Source of the DNA: Candidatus Stoquefichus sp. SB1
GTDB taxonomy: Bacteria; Bacillota_I; Bacilli_A; Erysipelotrichales; Coprobacillaceae
NCBI RefSeq assembly: GCF_001244545.1
Contig: NZ_LN852696.1
Location: 496,001 to 560,000 of the forward strand
Direction: 5' to 3'
DNA length: 64,000 nt
Below, piece after piece: positions 1-64,000 of this stretch. A program made the position numbers and the translations under genes. Each line of letters begins with the position of its first letter. Position 1 is the first letter of the stretch. The notes beneath the pieces are model-generated. The model made no database searches, was not told the DNA's origin, and worked only from the letters and a program-made list of their open reading frames with translations.

Positions 1-192
1 AATATTGCAAATCCAAGTGCATTATTATTAGCCTTTGCACTTATGCTAGAAGCATTAGGAAAATTAGATCAAGCAAATCGTTTAAGAGATGCTTTATCAG
101 CAGTTGTTGAAGAAGGGAAAGTCGTAACACCTGATATTGGTGGAAAGGCTTCTACAACTGAATTTACTCAAGCTATTATTGAGAAATTATAG
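1..192 (+). CDS. Isocitrate/isopropylmalate dehydrogenase family, C-terminal fragment
   Basis: The frame is open from base 1 and stops at 192, giving 63 residues of a gene that begins before the window. The start NIANPSALLLAFALMLEALG and the later VVTPDIGGKASTTEF match the C-terminal end of the NAD(P)-dependent beta-decarboxylating dehydrogenases (isocitrate, 3-isopropylmalate, tartrate/malate). The catalytic residues are outside the window, so the substrate cannot be decided. The GntR/FCD regulator gene follows after 12 bases and is probably in the same operon, which would fit an organic-acid role. Family assignment is fairly secure; the exact enzyme is not. Confidence 0.75.
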   Translation, partial: NIANPSALLLAFALMLEALGKLDQANRLRDALSAVVEEGKVVTPDIGGKASTTEFTQAIIEKL

Positions 193-204
193 GAGGGAAA
201 TCAT

Positions 205-885
205 ATGCCATCACACAGTTTATTTGAACAAGTATCGCATGGCTCTTTAGGAAATAAAATATTTGATATTTTACGAGATCGTATTTTAAATGAAAAATAT
301 GAGAATGGTCAAAAATTAAATGAATTATCTTTGGCAAGTGAATTAAAGATTAGTCGAACACCTATTCGCGAAGCTTTAAAACAACTTGAATTAGAAGGTC
401 TTGTTGAAAGTATTCCTAATAAAGGTGTCTATGTTAAAGGTTTTTCACCAAGAGATATTGATGATATGTTTGAAATTCGTTTAGCATTAGAAGGTTTAGC
501 TATTCAACTTGCTATTGATAGAATGGATGAAGTTCATTTAGCCAAAATCAAAGATGTATTTGAATTAATGGAGTTTTATACTGCTAAAAAAGAACAGGAA
601 AAAATTAATGATTTAAATATTCTTTATCATGAAACAATTTATCAGGCCACACAATCTCAATACTTTGAACAATTATTAAAAGATGTCCATTATTATGTTT
701 CTGTGACAAGTCGTCATTCAATTACTCAACCTGAAAGATTAGAAACAGCTTTAAAAGAACATCGTGCGATTTTAGAAGCTATTATTGCTAATGATAAAGA
801 ATTAGCTAAAGAAACAATTCAAAAACATATTAGAAAGACTCAAGTCTTAGTAAGAAACTATTATGCTCATAAAAACAAAAAATAG
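205..885 (+). CDS. GntR/FadR-type (FCD domain) transcriptional regulator
   Basis: A 226-residue protein. Residues about 15-80 form a winged helix-turn-helix of the GntR type, with the typical LASELKISRTPIREALKQLE followed by a wing (GLVESIPNKGVYV). Residues about 90-220 are an all-helical FCD ligand-binding domain, with the usual metal-ligand-like residues around EIRLALE, YHETIY and EHRAILEAI. The FadR/FCD subfamily usually responds to organic acids or acidic sugars. GGAGG sits just before the ATG at 205. It follows the dehydrogenase gene by 12 bases, so it probably controls that operon. The effector cannot be read from sequence. Confidence 0.9.
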   Translation: MPSHSLFEQVSHGSLGNKIFDILRDRILNEKYENGQKLNELSLASELKISRTPIREALKQLELEGLVESIPNKGVYVKGFSPRDIDDMFEIRLALEGLAIQLAIDRMDEVHLAKIKDVFELMEFYTAKKEQEKINDLNILYHETIYQATQSQYFEQLLKDVHYYVSVTSRHSITQPERLETALKEHRAILEAIIANDKELAKETIQKHIRKTQVLVRNYYAHKNKK

Positions 886-904
886 ATAGGAATTATTATC
901 TATG

Positions 905-929
905 CCTAATCTTCGGATTAGGTTTTTTG
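905..929 (+). terminator. Intrinsic terminator after the GntR/FCD gene
   Basis: A 7-bp stem (CCTAATC/GATTAGG) with a TTCG loop is followed by TTTTTTG. It ends the first operon. Confidence 0.9.
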
Positions 930-932
930 TTA

Positions 933-960
933 CAAAAAAACCTCACAAAATATTGTGAGG
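933..960 (-). terminator. Intrinsic terminator of the UTRA regulator gene
   Basis: An 8-bp inverted repeat (CCTCACAA/TTGTGAGG) at 941-960 is followed, on the minus strand, by a run of seven T. It lies directly downstream of the minus-strand GntR/UTRA gene and back to back with the plus-strand terminator. Confidence 0.85.
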
Positions 961-965
961 CCTCT

Positions 966-1667
966 TTATAATTTGTATTGAATTTGATAATTATGAATAC
1001 GTGTATTATATCTAGCATGAGATACTTCAATCACTTTACCATAAATATCATGCGAAACTCTTTTTCGACCAAGTACAGGACCGGTTTCTAAGTTTAAAGC
1101 TTGTAGAATTTCTAATGGTGGAAATTCTACATAAAAATCATCATTAAAATCAGCTACAGAATGATTATGTTGATATAAATACATATATAAAGAAAAATCA
1201 TTTAATCTTTGTTGGTCAGGAATCGCAATATCACCTGGTAAATAATGTGTAAAATGGATATAAGGCTGACCATCTAAATAATAACAACGACTGATTTTTA
1301 AGCATTGTCTACCATAATGCTGAAATAATTCATGTTGTGGGTCTATTATCATATATTCAAATTGAGTATTTTCTTTTGTGACCTGATAACCTTGCTGATT
1401 CAAGATAGAAGAAAAAGATTGACCATTTGATAATTTATTAAATATACTATTACTAATAACAGTGGTTCCTTTACCACTTTTTTTAGTTACATAACCATCA
1501 TTTTCTAATAATTCAATGGCTTTACGAATAGTAATTTTACTCACTTTGAATTGTTCTTCTAATTCTGTTTCAGTAGGGAGAAATGTTCCAATAGGATAGA
1601 TTCCATTAATGATAGAATCTTTAATCACTTCCATAATTGAATAATACAAAGGGACTTTTTCGTTCAT
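966..1667 (-). CDS. GntR family regulator with UTRA domain
   Basis: 233 residues from ATG 1667, chosen because GAAAGGA lies just upstream and the reading frame before it encodes only an implausible hydrophobic leader. Residues about 5-70 are a GntR winged helix-turn-helix (PTETELEEQFKVSKITIRKA, then DGYVTKKSGKGTTV). Residues about 90-230 are a UTRA (HutC-type) ligand domain, which in this family binds phosphosugars or similar effectors. It is divergent from the EIIC-MupG-Dga operon, and a perfect inverted repeat covers both promoters. The simplest reading is the local repressor of that operon and of itself, relieved by an intermediate of the pathway. Target and effector are inferred. Confidence 0.9.
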   Translation of the reverse strand: MNEKVPLYYSIMEVIKDSIINGIYPIGTFLPTETELEEQFKVSKITIRKAIELLENDGYVTKKSGKGTTVISNSIFNKLSNGQSFSSILNQQGYQVTKENTQFEYMIIDPQHELFQHYGRQCLKISRCYYLDGQPYIHFTHYLPGDIAIPDQQRLNDFSLYMYLYQHNHSVADFNDDFYVEFPPLEILQALNLETGPVLGRKRVSHDIYGKVIEVSHARYNTRIHNYQIQYKL

Positions 1668-1742
1668 AAAATGCATCTTCCTTTCAATAGATAGACTTAT
1701 TATAACATAGAAAACTAAGAAAATGGTAAAAATTATAAAAAA

Positions 1743-1784
1743 TATAACATTATAATCTTTACAAATAAACATTATAATGTTATA
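1743..1784. promoter_or_regulatory. Divergent promoters with a 14-bp inverted-repeat operator
   Basis: TATAACATTATAAT (1743-1756) and its exact reverse complement (1771-1784) are separated by 14 bases. Each arm holds a TATAAT-like -10 box: plus strand 1773-1778 for the EIIC operon, minus strand 1754-1749 for the GntR/UTRA gene. A repressor bound here would block both promoters. The arrangement is visible; which protein binds is inferred. Confidence 0.7.
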
Positions 1785-1820
1785 GTGCAAGCGTAAACAA
1801 AATAGGTGAGGAGAAAATGT

Positions 1821-3119
1821 ATGGAAAAGTTTATGAAAATGATTGAAGAAAAGTTAATGCCAGTGGCGCTTAAAATTAGTGGTCAGCGTCATATGCAGGC
1901 GGTAAGACAAGGGGTTGTAGCAACTTTACCGTTGACGATTGTAGGGTCGTTCTTTTGTATTTTATTGAATATACCAATTGATGGGTATTCTGAGTTTATT
2001 GCACCCTATTTAAATATTATTGATGTCCCATTTCGTTTCACAGTTGGAATTTTAGCATTATATGCTGCTTATGGAATTGGATCATCACTTGCTAGATATT
2101 ACAAGCTTGATGAATTAGGATGTGGGATGCTTGCAACTGTAGCATTCTTAGTTTCAACAGTTGTGCCAGTGAAAGTGACTGCTGGTATGCCTGAAGTCAT
2201 TGCTGATGGAAGATATTTATCAATTGGTGCATTGAGTGCAAGTTCATTATTTGGAGCTATTGTGGCAGCATTAATTTCTGTTGAAATTTATCGTTTCTGT
2301 AAAGAAAAGAATATTGTAATCAAGATGCCTGATGGTGTACCTCCAGAAGTTGCGAATTCATTTAGTGCTTTGATTCCAGCAGCAGTTGTTATCTTGTTAT
2401 TCTGGATTGTTCGTTATGTTTTCAATTTTGATATTAGTGCAACATTAAGTAATTTATTAATGCCTCTAAAAGATACTTTAGCAGGAAATAGTTTATTGGG
2501 TGGATTATTAACAGTAACATTAATTACGTTTTTCTGGGTACTTGGTATTCATGGACCAGCAATTATGTCACCAGTCATTAGACCAATTTGGGATATGACT
2601 ATTGCTGAAAATATGGAAATATTTGCTGCTGGAACAGCTGCTTCACAATTACCAAATATTTTTACAGAACAATTTTTACAATGGTTTATCTGGATTGGTG
2701 GAGCAGGAGCAACACTTGCATTGGTTTGTTTGTTCTTAAGATCAAAATCACAGTATATTAAAAGTTTAGGAAAATTATGTATTATTCCAGGTATCTTTAA
2801 TATTAATGAACCAGTTATCTTTGGTGCTCCTATTGTTATGAATCCAATTCTAGCTATCCCATTTGTAGTAGCACCCATTATTATGACTATTGTTTCTTAT
2901 TTATTTACAATTTCTGGTTTGGTGCCAATGATGATGGCAAAATTACCATTTACTTTACCAGCTCCACTAGCAGCGGTTATGTCAACAGATTGGTCTATTA
3001 TGGCAGGAGTTTTGGTTATTATTAATTTTATTATTGCTTTAGTGATTTATTATCCATTCTTCAAAATGTTTGAAAAACAACAATTAGAAAAAGAATTAGC
3101 TGCAAAAACAGAAGCATAG
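1821..3119 (+). CDS. PTS EIIC, lactose/cellobiose-type permease
   Basis: 432 residues from ATG 1821; GAGGAG lies 7 bases upstream, whereas the longer GTG at 1806 has no ribosome site. It is a multi-spanning membrane protein with the marks of the lactose/cellobiose EIIC family: the loop FFWVLGIHGPAIMSPVIRPI and the signature FNINEPVIFGAPIVMNPI. It transports a sugar, probably a beta-linked disaccharide, during phosphorylation. No EIIA or EIIB gene is in the operon or elsewhere in the window, so it must share partners encoded elsewhere. It is the first gene of the operon, 32 bases before the small membrane-protein gene. Substrate is inferred only from the downstream enzymes. Confidence 0.92.
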   Translation: MEKFMKMIEEKLMPVALKISGQRHMQAVRQGVVATLPLTIVGSFFCILLNIPIDGYSEFIAPYLNIIDVPFRFTVGILALYAAYGIGSSLARYYKLDELGCGMLATVAFLVSTVVPVKVTAGMPEVIADGRYLSIGALSASSLFGAIVAALISVEIYRFCKEKNIVIKMPDGVPPEVANSFSALIPAAVVILLFWIVRYVFNFDISATLSNLLMPLKDTLAGNSLLGGLLTVTLITFFWVLGIHGPAIMSPVIRPIWDMTIAENMEIFAAGTAASQLPNIFTEQFLQWFIWIGGAGATLALVCLFLRSKSQYIKSLGKLCIIPGIFNINEPVIFGAPIVMNPILAIPFVVAPIIMTIVSYLFTISGLVPMMMAKLPFTLPAPLAAVMSTDWSIMAGVLVIINFIIALVIYYPFFKMFEKQQLEKELAAKTEA

Positions 3120-3151
3120 AAAGGAAAGACAGACGTCTTTGGTGAATAAAA

Positions 3152-3418
3152 ATGATTCAAGTCTCAACATTTATTGGAATATTGCTTAGTTTCTTTATAA
3201 CAACAGTATTGGCTGAAAAGTATTATCAAAAAAATTCTATTAAAACAAGATTGCGTACAATGATTCTTTATATTATGGCATATATGTTTGTTCTTTTAAC
3301 TTTTGTGGTACTTGTTCCACAAGCTTTTCCAATTTTAATTTTTGGAAGTGTTGTCATGGCAAGTTTCTTTAATGTCTATAATCGTCATCGTAGAATTCCT
3401 GGTGAGGTAGAGGTATGA
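3152..3418 (+). CDS. Small membrane protein of unknown function in the EIIC-MupG operon
   Basis: 88 residues. Two or three hydrophobic segments are visible, about 5-22, 35-55 and 58-75, and the tail is basic then acidic (YNRHRRIPGEVEV). I do not recognise a family. The stop codon overlaps the next ATG by four bases (ATGA), so it is translationally linked to the MupG-family gene. Position between the EIIC and the first enzyme suggests a membrane accessory to uptake, but nothing in the sequence proves this. The start at 3152 is preceded by a modest GGTGAA site. Confidence 0.7.
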   Translation: MIQVSTFIGILLSFFITTVLAEKYYQKNSIKTRLRTMILYIMAYMFVLLTFVVLVPQAFPILIFGSVVMASFFNVYNRHRRIPGEVEV

Positions 3419-4503
3419 AAAGAGCATTAGGAATATCTATTTATCCTGAACATAGTACACCTGATAAAGATAAAGCATATTTAAAACTTGCTAGTGAATA
3501 TGGTTTTACAAGAGTCTTCACATGCTTGTTATCAGTTAATAAACCTAAAAATGAAATCATTGCAGAATTTAAAGATATTATTCAATATGCTACAAGTTTA
3601 AACTATGAAGTCATATTGGATGTTGCTCCAGCTGTTTTTGATCAATTAGGAATTTCATATGATGATTTGAGTTTCTTTTATGAAATGGGAGCAACAGGTA
3701 TTCGTCTAGATATGGGATTTGATGGAGCTAAAGAAGCAATGCTTACATTTAATCCTTATCATTTAGCAATTGAAATTAATATGTCAAATAATGTTGCTTA
3801 TCTTGACAATATTATGACATATCAACCTAATGCACCATTCCTTTATGGTTGTCATAACTTCTATCCTCAAAAAGGAACGGGGTTAGACTATGATTTCTTT
3901 GTGAAATGTTCTCAACGTTTTAAACAGCAGGGAATAAGAACAGCAGCCTTTATTAATTCACATGATGCAACAATTGGACCATGGTCAATTAATGATGGAT
4001 TATGTACATTAGAGATGCATCGTGATTTACCAATTGATGTTCAGGCAAAACATCTTTTTGCAACAAACTTAATTGATGATGTCATTATTGGTAATGCCTA
4101 TGCAAGTTGTGAGGAATTAGCTGCTTTGTCAAAAATTAATCGTTATCAGTTAGAATTAAATGTTGAAGTATTCAATCAGACAACAGATATTGAAAAGGAT
4201 ATAATGTTTAATGAACAGCATTATCGTCGTGGAGATATAACGAAACAAGCAGTACGTTCTACTGAAGTCAGAAAAAAACAAGTTGATAAAGATATTTCAA
4301 GTCATGATAATTTGGCATCATTACAATTAGGGGATGTTGTTATTGGGAATAATCTTTTTGGAAAATATAAAGGTGAACTTCAAATTATCTTAGAAGAGTG
4401 TTATGATGAACGTAAGAATAAAGTTGGAAGAGTTGTTACTGAAGAATTATTTTTAATAAATTATATAGACGCATGGACAAAATTTAAATTGAAAGAGAAA
4501 TGA
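3415..4503 (+). CDS. MupG-family TIM-barrel 6-phospho-glycosidase (DUF871)
   Basis: 362 residues. The N-terminus (LGISIYPEHS, then YGFTRVFTCLLSV) and the barrel segment GATGIRLDMGFDG are typical of the MupG/DUF871 family. The C-terminal roughly 110 residues are the cyclophilin-like domain usual in this family. The characterised member, Staphylococcus aureus MupG, hydrolyses MurNAc-6-phosphate-GlcNAc inside the cell. Here there is no MurQ etherase beside it; instead the gene starts four bases inside the small membrane-protein gene and ends four bases inside an amidohydrolase gene, followed by glucosaminate-catabolic enzymes. A different phosphorylated amino-sugar disaccharide is therefore likely. 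The family is secure; substrate is inferred. Confidence 0.88.
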   Translation: MKRALGISIYPEHSTPDKDKAYLKLASEYGFTRVFTCLLSVNKPKNEIIAEFKDIIQYATSLNYEVILDVAPAVFDQLGISYDDLSFFYEMGATGIRLDMGFDGAKEAMLTFNPYHLAIEINMSNNVAYLDNIMTYQPNAPFLYGCHNFYPQKGTGLDYDFFVKCSQRFKQQGIRTAAFINSHDATIGPWSINDGLCTLEMHRDLPIDVQAKHLFATNLIDDVIIGNAYASCEELAALSKINRYQLELNVEVFNQTTDIEKDIMFNEQHYRRGDITKQAVRSTEVRKKQVDKDISSHDNLASLQLGDVVIGNNLFGKYKGELQIILEECYDERKNKVGRVVTEELFLINYIDAWTKFKLKEK

Positions 4504-5612
4504 TGAGAGTGGAAAATTATGTAATCAAGCAAGCAAGACTTATAAATGAAGAGCGAGTAGATATACTTGTTGAGAATGGTATTATTCAAAAAATTGCCCC
4601 ATGTATTGAGACTTCATATGAAACATTGAATTTTCAAGATTGTTATGTGAGTGCTGGATGGATTGATATTCATACACATTGTTTTGATAAATTTGAAATC
4701 TATGGTGACCAGGCTGATTTCATTGGTTATCCTCATGGTGTATGTACTGTTGTAGATGCAGGGACAGCAGGGAGTGATACAATTGATGAATTTTATCAGC
4801 AAGTCAAAAATGCAAAGACAAGAGTTTATTCTTTATTAAATATATCCAGTCCAGGAATTTTTGCTCAAGATGAATTAGCTGATTTAAAACGTTTAAATCA
4901 AGAAGCTATTGTTCAGGCATGTCAAAAATATCCTCAATTTATTGTTGGATTAAAAGCCAGAATGTCAAAGAGCGTATTAGGAGATTCAGGGAATCAGCCA
5001 TTAATATTTGCTAAGGAAATGCAAAAGTTTGTTAATTTACCAATTATGGTACATATTGGAACAGCTCCAAGTGTATTAGAAAATATTGTGGATATGTTAG
5101 ATGAATATGATATTATAACACATGTTTTTAATCCTAAACAAAATGGTATTCTTGATAAGGGATACATCAAGGATTGTGTTTATCAGGCAATTGAAAAAGG
5201 TATTATTTTAGATTTAGGTCATGGAACTGATAGTTTTTCATTTGAAACTGCTAAAATAGCATTTCAAAATGGAATAAAAGTGAATACTATTAGTAGTGAT
5301 ATTTATTTTAAAAATCGAATAAATGGACCAGTTTATGATCTTGCTACAACCATGAATAAGATGTTATATATTGGCTATTCATTAGCCGAAGTGATTCGCT
5401 GTGTAACAGTGAATGCATCTAAAGCTTTACACCTTGATCATCTAGGTAGTATAGAAGTTGGGAAAACTGCCGATTTTACAGTTTTTCATATTTGTCCACA
5501 AGACATTGAATTGACAGATTCATTACACCAAAAAGTGACGATGTGTCATTATTTAAAGCCAGATTATACAATTGTGAAAAATCATCTTTATCAAATAGAG
5601 GAGGATAAATAA
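4500..5612 (+). CDS. Amidohydrolase/deacetylase-type metallohydrolase (COG3964)
   Basis: 370 residues of the amidohydrolase superfamily. Visible metal-site motifs are GWIDIHTHCF near residue 55, a Lys in VGLKARMS (the usual carboxylated Lys position), MVHIGT, DLGHGTDSF and SSDIYF. The C-terminal part (LGSIEVGKTADFTVF) is the standard end of the family. The COG3964 branch was long misnamed dihydroorotase or adenine deaminase; related enzymes hydrolyse acyl groups such as N-acetyl amino acids. In this operon, placed just before a DgaE-like ammonia lyase, removal of an N-acetyl group from an acetylated aldonate is the most sensible role. That role is inference. Confidence 0.85.
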   Translation: MMRVENYVIKQARLINEERVDILVENGIIQKIAPCIETSYETLNFQDCYVSAGWIDIHTHCFDKFEIYGDQADFIGYPHGVCTVVDAGTAGSDTIDEFYQQVKNAKTRVYSLLNISSPGIFAQDELADLKRLNQEAIVQACQKYPQFIVGLKARMSKSVLGDSGNQPLIFAKEMQKFVNLPIMVHIGTAPSVLENIVDMLDEYDIITHVFNPKQNGILDKGYIKDCVYQAIEKGIILDLGHGTDSFSFETAKIAFQNGIKVNTISSDIYFKNRINGPVYDLATTMNKMLYIGYSLAEVIRCVTVNASKALHLDHLGSIEVGKTADFTVFHICPQDIELTDSLHQKVTMCHYLKPDYTIVKNHLYQIEEDK

Positions 5613-6703
5613 TGGATGTTTATGAAAAATATCATGTGAGTCGAGTTATTAATGCATCAGGGAAAATGACCATTCTTGGGGGTTCAAGAGTGAATGAGCA
5701 GATTATTGACCAATGTGCAATTGGGGCTGGAAATTTCTTTGAAGTGAAAAACTTGCTTGATAAGACGGGGGAATATATAGCTCATCTTTTAAATGTTGAG
5801 AGTGCCTATATTGTCAATAGTGCATCGGGTGGAATTGCCCAGGCAATAGGTGCGGCTATTTGCCAAGATGATTATCATAAAATCATGAATCTTTATGACC
5901 CATCACTTTTAAAAAGAGAAGTCATTATTTGTAAAGGGCATAATGTTAATTATGGTACAGCAATTGAAGTGACAATGCGTTTGGGTGGAGCAAAGGTTGT
6001 AGAGGCAGGATATGCTAATGAATGTACTTTAGAAAGCGTTAAAGCTTGTATTCATGAAAATACAGCAGCTCTACTTTATGTTAAATCACATCACTGTGTA
6101 CAAAAGGGAATGCCGACACCAGAAGAATTTATTGATTTAGCACACCAGTATCATTTACCAGTTATTGTAGATGCGGCTGCTGAAAGTGATTTGATAAAAT
6201 ATTATCAAATGGGAGCGGAATGCGTGATTTATTCAGGAACAAAAGCATTAGGTGGACCAACTTCTGGGTTGGTTATTGGTAAGAAAAATTATATTGATCT
6301 TATTAAGATGCAATATGCTGGAATTGGACGAATTATGAAAGTCGGAAAAGAAAACATAATTGGTTTAACTTATGCAATTGAAGAATATGTGCGTAAGCCA
6401 CAAATGACAATAGAACAGCAAACTGCACGTTTCAAACAATTTAATGATTTATTAAATCAATTAAATGGTATATCAGCAAAATGTATTCAAGATGGTGCTG
6501 GACGTCCAATTGTACGTAGTGAAATTACATTGAAGACACATGATGCTAAAGAAGTCAGTCGCTTGTTAAAAACTGGTGATGTGCATATTTATACTCGTGA
6601 TTATAAAGCAAATTTAGGACAAATTGAAATAGATATACGTGATGTCAATGATGAAGAATTGATGATGATTTATCAACGTATTAAAGAAATAGTGGAGGAA
6701 TAA
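5612..6703 (+). CDS. dgaE: DgaE-like PLP-dependent ammonia lyase (SelA-fold)
   Basis: 363 residues, fold type I PLP enzyme. INASGKMTILGGSRVNEQII near the start and the SGTKALGGPTSG motif around residue 210, with the Schiff-base Lys, match D-glucosaminate-6-phosphate ammonia lyase (DgaE) of the SelA-like group. DgaE removes ammonia from 2-amino-2-deoxygluconate (6-phosphate) to give the 2-keto-3-deoxy product. Its ATG shares a base with the stop of the preceding gene and has GAGGAGG upstream. Whether this enzyme prefers the phosphorylated or free substrate is open; the KdgK-like gene downstream hints at the free acid. Confidence 0.88.
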   Translation: MDVYEKYHVSRVINASGKMTILGGSRVNEQIIDQCAIGAGNFFEVKNLLDKTGEYIAHLLNVESAYIVNSASGGIAQAIGAAICQDDYHKIMNLYDPSLLKREVIICKGHNVNYGTAIEVTMRLGGAKVVEAGYANECTLESVKACIHENTAALLYVKSHHCVQKGMPTPEEFIDLAHQYHLPVIVDAAAESDLIKYYQMGAECVIYSGTKALGGPTSGLVIGKKNYIDLIKMQYAGIGRIMKVGKENIIGLTYAIEEYVRKPQMTIEQQTARFKQFNDLLNQLNGISAKCIQDGAGRPIVRSEITLKTHDAKEVSRLLKTGDVHIYTRDYKANLGQIEIDIRDVNDEELMMIYQRIKEIVEE

Positions 6704-6704
6704 G

Positions 6705-7445
6705 ATGGAAAAGAAACCAAATTACTTAAATGATCGAATTTGTTTAAATGTCTTAACAAATTCATTAGCAAATGCCAAGGCATTATATGATATTACTAAA
6801 GGACATATTTTATTAGGATTATTATCTAAAAATTATCCAGATAATGCTTCAGCAATTGAAGATATGTTAAAATATGCAGCCATTACTGATAATTGTATAT
6901 CAGTTGGTTTAGGGGCAGGAGATCCCAAACAATCTCAAATGGTCAGTGAAATTTCACAATATATTCAACCTAGACATGTTAATCAGGTTTTTACTGGTGT
7001 GGGAACAACACGCGCTTTACTTGGACAAAATGATACAGTTGTTAATGGGCTTATTTCTCCTACAGGAACAGTGGGAATGGTCAAAATTTCTACCGGTCCA
7101 TTAAGTAGTCAAGGAAAAGATGCCATTGTGCCAGTTGATACAGCAATTATGATGTTAAAAGATATGGGATGTTCATCAGTCAAATTCTTTCCTATGAAAG
7201 GGTTATCTACAAAAGATGAATATGAAGAAGTTTGTCATGCTTGTGTCCGCAATGATTTTATGTTAGAACCAACAGGTGGCATTGATTTAGATAACTTTAA
7301 AGAAATATGTCAAATTGCATTAGATGCAGGAGTCAAAAAAGTGATTCCTCATGTCTATTCATCAATTATTGATCAAGAAACAAAGTTAACACGTGAAGAA
7401 GATGTTCAAAAATTATATGAAATGATGAAAGATTTAACAAAGTAG
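6705..7445 (+). CDS. dgaF: DgaF-like 2-keto-3-deoxy-6-phosphogluconate aldolase
   Basis: 246 residues of the KDPG-aldolase TIM-barrel class. The Lys in SSVKFFPMKGL is the expected Schiff-base residue, and the LEPTGGIDLDNF strand matches the phosphate-binding end of the barrel. The protein is longer than classical Eda (about 210 residues), as DgaF-type aldolases are. It would split KDPG into pyruvate and glyceraldehyde 3-phosphate. It begins one base after the dgaE stop with GTGGAGG upstream, and belongs to the same transcript. Confidence 0.88.
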   Translation: MEKKPNYLNDRICLNVLTNSLANAKALYDITKGHILLGLLSKNYPDNASAIEDMLKYAAITDNCISVGLGAGDPKQSQMVSEISQYIQPRHVNQVFTGVGTTRALLGQNDTVVNGLISPTGTVGMVKISTGPLSSQGKDAIVPVDTAIMMLKDMGCSSVKFFPMKGLSTKDEYEEVCHACVRNDFMLEPTGGIDLDNFKEICQIALDAGVKKVIPHVYSSIIDQETKLTREEDVQKLYEMMKDLTK

Positions 7446-7453
7446 GTGAATGT

Positions 7454-8449
7454 ATGAAAATATTAGCATTTGGAGAAGTTATGATGCGTATGATGCCATC
7501 TGACTATAAAACATTAACACAAGTCAATGAATTAGAGTTTTTATTTACAGGAACAGGTATCAATATATTATCTGGATTATATCAGATGGGAGAACAGGTT
7601 TCATTTGTGACTAAACTGCCAGATAATGCAATTGGAAAAGCGGCCAGTGCTAATATTAGAAAACTTGGTATTGATGATCGTCATATTGTTTATGGTGGAT
7701 ATCATATGGGGATATATTTTTTAGAAAAAGGTATAGGTAATCGTGCCAGTCAAGTGACATACTTAAACCGTAAAGATAGCTCTTTTGGACAAAGTCAGTT
7801 ATCTGATTATGATTTTTCTTGTTTAGATGGCCAAGATGCTTTGCATATTTGTGGGATATCTTTAGCAATGAATGAAAATGTGAGAGAAGTTGCATTTGCT
7901 TTTGTGAAGGAAGCAAAACAAAGAGGTTTAAAAGTTATTTTTGATTGTAATTTTAGACCAAGTCTTTGGAGCGATGATGAACGACCTTATGTCAAAACAA
8001 TTTATGAAGATATGTTGAATCTAGCTGACATTGTTTTTGCAGGTTATAAAGATGCAACACTTTTATTAGAAATGACTGTTGATAATACCCTCCCTTTCAA
8101 ACAACAGTTAGAATATTTGCTTAAACAAATGTGTCAACAATATCATATAGAAACAATATTTGGAACAATCCGCAATGAAGATAGTATAACGGGTTATATG
8201 ATGAATTGTGGTCAGCTTGTAAAGAGTAAAGAATATGTGCTGACAGTTTATGATCGTGTTGGTGGTGGAGATGGTTTTGCCGCAGGAGCTATTTATGGAT
8301 ATTTACACCAAATGAATCCTAATGACCTTATCAATTATGCGACAGTAAGTGGTGTTTTAGCACATACGACTTATGGAGATAGTCCAATTGTTACAAAAGA
8401 ACAAATTAATGATTTTATAAAATATGGAAAAGAAGATATCAAAAGATAA
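7454..8449 (+). CDS. PfkB-family sugar kinase, probable 2-keto-3-deoxygluconate kinase
   Basis: 331 residues of the ribokinase/PfkB family. The N-terminus (ILAFGEVMMRMMPSDY, then FTGTGINILSGLYQMGEQV) resembles KdgK-type kinases, and YDRVGGGDGFAAGAIYGYL carries the catalytic Asp and anion hole. It would phosphorylate 2-keto-3-deoxygluconate to KDPG, the DgaF substrate. It is the last gene of the operon and is followed by a terminator. Its presence implies that an unphosphorylated keto-deoxy acid is formed upstream, so the aldonate half of the imported sugar probably lacks the PTS phosphate. Family secure, substrate inferred. Confidence 0.85.
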   Translation: MKILAFGEVMMRMMPSDYKTLTQVNELEFLFTGTGINILSGLYQMGEQVSFVTKLPDNAIGKAASANIRKLGIDDRHIVYGGYHMGIYFLEKGIGNRASQVTYLNRKDSSFGQSQLSDYDFSCLDGQDALHICGISLAMNENVREVAFAFVKEAKQRGLKVIFDCNFRPSLWSDDERPYVKTIYEDMLNLADIVFAGYKDATLLLEMTVDNTLPFKQQLEYLLKQMCQQYHIETIFGTIRNEDSITGYMMNCGQLVKSKEYVLTVYDRVGGGDGFAAGAIYGYLHQMNPNDLINYATVSGVLAHTTYGDSPIVTKEQINDFIKYGKEDIKR

Positions 8450-8463
8450 TTTGATTGATTCTT

Positions 8464-8505
8464 AGCTGTTGACGAATTTGCTTTGTCATACAGCTTTTTA
8501 TTTTT
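8464..8505 (+). terminator. Terminator of the EIIC-MupG-Dga operon
   Basis: AGCTGTTGAC pairs with GTCATACAGCT (one bulge) and is followed by TTTTATTTTT. Confidence 0.7.
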
Positions 8506-8684
8506 ATATGGTATGAAAGGAAATTGAAGAGAATTATTTTTTAATAATGTGTTACTCTTTCAAAAACACTTTGGGATAGTTAATAACAGTATTCTTCTAT
8601 TAAAAACAACATGTTTTTTTAAAATGGTTTAAAAAAACGAAAGAGAATACAGATAGCAAATTTATTTTCAAGAGATGAAAATAT

Positions 8685-8713
8685 TGTGCAAAGTTTCTAA
8701 ATATGATTATACT
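8685..8713 (+). promoter_or_regulatory. Probable promoter of the GH4 gene
   Basis: TTGTGC (8685-8690), a 17-base spacer and TATACT (8708-8713) lie upstream of the AAGGAGG site of the GH4 gene. The rest of the 291-base gap holds the preceding terminator and AT-rich sequence, in which GTATTCT near 8590 could pair with AGAATAC near 8645; no operator was recognised. Confidence 0.5.
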
Positions 8714-8740
8714 GTAAGTATAGAACAAGGAGGATGAATA

Positions 8741-10141
8741 ATGGAAAAGAAACCTGTTAAAATTGTTACAATCGGTGGAGGAAGTAGTTATACTCCAGAA
8801 TTAATGGAAGGATTTATCAAAAGATACGATGAACTTCCTATCAGAGAAATTTGGTTAGTTGATATTGAAGATGGTAAGGAAAAAATGGAAATCGTTGGTG
8901 CTATGGCTCAACGTATGTGGGATGCATCTCCTTATGATGTCAAAGTGCACATGACTTTGGATCGTAGAGAAGCATTACCAGGTGCTGACTTTGTTACAAC
9001 TCAATTTAGAGTTGGTTTATTGAATGCTCGTATCAAAGATGAAAGAATTCCTTTCTCTTATGGAATGCTAGGACAAGAAACAAATGGTGCTGGAGGAATC
9101 TTCAAAGCCTTTAGAACAATTCCAGTCATCTTAGGTATTGTAGAAGACATGAAAGAATTATGTCCTGATGCTTGGTTAATTAACTTCACAAATCCAAGTG
9201 GAATGGTGACAGAAGCAGTCATGAAATATGGTCAATGGGACAAAGTTATTGGATTATGTAATGTACCAGTAGGTGCAATGATGAAAGAACCAGAAACAAT
9301 TGGAAAAACATTAGATCAATTAACTTATAAGTTCGCTGGATTAAATCATTTCCACTGGCATAAAGTTTATGATGAAAATGGAAAAGAAGTGACTCAAGAT
9401 ATTATTGATGCAATGTATGAAGGTAAAGATGGTGGATTACCAGCAAACATTCATGACATTCCATTCTTCAAAGAACAATTAGATACTATGAAAATGATTC
9501 CTTGTGGATATCATAGATATTACTATCGTCAACAAGAAATGTTGGCACATGGATTAGAAGAATATAGTGATCCAAAAGTAGGAACACGTGGACAACAAGT
9601 GAAACAAACAGAAGCAGAATTGTTTGAATTATACAAAGATCCTAACTTAGATCATAAACCAGAACAATTAGCGAAACGTGGAGGAGCACATTATAGTGAT
9701 GCAGCATGTGAAACAATTGCATCAATCTATTCAAATGCCAATAGACACATTGTTGTGACAACAAGAAATAATGGAGCAGTGCCTGATTTACCAGCAGACT
9801 GTGCAGTAGAAGTTTCAGCATACATTGGAGCAACAGGAGCAAAAGCAATTGCGTTTGGAGAATTGCAACCAGCAGAAAAAGGATGGTTACAATGCATGAA
9901 AAACATGGAACACTGTGTAGAAGCAGCAGCAGTAACAGGAGATTATGGAATGGCATTACAGGCATTCATCTTAAATCCACAAATTCCATCAGGAGAAAAA
10001 GCAAAACAAGTATTAGATGAATTATTATTAGCACATAAGAAATACTTACCACAATTTGCAGAAAAGATTGCAGAATTAGAAGCAGCAGGAGTCACAATTA
10101 AAGATGATGTTGCTAGAGAATTAACTGAAAAAGGATTATAA
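8741..10141 (+). CDS. 6-phospho-beta-glucosidase, glycoside hydrolase family 4
   Basis: 466 residues. The N-terminal Rossmann motif IVTIGGGSSYTPELMEGF binds NAD, a hallmark of GH4. Family motifs follow in order: LVDIEDG, LGQETNGAGGI, FTNPSGMVTEA, GLCNVPVGA and FAGLNHFHW, the last two holding Cys and His residues of the Mn site. GH4 enzymes use NAD and a divalent metal in an oxidation-elimination mechanism and act on 6-phosphorylated glycosides made by PTS uptake. The sequence is closer to the LicH/CelF (beta) type than the alpha-glucosidase type. It is a single-gene transcript; the RpiR regulator gene downstream may control it. Confidence 0.92.
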   Translation: MEKKPVKIVTIGGGSSYTPELMEGFIKRYDELPIREIWLVDIEDGKEKMEIVGAMAQRMWDASPYDVKVHMTLDRREALPGADFVTTQFRVGLLNARIKDERIPFSYGMLGQETNGAGGIFKAFRTIPVILGIVEDMKELCPDAWLINFTNPSGMVTEAVMKYGQWDKVIGLCNVPVGAMMKEPETIGKTLDQLTYKFAGLNHFHWHKVYDENGKEVTQDIIDAMYEGKDGGLPANIHDIPFFKEQLDTMKMIPCGYHRYYYRQQEMLAHGLEEYSDPKVGTRGQQVKQTEAELFELYKDPNLDHKPEQLAKRGGAHYSDAACETIASIYSNANRHIVVTTRNNGAVPDLPADCAVEVSAYIGATGAKAIAFGELQPAEKGWLQCMKNMEHCVEAAAVTGDYGMALQAFILNPQIPSGEKAKQVLDELLLAHKKYLPQFAEKIAELEAAGVTIKDDVARELTEKGL

Positions 10142-10150
10142 AAAATCTGG

Positions 10151-10180
10151 AAAGATACTTCAAATGAGGTATCTTTTTTC
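10151..10180 (+). terminator. Terminator after the GH4 gene
   Basis: AAAGATAC and GTATCTTT form the stem, followed by TTTC; the stem starts 10 bases after the stop. Confidence 0.85.
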
Positions 10181-10308
10181 TGATTATAAATATAAATAAT
10201 TATTTAAATGTATAAAATTATATCTATATAGAAAAGCTTAAGTTATATATTTTTTTTCTTTGAAATCTTATCATGAATAAATTATAATAAAAAAAGAGGT
10301 GATAAATC

Positions 10309-11076
10309 ATGTTATTCACATATCGACAAATAGCTGAATTAAATGAAACAGAAACATTTATTTATCAATATGTTATTAAAAATATTTCAGCAGTAGCTAA
10401 GATGAGTATTAGAAAGTTAGCTGATGAAACACATGTTTCAACAGCTACTATTGTTAGATTTTGTCAAAAACTAGACTGTTTAGGGTATGCTGAATTTAAA
10501 ACAAAATTAAGATTGTTCCAAAAAGGTTTAACACTTCCTGCTGTTGATGATGAAATAGATACTATTCAGGATTTTTTCGAATATGCTAAAAGTGATAATT
10601 TCAAGAAAAAGATAAATCAGTTTGTCGATTATGTAGAACATGCAGATCAAATATTTTTTTTAGGAATTGGAACAAGTGGTTTATTAGGAAGATTTGGTGC
10701 TAGATATTTTTCTAATGTTGGATACTTTAGTCAAGGAATTGATGATCCTTATTATCCACCACCATGTAATGAAAGTCAGAATAATCTTTTGATTGTATTA
10801 AGTGAGAGTGGTGAAACAAGAGAGGTCATTGATCAATTAAAAATGTATCAAACAACCAAAATGAAGATTGTTACAATCACTAATAAAAAAGGAACAACAA
10901 TAGATCGTATGGCTGATCTTAGCATACATTATTATATAGAAGATATAATTTTACCTCAAACATATAATGTATCTACACAAATTCCTGTCATGTATATCCT
11001 TGAACGTGTTACAAGGGAATTACAAAATCGTAAAGTGAAATTTCTTCCATTAAAGTCTACAAGCAGAAATTTATAA
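10309..11076 (+). CDS. RpiR/MurR-family transcriptional regulator with SIS domain
   Basis: 255 residues. Residues 1-75 are the RpiR helix-turn-helix (SIRKLADETHVSTATIVRFC, then LDCLGYAEFKTKLR). Residues about 100-235 are a SIS phosphosugar-binding domain (IFFLGIGTSGLLGRFGARYF, LLIVLSESGETREVI). Regulators of this family sense phosphorylated sugars. It lies between the GH4 6-phospho-glucosidase and the glucanase genes, all on the same strand, so it may control one or both. GAGGTG precedes the ATG. Confidence 0.9.
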   Translation: MLFTYRQIAELNETETFIYQYVIKNISAVAKMSIRKLADETHVSTATIVRFCQKLDCLGYAEFKTKLRLFQKGLTLPAVDDEIDTIQDFFEYAKSDNFKKKINQFVDYVEHADQIFFLGIGTSGLLGRFGARYFSNVGYFSQGIDDPYYPPPCNESQNNLLIVLSESGETREVIDQLKMYQTTKMKIVTITNKKGTTIDRMADLSIHYYIEDIILPQTYNVSTQIPVMYILERVTRELQNRKVKFLPLKSTSRNL

Positions 11077-11119
11077 TTTTTGCTTTTTATTTTAGTTTTC
11101 TTGTTACAAAAAATGTAAC

Positions 11120-11155
11120 GGTTTACATATTTGATGTAAGCCCTTTTTCTTTTCT
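11120..11155 (+). terminator. Terminator after the RpiR gene
   Basis: GGTTTACAT pairs with ATGTAAGCC (one G-T pair) before CTTTTTCTTTTC. A second small hairpin, GTTACA/TGTAAC, lies just upstream at 11103-11119. Confidence 0.7.
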
Positions 11156-11250
11156 CTTGTTTATGATAATTTAACAGTGTGATGAAAAGGCATTCGCTAT
11201 TTAAGCGTTGTTATAAAGCGCATATAATTACACTTAAATAAGTTTGTGAT

Positions 11251-11285
11251 GGAATACTTAAAAGTTGGCCCCTTTTAAGTATTCC
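11251..11285 (+). promoter_or_regulatory. Perfect inverted repeat in the leader of the glucanase operon
   Basis: GGAATACTTAAAAG (11251-11264) and its exact reverse complement (11272-11285) enclose a 7-base loop, TTGGCCC. A TATAAT at 11223-11228 could place it at or just after the transcription start. No T-run follows, so it is not a normal terminator. It may be an operator, an mRNA-stabilising hairpin or a protein-binding leader structure. Confidence 0.6.
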
Positions 11286-11332
11286 TCAAAATGTATTTCA
11301 TGATATTGAGAGAAAGGGAGAACAAAGAAGAT

Positions 11333-14300
11333 ATGTTAAAAAAAGTAAAGTCGATAAATTACAAAGCTTTATTGCTAGTTTTTGGTATGATTGTTACGCT
11401 TATAAAACCAGTGCCAATTGCTGCTGCCAGTGCTACAGTACCTGAATTTAGCACAGATAAAACATATGCAATTGTATTAAAGTCAACAAATAAAGCTGTG
11501 CAAGTTAGAGATGTGTCATGGCAAGAAGCAGGAGCGGTACATGTTGATGGAATAGTGAGTGATGGAAAAACAAACAGTAAAAGTGGCTTTGAAATAAAAA
11601 AAGATAATGATGGGAAGTATTTTTTTAATTCAGTTGCTAATAGTGTACAGTTAAAATGTGAGGGTGTTTTAGGTGAAGGTATCTCATTTGTGTTCAATTT
11701 AGAAAAAGATTCAAATAATCATAAATTTTCAATTGAAGCAACAGATGAAGGATTAAAGCTAAAGTCTAATGCTGGAGCTTATCTTGGAGTAGATTCAGAT
11801 GATATGCTCATTAAAGTATCTGATGATAAAGCAGCATTGTTTGATATTCAAGAAGTGATAGTTGCAGATGATTCAGTAACTATTGAAAATGTAGATACTA
11901 AAAAATTAGTCACTTTTAAAGATCAAACAGAACTGGAAGCAATTAAAGTGACAGGAGAAAAAAATAATGTGACAAATGATGAAAAATTTACAACTGTCTA
12001 TACATCAAACGATAATCATGTTATTGAAGATATGAAAGATAAGACGATAGACACAGTAGGTTTTAAATCGAAATCTCATCCAAATATGGTTATTATTTCA
12101 GCATATTGGAATGATGGTGCTGATAGTCAAATCGTAGCTAAAGCTTCTAACCCTGGTGGTTGGGAATCTGTGGTTGTAAGTCCTAATGGTGATGGTACAG
12201 TTTCATTAAGAAGTTCATATACTTATCAGTATATCACGGTTAATGACAAAAACGAATTAGAACTATGTGATAAAAAAACTGAGGAATTAACAGATAGAGA
12301 AAAGTATATTATTCATACGGATGCTCCTGCTGAATTAAGTCTTGCAACTGATTTTAAAGTTAGGGACAAAGGAGAAACTGCAACCAGTATTGATTTATCA
12401 TGGACGAATCCAACAAAATGTATCTATACAGGGTTAGAATTATTACAGGCAAATCAAGAGGGAAGATTTGAAAAAATAGCGGATGTATCAAATCGGTCTT
12501 CATATAAAGTAGAAGGATTAAATTCGTCAACAACCTATCAATTTAAATTACGTACAGTGAATGCAAATGGTGAAACTGAATCGGTTAGGTTTTTGTCTAA
12601 AGATACTGAAGCGATAAGTGCAACAACGCTTTCTGGTGTAAGACCTGGAATACCTACAAATGTCAATTGTCAAAGTCGTGATGATGGTAAAATTGATATT
12701 ACTTGGAAAAAATCAGAAAATGCGACAAATTATGTAATTCAAAGAGCTGAAAGTTTATACAGTCAATATGAAGAAGTAGCAAAAGTAGATGGAGATGCTA
12801 CAACTTATACATATGAATATACTAATGGAAAATATGAAAATTATTTTAGAGTTGTTGCTGATAATAACAGAGTTCAATCTAAAGAGTCAAATACTACATC
12901 ATTAGAAACTCAATTATTTGGAAAGAATGTCTTAATATTTTCAGAAAAAGACGATATAGCAATGGTTAATAAATTAATTAGAGATATCTATAATGAACAA
13001 AGTGATTTTAAAGCTAATGCACAGTTTAATCAAAAAAGATATGCTATTTATTTTAAACCAGGTGATTATACTGGATTAAATACAATTCCAGTTGGGTTCT
13101 ATACTCAAGTTGCTGGGTTAGGTGAAACACCAAATGATGTTTCTGTTAATAATATTACAGTACCAGCATATTTAGATGATAATAATGCAACTTGTAATTT
13201 CTGGAGATCAATTGAAAACTTAGCTGTAAAAAAAGTTGATCCAGTTGAAGGTGATGATGTATTTGGTGCTTATGGAAATGGCGATTCCCCAGATAAGGGA
13301 CGTGACCGTTATTTAAACTGGTCAGTTGCCCAAGCTGCACCAATGAGAAGAATTGATTCTGAAAGAGCAGTTGCTTATGACTGGAATTTTGGATGGGCTA
13401 GTGGTGGATACAATGCTGATAGTAATATATCTGGTTTTGTAGATGATAATGGAACTGCTATTAGCGCAGGAACTTTTTCAGGACAACAGTTCTATACAAG
13501 AAATACAAATATAGCAAAAAATGTTTATGGATGTACATTAAATCATTTCTTCCAAGGGGTAAAAGGGGGTAATCTTCCTACTGATGATCCACTGTTAGGT
13601 GGAAATGGTTATAGTAATTGGAAAAAACCTAATGATAAAGGAGAACAACAAATTGTAACCAATATAGCAACTACTCCTATTATTAGAGAAAAACCATTCT
13701 TGTTTATGCAAAATGGTGAATATAAAGTATTTGTTCCATCTATTAGAAAAGATGCTACAGGTACAAGCTGGTCAGCTGGTAATATGGGTGAAGGAAAAGT
13801 TGTTTCTTTAGATGAATTCTATATTGCAAAAGAAGGCGATACTGCTGAAAAAATTAATGAACAATTAGATAATCAGAAAAATGTTTTCTTTACACCAGGA
13901 ATATATCATGCTGAAGAAACTATTAATGTTAATAAAAAGGATACAGTTGTATTAGGAACAGGAATGGCTTCTATTGTTCCAGAAAACAAAGATGCAGCAA
14001 TGAAAGTTGCTGATGAAGATGGTATAACAATTGCTGGATTGATTTTTGATGCTGGAACTTATAATTCTGAATATATGTTACAAGTAGGAACAAGTAGCGC
14101 ATCAAAAGATCACAGTGCTAATCCAACATTATTAGCTGATTTATTCTTCCGCATTGGTGGAACAACAAATGAAGCTACATCTGCTAAAAATGCATTAGAA
14201 ATAAATAGCAATAATGTTATTGGCGATCATTTCTGGATTTGGCGTGCTGATCATGGTGCTGGGGTAAGCTGGCATGGTAATGCAGCACAAAATGGTTTAA

Positions 14301-16126
14301 TTGTAAATGGTGATAATGTAACATGCTATGCATTATTCAATGAACATTTTGAAGATTATACAACATTATGGAATGGTGAAAATGGGAGAACATATTTCTA
14401 TCAAAATGAAACTGCATATGATGCAATTTCTCAGGATCCATCAAATGAAGATGCATGGTTATCTCATAATGGAACAGTAAAAGGATATGCTTCATATAAG
14501 GTATCTAATAATGTTAATAGTCATTATGCTGTAGGATTAGGAATTTATAATGTATTTATTTATACAGGTGGAGGAGAATTTGGTAAAAAGTATTATGATG
14601 GGGGAGTACAAATTGAGTTAGATAATGCCATTGAAGTACCAAATAAAGAAAATGTTATTGTAGAAAATGCTTGTTTACAAACATTTGCTAAATCTGGTGT
14701 AGAAGGTGGTTTATACCAAAGTACAAATCACATTATTAATGGAGTTGGTACTGGTGTATCTGCAGGGTATTTAAGAGAAGAAACAAGAGCTGCTGATGGG
14801 TCGCTAAATGGTAGACTTTTAGATAAAGATGGAAATCCTTTGCCGACTAAGATTTATACTATTAAATCTAAAAATGAGTTTGACGCTGATGTATTTAAGT
14901 ATGTCATTAGAGAAGTAGATGATAAAGGCAATGAAATAGTTTTAAATGGTAATGATGATGAATATGATTTAGATGCATTAGTAAAGAAAGGTTTCACTTA
15001 TAACATAAATAAAGATTCTGGTGCATTAGAAGTTTATAATAATGGAAATTGGATTAATCCAGGGGATTTCCAATATATTATACCTCTCCGTGATACTCCT
15101 ATTTCAAAAGCTGTCAAAGGTAATGGATGGGCAAGAACATTCTTAGCAAGTTATCAAAATGGTACGGCCATCTATGGAAAGGCACCTACATCAAAATCTG
15201 AATTTAATAAATTTATTGGTTTAGAAACTAAAGAAAATGTTGCTCAACCAATGAATGAAAAGGGTGATGTTAATGTGACTGCATTGCAAAATGCATATAA
15301 TGAAGCATTAAAATTAAAAGCAGAAAATTATTCTAAGACTTCATGGAATGTATTTAATAAAGCTTTAGAAATTGCTAAAAAACAAATTATAAATCCATAT
15401 ACTGTTGAAGGAATGAAAGATGATAAATCTTGTATTGAACTTTGGGGAAAACAAGCAGATGTACAACCTGCAGTTGATGCATTAAATGCTGCTATTAAAC
15501 AATTAACAGTTGATAAAACTGAATTAAATAATCTTATAAAAACTCAAATTGAAGATAAATCTCAATATACAGAAAAATCATATAATGATTATATGAAAGC
15601 GTTAGAAGTGGCTAAGGGGATTATTGATAAGAAAGATGCAACGCAAAAAGAAATTGATGATGCATATAAGACATTACAAACATCAATAAACGGTTTAACT
15701 ATAGATAAATCAAAATTAGAAGAATTAGTAAAAACTGAAGTTGATAAATCTAAGTATACAGAAGAATCATACCTTGCTTATACAAAAGCATTAGAAACAG
15801 CTAAAAAAGCTATTGATAATGAAAAAGCAACATCAAAAGAAATCAATGCTGCTTATAATGATTTAGCTCAAGCAATTAAAGAATTAAGAGTTATTGATTC
15901 TCAAACAGAAGAACCTAATAAGGATACAACTCCTGATCAATCTGGTCATAATCAATCAGATAATAAAAAAACTGATGGAACAAATCAAGCAAAACCAACA
16001 ACAAAAATACATGCATCAAAAAATGCAAAAACTGAAGATGAAACACCATTAACAGTATATGCATTCTTAGGTTTATGTGCGATTTCAGGAGCATATGTGG
16101 TTTGCAAAAGAAAAAGAGAAAATTAG
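11333..16126 (+). CDS. Large secreted, wall-associated GH55-like beta-helix glycosidase
   Basis: 1597 residues from ATG 11333, chosen because it begins a clear signal peptide (MLKKVKSINYKALLLVFGMI, cleavage probably after AAASA near residue 34). Domains in order: a beta-trefoil-like N-terminal region (about 40-180); two fibronectin type III domains (about 330-430 and 436-525); a long parallel beta-helix region (about 527-1296) with YAIYFKPGDY, GFYTQVAGLG and VSWHGNAAQNGL, typical of GH55-like proteins of actinobacteria and Firmicutes often misnamed adenylyl cyclase; three helical FIVAR-like repeats (about 1315-1520); a Lys/Thr-rich linker; and KTEDETPLTVYAFLGLCAIS plus a basic tail, resembling a sorting signal. 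GH55 enzymes cut beta-1,3-glucan, which agrees with the GH128 gene six bases downstream. The exact activity is inferred. Confidence 0.8.
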   Translation: MLKKVKSINYKALLLVFGMIVTLIKPVPIAAASATVPEFSTDKTYAIVLKSTNKAVQVRDVSWQEAGAVHVDGIVSDGKTNSKSGFEIKKDNDGKYFFNSVANSVQLKCEGVLGEGISFVFNLEKDSNNHKFSIEATDEGLKLKSNAGAYLGVDSDDMLIKVSDDKAALFDIQEVIVADDSVTIENVDTKKLVTFKDQTELEAIKVTGEKNNVTNDEKFTTVYTSNDNHVIEDMKDKTIDTVGFKSKSHPNMVIISAYWNDGADSQIVAKASNPGGWESVVVSPNGDGTVSLRSSYTYQYITVNDKNELELCDKKTEELTDREKYIIHTDAPAELSLATDFKVRDKGETATSIDLSWTNPTKCIYTGLELLQANQEGRFEKIADVSNRSSYKVEGLNSSTTYQFKLRTVNANGETESVRFLSKDTEAISATTLSGVRPGIPTNVNCQSRDDGKIDITWKKSENATNYVIQRAESLYSQYEEVAKVDGDATTYTYEYTNGKYENYFRVVADNNRVQSKESNTTSLETQLFGKNVLIFSEKDDIAMVNKLIRDIYNEQSDFKANAQFNQKRYAIYFKPGDYTGLNTIPVGFYTQVAGLGETPNDVSVNNITVPAYLDDNNATCNFWRSIENLAVKKVDPVEGDDVFGAYGNGDSPDKGRDRYLNWSVAQAAPMRRIDSERAVAYDWNFGWASGGYNADSNISGFVDDNGTAISAGTFSGQQFYTRNTNIAKNVYGCTLNHFFQGVKGGNLPTDDPLLGGNGYSNWKKPNDKGEQQIVTNIATTPIIREKPFLFMQNGEYKVFVPSIRKDATGTSWSAGNMGEGKVVSLDEFYIAKEGDTAEKINEQLDNQKNVFFTPGIYHAEETINVNKKDTVVLGTGMASIVPENKDAAMKVADEDGITIAGLIFDAGTYNSEYMLQVGTSSASKDHSANPTLLADLFFRIGGTTNEATSAKNALEINSNNVIGDHFWIWRADHGAGVSWHGNAAQNGLIVNGDNVTCYALFNEHFEDYTTLWNGENGRTYFYQNETAYDAISQDPSNEDAWLSHNGTVKGYASYKVSNNVNSHYAVGLGIYNVFIYTGGGEFGKKYYDGGVQIELDNAIEVPNKENVIVENACLQTFAKSGVEGGLYQSTNHIINGVGTGVSAGYLREETRAADGSLNGRLLDKDGNPLPTKIYTIKSKNEFDADVFKYVIREVDDKGNEIVLNGNDDEYDLDALVKKGFTYNINKDSGALEVYNNGNWINPGDFQYIIPLRDTPISKAVKGNGWARTFLASYQNGTAIYGKAPTSKSEFNKFIGLETKENVAQPMNEKGDVNVTALQNAYNEALKLKAENYSKTSWNVFNKALEIAKKQIINPYTVEGMKDDKSCIELWGKQADVQPAVDALNAAIKQLTVDKTELNNLIKTQIEDKSQYTEKSYNDYMKALEVAKGIIDKKDATQKEIDDAYKTLQTSINGLTIDKSKLEELVKTEVDKSKYTEESYLAYTKALETAKKAIDNEKATSKEINAAYNDLAQAIKELRVIDSQTEEPNKDTTPDQSGHNQSDNKKTDGTNQAKPTTKIHASKNAKTEDETPLTVYAFLGLCAISGAYVVCKRKREN

Positions 16127-16132
16127 GTGAAT

Positions 16133-17935
16133 ATGATGATAAGCAAATATATTAAGAAAACAGGTCTGGCACTTTTAAGTGCTGGACTACTTCTTTCACC
16201 GATTTCAGTTTTTGCCGCAACTTCACAGGATTATTCAAGCTGGAAAAGCGAAGCTTTACAATATCCACAAAAAGGACAATTGGTGCCAGCTGGCCCAATT
16301 CAAATTACATGGGATGCTCTGAGTTTAAATGATACAAATGTAAAACAGTATAATGTTTATCTAGATGATGATCAGCCTATTACTGTTGCTCATAATGAAG
16401 AAAAAGAACAAAATATAGAAATTTATACAACGGAGGTGAAAAGCCACCAATTACATATTTCTGCTATATTGGATGATGGTAGTGAAATTAATACCAATCA
16501 AAGAACTTTCTATGTCTCTAAAAAGGGAGTTGCATATGAAAATGTTGACGATGTTGAAAATTTAGATGCCTCATGGTATTACAACTGGGGGACTCAACCA
16601 ACTGCGAAAAAGTCAAATTTAGATTTTGTACCAATGATTTGGGGTCATTCACAAAATGAACTTAATAATCTACAAAATATAAAAACTGATGGATATACGA
16701 CTGTTCTTGGTTTTAATGAACCAGAGGGAACATTGGGAGGTCAATCGAATGTTTCAGTTAATGATGCTATCACAAGTCTAGAAGATTTTCGTAACAGTGG
16801 TTTAAGAGTTGGTTCTCCTGCTGTTGAACATATCAGTGAAATAGCTGATGATGGTTCATGGATGAATCAGTATATGCAACAAGTTGCTCATGATGATATT
16901 GATTTTATTGCTGCACATGAATATTTCTATGATATATGTGGTGAAAATACGAAGAAAGAAGCTATTCAATTTTTAGATAGTTTACAGACTGTTTATGAAT
17001 TATATCAAAAACCAATATGGATTACTGAAATAGGTGTTGTTAATTGGGATGAAAATTGGCCACATTATTCATATACGAATGAAGAAGGAAAAGCAGAAGT
17101 CCAGGAATTTATGGATTATATTGTGAATGGGGTAGATGGCTATAAAGGATTAGATGATCTTGAATATGTTGAAAGATACGCCTGGTTTCCATTTGATACA
17201 ACCAGTACAGCTGCTGGTGCTTCCGGACTTTTCTTTACGGGAAGTGATATTAAACAAAATGCTCAGTTAAGTTTAGGAGCGTTGACGCAATTAGGTCAAC
17301 AATATAAAAACTATAGCCTTGCTGATGATTATCAATCTGATATTATGCCTGATGATGTTTATATGGATGATAATATTGTGGAGATAGAAAAGAAAGTGAC
17401 TGTTTATATTGATGAAAATAATTATGAGATAGAAATGGGAAGTATCTTTGCTCAACCTAAAGATCCATCTAAAGAAGGTTATAAGTTCGTTGGATGGTAT
17501 AGTGATGATAAATTCATAAACTTATATGATTTCTCTCAACCCGTTTGTGATGATTTATCACTCTATGCAAAGTTTGAAAAATTAGATGAGCCAGTAGAAT
17601 ACTGGATTGTTAAAGTTGGTGAAACAACTTATCAAGTTGAAAAAGGAACAACACTTTCAAAAATCAGTGATCCAGTCAAAGATGGATATGTATTTAAAGG
17701 CTGGTATACTGATGCTGATTTCTTACATGCATTTGATTTTGATAAGGCTATTGATAGCGATATTGAACTCTATGCAAAGTGGGAAAAAGCAACAGAAAAT
17801 ATTTCTGATGAAGATAATACAGTAACTGAAAAGAAAACAACAGTAACAACAAGTGATGCAACACAAATATATGTTTTTGTTATGATGATGGTTATTTCAG
17901 GAGGAATGTTATTTATTACAAAAAGAAATTCTTAA
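16133..17935 (+). CDS. Secreted GH128-type beta-1,3-glucanase with InlB B-repeats
   Basis: About 600 residues. ATG 16133 (or 16136) follows AGGTGA; the 5' neighbour stops at 16126, so the two genes form an operon. A signal peptide (GLALLSAGLLLSPISVFA) is followed by a short beta-sandwich region (about 35-140) and an Asl1/GH128 catalytic domain (about 145-400). The two expected catalytic Glu are visible: TTVLGFNEPEG (about E196) and IWITEIGVVNW (about E299). Two InlB B-type repeats follow, each with the pattern YKFVGWYSDD or YVFKGWYTDA and ending in LYAKFEK/LYAKWEK. A C-terminal membrane segment (IYVFVMMMVISGGMLFI) and basic tail anchor it, without LPXTG. GH128 enzymes are endo-beta-1,3-glucanases. 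Confidence 0.87.
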   Translation: MMISKYIKKTGLALLSAGLLLSPISVFAATSQDYSSWKSEALQYPQKGQLVPAGPIQITWDALSLNDTNVKQYNVYLDDDQPITVAHNEEKEQNIEIYTTEVKSHQLHISAILDDGSEINTNQRTFYVSKKGVAYENVDDVENLDASWYYNWGTQPTAKKSNLDFVPMIWGHSQNELNNLQNIKTDGYTTVLGFNEPEGTLGGQSNVSVNDAITSLEDFRNSGLRVGSPAVEHISEIADDGSWMNQYMQQVAHDDIDFIAAHEYFYDICGENTKKEAIQFLDSLQTVYELYQKPIWITEIGVVNWDENWPHYSYTNEEGKAEVQEFMDYIVNGVDGYKGLDDLEYVERYAWFPFDTTSTAAGASGLFFTGSDIKQNAQLSLGALTQLGQQYKNYSLADDYQSDIMPDDVYMDDNIVEIEKKVTVYIDENNYEIEMGSIFAQPKDPSKEGYKFVGWYSDDKFINLYDFSQPVCDDLSLYAKFEKLDEPVEYWIVKVGETTYQVEKGTTLSKISDPVKDGYVFKGWYTDADFLHAFDFDKAIDSDIELYAKWEKATENISDEDNTVTEKKTTVTTSDATQIYVFVMMMVISGGMLFITKRNS

Positions 17936-17965
17936 AGAATAGTTCATAGTTATTTCACACATATA

Positions 17966-18008
17966 AAAAATACTATCTTAATCAAAAGATAGTATTTTTT
18001 AGTGCTTA
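17966..18008 (+). repeat. 43-bp direct repeat, copy 1, containing a terminator hairpin
   Basis: Identical over 43 bases to 20507-20549. It contains ATACTATCTT/AAGATAGTAT with an AATCAA-type loop and a T-run, so it terminates the glucanase operon. The last bases (TTAGTGCTTA) match the 3' end of the TetR gene at copy 2, suggesting copy 1 carries a relic of the original junction. Confidence 0.9.
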
Positions 18009-18080
18009 AACAGAAATCTGTTACTTTTTTATTTTCATATTCTGAAATCGTTTGGAACCCCTTTCATTATTCCTCGCATG

Positions 18081-18122
18081 TGCTATACTAAAGTAAAGGA
18101 TTACTTTGTGTCACAAAGTAAT
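18081..18122 (+). promoter_or_regulatory. Extended -10 promoter with an adjoining 11-bp inverted repeat
   Basis: TGCTATACT (18081-18089) is an extended -10 with no good -35. ATTACTTTGTG and its exact reverse complement (18100-18122, one central base) begin about where transcription would start. This could be an operator or a 5' mRNA hairpin for the secreted-protein gene at 18200. Confidence 0.55.
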
Positions 18123-18199
18123 GAAAAATATAGTGAATTATTACTATATTGGGTCTCATTTATTTTTAATTTATTTAAATACATTAAAAAGAATGATTC

Positions 18200-18820
18200 A
18201 TGAAAAAATATAATGTATTTAGTAAGTTCTGCTCTGTGTTTTTATCATTAGCATTTGTTTTAGCAATGATGTTGAATGTTGTTGAAGCAAAAGATTCTAT
18301 ACAGTATGATAATCATACTGCAGGAACTGAGGAATTCAGTATTTTAGATGGTGAGGTTAAACAAACTGTTAAAACAGATGATGGCACTTGGACTTTTACA
18401 ATTGAGGATGTTGAACCTAAAAATCCAACAATCACTCCTTATTACGAACAGAATTGGGTAATAGGAAGCTTTAATAAAAAAGTATCTGCGATTTTAGAAG
18501 ATATAGAAGGTATTGAAACGAGTCTTCTAGCAAAAATGAGTGCTAGATTTGCTGGGTCAATCAATCCTTCTGTCGCTAGAATAACTAAAGTTTCAGATGG
18601 AGATTTTAATGCTACAATTATTAATCCAATTCCTAATACAGAAAAATATGAAATATTACAATCTAGTGCAACTCCTAATGATTATCCAGCTCAGGCAAGA
18701 TTTCGTCAGAAATATTCAATTAGTACACCTTTTGGAGTGTATGGACAGCATGATATGTGTCTATATCTTTGTGTAACAACTACTGGATACGCTAGAATTT
18801 ATATGGAAGGAATATGGTAG
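18200..18820 (+). CDS. Secreted protein of unknown function, 206 residues
   Basis: A signal peptide is clear: basic start MKKYNVFSKF, hydrophobic stretch VFLSLAFVLAMMLNVV, cleavage probably after VEA near residue 30. The mature part is about 175 residues, beta-rich in appearance, with two Cys near the C-terminus (MCLYLCVTTTG). I do not recognise the family. No strong ribosome site precedes the ATG (AAAAAGAATG). It is followed by a 48-residue membrane protein on the same strand, then a terminator, so the two make a small operon inside the repeat-bounded accessory segment. Confidence 0.7.
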   Translation: MKKYNVFSKFCSVFLSLAFVLAMMLNVVEAKDSIQYDNHTAGTEEFSILDGEVKQTVKTDDGTWTFTIEDVEPKNPTITPYYEQNWVIGSFNKKVSAILEDIEGIETSLLAKMSARFAGSINPSVARITKVSDGDFNATIINPIPNTEKYEILQSSATPNDYPAQARFRQKYSISTPFGVYGQHDMCLYLCVTTTGYARIYMEGIW

Positions 18821-18853
18821 TTAATAAGTTTTTGAAAAGAGGGTGATTAAATT

Positions 18854-19000
18854 ATGTTAATACCAATTATGAGTTATGTTGTTCTTTTCATGTTACCATT
18901 TTTCATGTATTCTACAGGAAAAAAACTTACAGAAATTAGAGATATTTTAAAAGAATTAAACGAAAGACAAAAGAGTACAACAGAAAAGGATTCAGAGTAA
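18854..19000 (+). CDS. Small membrane protein, 48 residues
   Basis: ATG at 18854 follows GAGGGTGATT at good spacing; the frame runs to TAA at 19000. One hydrophobic segment (PIMSYVVLFMLPFFMYS) is followed by a charged, probably helical tail (KKLTEIRDILKELNERQKS). This one-span-plus-coil plan is common in small accessory or immunity-type proteins, but no family is recognised. It lies 33 bases after the secreted-protein gene and before a terminator, so it is probably co-transcribed with it. Confidence 0.6.
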   Translation: MLIPIMSYVVLFMLPFFMYSTGKKLTEIRDILKELNERQKSTTEKDSE

Positions 19001-19008
19001 TTTTTATG

Positions 19009-19048
19009 AAAGGGAATCTATGAATCTATTTCAAGATTCCCTTTTCTC
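19009..19048 (+). terminator. Terminator after the two-gene secreted-protein operon
   Basis: AAAGGGAATCT pairs with AGATTCCCTTT (19009-19044), then TTCTCC. Confidence 0.75.
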
Positions 19049-19261
19049 CTAATTGGATTTTAACTCATAATTATACATATTTACATTAAACTTATGGAAT
19101 TTGCCTGGGACTTGACGGAACTATATTACCCATTCTGGATATTATCAAACATGCAGAACAGATATAATATTATTAATACATCTATAAGAAAAGAAATTAT
19201 TGAACAAAACTCTAATCTTATAATTATTTATTGAAATAAGCATGAATACCACATCTTTGAG

Positions 19262-20027
19262 GTGAGTGTGTTGTCTGTAAACTATGTCACAAGAGGATAT
19301 CAGGTTCCTCTTTATCCTAATGCAATGCAAAAGGTTCTTCTGAAAAAGACTTTTGGCTGTACTCGCCTTGTCATTAATCACTTTCTTGCGATTCAAAAAG
19401 AAAGCCTAATGAATCAGGGACATATCTATACAAAAATTCAGATATCCCATATGCTGACGCTTATGAAAAAGGATGAACAGTTTTCATTCCTTGGAGAAGT
19501 GGATTCTGTTGCTCTGCAGTCATCATGTGAAAATCTTGACTTGGCTTTCACTAAGTTCTTTAAGGAGCATAAGGGATTTCCGCATTTCAAGAAGAAGGGA
19601 TACTACAGCAGCTATACAGCCAAGAACAATAACGAATGCATACGTACTGGTCATAACTGCATAAGACTTCCTAAGATTGGCTGGGTGAAAACCAAGCTCC
19701 ACCAGTCCATAGAAGGTCATATTCAGAGAGTCAGTGTTATTGATCATGGAGATGGAAGCTATTCCCTTTCCATATGTGCCTCATGTGTTCTAGTAGAGAC
19801 ACTGGATATCCAATCAATGATGAATGGAATGGTATGGAAAGAAGTTCATCAGGATCGATCAGTATGAACCCAGCTCACAGAGATGTCATGTCTGTGGATA
19901 CATCAATAAGAAAGTCAGGGACTTAGGCATAAGGGAATGGGAATGTCCAGAATGTCAAACAAAGCATAATCGGGACATCAATGCAGCAATCAACATCAAA
20001 AAAGCTGCCAATAGAATAGCAGCATAA
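19262..20027 (+). pseudogene. tnpB: tnpB (IS605 OrfB) with internal deletion and frameshift
   Basis: The N-terminal part (NYVTRGYQVPLYPNAMQKVL, then FGCTRLVINHFLA) runs to a stop at 19867. The C-terminal part continues in another frame from about 19824: YGKKFIRIDQYEPSSQRCHV, a CxxC...CPEC zinc finger and NRDINAAINI with the last RuvC Asp. Together they make about 255 residues against the usual 370 or so. The stretch that should carry the first two RuvC acidic residues is absent, lost between the VETLDIQ and EWYGKKF regions. The nuclease must be inactive. Confidence 0.88.
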
Positions 20028-20111
20028 AATAACAATAGGCTAGGTACAGTCTAGGAAACAAAGTGCGAGTAATACTTGGCACCGAAACGAGACCACATGT
20101 TTTACATGTGG
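20028..20111 (+). ncRNA. Possible omega-RNA region at the tnpB right end
   Basis: In active IS200/IS605 elements the tnpB guide RNA scaffold covers the 3' end of tnpB and the right-end hairpin. Here this part is intact (GGCTAGGTACAGTCTAGG, then the hairpin ending at 20111), although the protein is broken. The assignment rests on position and the hairpin only. Confidence 0.3.
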
Positions 20112-20134
20112 AGTGTCATATTCTGGAGGTTATT

Positions 20135-20533
20135 ATGAAAAATAAAAAAATAAGAAAACTCCTCATTGGAATTCTAGTCAGTATTGTATTCATTATTGGT
20201 ATTAGCGTATTTGATAATATTATAAATCATGCTAGCTATGCATATATCAAAGATGTTTATACTAAAAACGATAATATTATTATTTCTGTAGATGGAGGAA
20301 ACGGTGATTCTAAGTATCATCATTATGAATTTAATGAGATTGGTAATGGTATTTATGAATTTCAGCTGTATGTTTCAGCTGTAAGTGGAAAAGTTTTTCC
20401 AGTTGAAATTGAACTAAATAACAAATCTGATAAGATTAAAGAGATTAGACAAAAACCAAATAATGGGGATGAATCAGGTAAGGAATATGAGATTATATAT
20501 CCTATTAAAAATACTATCTTAATCAAAAGATAG
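20135..20533 (+). CDS. Membrane-anchored protein of unknown function, C-terminus fused into a repeat
   Basis: 132 residues from ATG 20135, with GGAGG at 20126-20130; the frame upstream lies inside the IS right end and is not credible. Residues 8-25 (LLIGILVSIVFIIGISVF) are a signal anchor; the rest is probably outside the cell and beta-rich (IIISVDGGNGDSKYHHYEFN). I do not recognise it. The last codons (KNTILIKR, stop) lie within the 43-bp terminator repeat, so the original C-terminus may have been replaced when this segment joined the chromosome. Confidence 0.65.
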   Translation: MKNKKIRKLLIGILVSIVFIIGISVFDNIINHASYAYIKDVYTKNDNIIISVDGGNGDSKYHHYEFNEIGNGIYEFQLYVSAVSGKVFPVEIELNNKSDKIKEIRQKPNNGDESGKEYEIIYPIKNTILIKR

Positions 20534-20549
20534 TATTTTTTAGTGCTTA
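20507..20549. repeat. 43-bp direct repeat, copy 2, convergent terminator
   Basis: Exact copy of 17966-18008. Here it serves both the 132-residue protein gene (plus) and the TetR gene (minus), and supplies the last codons of both. The two copies bracket about 2.5 kb of accessory DNA. Confidence 0.9.
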
Positions 20550-21124
20550 TCAGTGATAAATCCTTTAATCCCTAGAAGAACCAAAACACTGGTTTGTTTT
20601 GATATATCTTCTAAAGATTCTTTTTGATGATTTTGAAACCATTCCTGATATATACCAATCATTCCTGATACAGCATAATTAATCATGATATTTAATTGCT
20701 GTTCATTCATATCAGTTTTATCTTTTAAGGCTTCTTTAAGTTTAGCTTTAATGCTATTACTCATTTTTGTCATTAGATTAGAATTGTGTTCCATTGTTAA
20801 AAAATGACTATAAAAGTTAATATCATTATTAATAATCAAAGTTAATTTTTCTAAAAATAAAGAAGGAGAATCCATAAAGTTATCAAAATCAAACTCTTCA
20901 ATCGCCTGTTCAAAATTATGAATTGTGTCATTTTCTATTTCATTTAATAATTCATATATATTATTGTAATAGTTATAGAATGTTTTTCTATTAATATCTG
21001 CTTTTTGGGCTATTTCTTTAATTGTAATATCATTCATATCTTTTTGTGAAAGAAGTTCTGTAAAAGCATTATGAATTGCTTTTTTTGTTTTGATAATTCT
21101 TCTATCTATTTTTTGATTAGTCAT
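20540..21124 (-). CDS. TetR/AcrR-family regulator
   Basis: 194 residues from ATG 21124, preceded by GAGGT; the longer frame upstream lacks a ribosome site. The N-terminal DNA-binding domain is clear: TKKAIHNAFTELLSQKDMND, then ITIKEIAQKADINRKTFYNY. The C-terminal domain is helical and typical of short TetR proteins. It is divergent from the radical SAM gene. Two copies of TGTGGTATATTTC lie in the shared upstream region, so it probably represses itself and the radical SAM gene. The ligand is unknown. Confidence 0.88.
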   Translation of the reverse strand: MTNQKIDRRIIKTKKAIHNAFTELLSQKDMNDITIKEIAQKADINRKTFYNYYNNIYELLNEIENDTIHNFEQAIEEFDFDNFMDSPSLFLEKLTLIINNDINFYSHFLTMEHNSNLMTKMSNSIKAKLKEALKDKTDMNEQQLNIMINYAVSGMIGIYQEWFQNHQKESLEDISKQTSVLVLLGIKGFITDKH

Positions 21125-21150
21125 ATTTATACCTCGATTTCTTTTAATAA

Positions 21151-21263
21151 TGTGGTATATTTCCGTATTGAATAAGAAATGTAGATTATGCATCAGATAT
21201 CAAAAAGGATGTCCATTGTAAAATGCCACATATGTATTATAATACACATATGTGGTATATTTC
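21151..21263. promoter_or_regulatory. TetR/radical SAM divergent control region
   Basis: TTGTAA (21216-21221), 16 bases and TATAAT (21238-21243) form the plus-strand promoter. An inverted repeat, CCACATATGT (21226-21235) and ACATATGTGG (21246-21255), straddles its -10 box. The 13-mer TGTGGTATATTTC occurs at 21251-21263 and again at 21151-21163 near the TetR gene start. These are likely TetR operators. Confidence 0.65.
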
Positions 21264-21300
21264 AACAAAGATGAAAATATTTCACTAAGGAGGTTACATA

Positions 21301-22650
21301 ATGAACTTATCACAACATTTAAAAGAAAATATAATTAATAAATTATATGATTATCTTGAACATAATCCTGAAAAGCATATGCCGCAAATTATGGAACTGG
21401 TTGATAGACTTGATATTCATCAAACCCTTCAGATTCAAAGAGATTTTGTTAGAGAAATTATTCAAGATCCTCAAAATATCTGGTATCAGTATATCTGTGA
21501 TATCTTAAAAAGTATTGATCGAGAAGTTGGGAAAACGATATTTAGAAATTTTATTATTAATGCTGGTGTAGAAGGATATGCTAAACAGATTCAACTCAAA
21601 AATCAATATGGATGTAATATTCCATGGACGATTTTATTAGATCCAACATCTTCATGTAATTTAAAATGTACGGGCTGCTGGGCAGCGGAATATGGTCATC
21701 AATTAAATTTATCATATGAAACAATAGATAATATTATTTGTCAAGGGAAAGAATTAGGTGTGTATTTTTATATTTATACTGGTGGGGAACCTTTGGTAAG
21801 AAAAAAAGACTTAATACGTATATGTGAAAAACATAATGATTGTATCTTTTTATCATTTACCAATGCAACATTGATTGATGAAGCTTTTGCTGAGGAAATG
21901 TTAAGAGTGAAAAACTTTATTCCTGCTATAAGTGTAGAAGGTTTTCAAAAAGCAACGGATTCAAGAAGAGGTCAAGGAACATATCAGAGTGTTATCAAAG
22001 CAATGAGTTTATTAAAAGAGAAGAAATTGCCTTTTGGTATTTCATGTTGTTATACGAGTCAAAATGTTGATGAAATTGGCAGTGCTGCTTATTTTGATCA
22101 AATGATAGAATGGGGAGCAAAATTCTGTTGGTTTTTCCACTATATGCCAGTTGGTATGGCAGCTGTAAAAGAACTGATGACAACCCCACTTCAAAGAGAA
22201 TTTATGTATCATCAGATTCGTCATTTTAGATCTACAAAACCAATATTTACAATTGATTTTCAAAATGATGGAGAATATGTTGGAGGATGTGTTGCGGGTG
22301 GACGACGTTATTTACATATTAATGCTAAAGGTGATGTTGAACCATGTGTTTTCATTCATTATTCAAATGTGAATATCCATGATTGTAATTTATTAGAAGC
22401 TTTGCAGAGTCCACTATTTATTGCTTACCATGATAACCAACCATTTAATGAGAATCATTTAAGACCATGTCCAATGTTAGAAAATCCTCAACGTTTAAGA
22501 GAACTGATTAAACAAAGCAAGGCTGTAAGTACTGATTATGAAAGTTTTGAAACAGTTGATCATTTATGCGAAAAATGTGATGAATATGCTAAGGCATGGG
22601 CACCAGTTGCTGAATATCTATGGCAAAAAGAAGATTATGAAAATGAATAA
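21301..22650 (+). CDS. Radical SAM protein with C-terminal cysteine-rich (SPASM-like) region
   Basis: 449 residues; AAGGAGG precedes the ATG. The radical SAM cluster motif is CNLKCTGC (C119, C123, C126), followed by a glycine-rich YIYTGGEPLVR strand. C-terminal cysteines in GGCVAGG, VEPCVFIHYS, RPCPML and HLCEKCDEY suggest one or two auxiliary iron-sulfur clusters. Residues 1-100 are a helical extension. Such enzymes modify peptides, proteins or small molecules, but no peptide substrate gene is seen nearby. The divergent TetR gene and its operators suggest induction by a small molecule. Function is unknown beyond the class. Confidence 0.85.
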   Translation: MNLSQHLKENIINKLYDYLEHNPEKHMPQIMELVDRLDIHQTLQIQRDFVREIIQDPQNIWYQYICDILKSIDREVGKTIFRNFIINAGVEGYAKQIQLKNQYGCNIPWTILLDPTSSCNLKCTGCWAAEYGHQLNLSYETIDNIICQGKELGVYFYIYTGGEPLVRKKDLIRICEKHNDCIFLSFTNATLIDEAFAEEMLRVKNFIPAISVEGFQKATDSRRGQGTYQSVIKAMSLLKEKKLPFGISCCYTSQNVDEIGSAAYFDQMIEWGAKFCWFFHYMPVGMAAVKELMTTPLQREFMYHQIRHFRSTKPIFTIDFQNDGEYVGGCVAGGRRYLHINAKGDVEPCVFIHYSNVNIHDCNLLEALQSPLFIAYHDNQPFNENHLRPCPMLENPQRLRELIKQSKAVSTDYESFETVDHLCEKCDEYAKAWAPVAEYLWQKEDYENE

Positions 22651-22663
22651 TCTTCTTTTTTTT
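22626..22663 (+). terminator. Terminator overlapping the end of the radical SAM gene
   Basis: AAAAGAAGATTA (coding) pairs with TAATCTTCTTTT after an 10-base loop, followed by more T. The stop codon lies in the hairpin. Confidence 0.85.
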
Positions 22664-22712
22664 ACAAAATAAAGAATAATCGTGTATACTATGAATAAAG
22701 GGAAGTGATGTC

Positions 22713-23819
22713 ATGATAACACCAAAACATTTAAAGAAAACAATTAAAGGAAATTATCGTCTCATTGCGATTAGTGATATTCATGGTCATCTTGATCGAT
22801 TCATTGCATTATTGCAAAAGGTTCATTATACACCAGAAGATTATTTGGTGATTATTGGTGATTTTGTTGAAAAAGGTGATCAAGTGATTGAAACAATTCA
22901 TTATATAAAAAAATTAAGTCAAAATAAACGCGTTTTTGTTTTAGCAGGAAATTGTGAATGGGCATTGGATGCATTATTGACAGTACCTGAATTAGCCCCA
23001 CAAATCCCTCAATATCTCAAGCGAGTATCGACTAATGGATGTATTAGAGAGGTTTATCATCTTTTACATTTGGATGATGGACATGAAACCACATTAGGTG
23101 TTCAAAAGAAAATTTTGGAATATCTTAAAGAGGAAATTGATTTTATTTCTCATTTACCAGTGACTTTAAAAATAAACCAATTTCTTTTTGTTCATGCAGG
23201 AGTAGAGAAAAGAAAAGATTATCAAAATTCTTCCTTATCATCATTACTTGAAATGCAGCATTTCTATGATCAAGGACATATTTTAAAAGAAATGGTGGTT
23301 GTTGGGCATTTGCCTACTTCTAATTATTATTTAGACCATATATGTAATGATGTTATTATTAATGAAAAGAAAAAAATAATCAGTATTGATGGAGGAACAG
23401 GTGTTAAAGCAGTTTCACAATTAAATGCATTGATTATTGAATGTTGTGATGACAAAGTGCAATTTCATCAAGAGGCTGTTCAACCATTGCCAATCTATTG
23501 GATTATTGAGGATGTTTATGAAAAATCTCAGTTAGCGCACAAAATAGGTTATCCCTATTTTGAAGTGAAAGTTCTTCAGACAGGAGAACAATTCACAGAA
23601 TGTATTCAAGAAGAAACACATCAAAGACTGATGATAAAAAATGAATTTTTGTATCAAAAAAATGGTAAAACATTTTGCTTAGATGATTATACAGATTATA
23701 TGATTTCTGCTAAAGCAGGTGAATATGTGAAGCTTTTAGGAATTTATGGTGAATATGCATATGTGATTTATCAAAATCAAGTTGGTTGGATAAAATATGA
23801 ATATTTAAAAGCATTATAG
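22713..23819 (+). CDS. Calcineurin-type metallophosphoesterase with C-terminal SH3-like domain
   Basis: 368 residues. The metallophosphatase motifs are present in order: ISDIHGHLDRF (DxH), IIGDFVEKGDQV (GD), LAGNCEWALD (GN, with Cys where His is usual), FVHAG and VVGHLPTS (GHxP). This is the serine/threonine phosphatase or Ap4A-hydrolase-like group. Residues from about 300 (AKAGEYVKLLGIYGEYAYVI) resemble a bacterial SH3 domain, an unusual addition for an apparently cytoplasmic protein without a signal peptide. GGGAAGTG precedes the ATG. The natural substrate is not evident. Confidence 0.82.
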   Translation: MITPKHLKKTIKGNYRLIAISDIHGHLDRFIALLQKVHYTPEDYLVIIGDFVEKGDQVIETIHYIKKLSQNKRVFVLAGNCEWALDALLTVPELAPQIPQYLKRVSTNGCIREVYHLLHLDDGHETTLGVQKKILEYLKEEIDFISHLPVTLKINQFLFVHAGVEKRKDYQNSSLSSLLEMQHFYDQGHILKEMVVVGHLPTSNYYLDHICNDVIINEKKKIISIDGGTGVKAVSQLNALIIECCDDKVQFHQEAVQPLPIYWIIEDVYEKSQLAHKIGYPYFEVKVLQTGEQFTECIQEETHQRLMIKNEFLYQKNGKTFCLDDYTDYMISAKAGEYVKLLGIYGEYAYVIYQNQVGWIKYEYLKAL

Positions 23820-23842
23820 CCATACTATAAATGGTGATGAAA

Positions 23843-24250
23843 ATGAATGAAGAGACATGTATAGAAGAATTATTAAATGGATTAAATATGGGTATGATTG
23901 CGATTGATCATCTTATGGATAAGATAGAAGATGTAAAATTAAGAGATATCGTTATCCATCAGAGAAAACATTATGGCGATTTAAAAGAAAAGGTTGTTGA
24001 TACTTATCCCCATGCTGAAGATGAAGTTAAAAATAAATTTATGCTAGAATCAATGATTGAAATGAAAACTTTACTGACTGATGATGCAAAAATTGCCAAA
24101 ATGTTAACAGAAGGAAGCAATCAAGCAATTATGACCATGACACATCTTTTAAATAAAGAAATACAAATTGATCAGACATTGAAAAGCTATTGTGATGATT
24201 TTGAAGATATTTCAAAAAAATATATTGAAGAATTGAAAGAGTTTTTATAA
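23843..24250 (+). CDS. Helical protein of unknown function, ferritin/DUF2383-like appearance
   Basis: 135 residues from ATG 23843 (GGTGATG upstream); ATG 23831 is a possible alternative. The whole protein is amphipathic helix with regularly placed acidic and His residues (MGMIAIDHLMDKIEDVKLRD, IVIHQRKHYGDLKEKV), like a four-helix bundle of the DUF2383/ferritin-like type. The family call is tentative. It follows the metallophosphatase after 23 bases and precedes a terminator, so the two are probably co-transcribed. Confidence 0.7.
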   Translation: MNEETCIEELLNGLNMGMIAIDHLMDKIEDVKLRDIVIHQRKHYGDLKEKVVDTYPHAEDEVKNKFMLESMIEMKTLLTDDAKIAKMLTEGSNQAIMTMTHLLNKEIQIDQTLKSYCDDFEDISKKYIEELKEFL

Positions 24251-24252
24251 TC

Positions 24253-24279
24253 AAAAAACGAGTGTCAACTCGTTTTTTT
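24253..24279 (+). terminator. Terminator after the helical-protein gene
   Basis: ACGAGT/ACTCGT stem with a GTCA loop, flanked by A- and T-runs. Confidence 0.9.
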
Positions 24280-24380
24280 GCATTCATTAATAATATATTG
24301 TTATCGGGGGTTGTAAAAAATAGTCAATGAAGTACAATGATAATATGAATATTGACTGAGTGGGTCAGATGGGGTGGATT

Positions 24381-25001
24381 ATGAATGAGAAATTCTTAGA
24401 ATTACCTAAAGAAAAGCAATTAAAGATTATTAATGCTGGGATGGAATATTTTGGCAAGTATGGTTATAAGAATGCAAAAACTGATGATATTGCCACAAAA
24501 GCAGGAATTTCTAAAGGTTTATTGTTTTATTATTTTAAAAATAAAAAAAGTTTTTTCTTATATTTGTATCATTTTTGTGAAGATGTTTTGGTTGATTATA
24601 TCAATAATCAGAAGTTACAGGAAATGACTGATTTTTTTGATATTATTGATTATGGAGCAATTCAAAAAATAGAAATGATAACAAAGTATCCTTATATGTT
24701 AAGTTATATTATGAAAGCTTTTTATTCTCAAAAAGAAGATGTCAGTGGTGATTTAAATGATTTAATACAACAAACAATGACTCAATCTTATGATCAATAT
24801 TTTCAGAATATTGATATGAGTAAGTTCAAGGAAGATATTGATTTAAAAGAAATCTATCAAATGCTTGTTTGGATGATGGAAGGTTATCTTTTAGAAAAAC
24901 AGCGTTATGGTGCTGAATTAGATATAGATGAAATGATGAAAGAATTTGAAAGATGGAAAATGATATTTAAGAAACTGTGTTATAGGGAGGAATATTTATG
25001 A
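24381..25001 (+). CDS. TetR-family regulator of the adjacent ABC exporter
   Basis: About 206 residues; ATG 24381 is the likely start (GGGGTGG upstream), with GTG 24360 possible. The N-terminal helix-turn-helix (GYKNAKTDDIATKAGISKGL, then LFYYFKNKKSFFLYLY) is typical of TetR. It ends four bases inside the ABC ATPase gene, so regulator and exporter form one operon and the regulator probably controls it. The C-terminal domain (EMITKYPYMLSYIMKAFYSQ and following) is the form often found with ABC-2 exporters in Firmicutes. Confidence 0.87.
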   Translation: MNEKFLELPKEKQLKIINAGMEYFGKYGYKNAKTDDIATKAGISKGLLFYYFKNKKSFFLYLYHFCEDVLVDYINNQKLQEMTDFFDIIDYGAIQKIEMITKYPYMLSYIMKAFYSQKEDVSGDLNDLIQQTMTQSYDQYFQNIDMSKFKEDIDLKEIYQMLVWMMEGYLLEKQRYGAELDIDEMMKEFERWKMIFKKLCYREEYL

Positions 25002-25879
25002 GTGTTATAGAAATTAATCATATCACAAAAGATTATGGGAATCATAAAGGGGTTTTTGATGTTTCTTTTGAGGTGGAAAAAGGGGAAGTTCTGGGATTCT
25101 TAGGACCAAATGGAAGTGGTAAGACAACAACAATTCGACAACTTATGGGTTTTATGAAACCCGATCAAGGTGAAGTGAATATTTTAGGCATGAATTGTTT
25201 TGAAGATGCTAAGCAAGTTCAGTCTCAATTAGGATATCTTCCTGGAGAAATTGCTTTTATGGAGGATATGACAGGTCTAGAGTTTATTCGTTTTATGGGT
25301 CAAATGAAAAATATGAAGAATATGGATAAGGCAGATGAACTGATTCGTTTTTTAGAATTAGATGCACGTGGAAAAATGAAACGTATGTCTAAAGGAATGA
25401 AACAAAAAATAGGAATTGTGATTGCTTTTATGCAGGATACTCCAATTCTAATACTAGATGAACCCACTAGTGGACTAGATCCTTTGATGCAAAATAAATT
25501 CATTGATTTAATCCGAAAAGCAAAACAAGAAGGAAAAACGATTTTAATGTCTTCGCATATTTTTGAGGAAGTTGAAAACACATGTGATCGTGTTGTAATG
25601 ATAAAAGAGGGACAGATTGTTGCGACTGAGACGATGGAAAACTTAAGGAAAAATCGTATGAAACATTATGAAATTCATTTTTATGATGAAATGGAAGCCC
25701 AAGATTTTATAACAAGATATCCACAAGCTCATAAAAATATGAAGGTTGTGAGTTTAATGCTGAAAGGACATACAAATCAGTTATTACAGGATTTAAGTCA
25801 ATATGATATTGATGATTTTAATGCAAGACCTCAATCATTAGAAGAATTGTTTTTACATTATTATGGAGGTGCAAAATAA
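24998..25879 (+). CDS. ABC transporter ATP-binding protein
   Basis: 293 residues. Walker A GFLGPNGSGKTTTIRQLMGF, signature MSKGMKQKIGIVIAFMQ and Walker B ILILDEPTSGLDP are intact, with the switch His in SSHIFEEVE. It has the C-terminal extension common in drug or bacteriocin exporters of the DrrA/BcrA group. It overlaps the TetR gene by four bases and the permease gene by one, so the three are co-translated. Cargo cannot be read from sequence. Confidence 0.92.
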   Translation: MSVIEINHITKDYGNHKGVFDVSFEVEKGEVLGFLGPNGSGKTTTIRQLMGFMKPDQGEVNILGMNCFEDAKQVQSQLGYLPGEIAFMEDMTGLEFIRFMGQMKNMKNMDKADELIRFLELDARGKMKRMSKGMKQKIGIVIAFMQDTPILILDEPTSGLDPLMQNKFIDLIRKAKQEGKTILMSSHIFEEVENTCDRVVMIKEGQIVATETMENLRKNRMKHYEIHFYDEMEAQDFITRYPQAHKNMKVVSLMLKGHTNQLLQDLSQYDIDDFNARPQSLEELFLHYYGGAK

Positions 25880-26676
25880 TGTCTATTGTTTTATTTAAAA
25901 GAGAGTGGAAATCAAATTATAAAATTATTTTCATATTTATTGCTATTTTAACACTTTATGAATCATTAATAGTTGCTATGTATGATCCAAAATTAGGAGA
26001 AAGTCTTAATATGATGGCTGAAACAATGCCACAGTTATTTGCTGCATTTGGTATGACTGATCCAGGCTTAACATTATTAGATTTTATTACAAATTATCTG
26101 TATGGATTTATTTTAACAATAATTCCTTTGATTTATACAATGATTATGTGTCATCGTTTAATGGCGAGATATATTGATAAAGGGTCAATGGCATATCTTT
26201 TAGCAACGCCTCATACGCGTACACAAATTATGTTTACACAATTGTTCGTTTTACTAAGTGGAGTGTTCTTATTGCTTATTTATTCAATCATTTTAATTCT
26301 CGGTTGTAGTATGATGATGTTCACTGATTCAATTGAGATGAATAAATTTCTGATCATGAATGTTGGTTTAGTAGGTATTCATACATTATTTGCATGTATC
26401 TGCTATTTAACAGCATGTACATTTAATGAAACAAAATTATCAATTGGGATTGGTGCTGGAATAGGCATTGCTTCTATTTTGATTCAAATGTTATCACAAG
26501 TCAGTGATAAAATAGATTTTTTGAAATATATAACACCATTAACTTTATTTGATCCTAAAGGATTACAGGCTTATGACCAACAAGCTCTAATCAATACAGG
26601 AATATTATTTGTACTAGCAATACTTTGTATCTTGGCTACACAAATCATATTTAAAAAGCGCGATTTACCATTATAA
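25879..26676 (+). CDS. ABC-2 type transporter permease
   Basis: 265 residues with six hydrophobic segments, the first at about 15-35 (KIIFIFIAILTLYESLIVAM) and the last at about 240-258. The layout matches ABC-2 permeases that pair with DrrA/BcrA-type ATPases. Its ATG uses the last base of the ATPase stop codon. A bidirectional terminator follows. Confidence 0.88.
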   Translation: MSIVLFKREWKSNYKIIFIFIAILTLYESLIVAMYDPKLGESLNMMAETMPQLFAAFGMTDPGLTLLDFITNYLYGFILTIIPLIYTMIMCHRLMARYIDKGSMAYLLATPHTRTQIMFTQLFVLLSGVFLLLIYSIILILGCSMMMFTDSIEMNKFLIMNVGLVGIHTLFACICYLTACTFNETKLSIGIGAGIGIASILIQMLSQVSDKIDFLKYITPLTLFDPKGLQAYDQQALINTGILFVLAILCILATQIIFKKRDLPL

Positions 26677-26701
26677 AAAGTCAGGAATTTTCCTGACTTT
26701 T
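26676..26701. terminator. Bidirectional terminator between the ABC operon and the double-HTH gene
   Basis: AAAAGTCAGGAA and TTCCTGACTTTT form a perfect 12-bp stem with a two-base loop, serving both convergent genes. Confidence 0.88.
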
Positions 26702-26704
26702 GAC

Positions 26705-28117
26705 TTATATAGGAAGTACAATTCCTAACTGTTTAAGATCTAAATAAGCGGCTCTTAAATCATCGGTTAATATATTTTCTACCTTTTTGGCAAATTGTGA
26801 AAAATTTTGCTGATTTAAATATATAAGTAACTCATCCGTATCCTTAATTGATAATAAACGTTCATTATCACTTTTATGAAGTGGATATCCCCAAAGAAAC
26901 TGTTGAAATAAATGTGAATAGATAGTATGAATAGATTGATAAGGAGAATAGTGCATAATATATTCAATTGTAGCATAAGCACTTAACTCGCAATGATTAT
27001 TCTTTTTTAGCTGTACTAATAATGAAACAAATTGATTCATTTGTTCATCAGGTAAATGCTTGAAAGTCACTTTTATGATATTTTGACATGTTAAAGTACA
27101 AATATATAAACTTTGAACAAAATCAGAGAGTCGATGATGAATGATATGTTGTGTAAAATCACAATGATCACTAGACTCACTATGAGAGAGAATAAGCGTT
27201 CCGACACCATTGATAGATTGAACAGCTCCAAGTTTATTCAGAAGTGTAATTGTTCTACGAATAGTGCTAAGAGAAACTTTTTTTTCTTTAGATAATTCAG
27301 CCAGCGATGGTAAATAAGTTCCTTCTAAATAATATCCTTTTTGTATATCTTGAATTAATTCTAATCCTACAGAATAACATTTTTGTTCATTCTTTTTATA
27401 AATATTCCATGTAAAATAATGACTTTGATCTAATTGTATTTGAATTTTATGTTCATAAAATTCACTAATAGATAAATACATCCAATCATAGGATTGATCA
27501 ATAATACTTTGTAGCTTATCCCATTGCTTTTGACGACTCAAATGAATCGTTTCAATAAGCAATAATCCTTTTTCTTCTAAAAGCGGAATATCTTTCAAGA
27601 TATCTAAAAAAGGTATTTGAAAGAATAAAAAGATTTGCCAAATCAGTCTTACCATTACATCACTTTCTAATAATTGATAAAGTTCAAGAAAGAATTGAAT
27701 GGCTCGATAAGATATTTTGATGTTTCTATTTTTAATCAATAATTCTAATTCATCGAGTAATTGAGGAGAGGCTTTTTTTAAACTCATCAATTGTGCGTGA
27801 TTAAAGAGATATTTCATAGATTGACTTAAATCTAAAAGAGCATCTTTTCTGGCTGCAAAAAAGACTTGAATATGATGATCAACTTCTTCCTGCGTGTAAT
27901 TCACAATAACATGTGAACCTACATTTTTAGAGATAGTAATATATTGTTCTTTTTTTAATTTATTATATGCTGCTCGAACAGTTTCAACAGATACATGAAG
28001 ATATTGGCTCATCTCTTTGATAAATGGTAATTTATCATGATAATGATAGACACCTAGTTCTATTTGCGTTAATAACATTTGATAAATCATATTTTGTAAA
28101 TCATTGTCTTTTTTCAA
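26705..28117 (-). CDS. Regulator with two GntR-type winged helix-turn-helix domains
   Basis: 470 residues from a TTG at 28117 with GAGGA upstream. Residues about 8-72 form one GntR-type domain (LPFIKEMSQYLHVSVETVRA, then YITISKNVGSHVIV). A second, at about 245-312, is separate (YLPSLAELSKEKKVSLSTIR, then GAVQSINGVGTLIL). Between and after them are helical segments with no recognisable effector domain; there is no aminotransferase, UTRA or FCD part. The plan looks like a duplication of a DNA-binding plus helical unit, giving four HTH modules per dimer. It is convergent with the ABC exporter and divergent from the hybrid kinase. Target unknown. Confidence 0.82.
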   Translation of the reverse strand: MKKDNDLQNMIYQMLLTQIELGVYHYHDKLPFIKEMSQYLHVSVETVRAAYNKLKKEQYITISKNVGSHVIVNYTQEEVDHHIQVFFAARKDALLDLSQSMKYLFNHAQLMSLKKASPQLLDELELLIKNRNIKISYRAIQFFLELYQLLESDVMVRLIWQIFLFFQIPFLDILKDIPLLEEKGLLLIETIHLSRQKQWDKLQSIIDQSYDWMYLSISEFYEHKIQIQLDQSHYFTWNIYKKNEQKCYSVGLELIQDIQKGYYLEGTYLPSLAELSKEKKVSLSTIRRTITLLNKLGAVQSINGVGTLILSHSESSDHCDFTQHIIHHRLSDFVQSLYICTLTCQNIIKVTFKHLPDEQMNQFVSLLVQLKKNNHCELSAYATIEYIMHYSPYQSIHTIYSHLFQQFLWGYPLHKSDNERLLSIKDTDELLIYLNQQNFSQFAKKVENILTDDLRAAYLDLKQLGIVLPI

Positions 28118-28294
28118 TCTTCTTCATCCTCACTTGTTGTAGCTTTTATATTTATTTTAGCATGTTATTGGATGAACATCTAGAAAAGCTTAATAGATTT
28201 TGGAGAAAAGAAAAGTGATTGTTCTTTTTTTTATGTATGTTATAATAAATCTGTATATGAACAAGGTACTTAATTTATGATGGAGGCTTTAAGA

Positions 28295-31009
28295 ATGAAT
28301 AATGTATTACAACAAAATAATATTTCTCAATTTAATGGTGAAGATATTGGTATTGCGATGAGTCAGCACCGATTAGATGAGATGTTGACAATGATTGGAG
28401 GAAACTCACTTTTTTATCAGTTGTTTCCTTTTGCAAGCGAATCTGATAATAATCTTAAAACATTATTAGCATCTTCACCGCAAGCGTTTGAAACATTAAA
28501 AAATACTTTTCTTAAGGTATCTCAAAAAGCAACTTGTGATATTTGTCTATTGTCAGATGAAAATGTTCATCTTAGAGTGACTGGAAATATTGAAGGAGAT
28601 ATCCTTTATTTGACTTATTTAGATATTTCCGATTTTGTGATTGAAAATAAGAATTTATTGAGTCAAAAGAGTCAACAGATACATCATTTTGAATGGATGT
28701 TATCAGAGTATCCAAATAATGTTTATGTCAGTGATATGGACAACTATGAATTATTGTATCTTAATGAAAATTCTTGTAATACATTACAGGATCGATTCGA
28801 GAATCTGGTTGGTAGAAAATGCTATGAGGTTATTCAGGGAAGAACATCACCATGTCCTTTCTGTACAAATAAGTATTTAAAAGATAATGAAACTTATGAA
28901 TGGGAATTTTATAATCCTATTTTAGAACGTACATTTATGATTAAAAACAGAATGTTGGATTGGCATGGGCATCGTGCACGAATTGAATTATCTTATGATA
29001 TGTACAGTACTGAATATAAATTGGCTAAAAAAGATTTAGAAAGAAATGCAATCTTGAGTACAATACCTGGTGGATTGGCACGTGTTGATGCACGTGATTT
29101 GTCTACTGTATTATGGTATGGTGGAGAGTTTTTAACAATGATTGGATATACTAAAGAACAATTTGAAAATGAAATCCAATCGCAATGTGCTTCTTATGTT
29201 CATGCTGATGATTTAGATCATGCTATTGAAGTGATGCAGGAATCAAGAACGACAGGCCAACCAACGATTTGTGAATCGAGAATTGTAACACGAGATGGAC
29301 AAATAAAAATTTTAACAATGACTTTTAGTTATGTTAGTGGTGAAGAAAGTTGGGATGGGATTGCATCTTTTTATAGTGTTGGAATTGATATAACAAAAGA
29401 ACGACAGGAACAGGAAAGACAGAATCAAGCATTAAAAGATGCTTATCAGGCTGTTCAAGTGGCTAGTTCTGCTAAAACGAACTTTTTATCTTCAATGTCA
29501 CATGATATTAGAACACCAATGAATGCAATTATTGGTATGACAGCTATTGCACAAGCACATATTGATTCACCAGAAAAGATTAATAACTGTTTAAATAAGA
29601 TTAATGTTTCTAGTCGTCATCTTTTAAGTCTTGTTAATGAGGTTTTAGATATCTCTAAAATTGAAAGTGGGAAAATAGATTTAAATTTAGAAACGGTTGA
29701 TCTCTCAAAACTTGTAGAGACAATTTATGATATGAGCAAATCACTAACAAGTCGTAAAAATCAGGAATTTAAGATTTTTATTGAAGGTGTTCAACATGAA
29801 AAGATTATTACTGATGGAGATCGTTTAAAACAAATATTTATGAATTTAATTTCCAATGCAGTCAAATATACTCCTGAAGGAGGACATATTATTTTACAAA
29901 TTAAGGAATATGATTCGTTAATTCAAGGTAAAGGTTTTTTTGAATTTTCATTTAGTGATGATGGAATAGGAATAGATGAAAGTTTTATACCAAATCTTTT
30001 TAAACCGTTTGCAAGAGCAGAAGATAGTCGGATTAGTAAGATTCAGGGAACGGGACTAGGACTTGCTATTACTGATAATATTGTAAAGATGATGAATGGA
30101 ACAATTGAGGTTTATACTCAAGTTGGAGAAGGAAGCCAATTTATTGTTTCACTTCCTTTGGAATATGTAGATGAAAAAGAACAAACAGATGAAGAATTAG
30201 TGGGACAATCTGTTTTGGTTGTTGATGATGATCAGATTGTATGTGAAAATGCCGCATTATTATTGAATGAATTGGGTATGAAGAGTGAATGGGTATTAAA
30301 TGGATACGATGCAATTGATCGTATTAAAGAAGCTCATTATAAAAAAGATGATTATTTTGCTATTATATTAGATTGGAAAATGCCTGATTTGAATGGATTG
30401 GAGACAATTCGTATTATTAAAAATCAATTATGGAAAGAGATTCCAGTTATTGTGATATCAGCATATGATTTATCTGATATTGAAGAAGATTTTATTGAAG
30501 CAGGTGCCGATGCTTTTATTACAAAGCCATTATTCAAATCAAAAATGTTACATGTTTTAGAACTTTTTTGTTCATCGCATTGTTTAGATCATTGCCATGA
30601 ACAAGTGAAAGAAGTTGATAAACAAATATGTGGTCAACGTATTTTAGTTGTTGAGGATAATGAATTAAATCGTGAAATCGCAATGGAACTATTATCAATG
30701 AGAGGATTATTGGTTGAATCTGCAGTGAATGGTGAAGAAGCAGTAGAAATGTTTCAAAGTTCCAAACCAGGATATTATTCAGCCATTTTAATGGATATTC
30801 AAATGCCAGTTATGGATGGATACCAAGCTACATCAATCATTCGTCATTTAAAGAGAAGTGATGCTCAGTCAGTACCAATACTTGCATTAAGTGCAAATGT
30901 ATTTGTATCTGATATCAAAGATGCTCAATCGGTAGGGATGAATGATTATATTTCTAAACCTATTGATGCTGATGAACTTATAAAAATATTACAAAAATAT
31001 ATTGGTTAA
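28295..31009 (+). CDS. Hybrid sensor histidine kinase with PAS domains and two receiver domains
   Basis: 904 residues from ATG 28295 (TGGAGG upstream). No membrane segments are evident, so it is probably cytoplasmic. In order: an N-terminal region (1-125), a PAS-like domain with the pair CPFC near residue 190, a PAS domain (about 250-370, ending GIDITKERQ), HisKA with SSMSHDIRTPMNAIIGM (His about 403), HATPase with DDGIGI and GTGLGLAI, REC1 with ILDWKMPD (Asp about 693) and REC2 with ILMDIQMPVMDGY (Asp about 834). There is no DNA-binding output domain and no separate response regulator or Hpt gene beside it. The signal is unknown. Confidence 0.92.
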   Translation: MNNVLQQNNISQFNGEDIGIAMSQHRLDEMLTMIGGNSLFYQLFPFASESDNNLKTLLASSPQAFETLKNTFLKVSQKATCDICLLSDENVHLRVTGNIEGDILYLTYLDISDFVIENKNLLSQKSQQIHHFEWMLSEYPNNVYVSDMDNYELLYLNENSCNTLQDRFENLVGRKCYEVIQGRTSPCPFCTNKYLKDNETYEWEFYNPILERTFMIKNRMLDWHGHRARIELSYDMYSTEYKLAKKDLERNAILSTIPGGLARVDARDLSTVLWYGGEFLTMIGYTKEQFENEIQSQCASYVHADDLDHAIEVMQESRTTGQPTICESRIVTRDGQIKILTMTFSYVSGEESWDGIASFYSVGIDITKERQEQERQNQALKDAYQAVQVASSAKTNFLSSMSHDIRTPMNAIIGMTAIAQAHIDSPEKINNCLNKINVSSRHLLSLVNEVLDISKIESGKIDLNLETVDLSKLVETIYDMSKSLTSRKNQEFKIFIEGVQHEKIITDGDRLKQIFMNLISNAVKYTPEGGHIILQIKEYDSLIQGKGFFEFSFSDDGIGIDESFIPNLFKPFARAEDSRISKIQGTGLGLAITDNIVKMMNGTIEVYTQVGEGSQFIVSLPLEYVDEKEQTDEELVGQSVLVVDDDQIVCENAALLLNELGMKSEWVLNGYDAIDRIKEAHYKKDDYFAIILDWKMPDLNGLETIRIIKNQLWKEIPVIVISAYDLSDIEEDFIEAGADAFITKPLFKSKMLHVLELFCSSHCLDHCHEQVKEVDKQICGQRILVVEDNELNREIAMELLSMRGLLVESAVNGEEAVEMFQSSKPGYYSAILMDIQMPVMDGYQATSIIRHLKRSDAQSVPILALSANVFVSDIKDAQSVGMNDYISKPIDADELIKILQKYIG

Positions 31010-31045
31010 GAGAGTTATATCTAAAAAAATAATGTATGATATATA

Positions 31046-31075
31046 AAAAACTGTAACTTTGTTGTTACAGTTTTT
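31046..31075. terminator. Bidirectional terminator between hybrid kinase and nucleoside phosphorylase
   Basis: CTGTAAC/GTTACAG stem flanked by an A-run and a T-run; serves both convergent genes. Confidence 0.88.
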
Positions 31076-31886
31076 ACATATCAGTAATAATTTGTTTAAC
31101 TAATTTGACTAAATTTTCTTCAGCATGGTCAGCAGCTTCCATGACTTCTTTATGATCGAGTTCACTGTTTCCAAGACCAGCAGCTTTATTTGTTACTAAA
31201 GAGATGCCTAATGTTGTCATACCAGAATGACGTGCTACAATAGCTTCTGGCACTGTTGACATACCAACCATGTCAGCACCCATAACTTTTAAAGCTCTAA
31301 TTTCAGCTGGTGTTTCAAACATAGGACCTTTAAAGAAACAATATACACCTTCTTTGATATTGACATTGACTTTATCAGCAGCCTTTTTTGCAATGGCTTG
31401 TAAATCTTTCGAATAAACTTCTGTCATATCTTTAAAACGAGGACCAAATTCATCTAGATTTGGACCACGAAGTGCACTTGGTGCCATAAATCCAATATGA
31501 TCAGATATTAAAGTTATTTGTCCAGGATTTAAATCTTCTCTAATACCACCACATGCATTGGTTACAAATAAATATTGTATTCCTAGTTTTGCAAAAACAC
31601 GCACAGGTAAAGTAACAACATCCATATCATGTCCTTCATAATAGTGGAAACGTCCTTTCATAGCACAAACTGTTTTTCCCGCAATTGTTCCAATATATAA
31701 TTTTCCTTCATGTCCAGGAATTGTTGATTGTGGAAAAAAAGGAATGTCCTTATAATCAATAATAACAGGATTTTCAATTTCATTAGCAAGTGGTCCTAAA
31801 CCGGAACCTAAGATAATTGCAATATCAATAGGTTGACTATATTGTTCATAAATATATTTATAAGCTTCATTAATTTTGTTGTACAT
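31074..31886 (-). CDS. punA: Purine nucleoside phosphorylase
   Basis: 270 residues from ATG 31886; AAGGAGG lies at proper spacing for this ATG and too close for the one two codons upstream. It matches trimeric purine nucleoside phosphorylase: IILGSGLGPLANEIE, PGHEGKLYIG, GRFHYYEGH, VTNACGGIREDLNPGQ, MVGMSTVPEAIVARHSGM and the Asn in LVTNKAAGL. It splits guanosine or inosine type nucleosides with phosphate to give free base and ribose 1-phosphate for salvage. It appears to be a single-gene transcript. Confidence 0.94.
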   Translation of the reverse strand: MYNKINEAYKYIYEQYSQPIDIAIILGSGLGPLANEIENPVIIDYKDIPFFPQSTIPGHEGKLYIGTIAGKTVCAMKGRFHYYEGHDMDVVTLPVRVFAKLGIQYLFVTNACGGIREDLNPGQITLISDHIGFMAPSALRGPNLDEFGPRFKDMTEVYSKDLQAIAKKAADKVNVNIKEGVYCFFKGPMFETPAEIRALKVMGADMVGMSTVPEAIVARHSGMTTLGISLVTNKAAGLGNSELDHKEVMEAADHAEENLVKLVKQIITDM

Positions 31887-31927
31887 ATTCATCCTCCTTG
31901 TTATTTATTATATCAAACTCTTTTATC

Positions 31928-31950
31928 AAAAGAAAAGACCTTTCGGTCTT
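31928..31950 (-). terminator. Terminator of the ferritin gene
   Basis: AAGACC/GGTCTT stem with GAAA loop on the minus strand, followed by TTCTTTTG; it overlaps the ferritin stop codon. Confidence 0.75.
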
Positions 31951-32467
31951 ATTCTGTTACTAAAATAGATGCCTGAGTATAAACTCTTGCTAATAATTCA
32001 TTATTTAATGAATATAAAGATTTTGGATCATGACCAAAAAGCTCAAACTGTGTTAATAAGTCAGTCGCATTCTTTTCTTCTTCACCTTGTTCACTCACAT
32101 ACCAATCTAAAAATTTCATAGTACGATAATCTTTAACTTGATGAGCAGCATCATAAATATTATGGATAAGGCTTGTCACATATCTTTCGTGTTCTAATCC
32201 ATATTTTAAAGGATCATCCAACTTATCTAAGACTTTATCAGGTTTATCAATAGCAGATAATGTGACTTCATAATCATTATCTTGTAAGTAATTAAGAATT
32301 CCAATCGCATGATCCATTTCTTCTTTGGCCTGAATATTATACCAGTTTGCATAACCATTTAAACCTTTATGTGTATAAAAGTTTGCAAAATCTAAATACA
32401 AATAAGCAGAATACATTTCTTTATTGATTTGATCATTTAACAAATCAGCAACTTTTGAATCTAACAT
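31949..32467 (-). CDS. ftnA: Ferritin, non-haem iron storage protein
   Basis: 172 residues from ATG 32467 with GGAGGT upstream. It has the four-helix ferritin body with ferroxidase-type Glu and His residues: LLNDQINKEMYSAYLYLDF, IQAKEEMDHAIGILNYL, and YVSEQGEEEKNATDLLTQFE. It oxidises Fe(II) and stores the iron in a 24-subunit shell in the cytoplasm. A good promoter lies upstream (TTGTGA at 32526-32521, TATAAT at 32503-32498 on the minus strand). It is divergent from the HD-domain gene, with a long inverted repeat between. Confidence 0.93.
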   Translation of the reverse strand: MLDSKVADLLNDQINKEMYSAYLYLDFANFYTHKGLNGYANWYNIQAKEEMDHAIGILNYLQDNDYEVTLSAIDKPDKVLDKLDDPLKYGLEHERYVTSLIHNIYDAAHQVKDYRTMKFLDWYVSEQGEEEKNATDLLTQFELFGHDPKSLYSLNNELLARVYTQASILVTE

Positions 32468-32497
32468 TTCTTTTACCTCCATTTATTTTATATCTTT

Positions 32498-32601
32498 ATT
32501 ATACGCTTATTATGGTCCTATCACAAATTATTTAACTCCCATATTTTACCAAAAGATAAGAAAAGATAGACTTTCTTAAGATAATTTTGGTAAAATATAA
32601 T
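32498..32601. promoter_or_regulatory. Divergent ferritin/HD-hydrolase promoters with a 14-bp inverted repeat
   Basis: Minus strand: TTGTGA, 17 bases, TATAAT for ferritin. Plus strand: TATAAT at 32596-32601 for the HD gene. ATATTTTACCAAAA (32541-32554) and its exact reverse complement (32585-32598) enclose 30 bases that hold a further short repeat, AAGAAA/TTTCTT. It could be a paired operator or a hairpin. Confidence 0.6.
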
Positions 32602-32616
32602 AAAAGAGGTGAGTTT

Positions 32617-33873
32617 ATGAACTTTAAAGATACGTTTACTTTATCAAGTATTGAAATGAATGAAAAAAGAGTTTTAAGAGATGCAATTCATGATTATATT
32701 CATGTTGATCACCTTGTCATTTGGAAACTTATTAACTCTAAAGAAATGCAAAGATTACGTCGTGTCAAGCAGTTAGGAGGAACATATCAGGTTTTTCAAA
32801 GTGCTGAACATTCTCGCTTTGTCCATTCATTAGGTGTTTATCAGGTTGTCAGAAGAATGTTAGAAACAGAATGCCTGGATGATGCTTTAAGTGATTATGA
32901 TAAGTTATGTGTTATGTGTGCAGGACTGTTACATGATATAGGACATGGACCTTTTTCACATTCTTTTGAAGGTGTTTTTGAAGAAAGTCATGAAGACATT
33001 ACAGTGAGAATGATTTTAGAAGATAGTGAAGTTCATGATATATTACTTTCAGTAGATTCAAAGTTACCTCATGATGTAGCAAGTATAATACAGCATACTC
33101 ATCCTAATCAAATTCTTATTCAAATGGTTTCAAGCCAATTAGATGCTGATCGTATGGATTATTTGTTAAGAGATTCTTATATGACAGGAACAACATATGG
33201 ACAATTTGATATGTCTCGTATTTTACGAACAATGCGTATTTGTCATCATAAGATTGTTTATAAAGAATCTGGTGTTCAGGCTATTGAAAACTATATTTTG
33301 GCTCGTTATCATATGTATTGGCAGGTTTATTATCATCCTACTGCGAGAAGTTATGAACATTTATTACAAAGTATTTTTAAAAGAGTCAAAGATTTATATT
33401 ATTATGGTTTTGAATTTAAAACGGACTTAAAATATCTCATTCCTTTTTTAGAACACCATATGACAGTAGCAGATTTTACGAATTTAGATGAAGCGGTTAT
33501 CTTGTATTATTTTAAAGAATTTATGAATGAAGATGATTTTATTTTAAGTGATTTATCATCACGATTTTTAAATCGACGTTTGTTTAAATATAAACAACTT
33601 TCTAGTCAGATAGAATTAGAAAGAATCAGAGGTATCTGTGAACAACGTGGATATCATCCAGATTATTATATTATCAGTGATAATCAAAAACAGATTCCTT
33701 ATCTTCATTATGGAGAGAGTGGTGAATTAAGTGAAATAGAAATACTTGATTTAGATGGACATCTTTCACCTTTACCAAGCAAATCAGAAATTGTTTCTGC
33801 AATCTTAAATTCAAAGAAGTTTAAATCTGATAAAAAAGTATTTTTCCCAAAGGAGATTAAAGATGATATTTAA
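32617..33873 (+). CDS. HD-domain phosphohydrolase, dGTPase/YwfO-like
   Basis: 418 residues from ATG 32617 (GAGGTG upstream). The HD motifs are present: FVHSLGVYQVV, LLHDIGHGPFSHSFE and LDADRMDYLLRDS. This layout matches the YwfO/SAMHD1-like group of deoxynucleotide triphosphohydrolases, which in Firmicutes act on dNTPs. The C-terminal part is an extended helical region. The gene overlaps the next by 11 bases, so it is co-translated with the acetyltransferase. Substrate inferred from the family. Confidence 0.88.
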   Translation: MNFKDTFTLSSIEMNEKRVLRDAIHDYIHVDHLVIWKLINSKEMQRLRRVKQLGGTYQVFQSAEHSRFVHSLGVYQVVRRMLETECLDDALSDYDKLCVMCAGLLHDIGHGPFSHSFEGVFEESHEDITVRMILEDSEVHDILLSVDSKLPHDVASIIQHTHPNQILIQMVSSQLDADRMDYLLRDSYMTGTTYGQFDMSRILRTMRICHHKIVYKESGVQAIENYILARYHMYWQVYYHPTARSYEHLLQSIFKRVKDLYYYGFEFKTDLKYLIPFLEHHMTVADFTNLDEAVILYYFKEFMNEDDFILSDLSSRFLNRRLFKYKQLSSQIELERIRGICEQRGYHPDYYIISDNQKQIPYLHYGESGELSEIEILDLDGHLSPLPSKSEIVSAILNSKKFKSDKKVFFPKEIKDDI

Positions 33874-34273
33874 GTTTTATAATCAGTTGCATGAAGATGC
33901 TAAAATGATTAGACAAAAAGTTTTTGTTGAAGAACAAGGTTTTGAAAATGAGTTTGATGATATTGATGAAAGAAGTTTTCATTTGGTCGTTTATCAAAAT
34001 AATAAAGCGATTGGGTGTGCAAGAATGTATTCTGATGGACAAGATATGATTTTAGGAAGAATAGCAGTTTTAAAAGAATACAGAGCATTGCACATTGGAA
34101 GCCATATTTTGGATGCATTAGAAAAAAAGGCAAGAGAATTAGGGTATAATCATGTTTGTTTATCTGCTCAAGTCAGAGCAAAAGAATTTTATCATAAAAA
34201 TGGATATAAAGACTTTGGCAAAGAATATCTTGATGAGTACTGTCCTCATGTTCAAATGAAAAAAGTACTTTAA
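33863..34273 (+). CDS. GNAT-family N-acetyltransferase
   Basis: 136 residues. Features of the GNAT fold are RQKVFVEEQGF at the start, IGCARMY, ILGRIAVLKEYRALHIGSHI (acetyl-CoA binding) and AKEFYHKNGYKDFGKEY. The protein resembles the ElaA/YjcF-type small acetyltransferases of unknown substrate. It starts inside the HD gene and is followed by a long hairpin. Confidence 0.88.
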   Translation: MIFKFYNQLHEDAKMIRQKVFVEEQGFENEFDDIDERSFHLVVYQNNKAIGCARMYSDGQDMILGRIAVLKEYRALHIGSHILDALEKKARELGYNHVCLSAQVRAKEFYHKNGYKDFGKEYLDEYCPHVQMKKVL

Positions 34274-34300
34274 CAGGATAATATGAGTTCAGAAGTCTGC

Positions 34301-34347
34301 GAGGATAAAATGAAGATACATGTTATATGTATCTTTGTTTTGTCCTC
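34301..34347 (+). terminator. Long hairpin terminator after the acetyltransferase gene
   Basis: A 21-bp stem with three G-T pairs runs from GAGGATAAAA to TTTTGTCCTC, with a five-base loop, followed by a T-rich stretch. It is longer than usual for this chromosome. Confidence 0.7.
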
Positions 34348-34359
34348 TTTTCTTTTATG

Positions 34360-34649
34360 AAAGGAGGAGGGTTATACCAAAGATAACGATTTCATCTACT
34401 AGAGTCTACTATTATGAATTATCTTATGATACTTAACTCATTATTCAAAATGATATATCACTCTATCAGTCCATGTTTCATAAATCCTACAGAGAACTCT
34501 ATAATAACAATGGAATTAACTCCAAATATCTATCATATCAATGACTACTTTCCTTTAAGTGCAATCAGTGAGGCTAAAGAAATACTGAAGTCACAAAAGA
34601 CATGGCACCATTAGTCTGTATCATTGAAAAAGAAAAAGCGAAAGCAACT
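34360..34649. other. Decayed non-coding stretch before the DUF2461 relic
   Basis: AT-rich sequence with stops in all frames. Short open stretches such as LYQSMFHKSYRELYNNNG near 34460-34520 look like protein remains, but I cannot assign a family. GGAGGAGGG at 34365 may be an old ribosome site. Confidence 0.4.
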
Positions 34650-35101
34650 CATAAATAAGAATGACTAGAAGTTATTTGAAAATTTGAAAATTTTTTGCAG
34701 GATTTTATTTTTGGAATAGAAAAATATGATGAATGTATTTTACATAATTATCCTCAAGATATCACTTTTAAAATGATGAGAGATATACGTTTTTTTAACT
34801 AATGAATCATCATATAAACCAGTTATGAGAGCACATATATTTGTAAAAGGAAAATTACCAATATCCATTGGTTATTATACTTCTATTCAACCTCATGATG
34901 GGGCTATGCTAGGTGGTGGATTGTCTGCTGGTATGTTTAAAGTGGCAACAAGTATGATAAAGGATTATATTTTAGAAACTAGTGAAGAACTTGAAAAAAT
35001 AATTAATCATCCAAATCTTTGTTCATGATTTTTACTTTACTGATGAACAATTATATAATTATCAATCTTTTGTGAAGTTAACATCAAAAAAATTTTACTA
35101 A
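34650..35101 (+). pseudogene. DUF2461-family gene, frameshifted
   Basis: Pieces in three successive frames read as one DUF2461 protein: ECILHNYPQDITFKMMRDIRF, broken by an extra base after the T-run near 34796, then SSYKPVMRAHIFVKGKL and IGYYTSIQPHDGAMLGGGL, then a second shift near 35023 before FVHDFYFTDEQLYNYQSFVK and a stop at 35101. The middle piece (34825-35028) matches the family core, in which RD(V/I)RF and a GYY...GGG segment are conserved. No intact start is seen. The gene is inactive. Confidence 0.75.
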
Positions 35102-35281
35102 ATGAAATCATTCAGTGTTTTTTTAAATAAAACTTTTATTGATTTTCAAATGCCAAAAAGATAGAACAGCATGACTATTATTTTAATGAAATAATATTTT
35201 TTGTCACTATTATGAAAAAATAGCACTTATATTTGTTTTGTTGTATACTATCTATAGAAAGTAGAGGAGGACATTATAAAT

Positions 35282-36376
35282 ATGGGACACACTTACACAC
35301 TACAACTTCATACAGGCAGTTTTGTTCATCAAATGCACACATTTGATGAAATAAAAGAAAAAGCTGAACGCATTGTCAAGAAAATAAAAATCAGTGATAT
35401 TATATTAGGGTGGAATACTGATAAAAACTTGAATAAACAATTGGTTTCTTATTTTCATGAGAAAGGTATTCGTGTTTTATTGTGGCTACCTGTTTTATCT
35501 GAAACAGAACAAGTGCGAGATACAACTATGATAACAACAGTCAATGGAAAACAAGGAGAAAGGGTGAATGTGATTGAGCATGAGAGTTTTTCTTTTTCTT
35601 GTCCAGGGACTCAACAAAATATTAAGCATGTTATTGATATATACGAAGAGTATTTTTCTGATATTCCTTTTGATGGTGTTTTTATTGATAAAATTCGTTT
35701 TCCTTCTTTTGCGAATGGATATGAAGAAGGGTTTGGATGTTTTTGTAAGGCATGCCAAGAGAAACTTACTGGTATTGATTTAGATGAATTAAAGTTATTG
35801 ATTCATAATCATGATCATTCATTGTTAGAGGGTGAATATGATGAATACGGAATCTATCATTTCAGTCATTTCAATGTTGATAACTTTTATAAGAAACGTG
35901 CTCATATCATTACGGATTATATAACTGCTCTTGCAAATTATTTTTCATCACATCATTTGATTGTTGGAGCAGATATCTATGCACCATTCTTAGCTTATCA
36001 TGTTGGTCAAGATACAAGAAAGATAAGTGAAGTTGTTGATTTTATCAAACCAATGATGTATCGATATACAGAGGCACCAGCAGGTATGCGATATGAATAT
36101 AATGCTTATATTAAAAACTTTACTGATACTTCATGTTTTGCTGAATATTGGGATCATGACCCTGCTAGTGATGAAAGTATAAAAAAACAATTAGCATTTT
36201 TATCTGATTTACCAGCTCATGTATTTCCTGGTATTGAGATGAATCCAATTGAAGGAATCTGTTCAACTGATCAATCCAAACTGAAACAAAATCTAGAACT
36301 TTTTAAAGATTATCCAATTATTTCATTATGTTGGGATCTTATGCAAATGGATGAAACATTTTTAAATATATTATAA
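35282..36376 (+). CDS. Putative TIM-barrel glycosidase-like protein, unclassified
   Basis: 364 residues; GAGGAGG precedes the ATG and a TATACT -10 lies at 35244-35249. Beta-strand motifs suggest a glycoside hydrolase-like (GHL10/DUF187-type) barrel: LGWNTDKNLN, IRVLLWLPVL, PFDGVFIDKIRFPSFA, LIVGADIYAPFLAYH and DFIKPMMYRYT. Asp and Glu in FIDKIRF and ADIY could be catalytic. An unusual Cys group, GFGCFCKACQEK, sits after the DGVFIDKIRF strand and may bind a metal. There is no signal peptide, so it acts inside the cell. I cannot name a substrate. Confidence 0.65.
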   Translation: MGHTYTLQLHTGSFVHQMHTFDEIKEKAERIVKKIKISDIILGWNTDKNLNKQLVSYFHEKGIRVLLWLPVLSETEQVRDTTMITTVNGKQGERVNVIEHESFSFSCPGTQQNIKHVIDIYEEYFSDIPFDGVFIDKIRFPSFANGYEEGFGCFCKACQEKLTGIDLDELKLLIHNHDHSLLEGEYDEYGIYHFSHFNVDNFYKKRAHIITDYITALANYFSSHHLIVGADIYAPFLAYHVGQDTRKISEVVDFIKPMMYRYTEAPAGMRYEYNAYIKNFTDTSCFAEYWDHDPASDESIKKQLAFLSDLPAHVFPGIEMNPIEGICSTDQSKLKQNLELFKDYPIISLCWDLMQMDETFLNIL

Positions 36377-36377
36377 A

Positions 36378-36422
36378 AGAAAGCACATCAATAAACCAGA
36401 TAAGGTTATGATGTGCCTTTTA
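36378..36422. terminator. Terminator between the TIM-barrel gene and the P-type ATPase gene
   Basis: GCACATCA/TGATGTGC stem (36383-36416) flanked by A- and T-runs; serves the convergent genes on both strands. Confidence 0.75.
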
Positions 36423-36428
36423 TTATCA

Positions 36429-39002
36429 TTATTTGACAAGCATTTTTCTTGCTTGAATGATGAGTGTAGGAATGAGTGCAAAACCATAAATACATAGTAA
36501 TTGAATCACTGAGATTGAATGAATCATAAATAAACTATGCAAAGCAGGTATAAATAAAATCAAATGTAACAATGTAAAACCAATAATAAATGCACCAACG
36601 CTTGAACGATTTGAGAAGACTCCAATCTTTGTTAGTGGTTGGTCACTACGACAATTGAAACCATGTAATAAACGTGCTAAACAAATCGTTGCAAATGCCA
36701 TTGTAGAAGCTGTTAAAGGATCTCCTTTAAGTCCCATTAAATAAGAACACATTGTACATAATGCAATGACAATTCCTTCAAAACCAATTTGTAAGAATGT
36801 TGGTTTATTTAAAATAGAATCATTAGCATTTCTTGGTTTTTCTTTTAAAACATCATTTCGACTGGCTTCCATTCCAATCGCAATAGCTGGCAAAGAATCT
36901 GTAATGAGATTCATAAAAAGTAAGTGAACAGGAAAGAAAGGTGTTGGTAATAAAAGTAATGAAGCAATAAATACACATAAAATTCCTGCAAAGTTACCAG
37001 ATAATAAATAATTAATAGAATTCTTAATGTTTCGATATACATTACGACCAGTGATAACAGCTTTCACAATTGTTGAGAAATTATCATCTGTTAAAATCAT
37101 ACTGGCAGCATCTTTCGATACTTCTGTTCCAGTAATACCCATAGCCACACCAATATCACTTTGTTTTAAGGCTGGAGCATCATTCACACCGTCACCAGTC
37201 ATTGCAACAATATCACCACGTTTTTGCCAAGCTTTAACAATACGGATTTTGTGTTCAGGAGCAACTCTGGCATATACACTAATAGAAGTTAATTTTTGAT
37301 CTAATTCTTGATCACTCATTGCATTTAATTGTTGACCATCAATAGATAAATCCCCATCTTCATAAATACCAATTTTTTTAGCAATACTTCTTGCTGTGAC
37401 AACATGGTCACCAGTAATCATAATTGGTTTAATACCAGCCATTTTACATTTTGCAACAGCTGATTCACTTTCTTCTCTAGGCGGATCCATTAATGAGACA
37501 AGACCAATAAAAGTTAGATTATTTTCATCTTCTAAGCGAACTTGTGAACCCTGAAAATCTTTATATGCAAAACCTAAAACACGTAATCCTTCATTGGCAT
37601 ATTCCTGATTTCTTTGTAAAATTATATCTTTATGTCTTGGTGATAAGATTTCTTTACGACCATTAATAAGAATGGTTTGACATCTTTGTAAGATGACATC
37701 AGGAGCACCTTTGGTATAAATATGATTCAATGATGAAATACTCATTAATTTACGATCAGAATCAAAAGGTAATTCACTTTTACGAATGGCTGTATTGTGG
37801 AATTGTGAATCATTTTGAGTATGAGCATTAACCAAATCAATAAGTGCTAATTCAGTAGGATCACCAATTCTTTGTTCACCATTAATAACAGCATTGTTAC
37901 ATAATAGACAAGCTTTCAATAAAACATTATGATCATGATTTTGACTATCAAGATCATCTATTTTTAAGAGTTGATTATAAAAGTAGATTGTTTGTGGTGT
38001 CATTTTATTTTGCGTTAATGTTCCCGTTTTATCACTACAAATAACAGAGACACAACCTAAACTTTCTACAGAATTTAAATTTTTAATAATGGCATTTTCT
38101 TTTACCATTTTTTGAGTACTCATAGATAAAACAATTGTGACAATTGAACTTAAAGCTTCAGGTATAGCAGCAACAGCCAAAGCCACAGCAATCATCATCG
38201 CATCTAGTAAAGATTGTTTTGCTAAAAAGATATTTAAAGCCAAAACAATGGCACAGATAAACATGATGGCAATAGATAACTTTCCACTGAATTCATCAAG
38301 ACTTTTTTGAAGTGGTGTTTTTCTTTCTTGGGCTTCATTAAGCATAGAAGCAATTTTACCGATTTCTGTATGCATACCAATACTTGTGACAATGTAGCGT
38401 CCTGTTCCATTCGTTACTAAACTACCAGAAAAAGCCATGTTTTTCTGATCACCAACAACCACTTCTTCATGAATAGCATCAGTTATCTTATTGACGCTAT
38501 CGACTTCACCTGTTAAGGCACTTTCATTAATTTGTAGAGAAGATGACTCAAAGATTCGTCCATCACCACTGACAATATCACCAGCTTCAATCTGAACAAT
38601 ATCACCAATTGTTAATTCTGTTGAATCAATTTCCTGTAATTTTCCCTCGCGTATCACTTTAACTTGAGGAATAGAAAGTTTTTTTAAACTTTCCAATGAC
38701 TTCTCAGCTTTTAATGTTTGTACTGTTCCTAAAATAGCATTCACAATAATAACAACAACAATAACCAAAGCACTTTCAAATTGACCGCTTATACTAGAAA
38801 TAATGGCTGCAATGATAAGAATAATCACTAGTAAATCCTGAAATTGTTTGAAAAAGATAATCAAAGGACTTTCTTTCTTTTTTTCATCAAGAACATTATA
38901 ACCATATTCCTGATGACGCTTTTTCACTTCTTCTTGTGTTAAACCATTTTTTGATGTTTGACACGCCTGTAATGTTTCTTCGATTTGTTTTTGATAATAC
39001 AT
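36429..39002 (-). CDS. P-type cation-transporting ATPase (Ca/Mn type)
   Basis: 857 residues from ATG 39002, with AAGGAGG upstream. All P-type motifs are present: TGEVDSVNK (actuator), CSDKTGTLTQNK with the phosphorylated Asp near residue 324, KGAPDVILQRC, GLVSLMDPPR, MITGDHVVTA and AMTGDGVNDAPALK. Membrane helix four has AAIPEALSSIV and helix six NLITDSLPAIAIGME, the pattern of SERCA/PMR1-like Ca2+ or Mn2+ pumps (P2A). It would export the cation. A yybP-ykoY-type riboswitch in its leader points to manganese in particular. Confidence 0.92.
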   Translation of the reverse strand: MYYQKQIEETLQACQTSKNGLTQEEVKKRHQEYGYNVLDEKKKESPLIIFFKQFQDLLVIILIIAAIISSISGQFESALVIVVVIIVNAILGTVQTLKAEKSLESLKKLSIPQVKVIREGKLQEIDSTELTIGDIVQIEAGDIVSGDGRIFESSSLQINESALTGEVDSVNKITDAIHEEVVVGDQKNMAFSGSLVTNGTGRYIVTSIGMHTEIGKIASMLNEAQERKTPLQKSLDEFSGKLSIAIMFICAIVLALNIFLAKQSLLDAMMIAVALAVAAIPEALSSIVTIVLSMSTQKMVKENAIIKNLNSVESLGCVSVICSDKTGTLTQNKMTPQTIYFYNQLLKIDDLDSQNHDHNVLLKACLLCNNAVINGEQRIGDPTELALIDLVNAHTQNDSQFHNTAIRKSELPFDSDRKLMSISSLNHIYTKGAPDVILQRCQTILINGRKEILSPRHKDIILQRNQEYANEGLRVLGFAYKDFQGSQVRLEDENNLTFIGLVSLMDPPREESESAVAKCKMAGIKPIMITGDHVVTARSIAKKIGIYEDGDLSIDGQQLNAMSDQELDQKLTSISVYARVAPEHKIRIVKAWQKRGDIVAMTGDGVNDAPALKQSDIGVAMGITGTEVSKDAASMILTDDNFSTIVKAVITGRNVYRNIKNSINYLLSGNFAGILCVFIASLLLLPTPFFPVHLLFMNLITDSLPAIAIGMEASRNDVLKEKPRNANDSILNKPTFLQIGFEGIVIALCTMCSYLMGLKGDPLTASTMAFATICLARLLHGFNCRSDQPLTKIGVFSNRSSVGAFIIGFTLLHLILFIPALHSLFMIHSISVIQLLCIYGFALIPTLIIQARKMLVK

Positions 39003-39029
39003 TTTTCTCCTCCTTCTCTCTAGCAAACA

Positions 39030-39076
39030 AAAAAGACAAGCTCGCTAAAGATTTCATTCTTTAACGAGTCTTGTCT
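39030..39076 (-). terminator. Riboswitch-controlled terminator upstream of the P-type ATPase
   Basis: On the minus strand AGACAAGACTCGTTAAAGA (39076-39058) pairs with TCTTTAGCGAGCTTGTCT (39051-39034) and TTTTTTG follows. Its 5' arm includes the GACAAGACTCGTT that closes the aptamer, so folding of the aptamer and of the terminator exclude each other. Confidence 0.85.
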
Positions 39077-39152
39077 TTAAGATGCACCAGAATAGTTAAC
39101 TATCCGCGTTTGTTGATGACATCACACATGTTGTGAGACTACTCCCTCATTG
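39062..39152 (-). ncRNA. yybP-ykoY-type (manganese) riboswitch aptamer
   Basis: Reading the minus strand: AATGAGGGAGTAG, a helix, GATGTCATCAAC, a second arm ending GGTGCATC, then GACAAGACTCGTT. These match the yybP-ykoY consensus pieces GGGGAGTAG, TCATCAA and AGCAAGAC. AATGAG pairs with CTCGTT as P1. A TATAAT lies just upstream (39160-39155). Ligand-bound aptamer would sequester the terminator arm, giving an ON switch for the cation exporter. Assignment was by eye against the known motif. Confidence 0.82.
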
Positions 39153-39274
39153 CAATTATATTAACATACTCGATTAAATATGTAAATAGCGAATATTTTA
39201 TTTTGTTTTGCCTATATAGTATTAAAGCATATTTTTATAAAAAAGAATGTCATTTTATGAAGGAGGAATAAAAA

Positions 39275-39886
39275 ATGCAGGAATGGATTATGATGTTAAT
39301 TGAAAATTATGGTTATATAAGTCTTTTTGTTCTGATGATTGTAGAAAATATTTTTCCACCAATTCCCTCAGAAGTTATTTTAACTTTTGCCGGGTTCATG
39401 ACATCTATGACATATTTAACTGTTTTTGGTGTGATTGTGGTTGGCTCATGTGGTTCTTTTATAGGTGGGTTGGTTCTTTATTATCTAGGTCGATTATTAA
39501 CACCTCAAAGATTGGAAAAATTGTTAGAGGGTTCACTTGCCAAAAGACTACATTTTCATAAAGAAGATGTTCAAAAGACACAAGATTGGTTTTTTAAACA
39601 TGGTAAAAAAGCTGTCTTTTTTGGTAGGCTTGTTCCTATGATTAGAAGTTTTATTTCTATTCCTGCAGGAATGGCTCAAATGTCACTTGTTTCTTATTCA
39701 TTATATACATTATTAGGAACATTGTTATGGGATAGTATTTTGGTTTTATTAGGAACATATTTAGGAAATCAATGGGATTATATTTCGACAATTATGAGTC
39801 AATATGATTTCATTTGGAAGATACTGATTGGTTTTATTATCATTTATTGGCTTTTTAAGAAAATTTCACGTAAAGATAAGCGCTAA
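39275..39886 (+). CDS. DedA family membrane protein
   Basis: 203 residues with the DedA signatures: VENIFPPIPSEVILTFAGFM near residue 24, GSFIGGLVLYYLGRL, and KAVFFGRLVPMIRSFISIPAGMAQM. DedA/VTT proteins are lipid-flippase-like; relatives recycle undecaprenyl phosphate or phosphatidylethanolamine. It is a single gene with GGAGG before the ATG. It is divergent from the riboswitch-controlled ATPase. Confidence 0.92.
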   Translation: MQEWIMMLIENYGYISLFVLMIVENIFPPIPSEVILTFAGFMTSMTYLTVFGVIVVGSCGSFIGGLVLYYLGRLLTPQRLEKLLEGSLAKRLHFHKEDVQKTQDWFFKHGKKAVFFGRLVPMIRSFISIPAGMAQMSLVSYSLYTLLGTLLWDSILVLLGTYLGNQWDYISTIMSQYDFIWKILIGFIIIYWLFKKISRKDKR

Positions 39887-39949
39887 ACACATATTTATCA
39901 CATAATTACATTGTAGAATACAATTCATCATGTTTAAGGAGGAAATATC

Positions 39950-40300
39950 ATGAAATTGAAAAGTAAGAAATTATCAAAAATGAGCATTCTTTTTTATATT
40001 ATTGCAGCAATAATGATGATTGGTTTTGCATTAACAGTTTATAATGTCACAATCTATATTATGGGACTATTCATGGCGGAACAGGTTACTTTCGCAGCCA
40101 ATTGGGCAGATATTATTTTATATTATGTCAATAATACATTTGTATTTTTAGGAATGAGTGTTATCATTTTTGGAATTGGATATGGTATTCAATTGTTAAA
40201 GGATATGACAGTTCAGGAAACTGTAGAAGAAGTCATTGAAGACAATGAAAAAGATGTCAATGATATCTTAGAAGAAATAAAAGTAGAAGAAAGTTTATAA
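39950..40300 (+). CDS. Small membrane protein of unknown function
   Basis: 116 residues with two hydrophobic segments (about 10-40 and 62-85) and an acidic C-terminal tail (EEVIEDNEKDVNDILEEIKV). AAGGAGGAAAT precedes the ATG. No family is recognised. It follows the DedA gene by 63 bases, so it could share its transcript, and is followed by a terminator. Confidence 0.72.
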   Translation: MKLKSKKLSKMSILFYIIAAIMMIGFALTVYNVTIYIMGLFMAEQVTFAANWADIILYYVNNTFVFLGMSVIIFGIGYGIQLLKDMTVQETVEEVIEDNEKDVNDILEEIKVEESL

Positions 40301-40304
40301 ATTG

Positions 40305-40332
40305 AAAGAGCATCCTAGTGATGCTTTTTTTG
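40305..40332 (+). terminator. Terminator after the small membrane-protein gene
   Basis: AGCATC/GATGCT stem with a five-base loop, then TTTTTTTG. Confidence 0.85.
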
Positions 40333-40455
40333 TTTGAATATCAAATTTATGTTATGATAATAAAGAAAGAGATAACCACATTATCTATTGTATATGAAGT
40401 TATATAAGGATGTATTTCAATTAAAATTTATAAAAAATAAGGATGAGAGATTAAA

Positions 40456-41130
40456 ATGGGATATTTGAAAAAAACAAGGGATTTCTTTAAATATTCTGTT
40501 ACTCCTTTTTTACAAAATTTTAAGCGTCTTCAGATTATTGTTTTAGGATATAATCTTTGTATTTGTTTTGTTTATTTTGTTTTAAGGAATTGTGAGTTTT
40601 CATTGGATGTATTCATAAGAATGTATATGTTGTTTATGGCATTCTATATTGTTTGGGGAATATCGACAGTTATCATGTATGCACAATACGTAGAACGACC
40701 AGAGAGTATTTTCAAAGGGAAACATTGGTTAAAACCAGGAAGATATATTTTTTGGGATTTTGGGGGAATAGTATTAGGTAGAGAAATGAGAACGTCTCCT
40801 GTTGATGATTATTATTATGTTGTAATGGTTATGTTATTGTTAGTGTTTCCGATGTCATTTATACAGTTACTTATACATAGACAAGTGGATACTTTATCTT
40901 TTATTCATATTATAAATGCAGGGTGTCTAGGGATATTAAGAGAGGCACAAAGACTAGAAGATGATTATGTAAAAAACATGGAGAAAGCAAAAGTTATTTA
41001 TTTTAAAAATCAGGGATGTGAAGATATTCTTAAATATGATGAAGACTATCAACGATATCAGGTTTCATTAGCTTATGAAAAAGCATGGAAGAAAGAACTT
41101 GAGGAAAGTTCTTCTCAAAATGATCTTTAG
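40456..41130 (+). CDS. Membrane protein of unknown function
   Basis: 224 residues. About four hydrophobic segments are visible (about 22-40, 48-75, 122-140 and perhaps 148-165). The C-terminal third is charged and helical (KYDEDYQRYQVSLAYEKAWK) and probably cytoplasmic. No family is recognised. AAGGATGAGAG precedes the ATG. It stands alone, after a 150-base gap and before a 208-base gap that holds only the convergent terminator. Confidence 0.7.
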   Translation: MGYLKKTRDFFKYSVTPFLQNFKRLQIIVLGYNLCICFVYFVLRNCEFSLDVFIRMYMLFMAFYIVWGISTVIMYAQYVERPESIFKGKHWLKPGRYIFWDFGGIVLGREMRTSPVDDYYYVVMVMLLLVFPMSFIQLLIHRQVDTLSFIHIINAGCLGILREAQRLEDDYVKNMEKAKVIYFKNQGCEDILKYDEDYQRYQVSLAYEKAWKKELEESSSQNDL

Positions 41131-41296
41131 TTGTTTTCTTGGTATTTAAAAACTTTATGAATATATTTATGTGAAAGACTAACTATTTTATATGTTTATA
41201 AAATGCATTGATATAGATGAGTGAACTGATGGTATAAGGCAACAAGGAAGCGTATGACAACAAAAGGATTTGTTTGCATGTGAATATATTATTAAG

Positions 41297-41340
41297 TAAA
41301 AAAATCATAGAAACAAAATAAATTTGTTTTATGATTTTTT
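41297..41340. terminator. Bidirectional terminator before the PBP gene end
   Basis: AAATCATA...TATGATTT with an inner AACAAA/TTTGTT stem, flanked by A- and T-runs. The rest of 41131-41296 is AT-rich with no feature seen. Confidence 0.75.
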
Positions 41341-43207
41341 AATTGCTTTTAAACCAATAAACGAGTCCATTTTCTTGGAAATCACCAGTAATTGGATTAA
41401 TTGGTATTTGTTGAAGTTTATCAGTTGGCTGATACCAGACATCTTCTTCCTGTAAAAAATTAGCCATTGTCTGAAAAATGACTTTTGGGATTTTTGTATC
41501 TGATGACATGTTCATTTCACGATTATCATCATAGCCAGTCCAGCTTAATATTGTGTAATTAGGATTGTATCCAGCACACAGAGAATCATATGATGTTGAT
41601 CCTGTTTTCACTGCAAATGTTGCTTTGGTTTGATAACCTGTCATAGTGGCTGAAGCGTAAGTACTAAACTGTGAATGAAAAGGAGCAGTTAATAATTGGC
41701 TTAATATGAGTGAAGATTCTTTATTTAATAATTGTTGATCTTTTGCCTTATATTCATATAAAACATCACCATCATCATTTGTGATTTTTGTGATTGTGTG
41801 AACATCGTTATATATTCCTGTATTTGCAAATGTTACATAAATAGAGGACAATTGATATATATTGGTATTAAGTGTACCTAATGCCAATGATGGATGGGGA
41901 GAGACATGTTGAAATCCAAATTGAGAAAGTGCATTAACTAATGTTTGTTCACCTAAAAACATATGTGTTTTGACTGCATATATATTATCACTCACAGCAA
42001 TCGCTTGAGCGAGTGTTATATCTTTATATGCATATTTTTGATTAAAATTTGTAGGTGAATATTCTTTACCGTTATCCATTTTGAATTGGGTTGGTTCACT
42101 TTTAAATTTGGTTGTTGGGGTAAATCCATTTTCTAAAGCTGTATAATAAAGAAGTGGCTTCATTGTTGAGCCAATTTGACGTGTTGCACTCGTTGCACGG
42201 TTGAATTGAGACAATGCATAATCTTTTCCTCCAACGATTGCTAAAACTGATGATTGATGACTATCTAAGATCATACTAGAAACTTCTAGTTCTTCTCTTT
42301 CTTTCATTTGTTTTGTAACTGTTTGGTTTAAGTGATCTTGGATAGAGGAATCAAGTGTTGTCTGGATATTTAATCCCTGATTGATATAATTTTCTTGATA
42401 GAATCCTAATTCTTTTAATTCTTGAATGACAGTATCTTTATAATAAGGATAAGCACATATAAGTGTTGATGAACGATTTTGATTTAAGACAAATGGTGTT
42501 TGATTGACTTGATTTGCTTTTTGCTGGGTAATATATTTTTCTTTAACAAGTTGGTCTAAGACTAGTTTTTGTCTTGCTTTCGCACCTTTCATATCTTTAA
42601 AAGGAGAATAATATTCTGGTCCATTGACAACACCTGCTAACATTGTTGATTCATTTAAATCTAAATCTTTTGGCTCTTTATTAAAATAATAGCGTGAGGC
42701 ATTCTTAATACCATAAATACCATGACCAAAATAAACTGTATTAATATATCCTTGTAAAATCGTATCTTTATCATAATGTGCTTCTAAACGAGTTGTTAAA
42801 AAAGCTTCATTAATCTTTCGAGACCATGTTTTTTCATTTGTTAAAAACATTAAGCGGGCATATTGCTGCGTAATTGTACTTGCTCCTTCAGACTTTCCAC
42901 CATCTACAATATTTGCTTTAATCGCTCTTAAAATACCAATGGGATCAAATCCACGATGTTTATAAAAACGATGATCTTCAATTGCGACAATACTTTTTAT
43001 AAAATCCTTTGATACATCTTTTAAAGAGACATCATTACTTTGTTGATTTGATTGATAATAAAGTTTTTGTTGCTGATCATACATTTTAATATAATGTCCC
43101 TGACCAAGATCAGGAGCTTCAATTATAAAACTCACTCCATAAATAACAATCATAAAAACAAACCCACTAATAATTATTCTTCTTAACCATTTAATAAAAG
43201 TTTTCAA
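41339..43207 (-). CDS. pbpA: Class A penicillin-binding protein (PBP1A family)
   Basis: About 622 residues. TTG 43207 is preferred (GAGGTG seven bases upstream); ATG 43213 or 43228 are alternatives. One N-terminal membrane span (IIISGFVFMIVIYGVSFII) is followed by a GT51 glycosyltransferase domain: VAIEDHRFYKHRGFDPIGIL, GASTITQQYARLMFL, KINEAFLTTRLE and GIYGIKNASRYYFNKEP. The transpeptidase domain has SATRQIGSTMKP (SxxK Ser), SDN (AVSDNIYAV) and KTGS (FAVKTGSTSYDS). It polymerises and crosslinks peptidoglycan outside the membrane. The protein is on the short side for the class and ends without an extra domain. Confidence 0.92.
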   Translation of the reverse strand: MKTFIKWLRRIIISGFVFMIVIYGVSFIIEAPDLGQGHYIKMYDQQQKLYYQSNQQSNDVSLKDVSKDFIKSIVAIEDHRFYKHRGFDPIGILRAIKANIVDGGKSEGASTITQQYARLMFLTNEKTWSRKINEAFLTTRLEAHYDKDTILQGYINTVYFGHGIYGIKNASRYYFNKEPKDLDLNESTMLAGVVNGPEYYSPFKDMKGAKARQKLVLDQLVKEKYITQQKANQVNQTPFVLNQNRSSTLICAYPYYKDTVIQELKELGFYQENYINQGLNIQTTLDSSIQDHLNQTVTKQMKEREELEVSSMILDSHQSSVLAIVGGKDYALSQFNRATSATRQIGSTMKPLLYYTALENGFTPTTKFKSEPTQFKMDNGKEYSPTNFNQKYAYKDITLAQAIAVSDNIYAVKTHMFLGEQTLVNALSQFGFQHVSPHPSLALGTLNTNIYQLSSIYVTFANTGIYNDVHTITKITNDDGDVLYEYKAKDQQLLNKESSLILSQLLTAPFHSQFSTYASATMTGYQTKATFAVKTGSTSYDSLCAGYNPNYTILSWTGYDDNREMNMSSDTKIPKVIFQTMANFLQEEDVWYQPTDKLQQIPINPITGDFQENGLVYWFKSN

Positions 43208-43268
43208 GTCCATCACCTCATCTCTCATTTTTACCGAAAGTATGCTATAATATTCAAAGGTGATGAAA

Positions 43269-43664
43269 ATGTATCAAACAAAAAAAATTCATTATAAAGC
43301 AATTTTTAAACAAAATGAAGAAACAGAAACAATTGAATACAAAGCAAAAGGAATATTATATAAAGATAAACAGACACAAGTAAGTTTTGAAACAAAAGAG
43401 GGAACCATCTGTATGACATATAGTCAAGAAGAAGTTCTTCTTAGTCATGGGCATTCACAACTACAGTTTCATTTTGATAAATCAACATGGAATGATTATC
43501 AGCTTCCTTATGGAAGTGTTCCGCTCAAAACCAATTTATTAAAATTTGAAGCAAATGATGAACGCATTAAAATGAAATATGAGTTACATGATCAAGGTGG
43601 TTTGATTTCAACTGTTTATTTGATGATGACTCTTATATCTGATAGTTTTCAGGAGGAAATATGA
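43269..43664 (+). CDS. ywiB: DUF1934 (YwiB-like) beta-barrel protein
   Basis: 131 residues from ATG 43269 (AGGTGATG upstream). The beta-strand pattern, including YKAKGILYKDKQTQVSFE, LQFHFDKSTWNDYQLPYGSV and KMKYELHDQGG, matches the calycin-like YwiB/DUF1934 family. In many Bacillota this gene lies just before argS and rpoE, as here, with the cardiolipin synthase gene placed between. It overlaps the cls start by four bases. Function is unknown in the family. Confidence 0.82.
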   Translation: MYQTKKIHYKAIFKQNEETETIEYKAKGILYKDKQTQVSFETKEGTICMTYSQEEVLLSHGHSQLQFHFDKSTWNDYQLPYGSVPLKTNLLKFEANDERIKMKYELHDQGGLISTVYLMMTLISDSFQEEI

Positions 43665-45163
43665 AACTACTCAAAATCTTTTTAAGTCGTATTTTTATAT
43701 TTGGATTACTTATTTTTTTACAAATTGTCTGGATTATTTTAATAACAAGATCTGTCTTATCTAACTTTCATTGGTTAAATCCTGCTCTGAAAATATTAAG
43801 TATGCTGGTGGTTTTATGGTTAGTCAATAAAGATGAAAATTCTTCTTATAAGATTTCATGGATTATCCTCATTTTGGTTTTTCCTGTTTTTGGAGGACTT
43901 TTATATTTAATGATTGGAAATAAGCAGCCATCACATCGTATTCGTAGAAAATTACAGCCTGTATTAGATGATATTGAAAAGGTTACGTTGATGCCTCAAG
44001 TTGATATGCAAAATGATAATCAGGATGATGGTGTAACATATTTAAAAGATATAGGCTATGGGCTATATCCTTATACGACTTCCCGTTATTATTCATTGGG
44101 TGATTATTGTTATGCAGATTTATTAAGAGATATTAGAAATGCAAAGCATTATATTTTTATGGAATATTTTATTGTAGCTAGAGGATTAATGTTTGAAACA
44201 ATACTAAAGCTTTTAAAACAAAAAGTAGATGAAGGTGTTGAAGTCAGATTTATTTATGATGATGTTGGTAGTTTAACAACTGTTCCTTATCATTTTGAAA
44301 AAAAACTTGCTGAATTAGGAATTAAATGTGTTGTCTTTAATCCATTTGTTCCACTTGTATCAATTGCAATGAATCACCGTGATCATCGTAAAATTTGTAT
44401 TATTGATGGATATATTGGTTATAGTGGTGGTTTTAATTTGGCAGATGAATATTTAAATGCGAAAATGCGTTTTGGACATTGGAAGGATACAGGCATTCGT
44501 TTAATGGGTGATGGCGTTTGGAATTTAACAACAATGTTTTTATCAATATGGAATGCCTATTGCCCAACAGATGATGATTATACAAAGTTTTATCCTCAAT
44601 TTGAAAGAATGAATGAAGTACCAGATGGATTTGTGATTGCCTATGGAGATTCACCATTAGATGAAGAGAGAACAGGTGAAAATATCTATTTAAATATGAT
44701 TCATCGTGCCCAACATGAAATCTTAATTATGACACCTTATTTTATTATTGATGAAACAATGATGAAAGCTTTAATCTTAGCTCGAAAAAAAGGGGTTGTT
44801 GTGAAAATTATTACACCTGGTGTTCCTGATAAAAAGAATGTCTATCGTGTGACACGCTCCTATTACTATTCGCTGATTCAAGAAGGGATTGAATTTTATG
44901 AATATCAGCCAGGTTTCTTGCACGCTAAAATGGTACTTTGTGATCAACGTATTGCTACAGTAGGGACAATCAATTTTGATTATCGAAGTCTGTATTTACA
45001 TTTTGAATGTAATGTTCTTTTAACCCAAAAAGAAACGATTTTAGCGATATCTCAGGATTTTAAGGAAACACTAGCATTAAGTCAAAAAATAGATCAAAAA
45101 CATAGTCGTAGATTTAGAGGATTATATGAAGCTATTTTGCGATTATTTGCACCTTTGATGTAA
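43661..45163 (+). CDS. cls: Cardiolipin synthase
   Basis: 500 residues. Two N-terminal membrane segments (about 10-30 and 40-80) are followed by two phospholipase D domains with the HKD motifs NHRDHRKICIIDGYIGYSGG and FLHAKMVLCDQRIATVGTIN. This is the standard bacterial cardiolipin synthase layout and length. It condenses two phosphatidylglycerol molecules to cardiolipin and glycerol at the membrane. The first HKD has HRDHRK rather than HxKxxxxD with Lys first; the pattern H-x-K is kept as DHRK. It overlaps the ywiB-like gene. Confidence 0.92.
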   Translation: MKLLKIFLSRIFIFGLLIFLQIVWIILITRSVLSNFHWLNPALKILSMLVVLWLVNKDENSSYKISWIILILVFPVFGGLLYLMIGNKQPSHRIRRKLQPVLDDIEKVTLMPQVDMQNDNQDDGVTYLKDIGYGLYPYTTSRYYSLGDYCYADLLRDIRNAKHYIFMEYFIVARGLMFETILKLLKQKVDEGVEVRFIYDDVGSLTTVPYHFEKKLAELGIKCVVFNPFVPLVSIAMNHRDHRKICIIDGYIGYSGGFNLADEYLNAKMRFGHWKDTGIRLMGDGVWNLTTMFLSIWNAYCPTDDDYTKFYPQFERMNEVPDGFVIAYGDSPLDEERTGENIYLNMIHRAQHEILIMTPYFIIDETMMKALILARKKGVVVKIITPGVPDKKNVYRVTRSYYYSLIQEGIEFYEYQPGFLHAKMVLCDQRIATVGTINFDYRSLYLHFECNVLLTQKETILAISQDFKETLALSQKIDQKHSRRFRGLYEAILRLFAPLM

Positions 45164-45234
45164 GAAAAATGTTGACTATATCGCTAAATATGATATTGTA
45201 TTAAAAGTATGATAAATGATAAAAGGAGGATACT

Positions 45235-46896
45235 ATGGCTGTTAATAAAATAGAACTTTCTTTAAAGAAGGTCTTACAAAAGGCAATTATAGATTTAAAA
45301 TATGTAGAAGATTATAATCTTGAACAAATAGTCATTGAAATCCCAAAAGATAAAGCTCATGGTGATTATTCAAGTAATATTGCAATGCAATTAACAAAAA
45401 TTCTGAAAAGAAATCCAAGAGAAATTGCAACACAAATTATTGAAGCTATTGATAAAGAAGCGGGAAATATTGATCATGTAGAGATTGCGGGACCAGGATT
45501 TATTAATTTGTTTTTGAAAAAAGATGCAATGACATCTATTTTAAAAGAGGTTTTAGAAGAACAGGATCATTATGGTGAAAGTGATTTTGGTCAGGGAATC
45601 AAATATAACATTGAATTTGTTTCAGCAAATCCAACTGGTGATCTACACTTAGGACATGCAAAAGGGGCTGCTGTTGGTGATAGTATATGTCGTATTATGA
45701 GTGCAGCTGGTTATGATGTCACAAAAGAATATTATATTAATGATGCTGGAAATCAAATTACGAATTTAGCATTATCATTGTATGCGAGATATTTACAGGC
45801 GTTAGGACAAGATAAAGAACTTCCTGAAGATGGTTATTATGGAAAAGATATTATTGAAATTGCGCAAAATATTAAGCAGGAATTTGGTGATCGATTTGCT
45901 AATGTATCAGAAAAAGAAGCCATTGCTTATTTTAGAAAAATTGGAACAGAACATGAACTTCAAAAAATTAAAGATATTTTAAAAGAATTTAGAGTTGTTC
46001 ATGATGTTTGGTTTAGTGAAACATCTTTATATGATGAAAATAAGATTGAACCAACAATTCAAAGATTAAAAGATCAAGGTTATACTTATGAGGCTGAAGG
46101 AGCTTTATGGTTTAAATCAACTGAATTTGGTGATGATAAAGATCGTGTTCTCATTAAATCTGATGGAAGTTATACATATTTAACACCTGATATTGCATAT
46201 CATTTAAATAAGTTAGATCGTGGATATGAATATTTGGTTGATTTACTTGGTGCTGATCATCATGGATATATTAATCGTATGAAAGCTGCTATTCAAGCTT
46301 TAGGATATAATGCAGATCAATTAAATATTGATATTATGCAAATGGTCAGAATGGTGGAAAATGGCGAAGTTGTCAAGATGAGTAAGCGTACGGGAAATGC
46401 TGTTACGATTAAAGATTTAATTGATGATATTGGAGTAGATGCATCACGTTATTTCTTTGTTTCAAAAGCAGCAAGTTCACCATTTGATTTTGATTTAGGA
46501 TTAGCAAAATCTAAGTCTAACGATAATCCTGTCTATTATGCACAATATGCGCATGCCAGAATGTGTTCAATTGAAAAACAGGCAGCCAATGCAGGTATTT
46601 CTATGGTGGATCATTTTGAATTATTGGTGCATAATAAAGAAATTGAATTGGTTAAGCATATTAATGAGTTCAGAAATGAAATTATTGAATGTGCAAAACA
46701 AAGAGCACCTCATAAAATTGCTAATTATATTCAAAGACTTGCTCAATTATTCCATTCGTTCTATAATGATTGTTATGTTATAGATGAAAACAATAAAGAA
46801 TTATCTTCACAAAGATTAGCTTTAGTCAAAGCCAGTCAAATAACTTTAAAAAATGCATTAAATTTAATTGGTGTGAGTGCACCTGAAAAAATGTAG
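45235..46896 (+). CDS. argS: Arginyl-tRNA synthetase
   Basis: 553 residues, class I synthetase of the usual length. The N-terminal tRNA-binding domain has AHGDYSSNIAMQLTKIL. The catalytic part has SANPTGDLHLGHAKGAAVGD (HIGH as HLGH) and VVKMSKRTGNAVTI (KMSKS-like). The C-terminal anticodon domain ends normally. It charges tRNA-Arg. AAGGAGG precedes the ATG, and TTGACT (45172-45177) with TATTGT about 16 bases later may be its promoter. rpoE follows after nine bases and is co-transcribed. Confidence 0.96.
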   Translation: MAVNKIELSLKKVLQKAIIDLKYVEDYNLEQIVIEIPKDKAHGDYSSNIAMQLTKILKRNPREIATQIIEAIDKEAGNIDHVEIAGPGFINLFLKKDAMTSILKEVLEEQDHYGESDFGQGIKYNIEFVSANPTGDLHLGHAKGAAVGDSICRIMSAAGYDVTKEYYINDAGNQITNLALSLYARYLQALGQDKELPEDGYYGKDIIEIAQNIKQEFGDRFANVSEKEAIAYFRKIGTEHELQKIKDILKEFRVVHDVWFSETSLYDENKIEPTIQRLKDQGYTYEAEGALWFKSTEFGDDKDRVLIKSDGSYTYLTPDIAYHLNKLDRGYEYLVDLLGADHHGYINRMKAAIQALGYNADQLNIDIMQMVRMVENGEVVKMSKRTGNAVTIKDLIDDIGVDASRYFFVSKAASSPFDFDLGLAKSKSNDNPVYYAQYAHARMCSIEKQAANAGISMVDHFELLVHNKEIELVKHINEFRNEIIECAKQRAPHKIANYIQRLAQLFHSFYNDCYVIDENNKELSSQRLALVKASQITLKNALNLIGVSAPEKM

Positions 46897-46905
46897 GAGG
46901 AAATT

Positions 46906-47238
46906 ATGATTGATTATAAACAAAGTTCAATGGTAGATATTGCATTTGATTTAATGAAGAAAAAGAAAAAACCTGTTGATTTCTATAAATTATGGCAGGA
47001 AGTTTCAGAAATCAAAGGATTTACAAATGAGGAAAAAGATGATAACGAATCATTATTTTATACAAATATTACTTTAGATGGTCGTTTAATTACAGTTGGT
47101 GAAAATCGCTGGGATTTAAGAAGTCGTCATAAGTTTGATGAAGTTCATATTGATATGAATGATATTTATGCTGATGAAGAGGAAGAAGCTCCTGAAGAAG
47201 AGGAAGATGACGGATTAGTAGAAGATGATTACAATTAG
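46906..47238 (+). CDS. rpoE: RNA polymerase delta subunit
   Basis: 110 residues. The N-terminal HARE-HTH domain (SMVDIAFDLMKKKKKPVDFY, then LYTNITLDGRL-like LDGRLITVGENRWDLR) is followed by a strongly acidic tail rich in Asp and Glu (about residues 75-110). This is the Gram-positive delta subunit, which speeds RNA polymerase recycling. The tail is shorter than in Bacillus subtilis. It sits right after argS, a position seen in many Bacillota. Confidence 0.94.
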   Translation: MIDYKQSSMVDIAFDLMKKKKKPVDFYKLWQEVSEIKGFTNEEKDDNESLFYTNITLDGRLITVGENRWDLRSRHKFDEVHIDMNDIYADEEEEAPEEEEDDGLVEDDYN

Positions 47239-47260
47239 AGATGGAGACATCTCTTTTTTT
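47237..47260 (+). terminator. Terminator after rpoE
   Basis: AGAGATG/CATCTCT stem with GAGA loop, then seven T. Confidence 0.92.
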
Positions 47261-47327
47261 GCATTTATGTTGTACTGATAAGTCAGACATGTTAGAATTG
47301 GTTCACTATGATGTAAAGGAAGATTTG

Positions 47328-48662
47328 ATGAAGAAAAATAAGCATGAAAAGTATAGTTTACTAACAGCTATAACGATGATTGTTGGAACATGTATTGGCT
47401 CGGGTATCTTTTTTAAGAGTGATAATATTTTAATGGCTACTCAAGGGAGTATTCTCTTGGGTGTTTTGTTGTTTATTTTGGCAGCTATAGCCATTATTTT
47501 TGGGAGTTTAACGATTGGTGAATTAGCCGCAAGAACACAAAAAGCTGGGGGACTTGTCACATATGCCCAAGAATTTGTGAATGATCAAACAGCTTGTGGT
47601 TTTGGTTGGTTTTTAACATTGATTTATTATCCTACCATTACGGTGGTTGTTTCTTGGGTGATAGGAATATATGTTGATATTTTATTTCATATGCAGGCGA
47701 CTTTAGAAGAACAATTATTTATTGGATTGATTTTTTTGACTATTTGTTTTTTCTATAATATTTTCTTGCCTCGTTTTGGAGCTATTTTTCAAGATATATC
47801 AACATTTGTAAAAATGTTGCCATTATTAATGTTAGGTATTTTAGGGATTTTATTTGGTGATCCAGTGGCTGGACTTAATGATGTTTCACCTGTTGCTATC
47901 ATGAGTTCTGGCTGGTTAATGGCTTTAGGACCAATTGCTTATTCTTATGATGGCTGGATTGTTGCGACATCGATTGCCCACGAAGTGAAAGATTCTTCTT
48001 CGACAATGCCAAAAGCACTAACGATTGCCCCATTGTTGATTTTAAGTATCTATATTCTTTATTTTGTTGGAATATCAAGTTATGTTGGTGTTGAACAGGT
48101 TATTTTGTTAGGTGATGCACATGTAGGCTACGGGGCAAGTCATCTTTTAGGAAATACGTTTGCTAAGTTGATTATTGTCTTTGTGATTATTTCAGTTATG
48201 GGAACAGTGAATGGCTTGGTTACAGGATATATGCGTATGCCATATTCTTTAGCTTTAAGAAAAGGGATGATTCCTTTTTCAGATATTTTAAAAAAGGTTC
48301 ATTCCCAATTAGATATTCCTATTTATTCTGCTTTAGTTGCATTTTTGATATGTCTTTTTTGGTTAGTTGTACACTACATTTGTACAAAATTTTCATTATT
48401 AACTAATAGTGATGTTTCAGAAATTGCTATTTCTATTGCTTATGTTTTATATATTGTTTTATATTATCAGGTTTTTAAATTATATCTAAAGGGAGAAATA
48501 AAAAGCATTTTTAAGGGTGTAATTTGTCCTGCTTTTGCAACCCTTGGTTCGTTTATTATTTTATCTGGTGGATTACAGAATAAATATATTATATATTATG
48601 TTTTCTTTTGTGGAGGGATTTATGGATTATCTCAGGTGTATATGAAGAGACATCAAAAGTAA
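47328..48662 (+). CDS. APC-family amino acid permease
   Basis: 444 residues from ATG 47328 (AAGGAAG upstream); the frame before it crosses the rpoE terminator and is not used. About twelve hydrophobic segments are visible. The first has the APC signature TAITMIVGTCIGSGIFFKSD, and GELAARTQKAGG and IAYSYDGWIVATSIAHEVKD match the serine/threonine exchanger or LAT-like subgroup. It moves amino acids across the membrane; which ones cannot be told. No linked metabolic gene is present. Confidence 0.88.
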   Translation: MKKNKHEKYSLLTAITMIVGTCIGSGIFFKSDNILMATQGSILLGVLLFILAAIAIIFGSLTIGELAARTQKAGGLVTYAQEFVNDQTACGFGWFLTLIYYPTITVVVSWVIGIYVDILFHMQATLEEQLFIGLIFLTICFFYNIFLPRFGAIFQDISTFVKMLPLLMLGILGILFGDPVAGLNDVSPVAIMSSGWLMALGPIAYSYDGWIVATSIAHEVKDSSSTMPKALTIAPLLILSIYILYFVGISSYVGVEQVILLGDAHVGYGASHLLGNTFAKLIIVFVIISVMGTVNGLVTGYMRMPYSLALRKGMIPFSDILKKVHSQLDIPIYSALVAFLICLFWLVVHYICTKFSLLTNSDVSEIAISIAYVLYIVLYYQVFKLYLKGEIKSIFKGVICPAFATLGSFIILSGGLQNKYIIYYVFFCGGIYGLSQVYMKRHQK

Positions 48663-48715
48663 TGATTTATTTCAATTCATGAAAAGTGTATAATAAAGCA
48701 AGGAGGTGTCAAAAG

Positions 48716-49423
48716 ATGGATATTTATTATGAAAGTATTGGGGAAGGATTTCCAATCATTTGTTTACATGGCAATAGTGAAGATCATCATATTTTTGATG
48801 ACGCTGTAAAAATACTGTCAAAGAAGTATCAATGTCTTTTGATTGATTCTCGTTATCATGGGCGCTCTGTTCATCAAGGAGAACTTTCTTATGAACAAAT
48901 GGCAAAAGATGTCCAAAAGATTATTAGTGATTTGCATATAAATGCATATGGTGTTATAGGTTTTAGTGATGGTGCCATTGTCTCTTTAATGTTAGGTATG
49001 AATGATTTAAGAGTCAAATATATTGTGAGCATTGGAGCCAATACAAAACCTCAAATGTTAAAACCAATTTGTCGTTTAGGTATGTATTTGACTTATTTTT
49101 GTTTATTGCCTTTTTGTATTTATAATCCTAAAGCAAGAACAATGCGTAAATTATATCAATTGATGTTACATCAACCACAAATTGAATACAGTGACCTGCA
49201 TAAGATTCATATCCCTGTATTGGTGATGGCTGGGGAATATGATATGATTAAACAAGAAGATACACAAAAAATTGGCGAGACTTTACCTTATAGTGCTGTT
49301 AAGATTATCAAACAAGGAAATCATTTTTTGTTAAGAGATTATTTTCAACAGACAATGAAAGAAATAGAATTATTTTTAAAAGCGTGTCATCAGGAGGAAT
49401 CAAATGAAAGTATGTCAGATTAA
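48716..49423 (+). CDS. Alpha/beta hydrolase
   Basis: 235 residues from ATG 48716 (AAGGAGGTG upstream). The fold is clear: PIICLHGNSEDHHIF (oxyanion loop), IDSRYHGRS, nucleophile elbow GFSDGAIVS, acid in VMAGEYDMIKQED and His in IKQGNHFLLRDYF. It is an esterase or lipase-like serine hydrolase of unknown substrate. Its end overlaps the aroD start by 20 bases, so the two are co-translated. Confidence 0.88.
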   Translation: MDIYYESIGEGFPIICLHGNSEDHHIFDDAVKILSKKYQCLLIDSRYHGRSVHQGELSYEQMAKDVQKIISDLHINAYGVIGFSDGAIVSLMLGMNDLRVKYIVSIGANTKPQMLKPICRLGMYLTYFCLLPFCIYNPKARTMRKLYQLMLHQPQIEYSDLHKIHIPVLVMAGEYDMIKQEDTQKIGETLPYSAVKIIKQGNHFLLRDYFQQTMKEIELFLKACHQEESNESMSD

Positions 49424-50156
49424 AGATATTTGTATTGGTGAGGGAAAACCTAAAGTTTGTTTGCCGGTTGTTGGAGTTAATGAAGAGGAAATTCTTCAAC
49501 AAATAGAATCTTTTAAATCATTTCAATATGATCTTATTGAATTAAGAATAGATTTTTATAAAGATATTCATGATGATCAAAAAGTTAATGATTTATTATA
49601 TAAAATAAATAAAAAAACCAATAAACCTCTTTTATTCACTTATCGCTCTTTAAGAGAAGGTGGTCAAATTCAATTAACAGATGAAAACTATTTAAAATTA
49701 ATACAAACAGCATGTGTTAGTCAATGTATTGATCTCGTTGATATTGAATTAATGAGTGGATCTGTATTGGTTTATCAACTTGTTGAAATAGCTCATCAAA
49801 ATGGGGTTAAAGTCATTATGTCTAATCATGATTTTGAAAAAACACCAACAAGCGATGAAATGATGAATCGATTAGAAAAGATGGAAGTCTTAGGTGCTGA
49901 TATTGCGAAAATGGCTGTGATGCCCTGCAATAAGAAAGATGTGATTTCATTATTAAATATAACAATGGAAACGTCACATAAACTGACAATTCCTCTTGTG
50001 ACAATGTCAATGGGACAATTAGGTGTGATTTCAAGAATAACTGGAGAATTAACAGGTTCAGCAATGACTTTTGCGAGTGTTCAAAAAGCTTCAGCACCAG
50101 GACAAATCAATGTTTCTGATATGCAGATGCTTTTGGAGGCGATTCATCATGATTGA
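49404..50156 (+). CDS. aroD: Type I 3-dehydroquinate dehydratase
   Basis: 250 residues. Family motifs are DLIELRIDFYKDI, LFTYRSLREGG, VIMSNHDFEKTPTSDEM (catalytic His) and ADIAKMAVMPCNKKDVI (Schiff-base Lys), ending SAMTFASVQKASAPGQI. It converts 3-dehydroquinate to 3-dehydroshikimate in the shikimate pathway. It lies in a string of overlapping genes with the hydrolase before and an HD protein after. No other aro gene is in the window. Confidence 0.94.
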   Translation: MKVCQIKDICIGEGKPKVCLPVVGVNEEEILQQIESFKSFQYDLIELRIDFYKDIHDDQKVNDLLYKINKKTNKPLLFTYRSLREGGQIQLTDENYLKLIQTACVSQCIDLVDIELMSGSVLVYQLVEIAHQNGVKVIMSNHDFEKTPTSDEMMNRLEKMEVLGADIAKMAVMPCNKKDVISLLNITMETSHKLTIPLVTMSMGQLGVISRITGELTGSAMTFASVQKASAPGQINVSDMQMLLEAIHHD

Positions 50157-50910
50157 TTTTCAAAAAGCACGACAGGCGTTTCAGAGATATGTTTCACAAT
50201 ATGATGCCAATATCCCATCTATTCGAATGAAAATCATTCATACATATGAAGTGATGAAATGTAGTGATTATCTATGTGAACAATTAGGATTAAATCAAGA
50301 AGATAAGGATTTAGCATCACTTATTGCATTATTACATGATATTGGTCGTTTTGAACAATGGATGAAATATGAAAGTTTTGCTGATTATAAAACAGTTGAT
50401 CATGCTTTGTTTTCAAGTCATTTATTGTTTGATGATGGATTGATTAGAGAATTTATTGATGATAGTCAATATGATCAAATCATTAAAGTCGCTATTGAAC
50501 AACACAATAAGTATCAAATTGATCAAGGTTTTGATGAGCGAACTTTATTATTTATCCATCTCATTAGAGATGCTGATAAATTAGATAATTTTAGAGTTAA
50601 AGATGAAGAAGATATTGAAACAACATTATATGTTTCATTAACACAAGTAAATCAGGAAACCATCTCACCAGCAATATATGATCAGTTTTATCATCAAAAA
50701 TTAATCTATGGTCCAACGAGACAAACACATTTAGATATGTGGTTATCATATATTGCTTTTATTTTTGATTTGCATTTTTCAGTTAGCTTAAAATATATAA
50801 GAGAGCATGATTGGGTCAATCGTTCTTTTGATAGATTAAATCCTCAAGATGAAAAAACCCATCAGCAATATGAGATATTAAGACAAAAAGCAATAGATTA
50901 TATTCATTAG
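50149..50910 (+). CDS. HD-domain hydrolase
   Basis: 253 residues from ATG 50149, which has TGGAGG upstream inside the aroD end; the longer frame is only overlap. HD motifs are IIHTYEVMKCSDYL, ALLHDIGRFEQWMKYESF and LIRDADKLDNFRV. It is a small metal-dependent phosphohydrolase of unknown substrate, with a C-terminal helical part. It overlaps aroD by eight bases and is 11 bases from the Gx-transporter gene. Confidence 0.87.
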   Translation: MIDFQKARQAFQRYVSQYDANIPSIRMKIIHTYEVMKCSDYLCEQLGLNQEDKDLASLIALLHDIGRFEQWMKYESFADYKTVDHALFSSHLLFDDGLIREFIDDSQYDQIIKVAIEQHNKYQIDQGFDERTLLFIHLIRDADKLDNFRVKDEEDIETTLYVSLTQVNQETISPAIYDQFYHQKLIYGPTRQTHLDMWLSYIAFIFDLHFSVSLKYIREHDWVNRSFDRLNPQDEKTHQQYEILRQKAIDYIH

Positions 50911-50921
50911 AGAGGATTATT

Positions 50922-51431
50922 ATGGGACATAAAAAGACAAAAAAAATGGTATATTTGGCATTATTAAGTGCCATTGCAATTGTTTTACATATGATTGAAG
51001 GTTCAATTCCATTACCTTTACCACCAGGTGTAAAATTAGGGTTAGCTAATATTATTTCAATGGTTGTGATTGAAATGTATGGAGCTAAAGAAATGTTTAT
51101 TGTGAATTTTTTTAGAGTCATGATTGGCTCTTTATTGAGTGGAACGTTTTTATGGAATCCATTCTATATGAGTTGTGGAGGAGTTCTATTAAGTAGTATT
51201 GTTTTAGCACTAATTAAAAGATGGACAACCCTTCCGATTGTTTCTTGTTCAATTATTGCAGCTGTTTTTCATAATATTGGACAAATTATTGTGATTTCAT
51301 TGATTATATCATCAATGGCTGTTGCACCTTATATCTTTGTTATGCTAGCTTCTTCTATTCCTACAGGAATATTTGTAGGGTTTGTAGCTATTGAAATTTT
51401 AAAACGCTTAAAGAAGGAACAGTTTCAATAA
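50922..51431 (+). CDS. Gx transporter family protein (heptaprenyl diphosphate synthase component I-like)
   Basis: 169 residues with about five membrane segments. The core IPLPLPPGVKLGLANIISMV and NFFRVMIGSLLSGTF match the family named after heptaprenyl diphosphate synthase component I, now often called Gx transporter and related to ECF-type substrate-binding proteins. A true prenyltransferase role is doubtful. GAGAGGATTATT precedes the ATG. The partner NusG-domain or synthase genes often found with it are absent here. Confidence 0.85.
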   Translation: MGHKKTKKMVYLALLSAIAIVLHMIEGSIPLPLPPGVKLGLANIISMVVIEMYGAKEMFIVNFFRVMIGSLLSGTFLWNPFYMSCGGVLLSSIVLALIKRWTTLPIVSCSIIAAVFHNIGQIIVISLIISSMAVAPYIFVMLASSIPTGIFVGFVAIEILKRLKKEQFQ

Positions 51432-51462
51432 GAGACTATAAGTCATTTTAGAATTGTAAAAA

Positions 51463-51613
51463 AGCCTCTCTTGATTTTATATTTAGCCTAATAGATAAGT
51501 ATAAAATCAAGAGAGGCAGTTTAATGAAAAAGACAAAGAGTCTATTACACACATTATATAGATGTAAATATCATATTATAACAGTTTTAAAGTATAGAAG
51601 ATTAATCATATAA
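51463..51613 (+). mobile_element. IS200-type left end with truncated tnpA
   Basis: A perfect 18-bp inverted repeat (51464-51481 with 51500-51517, 18-base loop) is followed by a short reading frame at 51524-51613: MKKTKSLLHTLYRCKYHIIT, then VLKYRRLII and a stop. This is the N-terminus of the IS200/IS605 Y1 transposase, which usually starts with such a CKYHIVFTPKYRR motif. The His-hydrophobic-His and catalytic Tyr parts are missing, so the element is dead. The hairpin would also act as a terminator for the upstream gene string. Confidence 0.8.
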
Positions 51614-51674
51614 ATAGATCAAAACATGTGAAAAGTCAGTATAGATTATATAGCATTTATTAAATAACTTTTCA

Positions 51675-52001
51675 TTATTTTTTTGTTTTCTTATAAAATT
51701 TATATCCAAAATAACATAGTAGAAATAGTGATATAAAACTATCAAACAAATAAGCAATCCAATTTTGTGAACGATTGAACATGGCAACAATTACAGAACT
51801 AAAAATAACGATTCCAGTAAAAATTCCCCATCCATAATAAAACCAACTATCAATAAAATAAGTTAATGCTACAAACAAAATACAAAGTGATAATAATGCA
51901 GGAATTCCCATAAAAGAAAAATGGTAATAACTAAAACTTTCAAACATTGCGAGCGTACCTAAAATACATATTGCTAATCTATTCATCTTAGGACTTTTCA
52001 T
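51675..52001 (-). CDS. Small membrane protein of unknown function
   Basis: 108 residues, with about four hydrophobic segments (10-25, 32-50, 55-75, 85-100). AAGGAGG lies before the ATG at 52001. Residues FIDSWFYYGWGIFTGIVIFS recall small DUF-type four-span proteins, but I cannot name one. It stands between an IS200 relic and a glpK relic, in a part of the chromosome showing gene loss. Confidence 0.7.
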   Translation of the reverse strand: MKSPKMNRLAICILGTLAMFESFSYYHFSFMGIPALLSLCILFVALTYFIDSWFYYGWGIFTGIVIFSSVIVAMFNRSQNWIAYLFDSFISLFLLCYFGYKFYKKTKK

Positions 52002-52249
52002 GATTTCCTCCTTTTTAGTAATGCTATGGTATCATCTTTTGATAATATTTTATCATGAATATAAGTATTAGTAAATTCCAAACAATGTTTGGGTAGTCAT
52101 AAATATTTAAATTGAAATGTAAATTCTGTTAAGTTTGAAAGTTTTTTATTTTATGTTTTTTAGAATAATAATGGATAGATACTATATTATTTAATCTAGA
52201 TGTTAAAGAAGTTGTTTAAATCATTTAGCAATAGATGGGGAGAGATATT

Positions 52250-52490
52250 GCTAATGAATTTTTAATACAGTTTCAAAACGATATGTTAAATATACCTATT
52301 GTTTGTCCTAATGTTAAAGAAACAACTGTTAACTTAGGTGGATTAGCAGTAGGATTTTAACAGGATAAAGAGAAGATTCAATAATGCATTCGATTATCAA
52401 AACCTATCAACTCACTTTGTCTGATGACAAAAGACAACTTTACTATGAGGGTTGGAAAAAGCAATCGAAGCAACAAGCGTCTTTAAATAA
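52250..52490 (+). pseudogene. glpK: Glycerol kinase C-terminal relic
   Basis: Translated pieces in shifting frames match the C-terminus of GlpK: DIANEFLIQFQNDMLNIPIV, PNVKETT, GGLAVGF, then DKEKIQ, TYQLTLSDDKRQLYYEGWKK, and in another frame AIEATSVFK before TAA at 52490. Intact GlpK has the same order (NxFLMQFQxDILxxPV, ETTALGA, YKGWKKAV). The ATP-binding and catalytic N-terminal parts are absent. The stretch 52002-52249 holds only AT-rich sequence, perhaps more of the decayed gene. Confidence 0.8.
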
Positions 52491-52514
52491 AGAAAGGGGA
52501 ACCTTTCTTTTTTG
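52491..52514 (+). terminator. Terminator left from the glpK gene
   Basis: AGAAAGG/CCTTTCT stem with GGAA loop, followed by TTTTTG; it sits right after the relic stop. Confidence 0.8.
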
Positions 52515-52578
52515 TTTTGAGGTTCTATGATACAATGAGGATACAACTTCTTTATATGATGAATATGGGGTGATGAGT

Positions 52579-53244
52579 ATGAAAATTTTAGTAGTTGAAG
52601 ATGAACAGGCAATTGCTGATTTAATGATAATGAATTTAACAAGATGTGGCTATCAATGTGATTATGCAGAAAATGGGAAAATAGGAGCAGATAAAATTGA
52701 AAAAAATCAATATGATTTAATCTTATTAGATATCATGTTGCCACTTATCAATGGATATGAATTAATGGAATATATTGAACCAGAAAATATTCCTGTTATT
52801 TTTATAACTGCTAAAGGCAGTGTCAAAGATCGTGTGAAAGGTTTGCATATGGGTGCTGATGATTATTTAGTCAAGCCCTTTTCTATAGATGAGTTGCTTG
52901 CAAGGGTAGAAAGTGTTTTAAGACGATATCATAAAGGAATGGAAGAAATTCATATTTTAGATATTGTGATTGATATTAAAAAAAGATGTGTTTATCAAAA
53001 TAATCAAATAGTTGAATTAACCAATATGGAATACGAACTTTTGCTATTTTTAGTTAGAAATAAGAATATGGCATTATACAGAGATGTTTTATATCAAAAA
53101 GTATGGCAGGAAGATATTTATGAACAAACAAGAACATTAGATTTACATATACAAAGGTTGCGTAAAAAGTTAGGCTGGCATGATTTCATTAAAACAGTTT
53201 ATAAAATTGGCTATATGTTAGAGGTCCCTGATGAAATTCGCTGA
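52579..53244 (+). CDS. OmpR-family response regulator
   Basis: 221 residues from ATG 52579 (GGGGTGATGAG upstream). Receiver domain: MKILVVEDEQAIADLMIMNL, phospho-acceptor Asp in LILLDIMLPLINGYE, Thr in FITAKGS and Lys in YLVKPFSIDEL. The C-terminal winged helix is of the OmpR/PhoB type (ELTNMEYELLLFLVRNKNMA, TRTLDLHIQRLRKKL). It overlaps the kinase gene by 14 bases and probably controls the lipoprotein-ABC genes downstream. Confidence 0.93.
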   Translation: MKILVVEDEQAIADLMIMNLTRCGYQCDYAENGKIGADKIEKNQYDLILLDIMLPLINGYELMEYIEPENIPVIFITAKGSVKDRVKGLHMGADDYLVKPFSIDELLARVESVLRRYHKGMEEIHILDIVIDIKKRCVYQNNQIVELTNMEYELLLFLVRNKNMALYRDVLYQKVWQEDIYEQTRTLDLHIQRLRKKLGWHDFIKTVYKIGYMLEVPDEIR

Positions 53245-54649
53245 GAAAATCATTTGGTCATGTTTACTCACTTTAGCAGTCCTTTTCTCAATTGGATCAG
53301 CAGCACTTATCTATCAAAATCATCACAATCTTTTACAAACAACCATTCAGCATAATTTATCTACACATGATATTGAATTGTATTCTTTAGAAACAAGGCT
53401 TTTTAAAGATTCGGTAGATTATGGAACGGATTTTGGTGAGAATCAAACCCAATTGATGAATAAAGCAATCTATTATTTAGAACAATTTAGATATACTTCT
53501 CAATCGCAAAAAAGTTATGGCTTATCGCTACCAGATAAGAGTATTTTTTACAGTAATATTGATGAACAATATCGTCAATACATATCATCAGATTATGATC
53601 AGAAATATTTCATTAAACACAAAGCACATCAATATAAAATGTTAGTGACATCAAAAGTCAATGCTGGAAAATGTATTTATTATTTAACATCCTGTTATGA
53701 TATGACATCTGTTTATCAAGATAGAGATAGACAGATTGGCAATTTTTTAATCATAAGTGTGATTCTTTTTGGTGTTGCTTATGCAATACTGAAATTCCTT
53801 TCATCTTATCTTACACAATCTATTCATAAATTAAATGCTGTGAGTCAACGTATTGCAGCAGGTGATTATAGCGAACGTACTCATATTGTCAGTGAGGATG
53901 AAATTGGTGAGTTATCCCGTAGTTTTGATGAGATGGCTGAATTGAATGAAAAAAAGATTCATCAGTTAGAAGAGAGTGTTATTCAAAAAGAAGAATTTAT
54001 GGGAAGTTTCTCGCATGAAGTCAAAACACCTATGACAGCGATTTTAGGCTTTGCTGATTTATTAAGAACTTGTGATTGTGATGAAGAAACAAGACAAAAA
54101 GCAGCCCAATATATTTATACTGAAGGAAAACGATTAGAAAAACTCTCTTATACATTAATGGATTTATTAGCTCTTGGTGATCAGCAAATCAAATTGCAGA
54201 GCGTTTCTTTAAAAAAGATAATGAAACAATTAGAGGATTATTATCAGGGAAAATATGTTCATTATATATTAAAGTTTGAAGAGACAAATCAATCGGTATA
54301 TTCTCAACCAGATCTATTGTTTACATTGCTTAGAAATTTGATTGATAATGCAATGAAAGCCAGTCAGGAAGGTCAGACAATTCTCGTTCAAGCATGTTCA
54401 AAAGGAAAGAACGTTGTTATATCAGTAACTGATGAAGGGATTGGGATGAGTGAAGAAGATGTAAAAAAAGCAACGGAAGCTTTTTATATGGCTGATAAGT
54501 CACGCTCACGTTCTATGGGTGGAGCAGGATTAGGGCTAACCATTGTCAAACGCATCTGTGATGCACATCAAAGTGAACTTCACTTTCACTCTGTACTGCA
54601 TCAGGGAACAACGGTTAGTTTTGAATTGGAGGCAGTGAATCATGAATAA
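53231..54649 (+). CDS. Sensor histidine kinase
   Basis: 472 residues. An N-terminal span (about 8-28), an extracellular sensing part of about 140 residues, a second span (about 172-192) and a HAMP domain (INKLNAVSQRIAAGDYSERT-type, IHKLNAVSQRIAAGDY) are followed by HisKA with GSFSHEVKTPMTAILGF and HATPase with LIDNAMKAS, TDEGIGMSEED and GGAGLGLTIVKR. It pairs with the response regulator just upstream. The ligand is not evident; linked ABC export genes suggest a cell-envelope or antimicrobial stress signal. Confidence 0.92.
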   Translation: MKFAEKIIWSCLLTLAVLFSIGSAALIYQNHHNLLQTTIQHNLSTHDIELYSLETRLFKDSVDYGTDFGENQTQLMNKAIYYLEQFRYTSQSQKSYGLSLPDKSIFYSNIDEQYRQYISSDYDQKYFIKHKAHQYKMLVTSKVNAGKCIYYLTSCYDMTSVYQDRDRQIGNFLIISVILFGVAYAILKFLSSYLTQSIHKLNAVSQRIAAGDYSERTHIVSEDEIGELSRSFDEMAELNEKKIHQLEESVIQKEEFMGSFSHEVKTPMTAILGFADLLRTCDCDEETRQKAAQYIYTEGKRLEKLSYTLMDLLALGDQQIKLQSVSLKKIMKQLEDYYQGKYVHYILKFEETNQSVYSQPDLLFTLLRNLIDNAMKASQEGQTILVQACSKGKNVVISVTDEGIGMSEEDVKKATEAFYMADKSRSRSMGGAGLGLTIVKRICDAHQSELHFHSVLHQGTTVSFELEAVNHE

Positions 54650-55385
54650 GAAGAAATTACGTTTTATTGGAATTTTTATTCTCATTTTATCACTCAGCTT
54701 TCCGATGATCATTGTAGGATTACAAGATTTTCGAGATATCAACAAAGAAATGACTTTAGAAAATAGTCAAACAGAAGATATTTTAAAAAAGCATCCTATT
54801 ATTGAAAGCATCTATCAGCTTTATCAAAATATCCCAGAGAAAAGTGAAGAATATGTGATTAAACGCATAGGTGAATACAGTGAGGATAAACAAGCAAAGT
54901 TAAAAGAATTTCAATCTTATTTTAGTGAGGAGATTCAACAATTAATCAATCATAAAGTTTTAAGTCAAGAATTATTGGAAAATTTTGATGATGAATATGT
55001 TGCTGATTATGGAACAATTGTGACTTATGAAAATACTTATTATTTAAGACAGGTTTTAAGAATGTGGGAAGAGTCATTTAAATCATTGGATTTTCAAATG
55101 GATCCATTAACTCATAAAATTATTGATTTTTCAATGAGTGATGCGAAAGATATTGTTTTTAATGATGAAGAATTAAAAACAATATCATGGCATATGATCA
55201 AATATTTAGAATTAGATGATATTGATGATTGGGTATATAATCAATATGGATATGAATCAAATCAAGCTAAATTAAGAATATCTTGTGAATTTCAAAAAAG
55301 AGTTGGGACGAACCAATTTCATATATCAGTAGATTTATTAGGAGTGCTTTCACCTTATACATTTAGAAGAATAGTTCAGCAATGA
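54642..55385 (+). CDS. Membrane-anchored protein of unknown function in the two-component operon
   Basis: 247 residues with one N-terminal membrane segment (FIGIFILILSLSFPMIIVGL) and an external part rich in charged helices, with the repeated theme YLELDDIDDWVYNQYG. GGAGG precedes the ATG, which lies inside the kinase gene (eight-base overlap). No family is recognised. A short terminator follows, so it ends the regulatory part of the locus. Confidence 0.72.
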   Translation: MNKKKLRFIGIFILILSLSFPMIIVGLQDFRDINKEMTLENSQTEDILKKHPIIESIYQLYQNIPEKSEEYVIKRIGEYSEDKQAKLKEFQSYFSEEIQQLINHKVLSQELLENFDDEYVADYGTIVTYENTYYLRQVLRMWEESFKSLDFQMDPLTHKIIDFSMSDAKDIVFNDEELKTISWHMIKYLELDDIDDWVYNQYGYESNQAKLRISCEFQKRVGTNQFHISVDLLGVLSPYTFRRIVQQ

Positions 55386-55399
55386 GCTATTTTTTTTAC
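55371..55399 (+). terminator. Terminator overlapping the end of the membrane-protein gene
   Basis: ATAGTTC/GAGCTAT (one G-T pair) followed by eight T. It separates the regulatory genes from the lipoprotein-ABC genes. Confidence 0.7.
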
Positions 55400-55443
55400 A
55401 ATTCTGATACATGCGTTGTTTACAATAGATAAGGGTGATAAAA

Positions 55444-56724
55444 ATGAAAAAATTATGTCTTATTTTATTGAGTTTATTTTTAGTAGGCTGTCAAAGTTCA
55501 AATCAACAATCTTCAAAAGATGAGAGACAACATGAAAAAGAAAATTTAACTTTAAAAGAATGGAAATATCTTTTTTGGAAAGGAGATACTTCCAAGGATG
55601 GTTATTACTTTATAAAAAGTGGAGATGAAGAGTCACATATCAGTTACTATGACTATGCCAGTAAAAAAGAACTTTATTTATGTAATAAGCCAGAATGTCA
55701 GCATAAAGATGAGACATGCACAGCTTATCTTTATGGTCCTGCGATGATGGGTGAGTTGTTTACTTATGGTGATCATTTATACAGAATTGAAACAATCAGC
55801 TTTTCTATGAATGCATTAGGAGAAAGAGAAGCAAAAGGACCAGGCATTATTCAAATGGATTTGGATGGTCAAAATCGTAAAGAATTATATCGCTTAGAAA
55901 ATGGTTATCAATTTGAACATAGTAGTTTTGTTTTAGCTGATAATAAATTGTATATTCCAATTACAAAGACACAGGATATTGAAGTGAAATCAAATGAAGT
56001 TATGCAAGTGACAACCCAAAGTCATCTGTGTTCTATTGATTTAACCAATGGTGAAATGAAGGAAGTTTTTGATATGATGGATAAAGCCATTATAGGAGTA
56101 GACAAACGTCAGCTTATCATGCGAACAATGAGTTATAGTGAGAACCCTCAAAAATATCTTGATGAAAAGAATTATCAAAAATATGATCAGTTAATGATGA
56201 ATGCGAAAGTCAATTATGAAATTTATGATATGGATACAAAAGAGTGTAAAAAAATAGAAGTCAAACAAGATGAAGAAGGCACATATTATCAACATAAAAT
56301 CTATTATACACAAAAATCAGCATTATATGTTTTAGATTTAGACACTCAGAAAGTTGAAAAAATGATTGATTTACCAAAGCAATCTACATTTTATTTATCA
56401 GCAATTATAGATGACTATGTGATTATTGATCAATGGAAAGATAACTATATAGGAAGCTTTAAAATCTCATTAAAAAAACCACAACTTGAAACATTAGAAC
56501 AATATACAAGAGCACCTAAAGAACCAGTTCAAATCATTGCTCAAACACAAGATCAATTATTGGTCATCTATGATCGTGAAGGAAAAGAAGAAAAGACATG
56601 GGCAGGGACAATGCAATATGAAACATCAAAAGAATATATAGGTCTTATTTCTATAAAAGATTTTTTAAATAATCAAAAGAATTATCAAACAATTGAGACA
56701 TTAACGAAAACGAGGCAGTCATGA
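55444..56724 (+). CDS. Lipoprotein with probable beta-propeller domain
   Basis: 426 residues from ATG 55444 (GGGTGATAAAA upstream). MKKLCLILLSLFLVGC is a type II signal peptide with lipobox LVGC. The mature part shows repeated beta-strand units (LYLCNKPECQHKDETCTAYL with four Cys, YGDHLYRIET, ADNKLYIPIT, YDMDTKECKKI) like a beta-propeller of the DUF5050/TolB-like type. The LCNKPxCxHxDxxC pattern recurs in lipoproteins beside ABC exporters in related bacteria as I recall. Its end overlaps the ABC ATPase gene, suggesting a sensor or partner of the exporter. Confidence 0.8.
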   Translation: MKKLCLILLSLFLVGCQSSNQQSSKDERQHEKENLTLKEWKYLFWKGDTSKDGYYFIKSGDEESHISYYDYASKKELYLCNKPECQHKDETCTAYLYGPAMMGELFTYGDHLYRIETISFSMNALGEREAKGPGIIQMDLDGQNRKELYRLENGYQFEHSSFVLADNKLYIPITKTQDIEVKSNEVMQVTTQSHLCSIDLTNGEMKEVFDMMDKAIIGVDKRQLIMRTMSYSENPQKYLDEKNYQKYDQLMMNAKVNYEIYDMDTKECKKIEVKQDEEGTYYQHKIYYTQKSALYVLDLDTQKVEKMIDLPKQSTFYLSAIIDDYVIIDQWKDNYIGSFKISLKKPQLETLEQYTRAPKEPVQIIAQTQDQLLVIYDREGKEEKTWAGTMQYETSKEYIGLISIKDFLNNQKNYQTIETLTKTRQS

Positions 56725-57446
56725 TGTTAGAGGTCAAAGATTTATCAAAAACATATAAAGATGTACAAGCATTGAATCATGTGCATTTAACTTTAAAAGA
56801 AGGTGTTTATGCTTTATTAGGTCCTAATGGTTCTGGAAAATCAACATTAATGAATTTGATTTGTCAACAATTAAAACCAACTACAGGTAAGATATTATGG
56901 AATCAACAAGAAATTTCAAAACTAGGTCACGATTATTATAAGATTTTAGGTTATGCTCCCCAATTACAAGGTTTATATGAAGAAATGAGTGGTTTAAGAT
57001 TTTTAACTTATATGGCACTTCTTAAAGATATTCCTAAAAAAGACATTGATGCTGAAGTTCAAAGGGTTGCCAAACTTGTGAATATGCAAGAACATCTGAC
57101 AAAGAAATGTCGAGCTTATTCTGGTGGTATGAAACAACGATTATTGGTAGCACAAGCATTACTTGGAAATCCTCAGTTACTTTTGTTTGATGAGCCAACT
57201 GCAGGTTTAGATCCTAAAGAACGTGTTTCTTTAAGAAAAGTCTTTGCTAAGTTGTCAAAGCATCACATTTTGTTAATCGCAACTCATGTCGTTTCAGATG
57301 TAGAAACGATTGCTGAAGAGATTATTTTTCTAAAAAAAGGGGAAGTGGTGAATATAGGGTGTGTCAATGCACTTTTTGAAGAGTATCATCAATCTTCTTT
57401 GGAAGATGTTTATTTGGAATTGTTTGGAGATGATGAAGATGTTTAA
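56721..57446 (+). CDS. ABC transporter ATP-binding protein
   Basis: 241 residues. Walker A LLGPNGSGKSTLMNLI, signature YSGGMKQRLLVAQALL, Walker B LLLFDEPTAGLDP and switch His in IATHVVSDVE are intact. It belongs to the class of single ATPases that work with large ABC-2 permeases. It overlaps the lipoprotein gene by four bases and the permease gene by eight. Confidence 0.92.
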   Translation: MMLEVKDLSKTYKDVQALNHVHLTLKEGVYALLGPNGSGKSTLMNLICQQLKPTTGKILWNQQEISKLGHDYYKILGYAPQLQGLYEEMSGLRFLTYMALLKDIPKKDIDAEVQRVAKLVNMQEHLTKKCRAYSGGMKQRLLVAQALLGNPQLLLFDEPTAGLDPKERVSLRKVFAKLSKHHILLIATHVVSDVETIAEEIIFLKKGEVVNIGCVNALFEEYHQSSLEDVYLELFGDDEDV

Positions 57447-59877
57447 TCTTATTCGTTATGAATTCATCAAACTTTTTCAAAAACGTAAACTTATTATTTT
57501 CTTATTGTTTTTATGTATTATCAATGTAGGTGTTTTTGCTTATGTTCAAAATTTAAATACCAATATTCCTCCTTCAGCTTATCATCAATTACAAAATGAT
57601 TTACAACAAATCAATAATAATGAAAGATATACATTTATTAAAAATCAATATGAAACTTATCATGCTTATCTCATTATTGAAGAATTAATGAATTTACGTC
57701 TTCATGAAAAAGATAATCAATATATGATTGATTCAATATTGACTGATTATCCAAATATTGAAGAAAAATATGGAAAAAGATATCAAGAAAATCATACACC
57801 TTATTACACGTCTGATTTAGAAAGTGAGGTTTCGTTTTTTAAAGAAGTTCTTCAAGAATTTCAGCTGTTAAATGATTATCCAGCTTATATTCGCGATATT
57901 CAGGAAAAAGCAGAGACGATTTCACAAATTTCTATATTTCAAACATCTGATAGTCTTGAACAGAAAAACATTCAAAAGACAGCACAGGATTATCAAAGTC
58001 TTATCAATACACCGATTGTTTATGAGAGTGAAAAAGGAATTTTTACAGCACTTTCTTTTCCTGCTACAAGTTTTTTCATTATGTTATCAATGATGGTATT
58101 GGTTTCATCACTGATTTTAGAAGAAAAGGAAAAGAAGCTCTTTTCCATTATCAAAATAACACCACAGGGACAATATCCAACGATGATTGCAAAATGTTTT
58201 GTTATGTTTGTAGTGATTGGAATCATAACAAGTCTGATGATATTTGGACAATTTATATATGCATCTATAATTTATGGATTAGGTGATTTATCAAGAAGTG
58301 TACAGTCTTTATCACATTATTATCAATGTCCATTTGCAATTGATGTCCAGCAGTTTATTGGATTGTTTATTCTTATCAAATGGTTAGCAGCAAGTCTCAT
58401 AGGTTTGATAATGTTACTTATTGCGACATTATCAAAGAATAAAGTTCTTGCGGTTATTATGAGTTTTGCAGTCATTATGATTGAATATATTTTATATCTT
58501 TTTATTCCTTCCTTAGATTCCTTATATTTACTAAAGTATTTCAATATTATTGCGATTTTACAAACTGATGCCTTTTTTCAGATTTATCGTAATGTTTATC
58601 TGTTTGGAAATCTTATGTCTTTACAAATGTTTATATTGGTAGGATTATTGTGCTTGTTAATGTTCTTTGTTCTCATCAATATTCTGGTTTATCATTATAA
58701 ACGAAATATGGCTTTAGAAATGATAGAATTCCCACATTTTTTCTATCCAAAACATGTATCTTTATCATTATTTTTCCAAGAATGTTATAAAATATTTTCA
58801 ATTCAAAAAGTCTTCATATTGTGTATTTTATGTATAGGTATTCAATGTTATCAATATCAGCATATCTCTATTTATGTAGATAATGAGGAAAGAACGTATC
58901 AACAATATATGCAGAAATTATCAGGTGCTTTAACGAAAGAAAAGGAACAGTGGATTCTGGATGTTCAAAAACATTATCAGGATTTAAATCAGCAATTAGC
59001 TGATATTTCTAATAAAAGGCAAGCTGGACTTATCACTCAGATACAAGCGAATATGATGCAAACACAGATAGAAGAACAATTAAGAGGTGAACAAGTTTTT
59101 CAAAAAGTTTTAGAACAGTTTCATGATATACAAGTCCATCCACAAAAGCAATTTGTATATCCAACTGCTTATCAACAATATTTTATTGAAACCCATTGGA
59201 CTTTTATGCCTATTCTTCTTTGTTGTTTATTTGTGATTATAGGACTTTGTCAAGTGACAACTTATGAATATCAAAATCAAATGAATCAAATCACTCAAAT
59301 GACATCAAAAGGCAATCACAATCTTCTTCGTATCAAATGTTATTTAGCCATTATGATTGGAATTTTATTTTTGCTTATTGTTTCTTTACCTCCACTTTTT
59401 TTGATTCACAAGACATATGGATTTTCATCACTATTTGCGCCAGCTTTTTCTCTTGCAGATTTATCCATATTTCCGTCATGGATAAGTGTAGGAATGTTAT
59501 GTTTAATCAATTTTTTATTAAAAATAGAAGCAATCATTGTCATTGTCATAGGAATGGTGAGTATTGGGGTTAAAGTGAGAAATCATTTATTGACACTTTT
59601 TATAAGTTTATGCATTTTCTTATTACCTTTGTTATTTGCCTATGGAGGATATCATTTTTTAGATTCTCTGAGTCTATATCCTTTGTTTTTTAGTGGGCAG
59701 TTTGTTTCTACTTATGATGGTTTGTTACAAATATTATTTTCATTTGTAGGATATAGTGTTTTTGCTTTATTTGGATTAAGATATCTTTATAAAAATTATC
59801 AAAGATCAGAAGAATTTCATTTGAGATATCCAATCAAAAAAGTTGAGATTATAGATAAAATCAAATCATCAAAATAA
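57439..59877 (+). CDS. Large ABC-2-type permease
   Basis: 812 residues from ATG 57439; the upstream frame is overlap with the ATPase gene. Two halves are visible: the first has one span (20-40), a soluble part of about 180 residues, then a group of about six spans (about 210-440); the second repeats the plan from about 455, with an extracellular coiled part (YQQYMQKLSGALTKEKEQWI) and about six spans. It looks like two ABC-2 units fused, a form seen in lantibiotic or peptide immunity exporters. It would export or remove an unknown substrate. The terminator downstream is shared with the convergent gene. Confidence 0.87.
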   Translation: MFNLIRYEFIKLFQKRKLIIFLLFLCIINVGVFAYVQNLNTNIPPSAYHQLQNDLQQINNNERYTFIKNQYETYHAYLIIEELMNLRLHEKDNQYMIDSILTDYPNIEEKYGKRYQENHTPYYTSDLESEVSFFKEVLQEFQLLNDYPAYIRDIQEKAETISQISIFQTSDSLEQKNIQKTAQDYQSLINTPIVYESEKGIFTALSFPATSFFIMLSMMVLVSSLILEEKEKKLFSIIKITPQGQYPTMIAKCFVMFVVIGIITSLMIFGQFIYASIIYGLGDLSRSVQSLSHYYQCPFAIDVQQFIGLFILIKWLAASLIGLIMLLIATLSKNKVLAVIMSFAVIMIEYILYLFIPSLDSLYLLKYFNIIAILQTDAFFQIYRNVYLFGNLMSLQMFILVGLLCLLMFFVLINILVYHYKRNMALEMIEFPHFFYPKHVSLSLFFQECYKIFSIQKVFILCILCIGIQCYQYQHISIYVDNEERTYQQYMQKLSGALTKEKEQWILDVQKHYQDLNQQLADISNKRQAGLITQIQANMMQTQIEEQLRGEQVFQKVLEQFHDIQVHPQKQFVYPTAYQQYFIETHWTFMPILLCCLFVIIGLCQVTTYEYQNQMNQITQMTSKGNHNLLRIKCYLAIMIGILFLLIVSLPPLFLIHKTYGFSSLFAPAFSLADLSIFPSWISVGMLCLINFLLKIEAIIVIVIGMVSIGVKVRNHLLTLFISLCIFLLPLLFAYGGYHFLDSLSLYPLFFSGQFVSTYDGLLQILFSFVGYSVFALFGLRYLYKNYQRSEEFHLRYPIKKVEIIDKIKSSK

Positions 59878-59884
59878 AAGAAAG

Positions 59885-59910
59885 ACGGATGAGATTTTCT
59901 CATCCGTTAT
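59885..59910. terminator. Terminator between ABC permease and Rpn gene
   Basis: ACGGATGAGA/TCTCATCCGT stem with TTT loop. The minus strand is followed by CTTTCTTTTA, so it mainly serves the minus-strand gene. Confidence 0.75.
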
Positions 59911-60992
59911 GCTATGATATGTAATATATCTTCTTCGTTTTTGATAGAAAATAAACAATGAGTTAATGTATCTAACTGTTTATTATCACTTCTTTCAATC
60001 TTATTGATGACTTCATCAGATAAAACACCTAATTTGACTTGAAGTAAATTCATTAATAATTCTTTTTTCTCTTTCTTGGCACCATCTTCTCTTGCTTTAT
60101 TAAGTGCCATGGTTACGCTTGTACACATATCAACTTCCTTGCCTTCTTCTATCCTTTTGATATCTTCATTAAATAAAACACCCAATTTAGATTGAAGTAA
60201 ATGCATTAATAATTCTTTTTTCTCTTCCTTAGCTCCATCTTCTCTTGCCTTATTAAGTGCCATTGTTACACTTGTACACATATCAATCTCCTCACTTTCT
60301 TCTTGTTTGATGGTCTTTAAGATTTCTTCTTCACCAATAATGGTTGCGACAACTATAGCTGCTTCTTTTGACATAGTCAGACTTCCTAAATGACTGATAT
60401 CTCCATTCCAATGATAGAATTGACTGACTGCATTGACAACATTCTGATTGTCCTGACAGTGAAGTTTTTCTAGCATCTGTGTATCCTTGATATCATATAC
60501 ATTCAAGTTCCAGTTATTGATCTTATCTCTGATACTTTCTGGTATATGCATCATATCAATTAGCATTCTTGGCTGTCTCCACCATCTTTGACCTGTATAC
60601 AATACAAAAGTAATGACAGGTATTGGATGAAAGAATCTCTTTTCTGTTTTCTCCAGTTGATTGTACTGCTGATTGTAATTGATTGCATCATACATCAGGA
60701 CACGAAAGGGCATGGAATAGTCAATTGTCTGTTGATGTTCAATCGCAATCAGGACATCCAGATCATCAATTCTTGCCAGCATGATACACTCTCTGCGCCT
60801 GCCAATAGAAGCAATCTTTTCTTCCTGATAGAAAACAGTAGAGCTGTCACTGTCATAGGCATATAGATGGCTAGGCAGGATAACCTGTCTGCCATCAAAA
60901 AGAAACAGATTGACAAAATCAGCAAAGCGAGATTTGTCTTTGAGGAAATCAGCCATGACATCAGCAGGTTTCGTTTGTAATTGTAAAGTCAT
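59907..60992 (-). CDS. Rpn-family PD-(D/E)XK nuclease
   Basis: 361 residues from ATG 60992 (AGGAGG upstream). The N-terminal roughly 200 residues form the Rpn/transposase_31 nuclease domain: KSRFADFVNLFLFDGRQVIL, then DDLDVLIAIEHQQTIDYSMP (the E-x-Q motif) and FRVLMYDAINYN. Related Rpn proteins are DNA endonucleases that promote recombination and act in phage defence. The C-terminal half is helical and holds a tandem duplication of 51 residues starting DMCTSVTMALNKAREDGAK. A possible internal start lies at 60374. The nuclease half of the gene is visibly richer in G+C than its neighbours, suggesting transfer. Confidence 0.87.
   Translation of the reverse strand: MTLQLQTKPADVMADFLKDKSRFADFVNLFLFDGRQVILPSHLYAYDSDSSTVFYQEEKIASIGRRRECIMLARIDDLDVLIAIEHQQTIDYSMPFRVLMYDAINYNQQYNQLEKTEKRFFHPIPVITFVLYTGQRWWRQPRMLIDMMHIPESIRDKINNWNLNVYDIKDTQMLEKLHCQDNQNVVNAVSQFYHWNGDISHLGSLTMSKEAAIVVATIIGEEEILKTIKQEESEEIDMCTSVTMALNKAREDGAKEEKKELLMHLLQSKLGVLFNEDIKRIEEGKEVDMCTSVTMALNKAREDGAKKEKKELLMNLLQVKLGVLSDEVINKIERSDNKQLDTLTHCLFSIKNEEDILHIIA
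59979..60284 (-). repeat. 153-bp tandem duplication in the Rpn gene
   Basis: Copy 1 (60284-60132) and copy 2 (60131-59979) encode the same 51-residue unit with a few differences (KEEKKELLMHLLQSKLGV against KKEKKELLMNLLQVKLGV). The frame is kept. The close match suggests a recent duplication, in the part of the protein thought to mediate oligomerisation or regulation. Confidence 0.9.
60372..60388 (-). promoter_or_regulatory. Possible internal translation start in the Rpn gene
   Basis: TAGGAAG (60388-60382) precedes an in-frame ATG (60374) by seven bases. A product from it would be about 155 residues, MSKEAAIVVATIIGEEEILK and the rest, without the nuclease domain. Intragenic short Rpn proteins that inhibit the full protein are known in enterobacteria; existence here is inferred. 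Confidence 0.4.
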
Positions 60993-62772
<1,780 letters not shown>

Positions 62773-62778
62773 AAAATT

Positions 62779-62827
62779 AAGAATAATTTATTGCAAGAAT
62801 ATTGCAGTGAGTTATTCTTTTTTTTAT
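62779..62827 (+). terminator. Terminator after the GH1 gene
   Basis: An 18-bp stem with several G-T pairs (62779-62796 with 62802-62819) and a five-base loop is followed by eight T. Confidence 0.85.
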
Positions 62828-62974
62828 TACATTGTTATGGTATATATAAAAGAGAAACTTAAAAACTGATAACAGAACAAAAGATATGCTTATTTTCACT
62901 AAAAAAGAATGAAAGAAATGACTTTCATTGTTATAATAAAAAAGAGATGTCAGAAAATAGAGGTGATTATCACA

Positions 62975-64000
62975 ATGAATAATAGAATCATATCAATTAT
63001 TAAAGACTTATGTGAAATAGAAAAAAATATAACGATTGAAGATTTGGCTCAAAAATATACAGTATCCCAAAGAACAATCCGTAATGATTTATCAACAATT
63101 AATGATATGTTAAAAGAAAACGAATTAGACGAAATAGAATTAATTGCAGGTGGCAGTATTCAAAGAAAACAAAGCTTTACAAATATGAATTATTTTTTAA
63201 CAGAACAGGATCTCTATTCTTATAAGCTTTCTAAAGAAGAAAGAATTGCGGTTGCTTCAGTATTGCTTATTAACAGTTCTAAGTATATTACTTTATCAAC
63301 GATTGCAGATAATTTATTTGTCAGTCGAGCAACAATTATTAATGATCTTGATGAAATTAAAAATTATATTCATTGCTTTGGATTAGAAGTGACATCACAT
63401 CCTAATAAAGGGTTGCGTGTAGAAGGAAAAGAAAGTGATAAAAGACTTTTTTTAATGCGTTTAGCGAATTCTAAAAAAGAGAATACGATGGTTTCACGAC
63501 ATATTAGTATTCAAGCTGGCAATAGAATTACCATTCAAAAAGTATTAAGTGAGCAGGAACATTTACATAAAAGTTATCTGACTGATGAGTCATTTCAAAA
63601 GATTATTCTTTATTTAGGGATTATGGTTAATCGTAATTTAATGGGAGAATATCTAGAAGATTGTGAAATGAAAAATAATGATTATTATCTCATGGCACAA
63701 GATATTTTAAGATATGTTTCACAATATTGTCATATCAATACAACAGAAAATGAAATCCAATTTTTAAGTGAACTTTTAACAGATTCACAATATATGAAAC
63801 AAGTGGCAAAAGAAAATAGAATTATCAAAATACAATTAATTACAAGACAATTTATAGAACGCATTTCTTATGATTTAGGAATCAATTTAAATGATGATTA
63901 TGATTTCTTTGAAAATTTATCTAATCATTTAGAATCTGTTTTAAAACCAACACCTCCTGATTATCCAGAAAGTTCAATTATTGATGAAGTATTAGAAGAA
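62975..64000 (+). CDS. BglG/LicR-family PRD regulator, cut by window end
   Basis: 342 residues from ATG 62975 (GAGGTGATT upstream), open to base 64000. Two helix-turn-helix domains are visible: NITIEDLAQKYTVSQRTIRN (about 15-50) and KYITLSTIADNLFVSRATII (about 95-130), followed by GLEVTSHPNKGLRVEG. From about 180 the sequence is helical with the conserved His of a PRD domain (YLTDESFQKIILYLGIMVNR). The layout is that of LicR/MtlR-type activators, phosphorylated by the PTS on PRD, EIIB-like and EIIA-like domains lying beyond the window. It probably controls the GH1 gene or a following PTS operon. Confidence 0.87.
   Translation, partial: MNNRIISIIKDLCEIEKNITIEDLAQKYTVSQRTIRNDLSTINDMLKENELDEIELIAGGSIQRKQSFTNMNYFLTEQDLYSYKLSKEERIAVASVLLINSSKYITLSTIADNLFVSRATIINDLDEIKNYIHCFGLEVTSHPNKGLRVEGKESDKRLFLMRLANSKKENTMVSRHISIQAGNRITIQKVLSEQEHLHKSYLTDESFQKIILYLGIMVNRNLMGEYLEDCEMKNNDYYLMAQDILRYVSQYCHINTTENEIQFLSELLTDSQYMKQVAKENRIIKIQLITRQFIERISYDLGINLNDDYDFFENLSNHLESVLKPTPPDYPESSIIDEVLEE

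Follow-up and report, generated by a model that had tools for sequence, protein, structure and literature searches.

The window analysed here, 64,000 nucleotides of the Candidatus Stoquefichus sp. SB1 genome, probably harbours, as judged from its sequence, a three-gene cassette for beta-1,3-glucan, comprising an RpiR-family regulator and two cell-surface enzymes of families GH55 and GH128. The enzymes are of known kinds; the new part is the control region, in which a conserved DNA site is combined with a conserved folded RNA. Chances are about even that this leader belongs to a class of cis-acting structured RNA not described before, which would join an RpiR activator in controlling the surface beta-glucanase message and which takes the slot of the c-di-GMP-I riboswitches of operator-sharing sister surface genes.

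The cassette brings a few gut-type Bacillota into the known biology of GH55 and GH128 and offers a compact, conserved system for testing the use of fungal or yeast glucan. Its control region, in which a covarying leader RNA follows a predicted operator and a promoter set at a constant distance from it, yields testable predictions. Our literature search found no report on a GH55-GH128 cassette or on the leader RNA in this bacterial family. Thousands of candidate RNAs from human microbiomes were described in PMC8040213, the main text of which gave no match for "glucan" or "Erysipelo"; the leader element may be in its tables.

Features of the cassette and of related genes in the window (all on the + strand)
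Feature	Position	Basis or remark
GH4 6-phospho-beta-glucosidase, directly upstream of RpiR, separate unit	8741..10141	Pfam, PDB
Terminator-like repeat after GH4	about 10151-10176	
RpiR-family regulator (HTH_6 + SIS), cassette-specific	10309..11076	Pfam, orthologues
Candidate RpiR operator TGTTACA-N4-ATGTAAC-N2-GTTACAT, 1 mismatch	11102..11128	pattern search
Extended -10 promoter element TGnTAnnnT	11164..11172	35 nt past operator
Predicted structured mRNA leader (P1, P2, P3)	11176..11307	folding, permutation, covariation
Outer stem P1	11176-11194 paired with 11290-11307	
Hairpin P2	11196-11243	loop AAGCGCA, 11216-11222
Hairpin P3	11251..11285	perfect 14-bp stem, loop TTGGCCC (TTGGCCA commonest in family)
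Surface GH55 protein, 1597 aa from ATG 11333	11333..16126	sequence, fold, active-site residues
Tandem beta-trefoil (fascin/ricin-like) module	11423..12367	predicted model, Foldseek, profile matches
GH55 double beta-helix catalytic region, insert near end included	12920..15310	sequence match, predicted fold
FIVAR domain, better of two stretches	15512..15700	Pfam
Surface GH128 protein beginning at GTG 16127 or ATG 16133, with C-terminal anchor and two Flg_new repeats	16127..17935	Pfam, PDB
Terminator-like perfect 16-nt inverted repeat, 3' of GH128	17964..18001	
GH1 6-phospho-beta-glucosidase, no evidence of link to cassette	61339..62772	PDB 2xhy, E 5.1e-219

Organisation and distribution of the cassette

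The two enzyme genes abut, the GH55 stop codon ending at 16126 and GH128 starting at the next nucleotide or at the ATG six positions further on. The gap of 256 nt between RpiR and GH55 carries its own promoter, and the two are therefore probably separate transcription units. An earlier note on this DNA had described two exported multidomain proteins with predicted beta-1,3-glucan activities as an operon downstream of an RpiR regulator: both genes were present at the coordinates it gave, and domain and PDB matches confirmed the proteins and the regulator (HTH_6 1.1e-14, SIS 5.1e-16). GH55 and GH128 do abut downstream of RpiR, but RpiR itself is probably transcribed apart. The note had passed over the control region between RpiR and GH55.

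Among 43 genomes of the family, GH55 was found in nine and GH128 in eight, all of them within the nine (Fisher p 6e-8 for co-occurrence, relatedness not corrected). All of the 9/315 genomes of the order with GH55 belong to this family. The gene order RpiR-GH55-GH128 is conserved in the family, GH55 adjoining GH128 in seven genomes; in G014 we infer the adjacency from a GH55-type tail located before GH128 on contig C51. The two enzymes are fused in one protein of 1673 aa at locus L022, and likewise at L023.

The surface enzymes

The GH55 assignment, worded as "GH55-like" in the earlier note, can now be made firmer. Residues 530-1075 matched SacteLam55A, the exo-beta-1,3-glucanase of Streptomyces sp. 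SirexAA-E (PDB 4pew, GH55), with E 4.5e-113, and the proposed comparison of the beta-helix with GH55 structures gave a clear match: the predicted structure of residues 525-1335 (pTM 0.85) aligned to 4pex/4pew with Z 49.6/49.5, superposing 542 of 548 residues at rmsd 1.5 A; the next matches were fungal GH55 enzymes (Z 23-24). The double beta-helix predicted here is thus shared with SacteLam55A, and the fold is that of GH55 proper. Eleven positions of SacteLam55A are identical here (Thr149, Phe152, Gln174, Ser198, Trp444, Trp446, Asp449, Glu480, His481, Glu502 and Tyr505); passages of PMC10637969 describe the residue roles in SacteLam55A, namely catalytic Glu502/Tyr505, proton relay and subsite -1. 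By sequence and model, the predicted active site is intact. The residue alignment contained 63 rows beside 4pew, 5 of 78 GH55 matches (short or containing X) and identical copies having been dropped; its row L009 is the window itself, and L017 and L018 are pieces of one protein.

Unlike in SacteLam55A, the second helix carries an insert close to its end, and the protein, at 1597 aa, also comprises the trefoils, fn3 and FIVAR domains (Pfam) and an anchor; its signal-like N-terminus and C-terminal membrane anchor were judged by eye. The side chains filling the -2 space in SacteLam55A, according to the part of PMC10637969 consulted, are replaced by Tyr/Leu/Cys; these positions are Trp143, Phe144 and Gln150 in our numbering, while PMC10637969 prints Phe-143 and Trp-144. 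The trefoil model (pLDDT 84, pTM 0.74) returned fascin and two-trefoil lectins in Foldseek, with profile matches to designed trefoils, and the module is possibly a glucan-binding part. Weak profile matches (E 0.04-0.13) were obtained to chains 7zoh/7zoi, which we take to be CBM92. In the CBM92 family, beta-trefoils binding beta-1,6-glucan are joined to carbohydrate-active enzymes, as here (PMC11039641, in part).

The GH128 assignment was likewise substantiated: Glyco_hydro_cc was found with 2.8e-42, the best PDB sequence match was the 6uaq/6ufl series (E 6.7e-30), and both catalytic Glu motifs, NEP and W-x-T-E (WITE), aligned to 6uaq, the second Glu being Gln in 6ufl. The active site is read as intact. 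The protein shares catalytic domain and both motifs with the solved enzymes PDB 6uaq-6ufz and differs from them in its surface anchor, Flg_new repeats and pairing with GH55. The tails of the two enzymes, NAKTED and TVTTSD, do not contain the G of LPXTG-type sorting motifs, and most relatives' tails read KTGD or a variant. Gram_pos_anchor gave no match over cut-off in the genome, which has one sortase gene.

Fate of the glucan products

From sequence and models, GH128 would very probably cut within beta-1,3-glucan chains and GH55 trim the non-reducing end to glucose and perhaps, from branched glucan, beta-1,6-linked gentiobiose. Since exo-enzymes of GH55 are reported, in the available passages of PMC10637969, to release glucose, plus gentio-oligosaccharides from branched glucan, laminaribiose need not be the main imported product. 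The products would then be taken up by a PTS and split by a 6-phospho-beta-glucosidase; we give this an even chance, and the adjacent GH4 is the best candidate for the cleavage.

The product of this gene matched Glyco_hydro_4 (1.3e-63) and the 6-phospho-beta-glucosidase 1s6y (E 5.9e-157) and carries a CNVP motif. The gene shares its strand with GH55 and stops 1.19 kb short of it, and the order GH4-RpiR-GH55-GH128 recurs in one other genome (G029, L099). GH4 is a better candidate partner than GH1 because it is adjacent and its position is kept in G029. The earlier note had considered GH4 and GH1 enzymes in the window, lying far from the cassette, as users of the released disaccharides. As argued from their presence in the window this was unsupported, the genome having five GH4 and about 45 GH1 genes (from 47 matches, of which two pairs are each fragments of a single gene; 0.8 expected per 64 kb); GH4 lies just upstream of RpiR, and only GH1 is far, an uninformative fact at such copy number. 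GH1 was consequently rejected as a specific partner, its occurrence being attributable to chance.

Regulator, operator and promoter

An RpiR orthologue is situated upstream of GH55 in 9/9 GH55-bearing genomes of the family, directly in eight and with one ORF between in G014. Cassette orthologues matched with E 1e-78 to 1e-128, whereas paralogues from the same genome gave E 1e-11 to 1e-19. The operator array is the sole copy in its genome at up to 3 mismatches; a terminator-like match at 11120-11142 was reread as part of it. The array occurs with 0-2 mismatches in the RpiR-GH55 gap, exactly 35 nt before the extended -10 element, in 9/9 genomes, the same nine from which both the operator pattern and the leader model R1 were derived, so that matches there hold by construction. 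Ten places with 0-1 mismatch were found in the 43 genomes, eight of them RpiR-GH55 gaps; the other two are an RpiR-GH55 remnant in G039 and a site in G014 that precedes a PA14 surface gene neighbouring GH128. G039 is the sole near-independent case: operator and spacing are kept, the GGCC hairpin is absent and the GH55 frame stops after 494 aa.

Matches with 2 mismatches also occurred in G021 and G011. One in G029 (contig C68) was not counted; a frame resembling PTS EIIC by eye follows it at a distance of about 190 nt, but Pfam and PDB were blank for 98 aa of this frame. At 3 mismatches 28 places were found, versus 10 for a reversed control pattern, and these are mostly chance matches.

Because the array stands upstream of the extended -10 element at a fixed distance, RpiR would likely bind it and activate the promoter when phosphosugar is bound. 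The opposite, that RpiR is a repressor released by phosphosugar, is rather unlikely. Many RpiR proteins are repressors, but a site that lies ahead of the extended -10, at an invariant distance, has the layout of an activator site. The array half-site resembles TGTAATTAAATTACA, the site of the RpiR-family protein HexR. A HexR site upstream of a promoter is viewed as activating (PMC11906056, in the part available), and passages of PMC6528599 present the Lactococcus RpiR-family regulators GlaR and ClaR as activators of sugar genes, ClaR acting on celB and bglS. Unlike these two, the presumptive activator here adjoins surface polysaccharide hydrolases and has its own palindromic array.

The leader RNA

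The transcript would open with a folded leader, consisting of P1, a variable P2 and P3 with a UUGGCCA-type loop, kept in the nine family genomes with a full GH55 gene. Its sequence pattern indicates that it is very probably a real conserved RNA structure, and it may well tune how the GH55-GH128 message is translated or how stable it is. The region 11172-11340 has an MFE of -42 kcal/mol (z -4.4). In a small set of nine sequences from six genera, 12/14 pairs of P3 were changed on both sides, with 81.7% of cells paired and a score of 0.607 versus 0.213 (sd 0.045) for shuffled and 0.105-0.236 for slid alignments; the loop GGCC is kept in 9/9, and the arms vary with pairing maintained. When whole leaders were aligned with MAFFT, RNAalifold recovered P3 alone, as P1 and P2 vary in length, and a permutation test was therefore used: the own-pair energy of P1 was -102.5 versus -67.3 (sd 8.4), with 1/20,000 permutations as low. 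P2 is missing or very short in 3/9 leaders. In whole-leader folding, G013 was no better than shuffles (z -0.3), and G009, G028 and G035 were weak (z -1.5 to -2.0).

The element occurs in one copy per genome, solely before GH55, and the single copy in its own genome led us to reject a genome-wide repeat. Matches of R1 in G040, G019, G028 (contig C26), G015 and G226 were discounted as lying inside coding frames, and two more were weak (G008, E 0.31; G003, E 0.90). In 50 sources, covering part of the GH55 loci, R1 found no hairpin outside the family: it matched the window and family loci L019, L021 and L024, the remainder being opposite-strand echoes of three of these four and L067 at E 0.48. Clostridium intestinale has GH55-RpiR-GH55 with neither operator nor hairpin.

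Alternative explanations of leader and cassette

A ligand-binding riboswitch would suit the three-stem layout and the position of the leader. In G013 and G014, c-di-GMP-I riboswitches (RF01051, 53.5-60 bits) follow operator-like sites and precede the starts of PA14/SHIRT and Cna_B surface genes that neighbour GH128, as the leader does for GH55; at L096 RF01051 stands solely before the Cna_B gene, and L097 has none. The covariance search with RF01051, however, gave no match in the GH55 leader of the window, nor did any of 4227 Rfam families reach gathering there (best E 0.94). Leaders at L096 and L097 likewise had none at gathering, and the best values were E 0.08 at L102 (a plastid family, below its cut-off) and E 0.98 at L099. 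With conservation in loops rather than in the junction, and one copy per genome before GH55 only, we consider a ligand-binding riboswitch improbable. That the perfect 14-nt intergenic inverted repeat is instead a DNA operator, bound by another regulator, is a little less probable again: a conserved loop with arms that vary and keep pairing is the opposite of a palindromic operator, the promoter lies upstream of the repeat, and covariation extends to a second stem, the outer one. Least probable is a transcription terminator or attenuator; a stable hairpin does precede a large gene, but no U-run follows P3 in 9/9, and most relatives have a separate U-tailed repeat between RpiR and operator (by eye).

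As to the cassette, its enzymes could mainly attack glucan-containing biofilm or cell wall, of yeast or other origin, during contact rather than for feeding. Both are anchored, and the operator-sharing neighbours in G013 and G014 are adhesin-like proteins under c-di-GMP-I riboswitches. RpiR control and the adjacent GH4 nevertheless indicate catabolism, and no adhesin gene of that type adjoins the cassette within the window, which makes this role unlikely. In the two relatives, riboswitches on operator-sharing surface genes suggest that glucan digestion is wired to surface attachment.

Predicted glucanase pair and active sites

The earlier note had proposed a GH55-like beta-helix for the first protein of the cassette, and comparison of its predicted structure with solved GH55 bore this out: the model of the GH55 part (pLDDT 82, pTM 0.85) superposed on 4pex, a structure of the exo-beta-1,3-glucanase SacteLam55A, at Z 49.6, with 542 residues fitting to 1.5 A, and the sequence match to SacteLam55A had an E-value of 4.5e-113. 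The protein further has fn3, FIVAR repeats and a C-terminal anchor, and two beta-trefoils were predicted; the GH55 part is a double beta-helix. The GH128 identity proposed for the second protein was upheld by family match and both Glu motifs. Judged by enzyme family and active-site residues, the cassette can securely be assigned to a known kind of surface endo/exo beta-1,3-glucanase pair.

PMC10637969 names eleven residues of SacteLam55A as catalytic, as lining subsite -1 or as belonging to the aromatic block. All were retained in the alignment of the window GH55, and across 63 rows beside 4pew the sole exception was Tyr505 in one locus (L066). The paper also describes three residues filling the -2 space of SacteLam55A, and a beta-1,6 branch accommodated there by fungal GH55. 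The aligned rows differ from SacteLam55A at these fillers: Cys takes the place of Gln150 in 63 of 63, and Leu, Met or Ala that of Phe144; Trp143 is variably replaced. Since the fungal -2 space takes the branch and the fillers are replaced here, gentiobiose release by the window enzyme would be a testable possibility.

An insert near the GH55 domain end is absent from most relatives and was modelled with low confidence; in the genome search, family GH55 matches mostly end near query residue 618. Both window proteins and relatives carry sorting-like T-x-D tails, in which several members replace the usual G that follows T by E, S, D or K; a single sortase gene occurs in the genome.

Features of the window and of comparison loci, in coordinates of each sequence
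Sequence	Feature	Position	Strand	Remarks
Window	PTS EIIC to KDG-type gene row	1806-8449		
Window	GH4	8741-10141		6-phospho-beta-glucosidase by closest solved relatives
Window	RpiR	10309-11076	+	
Window	Candidate RpiR operator	11102-11128		
Window	Leader RNA	11172-11340		
Window	GH55	11333-16126	+	first cassette gene; ATG 11333; 1597 aa
Window	Insert	about 14770-15130		
Window	GH128	16127-17935	+	second cassette gene
Window	206-aa frame	18200-18820		after cassette
Window	IS605 OrfB-type frame	19262-19867		short
Window	GH1	61339		
L022	GH55-GH128 fusion	7345-12366		
L023	GH55-GH128 fusion	7336-12384		
L132	PA14/SHIRT or Cna_B surface genes	9786-12239 and 4634-9616 (-)		operator-like site and c-di-GMP-I riboswitches; GH128 alongside
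L133	PA14/SHIRT or Cna_B surface gene	1351-6735	+	operator-like site and c-di-GMP-I riboswitches; GH128 alongside

Occurrence and gene order

GH55 was found in nine of 43 Coprobacillaceae genomes, own included, and in nine of 315 Erysipelotrichales; GH128 was present in 8/43, all within the GH55-bearing nine. Among 56 named GH55 loci, with flanks of varying length, GH128 adjoins or is fused to GH55 in five (L021, L022, L023, L024 and L026); two of them, L021 (uncultured Thomasclavelia, matching G041) and L024 (Erysipelatoclostridium sp. An173, matching G035), point to the family. Single surface proteins unite both domains in L022 and L023, that of L022 (Hespellia MAG) having 1673 aa and being preceded by an adjoining GH30 gene. 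RpiR directly precedes GH55 in eight of the nine genomes, a 496-aa AAA-ATPase-like frame intervening in G014; in Clostridium intestinale two GH55 genes flank RpiR.

The earlier note placed the phospho-glucosidases far from the pair. This did not hold for GH4, which adjoins RpiR, and says little of GH1, one of about 45 such genes in the genome. The order GH4-RpiR-GH55-GH128 recurs in G029, and GH4 lies about 9 kb upstream of RpiR in G028; it was not found in the regions, unequal in length, read of the remaining six GH55 genomes. The genes upstream of RpiR in relatives, among them those for MreB, a PTS_EIIC_2 protein and MatE, show no consistently linked PTS gene; G028 has a series of PTS EIIC genes and another RpiR there. 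The phospho-beta-glucosidase/RpiR complement of the 3.59-Mb genome is very large, with 41 SIS-domain matches besides the GH1 genes.

Predicted operator, promoter and leader RNA

In all nine genomes the RpiR-GH55 gap contains TGTTACA-N4-ATGTAAC-N2-GTTACAT (0-2 mismatches), followed exactly 35 nt later by the extended -10 TGnTAnnnT, a layout that argues for activation of the GH55 promoter by RpiR. No further copy occurs in the own genome at up to 3 mismatches. The pattern search uncovered G039, scored GH55-negative, where the array, at identical spacing to TGnTAnnnT, stands between RpiR and an N-terminal GH55 frame ending after 494 aa (G039:C241, L134); the GGCC hairpin was not found in that leader. 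G013 and G014 have copies, at 1-3 mismatches, ahead of surface-protein genes (PA14/SHIRT; Cna_B) adjoining GH128; the leader of every such gene holds a c-di-GMP-I riboswitch, and no TGnTAnnnT lies within 60 nt of these copies.

It is the leader RNA that specialists would want to see tested. Downstream of the promoter, 9/9 leaders carry hairpin P3, whose 7-nt loop contains GGCC: five genomes have TTGGCCA, the window has TTGGCCC, and the others have CTGGCCA, ATGGCCA and TAGGCCG. Over 14 pairs of its alignment, 81.7% of cells were paired, with both-side changes in 12 pairs; covariation was 0.607 vs 0.213 (sd 0.045) when shuffled (0/500 as high) and 0.105-0.236 when slid. Single P3 hairpins folded better than the shuffle mean in eight of nine, G013 being the exception. 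The window leader folds at -42.1 kcal/mol (z -4.4; 0/200 shuffles as good), an outer stem, P1, enclosing P2 and P3; z-scores of whole leaders ranged from -4.8 to -0.3 across the nine genomes. P1 can form in all nine with differing sequences, and own-genome 5' and 3' segments summed to -102.5 kcal/mol vs -67.3 (sd 8.4) for permuted partners (1/20,000 as low). P2 is a clear hairpin in six of nine. As real structures, P3 is well supported, P1 moderately and P2 weakly.

No Rfam family reached threshold on the leader. A P3 covariance model, built from the nine leaders, was run under strict filters on the 315 genomes of the order; at E up to 0.05 it recovered these leaders and two further matches, which lie inside coding frames.

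Other genes in the window

Upstream of GH4, genes for PTS EIIC, a MupG-type 6-phospho-N-acetylmuramidase, an amidohydrolase, a SelA-like PLP enzyme, KDGP aldolase and a KDG-kinase-like protein stand in a row that resembles a muropeptide or amino-sugar-acid pathway with KDG-phosphate at its end. The 206-aa frame had no Pfam or NCBIfam match and appears exported; the IS605 OrfB-type frame is probably a remnant.
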